DNA from: a virus
Virus record (IMG/VR): IMGVR_UViG_3300023281_001076
Coordinates: 1 to 27,056 of that record
Direction: 5' to 3' (one strand)
Length of the DNA stretch: 27,056 nt
Within the stretch, counting starts at the first letter, position 1. Each line of letters starts with the position of its first letter. This document shows positions 1-27,056 of the stretch, in pieces. The position numbers and the translations under genes are program-made. The notes beneath the pieces are model-generated. The model worked only from the letters and a program-made list of their open reading frames with translations. It did not search any database and had not been told where the DNA came from.

Positions 1-541
1 CCGTAGTAGAGTTCTTATACGATCCGGTGCCAGTATTTTCAAGGATGTTACCAGAAAGTTGCAACTCTACGCCAGATTGAGCATAAACAATCGCGCCTAA
101 CGCTCCTGTCAAAACTGTGTTTGTGGCGCCAGTTTGGAATAGAACGAGTCCCCAAGCAACTCCATCGGTACCGGCATCCCAACCAGCCTCGCCTGCAGCG
201 CCATCAGCAATAGAATCATCCTCAGCACCAAGCAATCGAATGTAAGTTAAAGGAGAACTATTGCGAAGATAAGCTTGAGCAGCATACATACCATAGGTAG
301 TTGCTGTTGTGTTGGCACCCTGGCGCCAAACATCGTCTCCGGATCTTCCGGGGTTTGGCGTACCAAATATGTTAACAAACTCTTCAAAAGAGTTAACTGT
401 GGTTGGCCTTAGTGCTGGTCCCTTTTCAGCACGTCCAATGATAACTGGTCCGATTCCTGCTGGTGAAGCCGGAAGTTGGGAGTTGTCAATCTCGTTGACG
501 AAAACGCCCGGGGATACAAATCGGTAATTCTTAACTGACAT
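1..541 (-). CDS. gp18: Tail sheath protein, N-terminal part (T4 gp18-like)
   Basis: This gene encodes the subunit of the contractile tail sheath that surrounds the tail tube. Only the first 180 codons lie in the window; the rest runs off the left edge. Seen: it starts MSVKNYRFVSPGVFVNEID, the typical 'sPGVyvnEiD' opening of myovirus sheath proteins, followed by a GPVIIGRAEKGP segment and a 'F..FVNIFGTP' segment that are also characteristic of the family. The ATG at 541 follows an AGGAG Shine-Dalgarno sequence (minus strand, 552-556). It is the last of a minus-strand run neck/adaptor - gp15-like - sheath, which agrees with T4 order, where 18 lies close to 13-15. Two tandem CTATTTA words lie 38 and 48 bases upstream and may be its promoter. 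Nothing can be said about the C-terminal domain. Confidence 0.9.
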   Translation of the reverse strand, partial: MSVKNYRFVSPGVFVNEIDNSQLPASPAGIGPVIIGRAEKGPALRPTTVNSFEEFVNIFGTPNPGRSGDDVWRQGANTTATTYGMYAAQAYLRNSSPLTYIRLLGAEDDSIADGAAGEAGWDAGTDGVAWGLVLFQTGATNTVLTGALGAIVYAQSGVELQLSGNILENTGTGSYKNSTT

Positions 542-579
542 TCGTTCTTATCTCCTACATTTCACAAAAATGTTCAAAG

Positions 580-596
580 TAAATAGTGTTAAATAG
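580..596 (-). promoter_or_regulatory. Tandem CTATTTA words, candidate promoter for the sheath gene
   Basis: On the minus strand ACTATTTA occurs twice, ten bases apart, in the only gap before the sheath gene. The same word precedes several other minus-strand genes here. The promoter role is inferred from recurrence and position only. Confidence 0.35.
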
Positions 597-607
597 TATG
601 AAGAGAA

Positions 608-1552
608 TTATTCTCTGTAAAAACCATCCTTTAAGTTTTGAGGTATATCTCCTACTATTGTTCTCTCTCTTCCAAGCTTAATATCGACAGCGTTCTCGCG
701 CTTTACAATCTTAGGCTTTTCTTGGTTCTCGCCCTCTCCAATAAGATAACCTAAAACTTCAATGTTAATGTCTGTTTCGTAGTTTCTTTGTTCCATTCCT
801 AAGTTGGCTTGGTTAGAGTTATTACTAAAACCGCCATCAATAAAGACTTCATAATAATGACCCTCGGCTTCGATACGCTTTGGAGTCCTAGAGTTGCCAG
901 GAACTGTAATGAACGGGCGAATAAGTTCATTCATTTGCTGTTGATATTCAGTGCGAATAGAAATCTGATACATTACCTTTACCCATGTAGGGATCGGCAT
1001 TGTAATAGTTTCATATACCACTTTCGCAGTAGGCATGTTCCTTTTGTTCGTGTTTAGCATTTTGCTGGTCACATCTTTATCTGCGCCATACTTTCTATTT
1101 GCTAAAGCGTTTTGAAACTCTGCTGTCTTCTTTTGGTTGATTTGTCTCGCGATAGTAATCGTTCCGCCCTTAGCATCATCAACAGGATAAAGGTTAGCAA
1201 ACACAGTTCCACGATAGTTCTGTTCTTTTGTTACATTAGATCTGTTTATCGTAATCAAAGGAAGGATTAGTGTTTCTTCCTTATCTCTTAGATCTTTATT
1301 GTGTTTTATTTGAAAGGCTCGTTCTGCTGTGACCCATAGGACAGGAACTTTCTTAAATCCATCATTAGTATTAGAGAAAAGATTAAGATCTTCATCGATG
1401 AACCGAAGCATTGCCTTATCAATTGTTTCCAAAGATGAAGGCATAAACTCTATCTCTTGAAGTTTGCCTGCTACTTCTTTATCACCGACATAATCAAATC
1501 GTTTGGATCGTTTGTCTTTTATTTGTTTTTCTGTTTTCTTGCTACGAGACAT
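608..1552 (-). CDS. gp15: Tail sheath stabiliser/completion protein, T4 gp15-like
   Basis: The likely role is to cap the head-proximal end of the tail tube and sheath and present the joining surface to the neck. The protein is 314 residues (T4 gp15 is about 272). Recalled T4 gp15 aligns by eye in three places: 'VPVLWVTAERAFQIK' with gp15 'IRVPITYASKEHFMMK'; 'YQISIRTEYQQQMNELIRPF' with gp15 'YELSIFTRYEDDMFQIVEQI'; and 'DINIEVLGYLIGE' with gp15 'WSLTFEVNGWMYPP'. The N-terminus is very basic (SRSKKTEKQIKDKRSKR). It starts a few bases after the stop of the preceding gene, with GTAGGG as a weak ribosome site, and lies directly before the sheath gene, the place expected for gp15. The assignment rests on remembered sequence, not a search. 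Confidence 0.7.
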   Translation of the reverse strand: MSRSKKTEKQIKDKRSKRFDYVGDKEVAGKLQEIEFMPSSLETIDKAMLRFIDEDLNLFSNTNDGFKKVPVLWVTAERAFQIKHNKDLRDKEETLILPLITINRSNVTKEQNYRGTVFANLYPVDDAKGGTITIARQINQKKTAEFQNALANRKYGADKDVTSKMLNTNKRNMPTAKVVYETITMPIPTWVKVMYQISIRTEYQQQMNELIRPFITVPGNSRTPKRIEAEGHYYEVFIDGGFSNNSNQANLGMEQRNYETDINIEVLGYLIGEGENQEKPKIVKRENAVDIKLGRERTIVGDIPQNLKDGFYRE

Positions 1553-1556
1553 TCAG

Positions 1557-2819
1557 TTACCCTACAAAGATGCCGGCTGGAATGTTCTCAAGGACTTTCT
1601 TAGTCGAGTCCTGCATTGAAGAATCAATCTCAGCCAACTTATCGTAAGTAGTATCTTCAAGAATGGTTTTCAGTTCTTCTCTTAATTGATCCATTTCAGT
1701 TCTTGCTTGTGATAGAAGCTCGGAGTAGTTTAGTGTAACGGATTCGCCAGGGATCGGAACAGAGGAGAACTTGCCTCTTATCTGTCCTAGCATTTCTTTT
1801 GTTAAAGCCAAAGCAAATCTACGAATCCATTGCTTACCAATAGCATTAATGTTCTCAAATGGAATATTCTCAAATGGAATCGTGTTTATGTTGTTAACAC
1901 CTTCTGCTCCATTATTAACCCCTGGCTGGTTGTCCCATGGTTCGTACTGGTTATTAATAGTAAACTGAACCCAGAAGTTCTTTGGGGAAGTTGTGTCCGG
2001 TGTTGGGAAAAGTCTTAACTTGTTATCGTGAATCTCGTATGAGTAATGCGAAACTCTTGTCCACAGCGCATCTTCATAAGCCATTGCTTGAAGTTTGTTC
2101 TGCCAAGTTGGGACAATCTCAAATGTAGAGTCATCTGCGTATTGTCCGTATGTTCTCATGTTACCGACAACCGAGAAGCCGCCATAGTAACCGTAGAATC
2201 TCCACATTGCTCTTGGGGTCTTGAAAAAAACCTTTCTAATTGTTAATCTCCTATCTTCAACTTGCTGATAGAAAGAAGATGAAGTATCGGTTGCAGAAGA
2301 TGCTGAAATGATAGATTGCAAATCATAATCTTGTGTGCCTGCGATCGATGGAACAGAGGCAGAGTAGATCGGAGTTGTTCCACCGAAGCCGGCTTCCGTT
2401 GCTAAACCTTCTGATATTCTTCTAATGTATCCATAGTCGAATCTTGGATATCGGAGAGCAATATTAGAGCCAGCCAACGAACCAGATATTTGACCGTCCT
2501 GATCAAATGAACCTGTTGTGGCTCCCAAAAGAGATGAAAGAGAGTTCTTTGTTTGAAATAGGTTTACTAGATATGAATATTCCAAAACTGCTTCTTCATA
2601 AGCAGCGTAAACATTTCCTTCCGCTAATTCAATGTCCAATACATCACCACCTAGTTTCTTATAAGTGTAGGCAACCTGATCTGCGGCGCCTGATAGGAAT
2701 GCGGTGGAACCAGCGTATATACCAAAAGGCAAAGTTGTTGAAACGTTGGCTGCTGCTCCGGTAACTGGAAGTATGTTGGCATTTGAAGTTGATGCCGGGT
2801 TTAGATTTGGAATTGCCAT
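1557..2819 (-). CDS. Probable neck / head-tail adaptor protein (gp13-like position)
   Basis: A 420-residue protein between the capsid gene and the gp15-like gene. The segment around residues 50-95 (KLGGDVLDIELAEGNVY, then AAYEEAVLEYSYLVNLF) follows the pattern of head-tail adaptor proteins: a short strand, then helices with regularly spaced acidic and alanine residues. Around residues 250-275, 'RVSHYSYEIHDNKLRLFPTP' has the 'i..n.L.L.P.P' pattern common in such adaptors. By position it fits T4 gp13, the neck protein next to the portal, but no T4 gp13 motif was recognised with confidence. The start follows AAAGGA and is the first ATG after the capsid terminator, with a CTATTTA word 31 bases upstream. 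Alternative: another virion structural protein. Confidence 0.5.
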   Translation of the reverse strand: MAIPNLNPASTSNANILPVTGAAANVSTTLPFGIYAGSTAFLSGAADQVAYTYKKLGGDVLDIELAEGNVYAAYEEAVLEYSYLVNLFQTKNSLSSLLGATTGSFDQDGQISGSLAGSNIALRYPRFDYGYIRRISEGLATEAGFGGTTPIYSASVPSIAGTQDYDLQSIISASSATDTSSSFYQQVEDRRLTIRKVFFKTPRAMWRFYGYYGGFSVVGNMRTYGQYADDSTFEIVPTWQNKLQAMAYEDALWTRVSHYSYEIHDNKLRLFPTPDTTSPKNFWVQFTINNQYEPWDNQPGVNNGAEGVNNINTIPFENIPFENINAIGKQWIRRFALALTKEMLGQIRGKFSSVPIPGESVTLNYSELLSQARTEMDQLREELKTILEDTTYDKLAEIDSSMQDSTKKVLENIPAGIFVG

Positions 2820-2844
2820 ATGCGATGATCCTTTAAAATAACTC

Positions 2845-2888
2845 TATTAATAAATAGAAAGCCCCACCTCAAAAGAGGCAGGGCTTTC
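2845..2888 (-). terminator. Intrinsic terminator after the capsid gene
   Basis: In the minus-strand RNA, GAAAGCCCUGCCUC and GAGGUGGGGCUUUC form a 14-bp stem with a UUUU loop, followed by a U/A-rich tail (UAUUUAUUAAUA). Two of the pairs are U-G and G-U wobbles, which pair only in the minus-strand transcript and would be mismatches in a plus-strand RNA. This points to termination after the capsid gene. Confidence 0.85.
2851..2857 (-). promoter_or_regulatory. CTATTTA word before the neck/adaptor gene
   Basis: The minus strand reads TTTCTATTTATTAATAG, immediately after the capsid terminator stem and 31 bases before the next start codon. It could be a promoter restarting transcription, or merely part of the U-rich terminator tail. 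Confidence 0.3.
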
Positions 2889-2920
2889 ATTATTTTGACT
2901 TTACGTCAGACTATGATAGT

Positions 2921-4627
2921 CTAGACAAGTCCTCGGCAGATGACGAGGCCATACATGTCTGGACGAACCATCTTCTTGGCGTATCGGGTCATGACACCCT
3001 TGCGAGGTACGAAGTCCTCTACACCGAAGATCGTTGGTGTGGTCTGTAGCGGCACGTAAGGTGCGTAAACATATCCACTCTCTAGGAAGCTAGAGCCTCT
3101 TCGACCAACGAGAACCAACTGACGTGGGAAGTAAGGGTCGACCAAAACGTCGAACTTCTTCGAAAGTGAGCCAGTCTTAACAGCACCGATGTCGCCACGG
3201 TCAGCGTCAGCAGTTACGTTAGCACGGAAGCCAGCGGTGAACTCAAGAATGTTAGCAATCTCTGGACCGCAAACAACGAAGTTTGCTGCGCCACGTAGAG
3301 TCTTGCGGTGAATCTGAGCTGAAACATCGTTGATTGTCTCAACGAGAGTCTCATACCACTCACTTACGTTACCTGTGAAGTCGCCTGTGCCTACTTCGCC
3401 AGTCTCTCGGTCAAGGAACTGACCTGGGACTCGGGACCAGTAACGTGTACCAGCCTCTGCACCACGAACGAGGTCTTCGAGGATCTCGCGGTCAATCTCA
3501 AGAGCAATCTGCTCAGAGAGAATCTGTGTAAGCTCAACCTCAGCGTCAAGGTTGTGGTAAGCGTTAAGATCCTGTCCTAACTCTGGGGTCCACTTAGCCT
3601 TGAGCTTCTTGGTTACAGCTGTGACAGCCACGGAATCGACCTTGATGTCGATCTCTGGGATTTCCTCAGAACCTTCAAGTGCCCAGCTATCGTTACCGAG
3701 TATAGAACCTAGAGCATCACCATCCTCAAAGTTATCCGTGATTGGGAATGCAACAGTGTGCGTGCCAGTAAGTTCAGCCAACAAAGTGGCGGCTGATGCA
3801 GTACCATTAACGACTAAAAGAAGTCGAGTAGAATCCTCAGGGTCTTCGCGCGTAAGACGACGAACTTGCGCGCCGCCGTTTGCTGCAAGGTTTGTGATTG
3901 TCAGTGCTACATAATCATCAAAGTTAAACTGATCGGTAGGCCCAACTGCAGACTTAAGAATCGTACCGATCGCGACTTGCGAGCCGGAAGGCAAATCAAC
4001 ATCAAACTCAAGCAGTGCTGCGTTGTCGTATCCGGCAATCGCAACAGCTGGGGCGAATGCTCCATCTGCCTCTACTTCACCACTTCCGAAGGAAGAGATA
4101 GTAAGACTCACTGATCCTGTTGGTGAAGAATAGCCGTTGTTGAGCGCGTATGGCCCAGCTTCAGCGTTAACACCACTTAGGTCAACACCACCGGTGATCT
4201 GGGAGCCAACTCGTCCACCACCGTAAAGTGATGTATCTGTTGCATAACCCAAACGTGGGTTATCAGCAGTCGCGGCAGCACCAATCTCCGTGGAGAAGGT
4301 GAAGTCAAGGAAGAAGATGAGACCTGATGGAAGGCTCATTGGCTGAACGCTAACAAGATCGTTTGCGATCAAGGAACCGAATACTCGGCGTACTAGTGGG
4401 AATGCAACAGCTGCAAAGCCCTCGACATCTCCACCCGCCATGGATGAAGACTCACGGAGTAGCTCTTTTGCCTGATTCTCAAGCAATCGTGCCATTCCAT
4501 TCTTTTTGTTGTCATCTGAGATACCCTCAAGAAGACCGGTCTGCTCCCACTTATTAATGAGTGCAGCACCTTCTGAAGAAAGATCACGATTGACGATCCC
4601 CTCAGTTAGTTTCTGTACAATAGACAT
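2921..4627 (-). CDS. gp23: Major capsid protein, T4 gp23-like
   Basis: This is the HK97-fold subunit that forms the head shell around the scaffold. It has 568 residues. Family signatures in order: 'NGMARLLENQAKELL' (43-57); 'VSVQPMSLPSGLIFFLDF' (92-109), matching gp23 'gVQPMnsPTGqvFAl'; 'KLKAKWTPELGQDL' (341-354), matching gp23 'QLKAAYSIELAQDL'; 'EIDREILEDL'; and near the C-terminus 'YVYAPYVPLQ' and 'GVMTRYAKK'. The stretch between about residues 115 and 340 is longer than in T4 gp23 and probably forms an enlarged insertion domain. L57-R58-E59 before S60 fits the gp21 cleavage rule (I/L-x-E), so it is a likely maturation site. A strong AGGAGG lies upstream. It follows the scaffold gene directly and ends at an intrinsic terminator. 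Confidence 0.96.
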   Translation of the reverse strand: MSIVQKLTEGIVNRDLSSEGAALINKWEQTGLLEGISDDNKKNGMARLLENQAKELLRESSSMAGGDVEGFAAVAFPLVRRVFGSLIANDLVSVQPMSLPSGLIFFLDFTFSTEIGAAATADNPRLGYATDTSLYGGGRVGSQITGGVDLSGVNAEAGPYALNNGYSSPTGSVSLTISSFGSGEVEADGAFAPAVAIAGYDNAALLEFDVDLPSGSQVAIGTILKSAVGPTDQFNFDDYVALTITNLAANGGAQVRRLTREDPEDSTRLLLVVNGTASAATLLAELTGTHTVAFPITDNFEDGDALGSILGNDSWALEGSEEIPEIDIKVDSVAVTAVTKKLKAKWTPELGQDLNAYHNLDAEVELTQILSEQIALEIDREILEDLVRGAEAGTRYWSRVPGQFLDRETGEVGTGDFTGNVSEWYETLVETINDVSAQIHRKTLRGAANFVVCGPEIANILEFTAGFRANVTADADRGDIGAVKTGSLSKKFDVLVDPYFPRQLVLVGRRGSSFLESGYVYAPYVPLQTTPTIFGVEDFVPRKGVMTRYAKKMVRPDMYGLVICRGLV

Positions 4628-4653
4628 TTTAATATAACCTCCTGTTTGTTATT

Positions 4654-5733
4654 TTAATGTTTTGTTAAACCTGCTAAACGCAGCATACGACCCATGTTTG
4701 GATCTTTAGTTGCCTTGTTGTCTCTCTTAGAATTGATCAAAAGTGAGGTAGGTCTCTGAACTGCTTCACGAAGTGTTTGTGGTCGTGTTCTCTGATCAGG
4801 AGAGGGCCCCACTGCGTTTTGAATTGTTTCAAAAATCATACTCGCTTCTTCAACAGAATTGGCAGATTGAACAGCCTCGACAACTTGTGTTTTTTGTCGC
4901 TCATTCAAGGAGGCGCTATTCAAAGCCTTGTTTTGATAAACAAGCTTGGCGTTTTCAAGATTCAGCTTTGTAAGCTGATCCTTTGCTTCTACAATAAGAG
5001 CACGAAGCTCTTTGTTAGACTCTGTAAGATCTGTAATCTTGGATTCGTAAAGGGCGGCGTCCGAAACAACATCTGGTGCTGTCTCTTCTTCCTCTTCCTC
5101 TTCATCCTCTTCTTCAAGGTGAGCAGCCTGTGCTGCTGCCATTGCGTCGTTGTTTGCTTGCTCAACGCTACTGTTAGCGGAGTTAACAGATGACCAGCCT
5201 TGCGGGCGCGGCGTCATGTCAACAACGAGTTCCTCTACTAGTTCACTTAAAAATTCTTCTGAAAGAGGAACATCTTCGTCGTCCTCTTCTTCGTGGAGTG
5301 GCTCAACTGGTGCGGCACCAAGTTCAGCGGCATCTTCCTCAGCGGAGGCTTCAAGTTCTGGTGCCATCTCGCCACCAGCCATCTCATCAGCCATTCCTAA
5401 CGCGTCATTAAGATCTTCTTCTTCGACCATCTCGTCTTCATCGTCAAGGCGCATCTTTAAAGCATCAAAATCAATCTCTACGATCTCATCTGCTCCTGCC
5501 TCGCCCAACTCTTCGTTCTGGAATGCGTAAGGGACTTCTTCGACAAACTCATCTAAGGTATCGTCAACTTCCTCTTCAGGCTCCAAACCAAGCTCATCTT
5601 GTTCAAGTAAAGTATCAAGAGCTTTTTTAACTTCTCCCGAATACTTTTCTAATACAACATTCTCAGCATTTTTCAATGCTGCTTCTTTAAGCGCCCGGGC
5701 GTCTACAATCGCCTCTTCTAGTAACGAAGACAT
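4654..5733 (-). CDS. gp22: Prohead scaffold (core) protein, T4 gp22-like
   Basis: An internal scaffold around which the capsid assembles, later degraded by the prohead protease. It has 359 residues and is extremely acidic, with several runs of Glu/Asp (around residues 50-120, 148-155 and 205-217) and Ala-rich linkers. A predicted coiled coil follows at about 230-275 (ITDLTESNKELRALIVEAKD onward), then a tail with 'NSVEEASMIFETIQNAV' and the basic end 'MGRMLRLAGLTKH'. The helical C-terminal region before a basic tail resembles T4 gp22. The gene lies 26 bases upstream of the capsid gene, as in T4. It starts after a GGAG site, with a CTATTTA word 34 bases upstream. Several L-x-E tripeptides could be protease sites. 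Confidence 0.85.
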   Translation of the reverse strand: MSSLLEEAIVDARALKEAALKNAENVVLEKYSGEVKKALDTLLEQDELGLEPEEEVDDTLDEFVEEVPYAFQNEELGEAGADEIVEIDFDALKMRLDDEDEMVEEEDLNDALGMADEMAGGEMAPELEASAEEDAAELGAAPVEPLHEEEDDEDVPLSEEFLSELVEELVVDMTPRPQGWSSVNSANSSVEQANNDAMAAAQAAHLEEEDEEEEEEETAPDVVSDAALYESKITDLTESNKELRALIVEAKDQLTKLNLENAKLVYQNKALNSASLNERQKTQVVEAVQSANSVEEASMIFETIQNAVGPSPDQRTRPQTLREAVQRPTSLLINSKRDNKATKDPNMGRMLRLAGLTKH

Positions 5734-5767
5734 ATAAGAAACTCCAAATCTTTTAACTCGTCAAAAA

Positions 5768-5774
5768 TAAATAG
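5768..5774 (-). promoter_or_regulatory. CTATTTA word before the scaffold gene
   Basis: The minus strand reads ACACTATTTATTTTTGACG, 34 bases before the scaffold start and in a 120-base gap. It may be a promoter for the scaffold-capsid pair. Role inferred from recurrence. Confidence 0.38.
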
Positions 5775-5830
5775 TGTTTTTTAACGTCAAAAGTAAAATA
5801 TTATGTTATTGTGTTGAGTAGAGTTCCATT

Positions 5831-5844
5831 TGTTCTTAAGAACA
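5831..5844. other. Perfect 14-bp palindrome between two genes
   Basis: TGTTCTTAAGAACA is a perfect palindrome lying 11 bases after the stop of the 133-residue gene and upstream of the scaffold gene. It could be a protein-binding site or a small hairpin; it has no U-tract and so is not a good terminator. Confidence 0.4.
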
Positions 5845-5855
5845 GACCGTAGAGA

Positions 5856-6257
5856 TTACCCTACGTTAGAGTTAAGAGAACCAGACCAGTTGGAGCCAGA
5901 AGGCGAGACAGCAATATTGTTGATATCTTCTTTAGAAATGTACGTTAAACCAGCCATTACTGAAACGTCAGCTGAAGTTCCCGACAAATGTAACTGAGTT
6001 GCTTTAATTTCCATTTTTGGACTTACGGTAGTACCGGTGATCTTTAAATAATTTTCATTTTGAACACCAAGTAAAGAAAACCCAACATTACAGGTGTTGC
6101 TGTCTCCCACACTAACAACAATCCAACTTGTTACAGATGGGAAATCCAGAGAAACATCGCCGGCAGATAAATCTAAACCTCCCGTAACATAAGGTATACC
6201 AGATACCTGATATGATGCGGCGTTGCCTAGTCCTGGCTTGTAGTTGTAAGTAGTCAT
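5856..6257 (-). CDS. Unknown small protein, possibly a virion surface protein
   Basis: A 133-residue protein with no recognised family. It is rich in Ser, Gly, Thr and Val with alternating hydrophobic residues, suggesting an all-beta fold: 'GLGNAASYQVSGIPYVTGG' at the N-terminus, then 'WIVVSVGDSN', and 'VSVMAGLTYIS' near residues 99-109. It has no signal peptide and no membrane segment. A GGAG ribosome site lies 8 bases before the ATG, and a CTATTTA word lies 15 bases upstream. It sits between the fibre-like block and the scaffold gene, so a decoration or fibre-associated role is reasonable, but this is inference from context and composition. Confidence 0.65.
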   Translation of the reverse strand: MTTYNYKPGLGNAASYQVSGIPYVTGGLDLSAGDVSLDFPSVTSWIVVSVGDSNTCNVGFSLLGVQNENYLKITGTTVSPKMEIKATQLHLSGTSADVSVMAGLTYISKEDINNIAVSPSGSNWSGSLNSNVG

Positions 6258-6272
6258 TATAATCTCCGATAT

Positions 6273-6279
6273 TAAATAG
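6273..6279 (-). promoter_or_regulatory. CTATTTA word before the 133-residue protein gene
   Basis: The minus strand reads AAAACACTATTTAATATC, 15 bases before the start codon. It shares AACACTATTTA with the sites before the sheath and scaffold genes. Promoter role inferred. Confidence 0.35.
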
Positions 6280-6335
6280 TGTTTTGTAACCTTAAATGAC
6301 TTAAAGTAATAGATTTATGAATGGCGCCGCCGAAG

Positions 6336-6560
6336 TTAAGGTCGTGTTACAGTCACTGTAATATCATCTGCTTCTGCTGGTTTAGTTACAGTGTCGTTTG
6401 AGTGAAGAACCAAATCAAATGACCATGGAGAATCACCACCAATAAAAACTCTTATGTTTAAATCATCTCCCGTTCCTGGCCCTGCGGCGACAGCTTCAAA
6501 AGGATCGACACCCTCAAAAATGATAGAGCGATGGCCCAGTGGGGATTCAAATGTATGCAT
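6336..6560 (-). CDS. Small hypothetical protein coupled to the upstream fibre-like gene
   Basis: A 74-residue protein, not recognised. It begins MHTFESPLGHRSIIFEG and ends in a beta-like run 'DDITVTVTRP'. Its ATG overlaps the stop codon of the preceding gene (TAATG), and the end of that gene supplies a GAGGTAGG ribosome site, so translation is probably coupled. It is acidic overall with no membrane segment. Being coupled to a fibre-like gene, it could be an accessory or chaperone of that protein, but nothing in the sequence proves this. Confidence 0.6.
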   Translation of the reverse strand: MHTFESPLGHRSIIFEGVDPFEAVAAGPGTGDDLNIRVFIGGDSPWSFDLVLHSNDTVTKPAEADDITVTVTRP

Positions 6561-7363
6561 TAACCTACCTCATGTAGTTCGATGCGATCGAACGAATATA
6601 TGTAGCTTGGACTTCCATTATACCAGTAAGCTCCTATATAAGCTTGTGCTGTGCTTCCTGTAAGATCTAGGGGAGGTGTTGTAGCGGCTGCCCTAAAATC
6701 TTCCTGGGGGTTTCCTGACCAAAAGGCGCCAGCATAAATAGGTATACCTCCAAAAGCTTTTCCTTCTTCTGAGGACGTACTAGCCATGGCGGAAAAGTTA
6801 GAGTGCCCATATCCTACAGCTTGTGACTTGATATTGCTCGTCACTCCCGAACTTCCAACTGAGAGATCTTCCACTAAGGTTCCGCCCTTAACAACTCGCC
6901 AAGTGCCGTTACTAACCATAGTAAAGTTAGTATCCTCATTATTTGTTGATCTATCTGTGCGGATGCCTCCCATTGGTCCACCGTTTTGTGATTGAGCTAA
7001 AACAGATGTATATGCCCATCTCCAAATATATCGCTTTTCAGCATCAAAAGCACCAGACGCTCCATAAGCCATCAAGTCTGCCCACTGTGCCGATAGTTGT
7101 GGTCCCGTATAGGTCCCGCCAAAATACCCGCTATTAGTCTTCGGCTCTATTTTTAATACCCCACTATCAACCTGAAACTGTGTCGCGCGGGTGGAGTTGG
7201 CGTTTTCGGCTGTAAATGTAACCCCTCCAAGAGAAAGAGTTGAAGTAGACATAAAATCGTGATCCGAGACAGTAGAAAAATCTACAGACCAAATAACTGT
7301 TGATGCTGAACCGCCGCCATCGGCTTGAAGTTTCCATATTCCGTTTTCTAATACTAAAGCCAT
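6560..7363 (-). CDS. Fibre/adhesin-like protein, tandem paralogue B
   Basis: A 267-residue protein that is a clear paralogue of the gene just upstream. Shared stretches in order: 'MALVLENGIWKLQADG' at the N-terminus, 'IWSVDFSTVSDH', 'STSTLSLGGVTFTAEN', 'FQVDSGVLKIEPK', 'PQLSAQWADLMAYGASGA', 'EKRYIWRW', and a C-terminal 'AQAYIGAYW' ending in 'ELHEVG'. The alternating aromatic and small residues suggest a jelly-roll or lectin-like beta sandwich; this is an inference and no named family was recognised. It has no signal peptide. It lies in the fibre block, so binding to the host surface or decorating a virion is the likeliest role. The two copies differ most in the middle loops, as expected for binding surfaces. 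Confidence 0.75.
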   Translation of the reverse strand: MALVLENGIWKLQADGGGSASTVIWSVDFSTVSDHDFMSTSTLSLGGVTFTAENANSTRATQFQVDSGVLKIEPKTNSGYFGGTYTGPQLSAQWADLMAYGASGAFDAEKRYIWRWAYTSVLAQSQNGGPMGGIRTDRSTNNEDTNFTMVSNGTWRVVKGGTLVEDLSVGSSGVTSNIKSQAVGYGHSNFSAMASTSSEEGKAFGGIPIYAGAFWSGNPQEDFRAAATTPPLDLTGSTAQAYIGAYWYNGSPSYIYSFDRIELHEVG

Positions 7364-7375
7364 TTTATACCCTTA

Positions 7376-8194
7376 CTATCCTACCTCGTGTAATTCAAGA
7401 CGTTCAATAGAGGTTATGGTCGTAGAACCTCCGGAGGACCAATAAGCACCGATATATGCTTGAGCACCAGAATCCGATAAATCAAGAGTATCAGGAGGCG
7501 CGGTGAGTTTTCTAAAGCCCTCATTAGTATCAGCTGCCGTCGTGTATCCAGTCCAAATAGGCAGACCCCCAAAGGCAACATCCTTTTCGGTGGACTGACT
7601 AGCTAAAGCTGCGAAACTACCATTCCCGTAACTGATTGCTTGCGACCTATATGATCCGGTAATACTTGTCGAAGTTGAGTTCACTGCCTTATCTTGCGAG
7701 GCGCCTTTTTGAAAACGCCAAAATCCGTACTGCGAAAGCTGAAATCCTAAATCTTCATTGATTGTTGTTCTGTCAGTACGAATACCTCCGAAACCGCCGC
7801 CGAAGTGATCCACCGCAGCCGATAAAGTAACGGCTGACGAGAATATCCATCTCCAAACATAACGCTTTTCAGTATTATAAGCGCCCGATGCACCATACGC
7901 CATTAAATCAGCCCACTGGGCAGAAAGCTGCGGTGCATTATAAGTTCCATTGAGGTAAATATTTCCGACCTTTGGTTCTATTTTAAGTACTCCACTATCA
8001 ACTTGAAATTGTGTTGCGTAAGTAGCAGATGCATTCTCAGCTGTAAATGTAACTCCTCCAAGAGAAAGAGTTGAAGTAGACATAAAGTTATGATCAGAGA
8101 CAGTAGAAAAATCAACAGACCATATAGTAGTGGAAGTCGGTCCTGTACCGTCAGCTTGTAATTTCCATACTCCGTTTTCTAATACTAAAGCCAT
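7376..8194 (-). CDS. Fibre/adhesin-like protein, tandem paralogue A
   Basis: A 272-residue protein, upstream member of a tandem duplicated pair. The frame stays open further upstream, but the start chosen is the ATG giving 'MALVLENGVWKLQADGTG', because it matches the N-terminus of the paralogue and avoids overlapping the preceding gene; the longer version would add 32 residues. Conserved blocks are the same as in the downstream copy, including 'TSTLSLGGVTFTAENA' and 'ADLMAYGASGA'. It differs by an insertion near 'AAVDHFGGGFGGIRTDR' and in the C-terminal loops. Probable beta-sandwich, possibly carbohydrate-binding; no family was recognised. Short spacing to both neighbours suggests one transcript. 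Confidence 0.75.
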   Translation of the reverse strand: MALVLENGVWKLQADGTGPTSTTIWSVDFSTVSDHNFMSTSTLSLGGVTFTAENASATYATQFQVDSGVLKIEPKVGNIYLNGTYNAPQLSAQWADLMAYGASGAYNTEKRYVWRWIFSSAVTLSAAVDHFGGGFGGIRTDRTTINEDLGFQLSQYGFWRFQKGASQDKAVNSTSTSITGSYRSQAISYGNGSFAALASQSTEKDVAFGGLPIWTGYTTAADTNEGFRKLTAPPDTLDLSDSGAQAYIGAYWSSGGSTTITSIERLELHEVG

Positions 8195-8204
8195 TTTATA
8201 CTTT

Positions 8205-9503
8205 CTAAGGTGATGTAGACATAATGGACCAGAAGTAACCTGATGCACCTGAAATCGCAGAAACTGTTGCTGATCCATAGTTAACTTCAATCTTTAGTTG
8301 AGAAGCACTATCTATCTTCTGGGAACCACTTGCTGCGATTACTACATTATTTGTTGAGCCCGAACCTTCTGAGTCTTTAACAGTAAATGTTATTCCAACA
8401 TCATCGTCACTTGTAAGGCCCGGTAGTGTGCCTGTAACAACACTGCCGCTGGTATTCACTGGGAATGCTTGGAAGTTTCTTACATCAAAGTTTGATGTTT
8501 TTACAGGAGACATTGCTTGGTAGAACTGTGTAGTATTTAGTTTAAACTCATTCTCAAAAATGTCTACTCGCGATGTTCCTTCGTAGTTATAACTTAATCC
8601 CTCACCTATACTGATTCTTCCGTTATCGGAAGAAGATACTTCAAATGCTTCTGTTTGTATTCCAACAGATGCCGTGATAGTTGGAACAGCCAACACATCA
8701 GAAGTGAATGTGAATGGAGAGTGACTTGTAACCTTACCGTCAGTTGTTGATACTAAAACTCTGTTTGCCGGGACACTAGACACATATGCGTCTGTTACAT
8801 ATACTTCTGATCCTGATATATTAGCTGAGGCAGAAATATCTGGAACTGCCAGAACATCTGATATAAATGTGAATGGAGAGTGACTTGTGAGCTTCCCGCC
8901 TGTTGTCGATACTAGAACTCTATTTACTGGAACACTTGATACATATGCATCCGTTATGTATACTTCTGAACCCGAGATGTTAGCCGAGGCAGAAATGTCC
9001 GGCGCTGCTAATACGTCAGATGAGAATGTAAAGGGAGAATGACTCGTAACCTTTCCACCTGTTGTTGATACTAAAACTCTATCTGCTGGGACGCTGGAAA
9101 CATAAGCATCTATAGCATATAAACCGGAGCCTGATATGTTGATAGAAGCTGATACATTGCCGGTAACAAGAAGATTCTTTGTTCCAGTATCCCAGGTTAG
9201 ATCACTTGAGCCACTTAAATCTCCACTTACTGGTGTATCAAATCTAAACTGTAAAGAATATTCAGGTCCGTCAGCAACTTGAACTGCCGATGCTGTGACA
9301 CCTGTTAAGTTAGAAGCATCACCATAGAATGCTGACGCCGAGATATTAACTGAGGCAGATAAAGAACCTGAACCGTCTGTTGTTAATAAAGCAGATCCAC
9401 TAAAGGATCCGTTATTGTTAAATTGTATATTTGTATCGCTTCCTCCTGGCGTGGTTGTTCCACCACTGCTACCAGTCCCTACGAATGCCCATCCACCAGC
9501 CAT
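8205..9503 (-). CDS. Modular tail-fibre-like protein with 53-residue repeats
   Basis: A 432-residue protein. The ATG at 9503 (MAGGWAFVGTGSSGG) is preferred over one 24 codons upstream because it has an AGGAG site and because the longer form would begin inside a terminator. Layout: Gly/Thr-rich N-terminus; a 'FYGDASNLTGVTASAV' module typical of phage fibres; three in-frame 53-residue repeats (units like 'DAYVSSVPVNRVLVSTTGGK'); and a C-terminal module with 'GSQKIDSASQLKIEVNYGS' ending 'GYFWSIMSTSP'. Both the YGD..LT module and the C-terminal 'GSQ.ID' module recur in other fibre-like proteins of this window. The likely role is a trimeric fibre contacting the host; which part of the virion carries it cannot be told. 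Confidence 0.8.
   Translation of the reverse strand: MAGGWAFVGTGSSGGTTTPGGSDTNIQFNNNGSFSGSALLTTDGSGSLSASVNISASAFYGDASNLTGVTASAVQVADGPEYSLQFRFDTPVSGDLSGSSDLTWDTGTKNLLVTGNVSASINISGSGLYAIDAYVSSVPADRVLVSTTGGKVTSHSPFTFSSDVLAAPDISASANISGSEVYITDAYVSSVPVNRVLVSTTGGKLTSHSPFTFISDVLAVPDISASANISGSEVYVTDAYVSSVPANRVLVSTTDGKVTSHSPFTFTSDVLAVPTITASVGIQTEAFEVSSSDNGRISIGEGLSYNYEGTSRVDIFENEFKLNTTQFYQAMSPVKTSNFDVRNFQAFPVNTSGSVVTGTLPGLTSDDDVGITFTVKDSEGSGSTNNVVIAASGSQKIDSASQLKIEVNYGSATVSAISGASGYFWSIMSTSP
8680..9120 (-). repeat. Three in-frame 159-bp tandem repeats inside the fibre gene
   Basis: The motif TGACT at 8722, 8881 and 9040 repeats at exactly 159 bp, which is 53 codons. The repeated protein unit contains DAYVSSVP, RVLVST and SHSPFTF. 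Repeat edges are approximate. The units differ by scattered synonymous and conservative changes, so the duplication is not very recent. Confidence 0.85.
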
Positions 9504-9523
9504 AATTAAATCTCCTACTTTTT

Positions 9524-9530
9524 TAAATAG
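9524..9530 (-). promoter_or_regulatory. CTATTTA word before the repeat-fibre gene
   Basis: The minus strand reads GGAACTATTTAAAAAAG, between the terminator at 9543-9573 and the ribosome site of the fibre gene, 20 bases from the ATG. A promoter placed just after a terminator would make sense. Role inferred. Confidence 0.38.
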
Positions 9531-9542
9531 TTCCTCGAAACT

Positions 9543-9573
9543 AAAAAGGGAGCCCCCCTTTCGGAGGACCCCC
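9543..9573 (-). terminator. Intrinsic terminator after the large repeat-protein gene
   Basis: In minus-strand RNA, GGGGGUCCUCC and GGGGGGCUCCC pair over 11 positions (three of them G-U) around a GAAA loop, followed by UUUUU. The wobble pairs and the U-tract fit only the minus strand. It lies about 35 bases after the stop of the upstream gene. Confidence 0.85.
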
Positions 9574-9607
9574 AATTTATTAGCAGGATTAACCAGCTAG
9601 TCTTAGA

Positions 9608-11491
9608 CTAGACGATTCTCCAAGCGTCCGAAGCAACGTATACCAAGGATACGGCAGCGAATGGGCTCTCTAGGTAGATGGCTGCATCGCCATCGATTGT
9701 CTGAGAACCAGCCTTTGTAACAGTGATTTCCACATCGTCACCGGTAATGTTACCAGCCTTGATGTGAACAACATCACCAACAGTTGGGGATGCTGGGAGT
9801 GTTACGCCTGCGTCTGCTGAGATATCAGCAAAGTAGTTGTAACCTTCCTGTAGGGTATCACCGTCAGCCTTAAGGTGAACGTCGTTACCTGTGACCTTGA
9901 GGACACCAGATGTGGCTGTGAGGCCGGCACCTGCCATTGCGGATACGAGATCAGCAATGCTTTCCTTCTTTGTGCTGTTATCAGTTGCATCAATGAAAGC
10001 GAAGCTGTCGGCAGCAACGTCAAGTGTCTCACCAGTTAGCTCATTGAGGTCAAGAGCGAGTACTGCGGAAGCAGCGGAAAGACCGTTGCCTGCGAATAGT
10101 GTCGCGATATCGTCAATGGACTCAAGCTTTGTGCTGGAGTCAGTTGCGTCGAGCATTGCTAGTTTGTCGCCAGAAGCGATTGCTACATCAGACAACTCAC
10201 TGAGGTCAAGACTCATTACACCTGAAGCAGCTGCAAGACCGACGCCTGCAAGACCAGTTGCAACGTTATCGTTGACCATGGAGTCCTCAACAGCGTTAGC
10301 AGCGATTGTTAGAGCGCCACCATCAGCAACTGCGGCATCGCCAGAAACGTCAGCGAATACAGCGTCACGAAGAACGCTGAAGTCAAGACGCTTAAGAACA
10401 CCACCATCAGAAATGATAAGCTCGTCTGCATCAGCAACATCACCAGTCATCTCTGTCTGTGCCGTAATAGCAGAAACATCTAATGAAAGAGCACCACCAG
10501 CAGCAAGGGCAGCCTGACCGCTAACGTTAGCAAAGATGCTGTCTTCAAAGTTAGAGAATGTAACTTTCTTGACTGTTCCATCATCGGAGAATGCTAGCTC
10601 ATCAGCCTGAGCGATGGAAGCACCACCGAGTGCAGTCATACCATCAATGTTCAACTGAAGCGAATCGGAAGCAATTTCGATACCACCATTACCGTGAACC
10701 TGAACTGCGATAACACCACTGGAGTATCCCAGTCCGTCGCCTGCTACAGATGAAGCAAGACCAACTGTTGCTGTTCCGCTACCATCGAAGGAGAAAGCAG
10801 TAACGCCTTCACCCTGGGAGAGAGCGTTTGGAACCTTAAGAACAGAAAGACTGTCGCTTGAAAGCTCCAATGTTGAACCATCAGCAGAGTTAGTGTTAAG
10901 CATTGTGCCTTCAACAGAATCAGCAGCGATTGTTAGAGCACCACCGTCAGCGACTGTAGCATCACCTGAAATAGCAGCGAAGTAGTGGTTTTGAAGACTA
11001 TCAAGTCCAACCTTCTTGAGGACGCCACCATCAGAAATCATAAGCTCATCAGCGTCAGCGATATCAGCGTGAGCCAATTCGGTCTGACCGCTAATTACGT
11101 TATCGTTAAGCATTCCGCTTTCAACAGCGTCAGCAGCGATGGTGAGAGCACCACCGTTAGCAACTGTAGCGTCACCGGATACAGCGCCGAAGAAAAGATC
11201 ACGAACGGCTGACATTTCTGCAGCCTTTACTAGACTGTCGCTGTCGTCCATGATGTAGAACATATCGTCAGCTACGACTGCTGTAGCGTCTGCTACACCG
11301 TCGAGGCGAACTGTACCACCAGCCTGCAAGTTTCCAGAACCAGAGATACCTGCAACTGTAAGGTTGCGGCTTGTATCAACGATTGTCTGCTCATGCATTG
11401 AGAAACTGAAACCTTCTTCGATTTCAATGTTACCCTCTTGTAAGAGAGCACCGGAGAGAATTGCCTCTCCTCTTTGGAATTTATATGCCAT
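9608..11491 (-). CDS. Large repeat-containing fibre/virion surface protein
   Basis: A 627-residue, Ala/Asp/Gly-rich protein made largely of repeats. The first half carries degenerate units of about 70 residues: 'DADELMISDGGVLKKVGL' followed by 'FAAISGDATVADGGALTIAA' recurs at least three times. The second half has a different repeat: 'SGDKLAMLDATDSSTKLESI' and 'AADSFAFIDATDNSTKKESI'. The C-terminal domain contains 'GSQTIDGDAAIYLESPF' and ends 'SDAWRIV', almost the same module that ends the neck-fusion fibre. Such repeats are typical of long beta-structured fibres in marine phages (general knowledge). A strong AGGAGG precedes the ATG. The gene ends at a strong terminator, and a structured leader lies upstream. 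Confidence 0.8.
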   Translation of the reverse strand: MAYKFQRGEAILSGALLQEGNIEIEEGFSFSMHEQTIVDTSRNLTVAGISGSGNLQAGGTVRLDGVADATAVVADDMFYIMDDSDSLVKAAEMSAVRDLFFGAVSGDATVANGGALTIAADAVESGMLNDNVISGQTELAHADIADADELMISDGGVLKKVGLDSLQNHYFAAISGDATVADGGALTIAADSVEGTMLNTNSADGSTLELSSDSLSVLKVPNALSQGEGVTAFSFDGSGTATVGLASSVAGDGLGYSSGVIAVQVHGNGGIEIASDSLQLNIDGMTALGGASIAQADELAFSDDGTVKKVTFSNFEDSIFANVSGQAALAAGGALSLDVSAITAQTEMTGDVADADELIISDGGVLKRLDFSVLRDAVFADVSGDAAVADGGALTIAANAVEDSMVNDNVATGLAGVGLAAASGVMSLDLSELSDVAIASGDKLAMLDATDSSTKLESIDDIATLFAGNGLSAASAVLALDLNELTGETLDVAADSFAFIDATDNSTKKESIADLVSAMAGAGLTATSGVLKVTGNDVHLKADGDTLQEGYNYFADISADAGVTLPASPTVGDVVHIKAGNITGDDVEITVTKAGSQTIDGDAAIYLESPFAAVSLVYVASDAWRIV

Positions 11492-11646
11492 TATTTAAAT
11501 CCTCCTATAGATTAAATGACTGAGACTATAATCAAAAAAATTTAGGGTAACACTAAGGAGGAGAAAGAATCTAAAAAAATACCCATATCAGTCTCTAGAA
11601 TATATACACCATAGACGAGATAGAATCAGATTTATTTTATTTTATT
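11492..11646 (-). other. 155-base leader/intergenic region with nested inverted repeats
   Basis: This is the longest gap between genes apart from the right edge. On the minus strand GAGACT.ATA and TAT.AGTCTC (11522-11530 with 11586-11595) enclose GGGTA/TACCC (11545-11549 with 11580-11584). Inside lies TCCTCCT (11556-11562), perfectly complementary to the AGGAGGA ribosome site of the next gene (11500-11506). Two T7 tracts are also present. No gene was found in it. A regulatory leader is possible but unproven. Confidence 0.4.
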
Positions 11647-13377
11647 TTAGTAGATGAACCAGTCGGACCCATCGGTGTATAAAATTACCGATCCATAGGG
11701 TGACTCAACATAGACAGCTGGGGCTCCGTCAATCGTTTGCGATCCCGAAGGGTTAAGAGTGATCGAGTCGTTGGATGACGCCAATCCAGACTCATCTTTT
11801 ACAACTAAAACTTGTCCTGAAGAAAAATCTGCGGCATTAAATAAAATGCTCGATGGGACCGCCGATATACCAAGAATATAGTTTCCTGCTGACGCAGTGT
11901 AACTTGATGAAACCGAGACTCTATTATGTGATAAACCGGAATCAACTTTAAAACTATTACTTGTTAGATCGTATAAAACATTTGCTGTTCCACTGATTTC
12001 ATTTGTAATCGGATTGTCAACTCTAAACTGTAATGCCCCCACTGGCCCATCACCAGTTGTTATCGCAGATGCTGTAACATTTGTAAGATAACGCCCATCG
12101 CCATAAAAGTAAGATGACGATATATTAGAAGAGGCACTAACATTACCAACTACAGAAAGTGTGTTGCTTGATGTAAGGTATTGAAGGTTTGAGCTTCCTG
12201 ATATTTTGCCGTCATTAGAGGAATAATATTGGAGATATCCCATACCACCTCGTGCGCGAGCAACGTTCGTGAGATACCTGCCGTCTCCGTAATATAAACT
12301 AGCAGATATATAAGAAGATGCCGTTACATCATTAAATAAACCACAACTAGCAGAAACCTTAACTGATCCATCTGACGATACATCACCGAAACTAGCAACA
12401 ACTCCACCGCCATTAGTGGTATCGTGAATTTGAATTGAACCGGCGATCTTCAATGGCGAACCACCATACAACGTTCCGGCAATATATACATCATTACCAA
12501 AATAAGCATCCGAAGAAGCAGAGAAATCTCCAATAATAGTTAGAGAGTTTGTTGGTGAATCAGTGTTGATACCCAAACGACCAGAAGAACTTAAGAATGT
12601 AAGGTTTGCGCTACCTGTAAATGACCCAGCGCCCTGTTGAAACTGAAGAGATCCAGTTGGGCCAGTTGCTCCAAACGTTGAATCAATAGTTATAGCACCA
12701 CCAGCGCCCGAATCTGCTATAGAGATTCCTGTTCCAGCAGTAAGAACGCGCTCGTTGGGCAATTTTGTTTCAGCGTTAACCGTAATATAAGTTGCGGTTA
12801 ATGGAGGATAAGGTACTGGTTTTGGTGCTGGGGAAGAGATATCTGTCTCTTCTTCTTGTTTAAGTGTTGGGCGATCAACCTCTGGGAGCACTCTAAATGC
12901 TCCAGCGCGAGCACGAACACATTCAGCACTGATCTGGAACTTATGTTCTACTTGACCAAAGTAGTAGCGAGTATCATTGAATGTTTTTACAATCTCGTAG
13001 AATACATCACCGTATTGAACAAAGTCTCCAACGCGAACATAAAGGTTTTGATCCTCTACAAGTCTGCGTCTGTGGAAGTTAACTGTTAGTTTTGTTTGAT
13101 ATTCATAACCATACTTTGTGTTGGTCTGATCATTTGTAACTTCTACATACGCAAAGACGCGAACTGGTGGAAGAGTTACTTTTTCTTTTGCCTCGCCGTA
13201 TATATCGTTGAAGTTTGAATCTTCAAGACTTATAGGATAGTAAGCGACTGTTTGACCAAGAACTCTCTCGGCCAACTCGTCATTGACTTGCTTTACAAGG
13301 TTACGTTCTTTCTCGCCAAAGAACATAGGAGCGGGAGGGGATCCCGGTCTTGTCCACTTATTTTTTGGATCGGACAT
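11647..13377 (-). CDS. gp14-like neck domain fused to a fibre: candidate neck fibre
   Basis: A 576-residue two-part protein. Residues 1 to about 165 match the separate gp14-like protein encoded just upstream at about 131 of 170 positions (hand alignment). After a Pro-rich linker (SSPAPKPVPYPPL) comes a fibre region: 'VLTAGTGISIADSGAGG', several 'YYGDGRYLTNV' modules as in phage fibres, and a C-terminal domain with 'GSQTIDGAPAVYVESPYG' ending 'SDWFIY'. T4 gp14 forms part of the neck, and in T4 the neck carries fibritin whiskers; I infer that this protein replaces a neck subunit and projects a fibre from the collar. The ATG follows AAAGGAG, 15 bases after the gp14-like stop. It could instead be a fibre that borrowed the domain for another docking site. 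Confidence 0.8.
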   Translation of the reverse strand: MSDPKNKWTRPGSPPAPMFFGEKERNLVKQVNDELAERVLGQTVAYYPISLEDSNFNDIYGEAKEKVTLPPVRVFAYVEVTNDQTNTKYGYEYQTKLTVNFHRRRLVEDQNLYVRVGDFVQYGDVFYEIVKTFNDTRYYFGQVEHKFQISAECVRARAGAFRVLPEVDRPTLKQEEETDISSPAPKPVPYPPLTATYITVNAETKLPNERVLTAGTGISIADSGAGGAITIDSTFGATGPTGSLQFQQGAGSFTGSANLTFLSSSGRLGINTDSPTNSLTIIGDFSASSDAYFGNDVYIAGTLYGGSPLKIAGSIQIHDTTNGGGVVASFGDVSSDGSVKVSASCGLFNDVTASSYISASLYYGDGRYLTNVARARGGMGYLQYYSSNDGKISGSSNLQYLTSSNTLSVVGNVSASSNISSSYFYGDGRYLTNVTASAITTGDGPVGALQFRVDNPITNEISGTANVLYDLTSNSFKVDSGLSHNRVSVSSSYTASAGNYILGISAVPSSILFNAADFSSGQVLVVKDESGLASSNDSITLNPSGSQTIDGAPAVYVESPYGSVILYTDGSDWFIY

Positions 13378-13392
13378 TCACTTGTTACTCCT

Positions 13393-13905
13393 TTAAGGTC
13401 TTGTAGTTGCTTCCTTAACTCTAAATAGACCTCTACGAGCGCGAACACACTCTGCACTTACTTGAAACTTATGTTCTACTTGTCCAAAGTAATATCTTGT
13501 ATCATTATAGGTTTTTACGATCTCGTAATATAAGTCGCCATACTGAATAAAGTCGCCTGCTCTAATATAAAGATTTTGATCTTCTACTAGACGACGACGA
13601 TGAAAGTTGACTGTAAGTTTGGATTGGTATTCATATCCATACTTATCGTTTGATTGCTCGTTATCAACAATGATGTAAGCGTAAACACGAACAGGCGGGA
13701 GAGTAACTTTATCTATTGCCTCACCATACGTTGAGTTAAAGTTTGTATCTGTCATACTAACAGAATAATAAGCGACCGTTTGACCGACAACTCTCTCTGC
13801 TAACTCATCGTTGACTTGCTTTACAAGATCGCGCTCGTTCTTTCCAAAGAACATTGGTGGTGGTGGCGCATCAGGCTGCGTCCATTTATTCTTTGGATCC
13901 GACAT
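13393..13905 (-). CDS. gp14: Neck protein, T4 gp14-like
   Basis: A 170-residue protein thought to close the head after packaging and join it to the tail. By memory of T4 gp14, two regions agree: 'LVKQVNDELAERVVGQTVAYY' with the later 'YGEA' corresponds to gp14 '[20 protein letters not shown]' with 'FGED'; and 'RAGDFIQYGDLYYEIVKT' followed by 'GQVEHKF' corresponds to gp14 '[20 protein letters not shown]' followed by 'GQNAIRK'. It is shorter than T4 gp14 (about 256 residues), lacking the C-terminal part. Its ribosome site TAGGAG overlaps the stop codon of the bS21 gene. It is followed by a paralogue fused to a fibre. The family call is by eye; the duplication is certain. Confidence 0.7.
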   Translation of the reverse strand: MSDPKNKWTQPDAPPPPMFFGKNERDLVKQVNDELAERVVGQTVAYYSVSMTDTNFNSTYGEAIDKVTLPPVRVYAYIIVDNEQSNDKYGYEYQSKLTVNFHRRRLVEDQNLYIRAGDFIQYGDLYYEIVKTYNDTRYYFGQVEHKFQVSAECVRARRGLFRVKEATTRP

Positions 13906-13911
13906 AATCTC

Positions 13912-14133
13912 CTACCTAGAAAGCTTCTCCTGCTCTTTTCTCATATTCTTTTTATGCTCTCTAATTGCTTGTTGCTTCTTTAATCTTTTAATAACCGAAG
14001 GCTTAACATAATGCCCAGTCTTCTCTTTGTATTCTTCGAGAATCTTCTCTTTCTTACACTTGCGTGTGAACCGGCGAATCAACTTCTCGTTTGGTTCTCC
14101 ACGTCTTTTAACAACTTTTACATTTGTAGCCAT
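13912..14133 (-). CDS. rpsU: Ribosomal protein bS21, phage-encoded
   Basis: A 73-residue, very basic protein matching bS21 over its length. 'EKLIRRFTRKCKKEKILEEY' corresponds to E. coli 'VALRRFKRSCEKAGVLAEV', and 'YVKPSVIKRLKKQQAIREHK' to E. coli '[20 protein letters not shown]'. In bacteria bS21 sits on the small subunit near the anti-Shine-Dalgarno end of 16S rRNA and helps translation initiation. A phage copy could replace host bS21 and favour viral messages; phage bS21 genes are known from other aquatic phages, including a pelagiphage. The gene is embedded among head and neck genes, so it is probably expressed with them late in infection. The ribosome site is weak (AAAG...), and the stop overlaps the next gene's site. 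Confidence 0.88.
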   Translation of the reverse strand: MATNVKVVKRRGEPNEKLIRRFTRKCKKEKILEEYKEKTGHYVKPSVIKRLKKQQAIREHKKNMRKEQEKLSR

Positions 14134-14134
14134 T

Positions 14135-14575
14135 TTACTTACTTTCTTTTATTTCGTTCATATGGGCGCTCCAGTTGCGCCCTACGGATCCAAAGAGGCT
14201 TCCAATATCTACCCCAGCATCTCCAGCGGATTGTCCAGACATTGGAGAAGCTTGTGCTGTTGGGGAAGCCTGTGCCGGCGCAGGAGTCGTTCCTTCAAAT
14301 AGATCGACTCCGTTGTAAGCATTACCACCAATAGCCGCCATTAGCTTACTACGGTGCTCTTGTAGTTTGTTGCTTTGGTTCTTACCAAAAGCGTTTGCTT
14401 TCATTCTTTCGGTCACTATATCCTTGGGTGGAGTCTCTACGATTGGCTGTGGTGCGCTGACGCCCTTAACAACCTCAGCGATTATACCAGAGATAAGTCC
14501 ATCTTCCAATAGTGATTCTTTAATGCATTCTTGAACAAGAGGCTTAAGAATCTTTTTTAGTTCTGACTTTTTCAC
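14135..14575 (-). CDS. Conserved hypothetical protein, possible head-core component
   Basis: A 146-residue protein starting 'MKKSELKKILKPLVQECIKE', an amphipathic basic helix, then 'SLLEDGLISGIIAEVVKG', a disordered Pro/Ala/Gln-rich stretch (around residues 95-120, 'APAQASPTAQASPMSG') and a short end 'RNWSAHMNEIKESK'. I do not recognise a named family. It starts at the base just before the protease stop codon and is followed one base later by bS21, so the three are transcribed together. The place next to the protease and the helix-plus-linker design would suit a small core or scaffold-associated protein like T4 gp67/gp68, but this is inference. Confidence 0.65.
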   Translation of the reverse strand: MKKSELKKILKPLVQECIKESLLEDGLISGIIAEVVKGVSAPQPIVETPPKDIVTERMKANAFGKNQSNKLQEHRSKLMAAIGGNAYNGVDLFEGTTPAPAQASPTAQASPMSGQSAGDAGVDIGSLFGSVGRNWSAHMNEIKESK

Positions 14576-15175
14576 TTACTTTCCCACAATCTCATTCATA
14601 AGATTAATAATCTTGTTGTTTTTGGTAACTTGCTCATTTACAAGTTTGCTTTCTTGGAGTCCCATAAAAGCGTTAGGTGTTGATGGCTCTGAAACAATAT
14701 CAAAACAAATCAACTGGAAATCATCTTCCACAATCGTCTTGCCCATTCTCTCTGTAACGGAACCCATACCTCTGGATGATATTCCAATCTTTACCCCAGA
14801 GTCCACCAAGGCACGGAGGATTTGTCCGGACGGTGTATTAAGGACTTTACATTTACCCATTACAGAAGAACCATCCATCCAAACTTCTGTAATCATATGA
14901 GAGACATTTACTAGGTTGATAATAGAAGAATCTGGGTGATCGAGTTCTCCCAAGGCACGGTTGTCTTCTACAAGGGCTTTATATTTTTGAACCTCTCGCT
15001 CCATAATCTTGCGAGGATATACGCGTCCGTTTCCGTTTTGAACGTCTGCTTCTTGAAGTTTCCCAGTAAGCATCATACCGCCATCGCGGACAAAGCGCTT
15101 CTCGGATTCCGTCAGTAGATCCTGACAGACACCGCCTTCGCATAGTTCATAAAATTCTCGTAGTAGTTTAGCCAT
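14576..15175 (-). CDS. gp21: Prohead maturation protease, T4 gp21-like
   Basis: A serine protease of the herpesvirus-assemblin type that cleaves scaffold and capsid proteins after (I/L)-x-E during head maturation. The protein has 199 residues, close to T4 gp21. Catalytic signatures: 'ALGELDHPD' with His80; 'IGISSRGMGSV' with Ser133/Ser134; and 'CFDIVSEPSTPNAFM' with Asp159, the usual third block. 'NGNGRVYPRKIM' (47-58) is also typical. The ATG at 15175 (MAKLLREFYEL) is preferred to a GTG 16 codons upstream, which lies in a hairpin and has no ribosome site; the ATG has GAGAG 10 bases before it. Substrates in the window are probably the scaffold and the capsid protein. Confidence 0.94.
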   Translation of the reverse strand: MAKLLREFYELCEGGVCQDLLTESEKRFVRDGGMMLTGKLQEADVQNGNGRVYPRKIMEREVQKYKALVEDNRALGELDHPDSSIINLVNVSHMITEVWMDGSSVMGKCKVLNTPSGQILRALVDSGVKIGISSRGMGSVTERMGKTIVEDDFQLICFDIVSEPSTPNAFMGLQESKLVNEQVTKNNKIINLMNEIVGK

Positions 15176-15187
15176 TATTGTTCTCTC

Positions 15188-15223
15188 AAAAAAAAGATTT
15201 AACGTGGGGGCTTTCACCCCCAC
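15188..15223 (-). terminator. Hairpin with distal U-tract, possible terminator
   Basis: The minus strand carries GTGGGGG-TGAAAG-CCCCCAC, a 7-bp GC-rich stem, then GUUAAAUC and eight U. The U-tract starts eight bases after the stem, farther than ideal, so termination may be partial. It lies between the small membrane/mini-ORF genes and the protease gene. Confidence 0.5.
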
Positions 15224-15229
15224 ATATAT

Positions 15230-15280
15230 TCAACTGCCGGAACAGCAGCGGCGCACAGGCTGGATTTGCCACTTTTTCAT
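15230..15280 (-). CDS. 16-codon mini-ORF coupled to the membrane-protein gene
   Basis: A possible micropeptide MKKWQIQPVRRCCSGS. Its ATG overlaps the stop of the preceding 105-residue gene (ATGA), and a strong GGAGG ribosome site lies 7 bases upstream, formed by the Gly-Gly codons of that gene. It is basic with a Cys-Cys pair, and ends 7 bases before a hairpin. The good ribosome site is the main support; the match may also be coincidence created by the GGES C-terminus of the upstream gene. Confidence 0.35.
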   Translation of the reverse strand: MKKWQIQPVRRCCSGS

Positions 15281-15594
15281 GATTCACCTCCTTTGTGGAT
15301 CAACTTGATCCCGTAATCATTTACCACCATACTTAACAAGTACGATGTTCCAGCGCTAATACACCCACAAATGAAAGCATCTGCAAGTGTAAGATCAAAA
15401 ATAAATAGTTCTGTATATGGACTTATGCCCCAGAGAAACACTCCAACCCAAAATCCCATGCACAAACAGCAATGAAATAAACGACCGAAACCACCCCAGG
15501 AAGCACAAGAAGGACGTATTTTATTGAAAATGTGTCCGTGAACAATAATGAATGTCATGCCGTAAGCGGCAAGAATAAAATGTAATAGTTCCAA
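15277..15594 (-). CDS. Small cysteine-rich membrane protein
   Basis: A 105-residue protein with about three hydrophobic segments: residues 3-19 (LLHFILAAYGMTFIIV), about 44-58 and about 68-90. The middle part holds 'LFHCCLCMGFWVGVFLW', and two more cysteines occur in 'FICGCIS'. The 'HC..CMGFWVG' arrangement is seen in small phage membrane proteins of unknown function (DUF1360-like, from memory and not certain). It probably lies in the inner membrane, with a short charged tail (KLIHKGGES). It sits within the head genes, between an unknown gene and the protease. A CTATTTATTTTTGA sequence inside this gene (15396-15408) resembles the one before the scaffold gene. Confidence 0.7.
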   Translation of the reverse strand: MELLHFILAAYGMTFIIVHGHIFNKIRPSCASWGGFGRLFHCCLCMGFWVGVFLWGISPYTELFIFDLTLADAFICGCISAGTSYLLSMVVNDYGIKLIHKGGES

Positions 15595-15605
15595 GTAAAC
15601 CTCTG

Positions 15606-16136
15606 CTATTTCTTTACTGTGGTGCCATCGAAGTTTTTAATAAGGAAATTTTGAAGTTCCTTATTAACATCAAATTTTTCCATAGGAGTTTCTGGATCTA
15701 ATGATGGAATTAAATCTTTTATTAAATAATTTAAAAATGCCATCTCAATTGGATCGTCAACAATCTTTGATACATTGTCATCAATGTTTAACTTATCCAA
15801 ATTTGTATTTGTCTTTACATCATCTCCTAAGCCATACATATTTTTAACAATTTTGGACGCGTCCTTAGCATTATCATAAACTGCTTTAATATTTCCAAGA
15901 CCGGGGAGAGCATCTGCTATGGTGGCTGCGGCTAGTTTTCCAACTTCTCCACCAGCATTTGTGGCACGCATAAGTCTAATGGCTTTGGACAAATCTCCAA
16001 CCGTTTTTATCTCTGGATCGATTCCACCAGCAGCAATTCGTTCCCACTCCTTTTCTCTCTTCTTGGAACCGAATGGAAGTATTTCATCAAGCTGATAAGC
16101 GCGGAAGTTCTCCATTATAAGTTTCATATCAGACAT
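15606..16136 (-). CDS. Conserved hypothetical protein in the head cluster
   Basis: A 176-residue protein of unrecognised family. It begins 'MSDMKLIMENFRAYQLDEI', a short amphipathic leader seen at the start of several proteins in marine T4-like phages, then a basic 'GSKKREKEWERI', an Ala/Gly-rich helix ('GKLAAATIADALPGLGNIKA'), and a more acidic C-terminal half with 'IEMAFLNYLIKDLIPSLDP'. It has no clear membrane segment, although the Ala/Gly-rich helix is moderately hydrophobic. It starts 3 bases after the upstream stop. The leader could act as a targeting peptide for packaging into the prohead, as for T4 internal proteins; this is speculative. Confidence 0.65.
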   Translation of the reverse strand: MSDMKLIMENFRAYQLDEILPFGSKKREKEWERIAAGGIDPEIKTVGDLSKAIRLMRATNAGGEVGKLAAATIADALPGLGNIKAVYDNAKDASKIVKNMYGLGDDVKTNTNLDKLNIDDNVSKIVDDPIEMAFLNYLIKDLIPSLDPETPMEKFDVNKELQNFLIKNFDGTTVKK

Positions 16137-16139
16137 AAC

Positions 16140-16652
16140 CTAATACCTGTTGCGTAGCGGACTGTAGTAATAGCCAGGACGCATAGAACCCTTTTCGGCA
16201 CCTTGTGGAACTTCGCCGTATTCGGTGGAGTCTTGATCGGTTGGGTGAGTATACATATCTTCTAGTTCTTTCTCATACTCGTCAGCGATCTTCTCGTGCT
16301 CTGCCTCATATTTGATGAACTCTGCAATCACATAGGTTGCGGCTTGAAGTGAGTTAATATCATCGTTTTCAAAGATTACTGCTTCCAAGGATCTAAATAC
16401 ATTTCCTCCTTGGATAGATGACCGGTCAATGATTCCTTTATCTGCCAGCAACTCTAACAAACGATCCTGATATGGATATACATCCTCTGATGTGTTTGTC
16501 TTTGGAATGGTTGTGATTTTCATTTGCTTTGGCATCACAGCGATATCAATCTTATTGTGATCCGTTATAAGAAGCGAACCATCTAGCGCGCGGCGGGCTT
16601 TAAGTTCAACTGTTGCGTGTGGTTCGGGATCACCGATTGTAATCTTAATCAT
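16140..16652 (-). CDS. Conserved hypothetical protein between portal and protease
   Basis: A 170-residue protein with a beta-rich N-terminus ('MIKITIGDPEPHATVELKAR', then 'GSLLITDHNKIDIAVMP') and a helical acidic C-terminal half ('EAEHEKIADEYEKELEDMY'), ending in a Tyr-rich tail 'RPGYYYSPLRNRY'. No family was recognised. It overlaps nothing and is spaced by one to three bases from its neighbours, so it belongs to the portal-protease operon. In T4 the small core genes 67 and 68 occupy this interval; this gene is a positional but not a sequence-based candidate for such a role. Confidence 0.65.
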   Translation of the reverse strand: MIKITIGDPEPHATVELKARRALDGSLLITDHNKIDIAVMPKQMKITTIPKTNTSEDVYPYQDRLLELLADKGIIDRSSIQGGNVFRSLEAVIFENDDINSLQAATYVIAEFIKYEAEHEKIADEYEKELEDMYTHPTDQDSTEYGEVPQGAEKGSMRPGYYYSPLRNRY

Positions 16653-16653
16653 T

Positions 16654-17457
16654 TTAAGTTAGTTCCTGTACAAGTTCTTGTGTTTTAAGAATCTTGTTTA
16701 AATCACCGTCTGTAAAATCGCGTTTTCTAAACTCTTCAAGATACTCGGATACTTCGTTTAGTTTCTGCGAGATAAGAGGCTCGGATGTGTTTTCGCTTGT
16801 GGCTTTAACTAAACTTTTAAGTCTTCCCAGCTCTTCGTTTAAATAAACACGAAGTTCAAAGCCATCGTCCGCAAAACTTGTGATGTATTGGTTAAGAAGA
16901 TCTTTTTGTTCTTTAATAAGATTTGTGTATTTGCTATTGAACTTCTTAATAAATGAGTTGTAAGTTAGGTTGTCTATAGATTCTAACTTGTTTGATTCTG
17001 AGAGAGTTGTCTCTGCGCTCATAGCATCAACTATTGACTGCTCAAAAAGAACCTTGCTTTTCACTGGGGTCTTTGTGTTAAAGATAGCATTAACAGAAGC
17101 AAGAGACTTAAAGTTTGGAACAAAGTTAGACCACACATCCTTACCTAGTTCTTTATTGATAGCAGAAATCATTCGTGACTGCGCATCGAATACTTCTGAG
17201 GAGTCAATCTTGGAATAAGCAAACTTTGTTTCTTGGAGCATTCTCTCGGCAATGTTCGCTTTGATGTTTCTCGTCTCAAGCAAAGTTTTGTATAGTTCAA
17301 GTTCGCTAATCAATACAGACTTACCAGAGAACCCTTCTTTAATGATAGAAAGAACAGTTGACTTTCGTTCAGCATTCTTATCTACGATAGCTTTCGTTAA
17401 CTCTCTTGTAAGAGTCTCATAAATAAAAGCGGTATTTCTTTTCTTATTATGCTTCAT
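16654..17457 (-). CDS. Probable prohead core-type helical protein after the portal
   Basis: A 267-residue, mostly helical protein. The ATG at 17457 (MKHNKKRNTAFIYETLTREL) is preferred because AAGGAG lies about 10 bases before it; a start 11 codons further upstream lacks a site. It overlaps the end of the portal gene by 11 bases, suggesting coupling. The protein is Lys/Glu/Ser-rich with heptad-like stretches such as 'SKYTNLIKEQKDLLNQYI' and 'LNEVSEYLEEFRKRDF'. T4 places its prohead core proteins gp67 and gp68 directly after the portal gene, so a core or scaffold-associated role is plausible. No catalytic motif was seen and the family is not recognised. Confidence 0.65.
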   Translation of the reverse strand: MKHNKKRNTAFIYETLTRELTKAIVDKNAERKSTVLSIIKEGFSGKSVLISELELYKTLLETRNIKANIAERMLQETKFAYSKIDSSEVFDAQSRMISAINKELGKDVWSNFVPNFKSLASVNAIFNTKTPVKSKVLFEQSIVDAMSAETTLSESNKLESIDNLTYNSFIKKFNSKYTNLIKEQKDLLNQYITSFADDGFELRVYLNEELGRLKSLVKATSENTSEPLISQKLNEVSEYLEEFRKRDFTDGDLNKILKTQELVQELT

Positions 17458-19387
17458 CTTCCCGGTCTCCTTTTTTCTCCATTTGATCAACTAATAAACG
17501 AACCTTTGTTGTGTTCTCAAAAAGAATCCGTTCATCTCTAGTATAAATAGGTTTAATTTTTTCTTCCAGACCGATGTTTGCTCTCAAGTCAGCTGATGTG
17601 ACTCTGCCCGGGAACTTTGTTCGAGATGTTGAGCCGGCTTCTGGGCCTCGCACCATCCTTTTAAGTTCGCGCTTCATTGGTCCTTGCGAATGTCTGTTAG
17701 CTGAACCTCGACGCTTATCGACATCAACTTTTTTATATGCTGCGCCTTCGTGTCGTGTTGGATTATCTTCTCTTCGGCCCGGGGTTGATAATAGAACGTC
17801 TTCCTCTTCGGCTTCGGCTCCTCCGGCGTCGTCAGCTCCCAAATCTAGGGCATCGTCGTCTAGACCCAAGCCATCGCCTAGGTCGCCACCGCCGCCGAGA
17901 TCTCCTCCAAGTGCTTCTGCTTCAGCATCTTCATCAACGATCGACTCAAGAGACTGCTGATACTTACGATCATAGAATGTCTCACGCTGGTTACGAAGGA
18001 ACTCGGAATCAGACATTCCAAGAATGTTTGATGCGACCCAACGCTTTGAGAATGTTCCTTCTGGAACTGATGTAGCAGTTTCGAACTTTGTCTTCATATA
18101 TTCGAGTTGCTGTAACTCGGCTAAACGTGACGGGTTGTTTAGAGTAATCTTGAATCCCAAAAGATCTTGGCCTCTAAAGCCTAATGTATAAAGGTGAACA
18201 ATAGCCATCTTCTCTAGCTCTGAAACAAGAGATCTTTGAAGTCTATGAATAGTTCTTGCGAAACGGATATCCTTCTGTGCTAGGGTTGTCTTATCTTCTG
18301 CGCCACCTTCAAGGTTGGTAAGGTAAGATTGCGGAATCTTAATTGCTGCGAACAACTTATCACGAAGATACTTAACATCCTCAATATCGTTCAAGCTGGC
18401 AGCGCCGGCGAGAGATGTGATATCAGAGCCGACACCACCACGCATTGGAATAAAGTAATCTTCTTCAAGTGATAGTGGGTTGTAACGTAGATCTACTCTT
18501 CCTGTGTTAGCATTAACAAGAGAGTTTCTCTTCATTTCGGTTTTAACCTTTTCCATATACTGTGGAATATCTTGTGGCGGAATGTTACCAACATCAATCT
18601 TGAAGATTCGGCGCTCAGGGGCACGAACAACACGATAAGCAATCATCGCATCTTCTAGAAGTGTTAGTTGGCGCCAAATGCGCCGTGCCGGATCCAAAAC
18701 AGATGTGCCGTATGGGTTGTATCTATCGTTTCCAAGAATGCGGAAGTGAGCAACCTGCCAGTTTTCAAAGGTCATCCCGGCACCATTCCACTGATACTGG
18801 ACATAGTTGGGGTTTGACTCGTCCATACCCTCAAGGCGTTCTACTTCGTTGTTAGGCATACCAATAACAGAGGTGATGCCTGTCTTCTCATCAATATCCA
18901 TATAAAGAAAGAAGTCACCATACTTACACATTGATCGTGCCCAACCAAAACAGTTGAACTCAATGTTAAGCACATCGTAAAAAAGAGATTCAAGAATAGT
19001 CTTGATTTCGTGATTGAGACAATCAATGTTTAATAGACGATCATACTCATTTGATGTAGTCATCTCATCAGCATATATATCCAAAGCAGTAGCAATCTCT
19101 GGCATGTATTCCATTTGCTCAAAGTCTGTGTATCGTTCTGCTCTGTTTTGGTTTCTAAATGCCGCTGATGTGAAAAGGTTATAGTTCTGGGACATATTGG
19201 AGTCGTGTCTTTTAAACTCCTGTCCGGACATTGAACGGAAACGATAACGATACTTATCTAGATCTGCTCTCTTTTCTTGGCGCGCAACTTGTGTGCGGTA
19301 GTTAACGATCGGACCAGATAGCATTCTAGTCAATCGTTTGAATAGCGGTGACGCTGGATTCCTTGTATTGTTCTTGTTCTTAGCCAT
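17447..19387 (-). CDS. gp20: Portal vertex protein, T4 gp20-like
   Basis: Forms the dodecameric ring at one head vertex through which DNA enters and leaves, and where assembly starts. It has 646 residues (T4 gp20 about 524). Signatures: 'YMPEIATALDIYADEMTT' near residues 90-110; 'LTLLEDAMIAYRVVRAPERR' and 'IFKIDVGNIPP', the hallmark of T4-type portals; 'YFIPMRGG'; and 'YLRDKLFAAIKIPQSYL'. After about residue 480 there is an extra acidic Gly/Asp/Glu-rich, low-complexity linker (about 490-540) and a basic tail with 'KRELKRMVRGPEAG', which accounts for the greater length. The start follows AAAGG. It lies directly downstream of terminase, its packaging partner, and overlaps the next gene. Confidence 0.95.
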   Translation of the reverse strand: MAKNKNNTRNPASPLFKRLTRMLSGPIVNYRTQVARQEKRADLDKYRYRFRSMSGQEFKRHDSNMSQNYNLFTSAAFRNQNRAERYTDFEQMEYMPEIATALDIYADEMTTSNEYDRLLNIDCLNHEIKTILESLFYDVLNIEFNCFGWARSMCKYGDFFLYMDIDEKTGITSVIGMPNNEVERLEGMDESNPNYVQYQWNGAGMTFENWQVAHFRILGNDRYNPYGTSVLDPARRIWRQLTLLEDAMIAYRVVRAPERRIFKIDVGNIPPQDIPQYMEKVKTEMKRNSLVNANTGRVDLRYNPLSLEEDYFIPMRGGVGSDITSLAGAASLNDIEDVKYLRDKLFAAIKIPQSYLTNLEGGAEDKTTLAQKDIRFARTIHRLQRSLVSELEKMAIVHLYTLGFRGQDLLGFKITLNNPSRLAELQQLEYMKTKFETATSVPEGTFSKRWVASNILGMSDSEFLRNQRETFYDRKYQQSLESIVDEDAEAEALGGDLGGGGDLGDGLGLDDDALDLGADDAGGAEAEEEDVLLSTPGRREDNPTRHEGAAYKKVDVDKRRGSANRHSQGPMKRELKRMVRGPEAGSTSRTKFPGRVTSADLRANIGLEEKIKPIYTRDERILFENTTKVRLLVDQMEKKGDREDEA

Positions 19388-19395
19388 CTTCTATT

Positions 19396-20979
19396 CTAAC
19401 CTTTTAATAACCCAATATATTGGTAGTTTTGCTCCATAGCCTGTTTAGCGCGTTCTGTTTCTTTCGTCACCTTGTGGCCCTGCATCCCTGGAATCGTTGT
19501 AGAAATAGTTGTTTTTGCTGTGCTAATCGCGGCTACGAAAGACTTACTGTACTCTACGTTCTTTTGGCTTTCTACAATCACAGTATCTCTTACCCAGCAC
19601 CCAATAGCAAACGACATTACTAAATCATCATTGTAACTTCTCATTGCTTGGGGTCTTCCGTGATGCCAAATAAATGTCTTCATTTCAGTAAGCAAGCGAT
19701 TTGAGTTGATCGTAATTAGTTTATTTCTCATAAACTCTTCCATTTTCGCAACTATTAGAGGTCTTGTCTTCGAAGAAGTTGTAAACCCTGGTATCACATT
19801 TGATTGCCATTGTGCTGTTAGCGGGTCCACATATCGATGGTCACTCTTTGTTGCGTAATAGAGATTAGGATACTCCTTATCAATCAACTTTTTAAGGACA
19901 GCAAAGCCAATATTATTATTTTCAATCACTAACATAGGGTTGCCGTATTCGGCTGCTACATTATAAAGAATATCAGCAAAATCATCTGGTGTTGATTTGC
20001 CGACATATTCTGCGACTTGTTCAAGTGTTGCGAGTTCTATTATATGGAAAGCACTATTATCTTTACCATCTCCCCGTGCAACATCGGCAACAATCAAATA
20101 ATGGTTCTCTGGATTGTATTTCTCCCAGATCCAATAGTTTCTATCAAATCCAGTGCGATACTCCGGTGCTGTGACTTTATCCAAATACCATTGTAAGTCA
20201 TCCGGGTGAATAACAGTCTCACCAGAAACGTTGAAGTTACACTGTAACTCCTGCGCGATCTGACGCTTGGACATATTTCTGGTTTCTTTATCAAACCATT
20301 TCTGATCCCGATCGGGGTGAGCATCCCACATAAGCGTCGTCATATGGAAATCATTAACGCCGGCCTCTGCCTCAGCGCAGTTTTGGTGGAACCAGTTGCC
20401 TACACCGTTTGGAGTAGAAAGAGCAATGCAACGACCACCAGTAGATAGTGTGGGGTATAACGCTGTCCACAACTCTTCTAGTTTCTCAACGTGAGCAGCC
20501 TCATCAATGATTAGAAGCGACAGCGCCTCTGAACGACCAGCATCACCAGATGTGGAAGAACCTTTAATCTGTGAGCCGTTAGAGAGTTCGAACGATGTTC
20601 TGTTGTCTACGATAATGTCGGAGATCTGCATCCACTTCGGCAGATTCTTAATAATCGCTTTTACTTTTTTAACTAAGTTTGTTGCTGTTTGTAGTTTTGT
20701 CGCGACAACAAGAATGTTCTTGTCTTTGTGAAACAACATTAGCCACGCTACATACGCAGCACTAATAGTAGAAATGCCCAACTGACGGGCTTTTAGAATA
20801 ATATTAAAACGATAATCGCGGAAGTCTTTTAATAACTCTTGCTGATAATCAAATGCTTTGAAAGGAATTAAGCCTTTCTGCGGGTGAGAAATCCTACAAT
20901 AGTTTGTCGTAAAGTAAACCGGGTCTTTACCGGCTTTAACAACTTCTTTTAAGATTTCCTGCTTTGTAAGCGCAGCCAT
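19396..20979 (-). CDS. gp17: Terminase large subunit, T4 gp17-like packaging ATPase-nuclease
   Basis: The motor that pumps DNA through the portal and cuts the concatemer. It has 527 residues. ATPase part: deviant Walker A 'ARQLGIST' (64-71), Walker B 'LLIIDE' (155-160) and coupling motif 'STPNG' (188-192). Nuclease part (RNase H-like): 'VADVARGDGKDNSA' with Asp299, 'LVIENNN' with Glu353 and 'YNDDLVMSF' with Asp451/452, matching the three acidic residues of T4 gp17. It is shorter than T4 gp17 (610), mainly at the N-terminus. The start is one base after the upstream stop. No obvious small terminase gene is recognisable; the two unknown genes just upstream are candidates only by position. Confidence 0.97.
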   Translation of the reverse strand: MAALTKQEILKEVVKAGKDPVYFTTNYCRISHPQKGLIPFKAFDYQQELLKDFRDYRFNIILKARQLGISTISAAYVAWLMLFHKDKNILVVATKLQTATNLVKKVKAIIKNLPKWMQISDIIVDNRTSFELSNGSQIKGSSTSGDAGRSEALSLLIIDEAAHVEKLEELWTALYPTLSTGGRCIALSTPNGVGNWFHQNCAEAEAGVNDFHMTTLMWDAHPDRDQKWFDKETRNMSKRQIAQELQCNFNVSGETVIHPDDLQWYLDKVTAPEYRTGFDRNYWIWEKYNPENHYLIVADVARGDGKDNSAFHIIELATLEQVAEYVGKSTPDDFADILYNVAAEYGNPMLVIENNNIGFAVLKKLIDKEYPNLYYATKSDHRYVDPLTAQWQSNVIPGFTTSSKTRPLIVAKMEEFMRNKLITINSNRLLTEMKTFIWHHGRPQAMRSYNDDLVMSFAIGCWVRDTVIVESQKNVEYSKSFVAAISTAKTTISTTIPGMQGHKVTKETERAKQAMEQNYQYIGLLKG

Positions 20980-20980
20980 A

Positions 20981-21523
20981 TTAGATCTTCACATTTGAAG
21001 GCTTTTTGGCTTTGTCTCTCCCTAGAGCAAGAAAATCTTTGATTGCTTTGTCGGTGCGCTCTTTATCAGATCCGCCATTAACCTCGCCCACATCAGTTAG
21101 CCCGCCAATCTTATAATCACACTGGGCCTGAACGTCTGTGCGATAGTTTGAGATTCTTTGAACTAGAATTTGATGCTCGCCTTCTAGAGTAAGAGCAACT
21201 GTCTCGCCGGTGATGGCCTTATATTCTTTCTTAAGAAACTTAACAATGTCCTTGAGCTTCGAGATAATCTCGTTTTCAAATCCATTATCCTGTACATCTT
21301 TGATTCTTGTCTCGGCCTGATACTTGACTCTTAAGATTGGTCCGTGAAAAGACACTTTAAATCCATCGATGACGCGTCGGTCATTAATATAGTGGCCATC
21401 TTCGCGGCTCAACCCAGCAGTTCGCGCTCGGCCATCTGCTTGAAGCTCCTCAACGTGAGAGCCGTCATAAGCGTTTGCGGCTGCTTGGTTGATTCCTTTT
21501 ATAATGTCGTATACTGATGCCAT
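20981..21523 (-). CDS. Conserved hypothetical protein upstream of terminase
   Basis: A 180-residue protein. The ATG at 21523 (MASVYDIIKGINQAAANAY) is preferred to one 31 codons upstream because it lies one base after the upstream stop, has AGAGGA before it, and avoids a 90-base overlap. Features: 'RRVIDGFKVSFHGPILRVKY' (beta-like), a helix 'ENEIISKLKDIVKFLKKEYK' and 'LTLEGEHQILVQRISNYRTD'. No family was recognised. It occupies the place of the small terminase (T4 gene 16 precedes 17), but no DNA-binding motif or clear coiled-coil core was seen, so it may instead be a structural or tail-associated protein. It is co-transcribed with terminase, which starts one base after its stop. Confidence 0.65.
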   Translation of the reverse strand: MASVYDIIKGINQAAANAYDGSHVEELQADGRARTAGLSREDGHYINDRRVIDGFKVSFHGPILRVKYQAETRIKDVQDNGFENEIISKLKDIVKFLKKEYKAITGETVALTLEGEHQILVQRISNYRTDVQAQCDYKIGGLTDVGEVNGGSDKERTDKAIKDFLALGRDKAKKPSNVKI

Positions 21524-21524
21524 C

Positions 21525-21911
21525 TTATTGTTCCTCTGTGGGTCTCCACCCGCTTGCCCATCTTTCTTCTCTTCCGCCTTCAATGTATTGAACATAACAT
21601 CCAAAGCAAGCTTCAAACTTATTCATATACAAATCATCTCTTGTATGAAAAGAATATCTGCGACAAACAGGACAGGTCCTATTATGATCTCTATTAAGTA
21701 GTTTTTTGTTTATCAAAAATCCGTCTTGTTCTACTTTGTCTTGGGATTCAGCATTCTTCGCAAACTTTTGTTGCTCTGCTTGTGATTGCTCAATATACTC
21801 TTTTTCTTTTTTCTTATCCCAAAATCGCTTTGGATTGTGAGCAGCTTCTTCGCCATACTTCTGTGTTATGGCTTTTTCTAGTTTTGCTATGTAATCTTGT
21901 TTAACGCTCAT
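21525..21911 (-). CDS. Zinc-ribbon-like small protein
   Basis: A 128-residue protein with a charged helical N-terminal half ('YIAKLEKAITQKYGEEAA', 'KKKEKEYIEQSQAEQQKFA') and a C-terminal 'TCPVC' (Cys80, Cys83) paired with 'CFGC' (Cys102, Cys105). Two C-x2-C pairs 18 residues apart are typical of a zinc ribbon. The C-terminus 'GGREERWASGWRP' is also distinctive. Function is unknown; zinc ribbons often bind nucleic acid or protein. The start codon overlaps the stop of the upstream gene (TAATG), indicating coupling, and it lies between the membrane-protein genes and the terminase region. Confidence 0.7.
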   Translation of the reverse strand: MSVKQDYIAKLEKAITQKYGEEAAHNPKRFWDKKKEKEYIEQSQAEQQKFAKNAESQDKVEQDGFLINKKLLNRDHNRTCPVCRRYSFHTRDDLYMNKFEACFGCYVQYIEGGREERWASGWRPTEEQ

Positions 21912-22357
21912 TATTTTACAATCTCCGTAGATAAAGCAAAGATGCCCAACGATGTAAGAGTTCCAATACCAAATCCTAACGCAACGAAAAGCGGACCTTG
22001 GCTTGGCTTCTGCTTCATAATCAAATCTGTTAGACGATCGTTCTCTGCTGTCTTAAGAATCATCATTGATTCATACTTGTCTTTCCAAGATGTAATCTCT
22101 ATCTCTTTAAAGTCAAGTTGAAGTTCGTAGTTTTCTTTCTGGAGATTTAGTTCGTATTCCAAACGTAAATCATATTCAGTGTCCGAGAATCTCTTGTCGT
22201 TCAATACTTTTGCTGCCGCATCCAAAGATAATAGAATACCATCAAAAGGTATCGTATCACCTTTCTTAACAGATGTGACTATATTTTCTTCGGCAATCGC
22301 TGTGCTCGGGAATATTAACGAAAAGAACAAACAAAGGAACAGTATTTTTTTAGCCAT
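21911..22357 (-). CDS. Exported protein with C-terminal membrane segment, spanin-like topology
   Basis: A 148-residue protein with an N-terminal signal sequence (MAKKILFLCLFFSLIFPSTA; likely cleaved after AIA), a periplasmic region with 'VKKGDTIPFDGILLSLDAAA' and a coiled-coil-like stretch (about residues 60-115), and a C-terminal hydrophobic segment 'FVALGFGIGTLTSLGIFAL'. There is no lipobox cysteine. A periplasmic coiled coil anchored at one end resembles spanins, which disrupt the outer membrane at lysis, but it does not match classic o-spanins (lipoproteins) or Rz. It overlaps the previous membrane gene by 8 bases. The lysis role is inferred from topology and context. Confidence 0.65.
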   Translation of the reverse strand: MAKKILFLCLFFSLIFPSTAIAEENIVTSVKKGDTIPFDGILLSLDAAAKVLNDKRFSDTEYDLRLEYELNLQKENYELQLDFKEIEITSWKDKYESMMILKTAENDRLTDLIMKQKPSQGPLFVALGFGIGTLTSLGIFALSTEIVK

Positions 22358-22766
22358 CTTCTAATCCAAAAGTGTTGGCTATTTGTTTAGCCAACTTCTC
22401 TGGATCATTATAGCTTTCATCTACTAGTTTTTTAAGTTTGGCTTCTTTTACTTTGTCTAAGCGGTCAGAGTCTTCCTCAAAAGCTTTTTTCAAGTTCTCT
22501 TTTTCTTTTAAGTGACCCTCTAAACGAAGGTTCTTCTCAACAACTTCTGTGTTGTGAATGTGAGAAAGTGTTTCCATTTCTTGATCGTGCTGGTCTCTTT
22601 TAGCATCAAACAAATCCATTGCTCTTTTAAAGAGTGCTCCGTTTCTCATAGCAATGCTTATAAGCCCAGCACAGAGAACAAGAACTAAAAGTACGATTGC
22701 CCACCAAAACCTTTTGGCTAGCACCCACGCTTTCTTAGAAAGAAGTGTTATTTTATTTATTGTCAT
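22350..22766 (-). CDS. Membrane protein with coiled-coil tail, possible i-spanin
   Basis: A 138-residue protein with one N-terminal membrane segment (about residues 19-40, 'WWAIVLLVLVLCAGLISIA') preceded by basic residues, followed by a long charged helix with heptad character ('KNLRLEGHLKEKENLKKAFE', 'DSDRLDKVKEAKLKKLVDE') and a short end 'QIANTFGLEDG'. One inner-membrane anchor plus a periplasmic coiled coil is the layout of Rz-type i-spanins. It overlaps the holin-like gene by 14 bases and the next membrane gene by 8. It could instead serve an unrelated envelope function; no conserved motif was recognised. Confidence 0.65.
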   Translation of the reverse strand: MTINKITLLSKKAWVLAKRFWWAIVLLVLVLCAGLISIAMRNGALFKRAMDLFDAKRDQHDQEMETLSHIHNTEVVEKNLRLEGHLKEKENLKKAFEEDSDRLDKVKEAKLKKLVDESYNDPEKLAKQIANTFGLEDG

Positions 22767-22956
22767 AGCCTTTAAGTTTCGTCACGGCATCAATAACAGT
22801 TTGACCACCAATATATACAGTTGTGATAATAACCCAATCTGCTGATTGTAGATCTGAGAACATTAGTAGTCCTGTTGCAGTGGCCCAGGCTAATAACTTT
22901 CTGGACACTAGCTTGTCTAGTCCCCTATCTAATATGTGTCTTGCTTTTTCAGTCAT
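22753..22956 (-). CDS. Putative holin
   Basis: A 67-residue protein with two hydrophobic stretches, about residues 19-34 ('RKLLAWATATGLLMFS') and 41-58 ('WVIITTVYIGGQTVIDAV'), joined by a short acidic turn, with charged ends ('MTEKARHILDRGLDKLVS' and 'TKLKGYDNK'). Size and topology fit small phage holins, which form holes in the inner membrane to start lysis, and 'VYIGGQ..ID' is reminiscent of known holin-like sequences. It overlaps a coiled-coil membrane gene, as in holin-spanin cassettes. No endolysin lies in the window. The ribosome site is GGAGATGAG. A CTATTTA word 16 bases upstream may be the promoter. Confidence 0.6.
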   Translation of the reverse strand: MTEKARHILDRGLDKLVSRKLLAWATATGLLMFSDLQSADWVIITTVYIGGQTVIDAVTKLKGYDNK

Positions 22957-22970
22957 GTCTCATCTCCATA

Positions 22971-22979
22971 TATAAATAG
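22971..22979. promoter_or_regulatory. TATAAATAG between divergent genes: late-type promoter candidate
   Basis: The only divergent gap holds TATATAAATAGG. On the plus strand it contains TATAAATA, the T4 late promoter word, 15 bases before the J-domain gene. On the minus strand it reads CCTATTTATATA, the CTATTTA word found before other minus-strand genes, 16 bases before the holin-like gene. Which strand, or both, is used cannot be decided from sequence. Confidence 0.5.
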
Positions 22980-22993
22980 GTCCTAACATCATT

Positions 22994-23737
22994 ATGTCTA
23001 AACGTATCCAACTTAAATTTAAGAAAATGTTAAAGAAAGCAGAGTTTGTACATGCTGATTTAGAGTATCACGAAGAGTTAGTATTTGAAGCCAAAGCAGA
23101 TTTTAATGAAGCATTCCAAGACAGAATAGATAATATGTCTAGGCGCGAAAGAAAGTATTGGACGCGGAATCTTCACACTTTAAATGATGAAAGAGCAAAG
23201 CAACTTCTACAACAAGCAGAAGAAGAAAAGCAGAAAAGAATAGATGCTGAGACCGACGAGGATCAGACCGGTATTGTTAAGAATAAAGAAGTTCTTATGG
23301 ACGCTGGGACAGGCGAAGAGTTTTATCTTAATCCAGACGAGGTAGATACACCTGACGATGATAAGTCAGGTGTGATCAAAAAGCTTTATCGCAAGATTGC
23401 TAGTGAAACACATCCGGATAAGTTAGTTGCTTCCGGGTTCTCTCAAAGAGAAGTAGAGAGAAAAGAACAAATATTTATGAAAGCAAAGGAAGCATACGAA
23501 CGAGAGAACTGGTATATGATTTATTCAATCGCGATCGACCTTGGAATATCCCCTGGTGATATTGATGAGAAGCATATAGATTGGATTGAGGAAGATGTTA
23601 AACTTACAATGGGTCGTATCTCTCGGATCGGTCAATTATTTGTTTGGGTATGGTATACCTCTACTGACGAACAAAAAGAAAAGGTTATGGACCAATACTT
23701 TAAACAAGTGTATAAGTGGGAAGGAAAAGATTTTTAG
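22994..23737 (+). CDS. J-domain (DnaJ-like) protein
   Basis: A 247-residue protein, the only plus-strand gene. Near residue 125 begins a J-domain: helix II 'SGVIKKLYRKIASET', then the invariant 'HPD' (140-142), then helix III with 'QIFMKAKEAYERENWYMIY'. The HPD loop stimulates the ATPase of Hsp70 (DnaK) and recruits it to substrates (family knowledge). The N-terminal 120 residues are highly charged and probably coiled coil, with an acidic linker. It lacks the Gly/Phe, zinc and C-terminal domains of full DnaJ, so it is a type III protein with its own target, possibly virion assembly or replication proteins (inference). The ribosome site is weak. It faces away from the membrane genes and converges with the nuclease-ATPase gene. 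Confidence 0.87.
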   Translation: MSKRIQLKFKKMLKKAEFVHADLEYHEELVFEAKADFNEAFQDRIDNMSRRERKYWTRNLHTLNDERAKQLLQQAEEEKQKRIDAETDEDQTGIVKNKEVLMDAGTGEEFYLNPDEVDTPDDDKSGVIKKLYRKIASETHPDKLVASGFSQREVERKEQIFMKAKEAYERENWYMIYSIAIDLGISPGDIDEKHIDWIEEDVKLTMGRISRIGQLFVWVWYTSTDEQKEKVMDQYFKQVYKWEGKDF

Positions 23738-23750
23738 TTCCTTTCCTTCC
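23719..23750. terminator. Possible bidirectional terminator between converging genes
   Basis: GGAAGGAAA (23719-23727) and TTTCCTTCC (23742-23750) form a 9-bp stem with a 14-base loop, spanning the stop of the J-domain gene and followed on the plus strand by TTCTTTACT. It lies in a 17-base gap between converging genes. The stem is AT-rich and the U-tract poor, so function is uncertain. Confidence 0.35.
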
Positions 23751-23754
23751 TTCT

Positions 23755-26700
23755 TTACTGACTTATCTGCGCGTATCCATCTTTCTTATCTATTGTAATC
23801 TCCATATCAACGATATCTTTTAGAGAATCCAAGTGAGAAATAAGAATAACTGTCTTAAAGTAAGTCTTAACTAAGTCAAGCATTCGTATAAAGCCTTCCA
23901 TATTTTCAGCATCCAAAGATGTTCCTGGCTCATCTAGAATAAATATATTACCTTTTGGTAGCGAAGACACTGATAGTAGAGCCAAACGAATGCCCATTGA
24001 AGCAAGCGTTTTCTCAGCCCCTGATCCCATCTCAATGGGTCGGGCTTCGTAGTTAGGGTGTTTAATAAGAACATCTAGTTTGTTTCCATCCTCTTGAAAA
24101 AATACTTCAAAGTCAACAATGTTAGAAATAGTCTTTGCTATCTCTTCGTTAATCACAGGAAGGCGCCTTTTAATAATATCATATGCGATACCATTAGAAT
24201 GTACACATCGCATATACAAATCATAGGCAGCATACTCGGCACGAATGTTAAGAAGATCTTGCTTCTTTTCCAAAAGAGTCTCTACCTTTTGTTCCAAAGA
24301 ACCAATCGTTCTATTATGAGTATTTAATGTTTCTTCAAAGTCTGAAACCTCTGTTATTACTTTATCGATCTTCTTCTGAACATCATCTCTGGAAGATATA
24401 AGATTTTCAATGTTTTGGATTGCTTCCTTATTATCCTCATACAAAGAGATCTTGTTATTCGTCTCTTCAAGATCGTTGGTTGTTGTTTTGATTTTGGCGA
24501 ACAACTTTTCAATAGATACTTTATTGTCTCGCTTTTCAATCTCAATGTCGTTCTTGGCTATAATCGTTTCGTTATAACTATCAATCAAAGCAACCATAGC
24601 GGCTGAATCAACTGTTACAATCTTCTCTTTATAATCTTTTGCCTCTTCGATCTTCTCGATGATAGTCTTTTCTAGGGTTGGAAGTTCCAATGAGGCGCCG
24701 TGGGCGTCTGCGATAAACTTACAAGATGATACATACGAACTACCACAAGGAACCTCATCAAGCAAAACAAGCTTTTTCGACATTGTTTTATAGTCGTTGT
24801 CCATTAAACGAGCGCGGTTGATTGTATCGTCGTAGCGGCGCTTGAAAATATCATACTGCTTCTTTTCTTCAAGCAACTCTTCGATATTGATTGTTGTCAA
24901 GAAGTCATCATAAGATTGTAGTTTATCGTTGTAATCAACAATCTCTTGTTTGAGTTCGCTGATATTTTCTTTTGTATTCTTTACGTTGTTTGTTAGTTGC
25001 GTTTTTCTTTCTAAAAGCTTTTTTATGTTAAGACGCTCTGCTGGGATAGAATCAATCTGTTCCGAAAGATCTTTGTGCTCTTCCTCATAGGAAGCAACAC
25101 GAGAGCGAAGCATAGAGCACGTAGCCTTATCTACTTCAAGCTTCTTTTGGGCTTCGTCTCTACGAACCTCCGCGTGAGCAATATCATTATCATAATCAAC
25201 ATCACCAACTCGGCGCATAACTGCTTTAAGATCAGAAGAGTCTTCTTTTGCTAACTTAAATTTCTTCTCAAAGATTTCCAAGTCTAAGAACTTCGCAAGA
25301 ATCTCTTTACGCTTTGTTGAACCTTCTTTAATAAAAGATAGTGAATCCAACTGACTCGCCATAGAGGTAAGTAAAAAGTCTTCTATTGTTCCAAACTGTT
25401 TGCGAATGTTCGCATCAGTCTCATTACGAGTAGTTCCATTTAAACTTAAATCTTCGTCCTGTGTAAAGTCCAAGAATGTTCTTGCTTCGTTTGTCTCAAC
25501 ACCTTTAAGGCGCTTTACATACTTTTCAGACTTTCTCTCAATGTTATATACCTTCTCGCCAATCTGCAACTCAATCGTTCCTTTACAGTTCTTTCTGTTT
25601 TGGTTGATAATATTGTAGTTTTTGCGTTCGTTCTTGGAGGTAGTGTTGAACATAGTGTAAAGCATTCCATCAATAACAGATGATTTGCCTGAATAGTTCT
25701 TTCCAAAGATCCCAACAATACCGTTAAGATTTGTAAAGTCAAGTGTGTTGCTCTCGCCATAGTTGAATAAGTTTTCCCATTCAAAGCGATTAATGTTCCA
25801 GTTTACGTTTCTCGCAATGTCTTCGTTCTCTTCAATGTGAGAGTTATACTTGCGATTTAACTCATATACTTTCTGGATTACTTCTTCTGTCGGTTCATAA
25901 TCTTCTAAATACTCTCGTATTAGTCTTTCCTGAACAGCGATGTCTCGTAAGTTCTCAACTTTAAAGTTCTTTCCAAGACTAATCTCGCCTCTTTCGCCGG
26001 CTGCTCTATTCAAAAATGAGATTGATTCAGGCTTATAGCGAGACTTTGCGACCTCTACTGCCTTGCGCATTATATCAAGAGGCAAGTTATTATTACTTAC
26101 AAGACGTAAGCGAGCACCGGTAGGGATATTGGTGCCTTTGGGCATACGACCCTTTGGTGTAAGTTCAATAGTAACAAAAGGCTTCGGGTTCAGTAGAATA
26201 TGATGCTTAACAGTAAAGGTGTTCTTATCTTCAATATCCCAAATCAAGAATCCCTTATCGTTTGTTTCGCCGTGGTTCTGTTGGACGGTGCTTCCTGCGT
26301 AACGAACGCGTCCTTCTGTATCTAGGATTTGATTTGTCTTGTGAATATCTCCAAGCAACGCGTAATCGTGACCAGCAAAGACACCGATGTCGTGATCACC
26401 GTGATCCATTACCCAACCAACGTCTGTTGAAACACCACCAATAGCACCGTGATATAAAGCAATATTGATGCGTGTTGGATCGCTTGGAGCAACCCAGTTG
26501 TCTTCATCAAATACAGATAGGACATTGAGCGCGAGGTCGGGCTCTACAACTGTTTCACCAGCATCTTTGAGTAGGTGGAGGTTTGGGAGATTTAAAGCGC
26601 TTACAATGGGCGACAGAGCGTCCTGTCGGCTACTGTTCTTTAAGTTCCCGTCGTGGTTTCCAAGCAGAATATAAGTCGGCGCAATATTAGCAAGGTTCCT

Positions 26701-26898
26701 AAAAAAATCTGAACACAACTCAACGAACTCCGGGGAGATCTGTGTCTTTGTATGAGCAATGTCGCCACAGTGAACAATGTAATCTACGTTCTCTTTACGA
26801 AGAGTGTCGTAAAGTTGCTCAAATACCTTTTTATATTCGTAGTGATATTTTAGATTCTTGATGTGTGTGTCCGCAATATGTGCGATCTTGTATCCCAT
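23755..26898 (-). CDS. gp47-gp46: Fused gp47-gp46 (SbcD-SbcC / Mre11-Rad50) nuclease-ATPase
   Basis: A 1047-residue single chain joining the two subunits of the DNA-end-processing complex used in recombination-dependent replication and host DNA breakdown. Residues 1 to about 340 are an Mre11/SbcD phosphoesterase: 'ADTH' (Asp10, His12), 'CGDIAH' (Asp46), 'GNHD' (81-83), 'YHG' (His150), 'GHDYALLGDIH' (His177, His186). Residues from about 370 are a Rad50/SbcC ATPase: Walker A 'GIFGKNYSGKSS' (396-407), Q-loop near 516, a long coiled coil (about 560-900) with a cysteine pair at 718 and 726, signature 'GSGAEKTLAS' (about 958-967), Walker B 'IFILDEP' (985-991) and 'SHLD'. In T4 these are separate genes. 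The ATG at 26898 follows AAGGAA; a TTG six codons earlier is less likely. Confidence 0.94.
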   Translation of the reverse strand: MGYKIAHIADTHIKNLKYHYEYKKVFEQLYDTLRKENVDYIVHCGDIAHTKTQISPEFVELCSDFFRNLANIAPTYILLGNHDGNLKNSSRQDALSPIVSALNLPNLHLLKDAGETVVEPDLALNVLSVFDEDNWVAPSDPTRINIALYHGAIGGVSTDVGWVMDHGDHDIGVFAGHDYALLGDIHKTNQILDTEGRVRYAGSTVQQNHGETNDKGFLIWDIEDKNTFTVKHHILLNPKPFVTIELTPKGRMPKGTNIPTGARLRLVSNNNLPLDIMRKAVEVAKSRYKPESISFLNRAAGERGEISLGKNFKVENLRDIAVQERLIREYLEDYEPTEEVIQKVYELNRKYNSHIEENEDIARNVNWNINRFEWENLFNYGESNTLDFTNLNGIVGIFGKNYSGKSSVIDGMLYTMFNTTSKNERKNYNIINQNRKNCKGTIELQIGEKVYNIERKSEKYVKRLKGVETNEARTFLDFTQDEDLSLNGTTRNETDANIRKQFGTIEDFLLTSMASQLDSLSFIKEGSTKRKEILAKFLDLEIFEKKFKLAKEDSSDLKAVMRRVGDVDYDNDIAHAEVRRDEAQKKLEVDKATCSMLRSRVASYEEEHKDLSEQIDSIPAERLNIKKLLERKTQLTNNVKNTKENISELKQEIVDYNDKLQSYDDFLTTINIEELLEEKKQYDIFKRRYDDTINRARLMDNDYKTMSKKLVLLDEVPCGSSYVSSCKFIADAHGASLELPTLEKTIIEKIEEAKDYKEKIVTVDSAAMVALIDSYNETIIAKNDIEIEKRDNKVSIEKLFAKIKTTTNDLEETNNKISLYEDNKEAIQNIENLISSRDDVQKKIDKVITEVSDFEETLNTHNRTIGSLEQKVETLLEKKQDLLNIRAEYAAYDLYMRCVHSNGIAYDIIKRRLPVINEEIAKTISNIVDFEVFFQEDGNKLDVLIKHPNYEARPIEMGSGAEKTLASMGIRLALLSVSSLPKGNIFILDEPGTSLDAENMEGFIRMLDLVKTYFKTVILISHLDSLKDIVDMEITIDKKDGYAQISQ

Positions 26899-26917
26899 TA
26901 TTGATTCCTTTTCCAAT

Positions 26918-26955
26918 AAAAAACTCTACCACCAGTATACACCAGTGGTAGAGTT
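26918..26955 (-). terminator. Intrinsic terminator upstream of the nuclease-ATPase gene
   Basis: In minus-strand RNA, AACUCUACCAC and GUGGUAGAGUU form a perfect 11-bp stem with a 12-base loop, followed directly by UUUU, with the last stem bases also U. It would end transcription of a gene beyond the right edge, just before the nuclease-ATPase start, so that gene needs its own promoter or read-through. Confidence 0.8.
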
Positions 26956-27056
26956 AGTCAAGGATTATTTTATTTATCTTACTTGTAAAAACTTGTTTAT
27001 CGTATCACTTCAACCTTGATTCTTGATCCTGGCCCAGTTCTTCACTAAATGCCTCT
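26956..27056. other. Right-edge sequence, possible end of an upstream minus-strand gene
   Basis: Only 101 bases lie here. On the minus strand a frame open from the edge reads EAFSEELGQDQESRLK and then stops, which could be the C-terminus of the next gene and would fit the terminator just after it. It is too short to identify. Confidence 0.25.

Follow-up and report, generated by a model that had tools for sequence, protein, structure and literature searches.

A single gene facing the other way

What does a lone gene read against its neighbours in a T4-like phage encode, and when is it likely to be expressed? The question is raised by a 27,056-nt phage fragment (the window, meaning the whole stretch analysed), in which an ATG-initiated gene for a 247-aa protein (J) lies between the packaging and head genes and a fused gp47/gp46 gene. 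By inspection of the ORF list, every other plus-strand ORF either runs antisense to a minus-strand gene or overlaps one, and the left edge is occupied by an ORF of the minus strand. J is thus the sole plus-strand gene of the window, as an earlier reading made from the sequence alone had stated. The features that define the setting are:

1557-2819, minus strand, head-tail adaptor
2921-4627, minus strand, major head protein
14576-15223, minus strand, head maturation protease
17447-19387, minus strand, portal protein, T4-type
19396-20979, minus strand, terminase large subunit
22753-22956, minus strand, 67-aa ORF that opens the leftward packaging and head operon (by synteny with relatives)
22994-23737, plus strand, J, gene of the putative atypical J-domain protein
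23718-23751, no strand assigned, hairpin between J and gp46/47 where the two genes converge (RNA folding energy -19.3 kcal/mol, z -3.62)
23755-26916, minus strand, fused gp47/gp46 (SbcD-SbcC-like), converging on J

Pfam and PHROG searches with the 67-aa ORF gave no match. The gp47 and gp46 parts form a single polypeptide of 1053 aa (23755-26916), which is matched near full length in relatives that are sufficiently long. Elsewhere in the window, ORFs 11647-13377 and 13393-13905 are very similar over their first 170 residues and both match the same places in loci L013, L028, and L033; they probably represent a duplication. The adjacent ORFs 6560-7363 and 7376-8290 also resemble paralogues of each other by eye.

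An atypical J-domain

The J-domain family PF00226 matches residues 126-169 (E 1.3e-4) with 22.5 bits, below the curated cut-off of 27.8 bits, and alignment to the 63-position profile starts only at position 15 (10-17 in relatives). The family members listed in a genome scan also fall under the cut-off, the best at 25.9 bits. We built two alignments of the family, A1 (13 members) and A2 (39 members). Every A1 member matches PF00226 at E<=0.1, as do 29 of the 39 A2 members at E<=0.01. The HPD motif (residues 140-142, in HPDK, window 23411-23419) is invariant in all 39 A2 members at identities down to 24%; it played no part in finding the loci, as the search patterns were other peptides. The helix preceding it is basic: position K129 is K in 35 members and R in four, and K130 is K in 35, R in three, and S in one.

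In the AlphaFold2 model of the whole protein (mean pLDDT 84.2), HPD is flanked by predicted helices at 124-139 and 151-169. The helix II/III pair that we looked for by structure prediction is found both in this model and in a model of residues 116-190 alone (pLDDT 85.9), which bears out the HPD loop with flanking helices described in the sequence-only reading. The A1 profile matches the J-domain 2ej7 (E 6.7e-4). Superposition of the helix II-HPD-helix III hairpin of the 116-190 fragment gives an rmsd of 1.4 Å on the J-domain of JAC1 (3ag7; 44 columns with 32% identity) and of 1.9 Å on that of DnaJ bound to DnaK (5nro_B; 45 columns with 33% identity), with E > 1 and hence no significance in either case; the J-domain matches of the fragment have Z of about 4 and rank below designed three-helix and unrelated bundles. 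Searching the PDB with the whole model returned helical proteins only, none of them significant, and designed or unrelated helical chains take the top ranks of the aligner list.

Canonical J-domains possess a helix I. Here it is not recognizable: the region ahead of helix II is mostly predicted to be disordered and the PF00226 match lacks its start. The domain search gave nothing besides this partial match, in line with the earlier statement that other DnaJ domains are absent, and we found no G/F region, zinc fingers, C-terminal substrate domains, or N-terminal J-domain. Assignment to class A or B DnaJ does not agree with the central position of the J core (124-169) or with the partial PF00226 match as the only one. 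Sequence and model together indicate that the protein is probably an atypical J-domain protein that works like one. We call it atypical because two canonical features are missing, helix I and a score over the Pfam cut-off.

Architecture and conservation of the protein

The predicted parts of the protein are:

23000-23260, plus strand, N-terminal helical hairpin, residues 3-89 (helices 3-46 and 50-89; AlphaFold2)
23261-23362, plus strand, acidic linker, residues 90-123, mostly disordered (pLDDT < 50 at 91-105 and 107-120)
23363-23500, plus strand, J-domain core, residues 124-169, helix II, HPD, and helix III (AlphaFold2, PF00226, superposition)
23510-23713, plus strand, C-terminal helices, residues 173-240, with Y177, W218, and W220 invariant (AlphaFold2 and A2)

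What had been read as a long charged N-terminal region is in fact predicted to be a helical hairpin followed by a disordered acidic linker (about 91-120). Conservation in A2 peaks in residues 1-37, the J core, and the C-terminal segment around W218 and W220. Residues 1-37 are the most conserved stretch, with K11, K14, D22, Y25, A33, and F37 invariant in the 39 sequences; residues 47-118, which take in most of the linker, evolve fastest, with the largest dN in all but one of the 13 pairs compared. The dN/dS ratio is finite in 8 of 13 hand-picked pairs, where it ranges from 0.03 to 0.10, and dS is saturated in the other five. These values support purifying selection on the gene. As the J core is flanked on both sides by conserved parts, the architecture would suit client binding.

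Relatives in T4-like and huge phages

Relatives were collected by a scan of viral contigs (19 loci) and by a profile scan (48 loci, partly overlapping), giving a J-bearing set of 48 loci plus the window, 49 in total, from which L050 and L051 are excluded. Many loci are near-identical; removal of identical junctions left 38 sites with J and nine without. The T4-like loci have a common gene order as far as their contigs reach: terminase, four ORFs, and a homologue of ORF 22753-22956, then J on the opposite strand, then gp46/47 on the first strand again. Five further relatives are in the uncultured phages LR756502 (642 kb), LR745206 (635 kb), and LR756504 (636 kb) and on IMG/VR contigs of 476 kb (L050) and 90 kb (L051). 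In each of the three of these five for which the surrounding genes were listed (L050, L021, and L051), J opposes the ORFs on both sides, and a 576-aa ORF near J in L050 is a baseplate wedge subunit by PHROGs.

Profile searching of 16 records matched 13, one of them partially (Erwinia phage pEa_SNUABM_46, A2 profile, E 6.5e-10). No J relative was found by profile in Flavobacterium phage immuto, Microcystis phage Mel-JY01, or LR756508, whose terminases are among the nearest listed, and none was found in the prokaryote genome contigs scanned. In the literature searched, the family is not described and the one characterized phage J-protein found is Rki.

J is accessory and was deleted more than once

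Loci found through J carry it by construction. We therefore rely on a search with the neighbouring ORF, which is independent of J, and examined the best 80 of its 212 loci: 33 have J and 47 do not. J is an accessory gene; its universal presence in the lineage is ruled out by the 47 loci without it, which also indicate that J is not needed for assembly in general.

Among these 47 loci, gp46/47 lies within 200 nt of the neighbour ORF in 15, and the sequence stretch covered holds no gp46/47 match in 31. The remaining one, L113, has two ORFs of 120 and 490 aa between the neighbour ORF and gp46/47, suggesting that genes may be exchanged at this junction. The two ORFs of L113, at 2096-3954 in the place of J, run on the gp46/47 strand.

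Start codons of J are kept in 6 of the 13 empty junctions read. L108 and L110 retain MSKQLFKFID followed by a stop, L111 retains MT and a stop, and the remnants in L115, L116, and L121 begin MSKT; the other seven (L092, L093, L094, L096, L104, L124, and L125) have no start remnant, and J may have been either lost or never gained there. The remnants point to loss in the six loci that carry them, J having been deleted more than once. Parsimony gives 9 changes of state on the FastTree tree and 10 on a second, treekit tree.

A conserved element in the divergent junction

J and the leftward operon diverge from a junction of 37 bp. The elements considered in and around it, and before virion genes of the window, are:

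22971-22979, no strand assigned, promoter-like element, TATAAATAG towards J and CTATTTATA towards the leftward operon, 15 nt before ORF 22753-22956
2850-2857, minus strand, CTATTTA-type element, 30 nt ahead of 1557-2819, the gene of the head-tail adaptor
5767-5774, minus strand, CTATTTA-type element, 33 nt before ORF 4654-5733
6272-6279, minus strand, CTATTTA-type element, 14 nt before ORF 5856-6257
26934-26961, minus strand, sigma70-like promoter TTGACT-16-TATACT before gp46/47, with a similar site in relatives

The junction element is present in all 49 J loci, as TATAAATAG in 16, CTAATTAG in 27, and TAATTAG in six. From its end to the start of J the distance is 14-16 nt in 48 loci and 23 nt in one. 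Read leftward it is CTATTTATA or CTAATTA. The form of the larger clade, CTAATTAG, is palindromic and has the same reading in both directions; 27 of its 29 copies in 558 kb of J loci precede J.

Equivalent elements stand before virion genes in most relatives read, as CTATTTA or CTAATTA. The window has 10 copies of CTATTTA[AGT], all of them in the minus sense. Five of the 10 copies are at most 45 nt before minus-strand starts, where 4.6% of positions lie, and none of 5000 random placements reached five genes (27 complete minus-strand ORFs, chosen by the analyst). An extra CTATTTA copy (589-596) is 47 nt before the left-edge ORF. By eye, a terminator-like inverted repeat is directly followed by the CTATTTA element before the head-tail adaptor gene (about 2845-2895), as in the equivalent places of L072 and L074-L077, and the two look like a conserved terminator-promoter-like pair.

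In the available text of PMC2984593, late promoters are given as TATAAATA in T4 and NATAAATA in a cyanophage. The window element is similar to these late promoters, not identical. A reading of TATAAATA as a simple late promoter of T4 type for J was set aside, since the same element reads CTATTTATA leftward and the virion genes carry CTATTTA in that sense. TATAAATA also precedes J in the huge phages, but it is common at their G+C of about 0.3 and is not informative there. Sigma70-like sites number 12 in 22300-27056, and none has its end in the 100 nt upstream of J; TTGAC[AT]-TATACT stands before gp46/47 in 15 loci.

From sequence we infer that the junction element is a phage-specific late promoter, probably bidirectional where it is palindromic. 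Because it resembles the elements before virion genes, J more likely follows the timing of the leftward late operon, and late expression appears the likeliest. The orientation of J had been taken to suggest timing separate from its neighbours. This may hold at most towards gp46/47, with its sigma70-like promoter, and is less likely towards the packaging side, where the common junction holds a virion-type element.

The Hsp70 partner

HSP70 was detected in 5 of 15 records searched (the record of the window is too short to tell): one of 10 T4-like relatives and four of five huge-phage-type records. The T4-like case (G005) has a full-length DnaK-like gene of 608 aa near the right end of the record (L071, 15572-17398). 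The four huge-phage-type records, LR756502, LR745206, LR756504, and the 476-kb IMG/VR record, also encode a canonical DnaJ above the cut-off and GrpE. Chaperone matches in LR756502 lie at 483694-484359 and 494294-496075, and its GrpE and DnaJ matches are adjacent.

That the atypical J-protein is kept beside a canonical DnaJ in huge phages suggests a specialized task, hardly that of a generic DnaJ. The sequence-only reading had the protein recruit host DnaK. Recruitment of an Hsp70 is the preferred reading, given the invariant HPD, the predicted helix pair, and purifying selection; that this Hsp70 would be the host's is less certain, as five records have an HSP70 of their own.

A proposed role late in infection and its alternatives

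We propose that J is a dedicated, divergent J co-chaperone of the late phase that would bring Hsp70 to a late phage client, a proposal that we consider evenly balanced between right and wrong. Transcription of J would start at the shared divergent element, together with that of the leftward operon. The predicted helix II-HPD-helix III hairpin would dock on Hsp70, either host DnaK or the phage's own where present, and trigger its ATP hydrolysis, while the N-terminal hairpin and C-terminal helices would hold the client. Hsp70 could thereby act on virion assembly proteins, namely head, packaging, or tail proteins, or on lysis proteins. Hsp70 binding, late timing, and any client are what we infer here. 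The proposal is supported by the fixed place of J beside terminase, portal, and head genes in T4-like relatives, with a baseplate wedge gene near it in the 476-kb record. A wider version is tentative and, in our view, rather doubtful: a viral J family without helix I, in T4-like and >470-kb phages, would be expressed from a late bidirectional, often palindromic promoter and hand virion proteins to Hsp70, the largest phages adding their own DnaK-DnaJ-GrpE.

The protein could instead bind and divert DnaK early, altering the host stress response rather than virion folding. Rki of the T4-related phage RB43 acts in this way according to the available text of PMC3486835: it is toxic through DnaK and stabilizes sigma32, and its deletion impairs phage growth. 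In the same text the J-domain of Rki is N-terminal and its gene has an early promoter of sigma70-like type, whereas the J core here is central and the promoter-like element is common to J and the virion operon; tblastn relatives of the window protein were found in two uncultured huge phages only, RB43 not being among the matches. We regard this early takeover as unlikely. A role in counter-defence, with the protein competing with host DnaJ in chaperone-dependent phage sensing, is improbable on our estimate. It would fit the patchy presence and repeated loss of J, as expected of an accessory trait, and DnaJ mediates bNACHT25 sensing in the available text of PMC12619734, but the element is of late type and J is fixed in the virion gene block, not in an accessory island. 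The absence of helix I, the sub-threshold PF00226 scores, the weak structural matches, and the very strong conservation of the N-terminal hairpin would also suit a relic HPD hairpin, in a coiled-coil phage protein with a structural or nucleic-acid-binding role and no further use of Hsp70. A relic loop is expected to drift, however, as the linker does, and HPD is unchanged in all 39 members, at identities as low as 24%, which makes a relic improbable as well.

The remaining alternative concerns the element and is compatible with any function: it may serve the leftward operon only, with J read from elsewhere or weakly. All 13 empty junctions read keep CTA[AG]TTA before the leftward gene, and the window element fits the CTATTTA form in the leftward direction alone, TATAAATAG not being the form found before virion genes. 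Against this, the palindrome of 27 of the 49 loci reads alike both ways and nearly all of its copies precede J. Outside the TATAAATAG clade, the element is palindromic in 23 of 29 distinct sites with J and in one of nine without (nominal Fisher p 4.5e-4, kinship ignored); with that clade included, the counts are 23 of 38 and one of nine (p 0.010, kinship ignored). A tree-aware pairing of palindrome and J yields five pairs only, too few to reach significance. We consider a leftward-only element a serious possibility, somewhat short of even, and retain the shared late promoter as the preferred reading of the junction.

Comparison with known phage J-proteins

Phages such as lambda use host DnaK and DnaJ. 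Phage-encoded J-proteins have hardly been studied, and the one characterized case found, Rki, acts early and interferes with the host. If the J family is indeed late and linked to the virion, its repeated natural deletions would allow a clean comparison to learn which phage proteins depend on Hsp70. The family also tests the minimal size of a functional J-domain and provides a candidate divergent late promoter for uncultured T4-like phages.

Jumbo-phage J-domain proteins are among the best structural matches in BFVD. The alignment of A0A8D9CF77 (E 1.2e-10), from an uncultured marine phage, extends across almost the entire model, and this protein may belong to the family; the proteins of Dickeya phage vB_DsoM_JA11 (E 9.9e-6) and Erwinia phage pEa_SNUABM_5 (E 4.4e-5) align poorly (TM-score 0.33-0.34 by query). 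The group phrog_34319, for which no function is given, has matches to 15 of the 39 family members (E 1.7e-6 at best), the match of the window protein being weak and partial (E 0.012).

Phage-encoded J-proteins are already known from jumbo-phage surveys, as far as the available texts go (PMC7824862, PMC12619734). In that of PMC12619734, moraphages have DnaJ and DnaK homologues with signs of transfer from Flavobacteriales, for which assembly and counter-defence are proposed as roles. Moraphages are large aquatic phages with genes of the Hsp70 system, whereas the family described here is a separate, divergent J-protein. Rki (gene 057w of RB43; Perrody et al. 2012, PMC3486835) is alike in that the available text describes a phage protein of similar size (237 aa) whose single J-domain is joined to unrelated sequence. 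It differs in its N-terminal J-domain and early promoter, against a central J core without helix I and a late-type shared element in the window. What is new about the family is thus its architecture, its setting, and its probable timing, which differ from those of known phage J-proteins.
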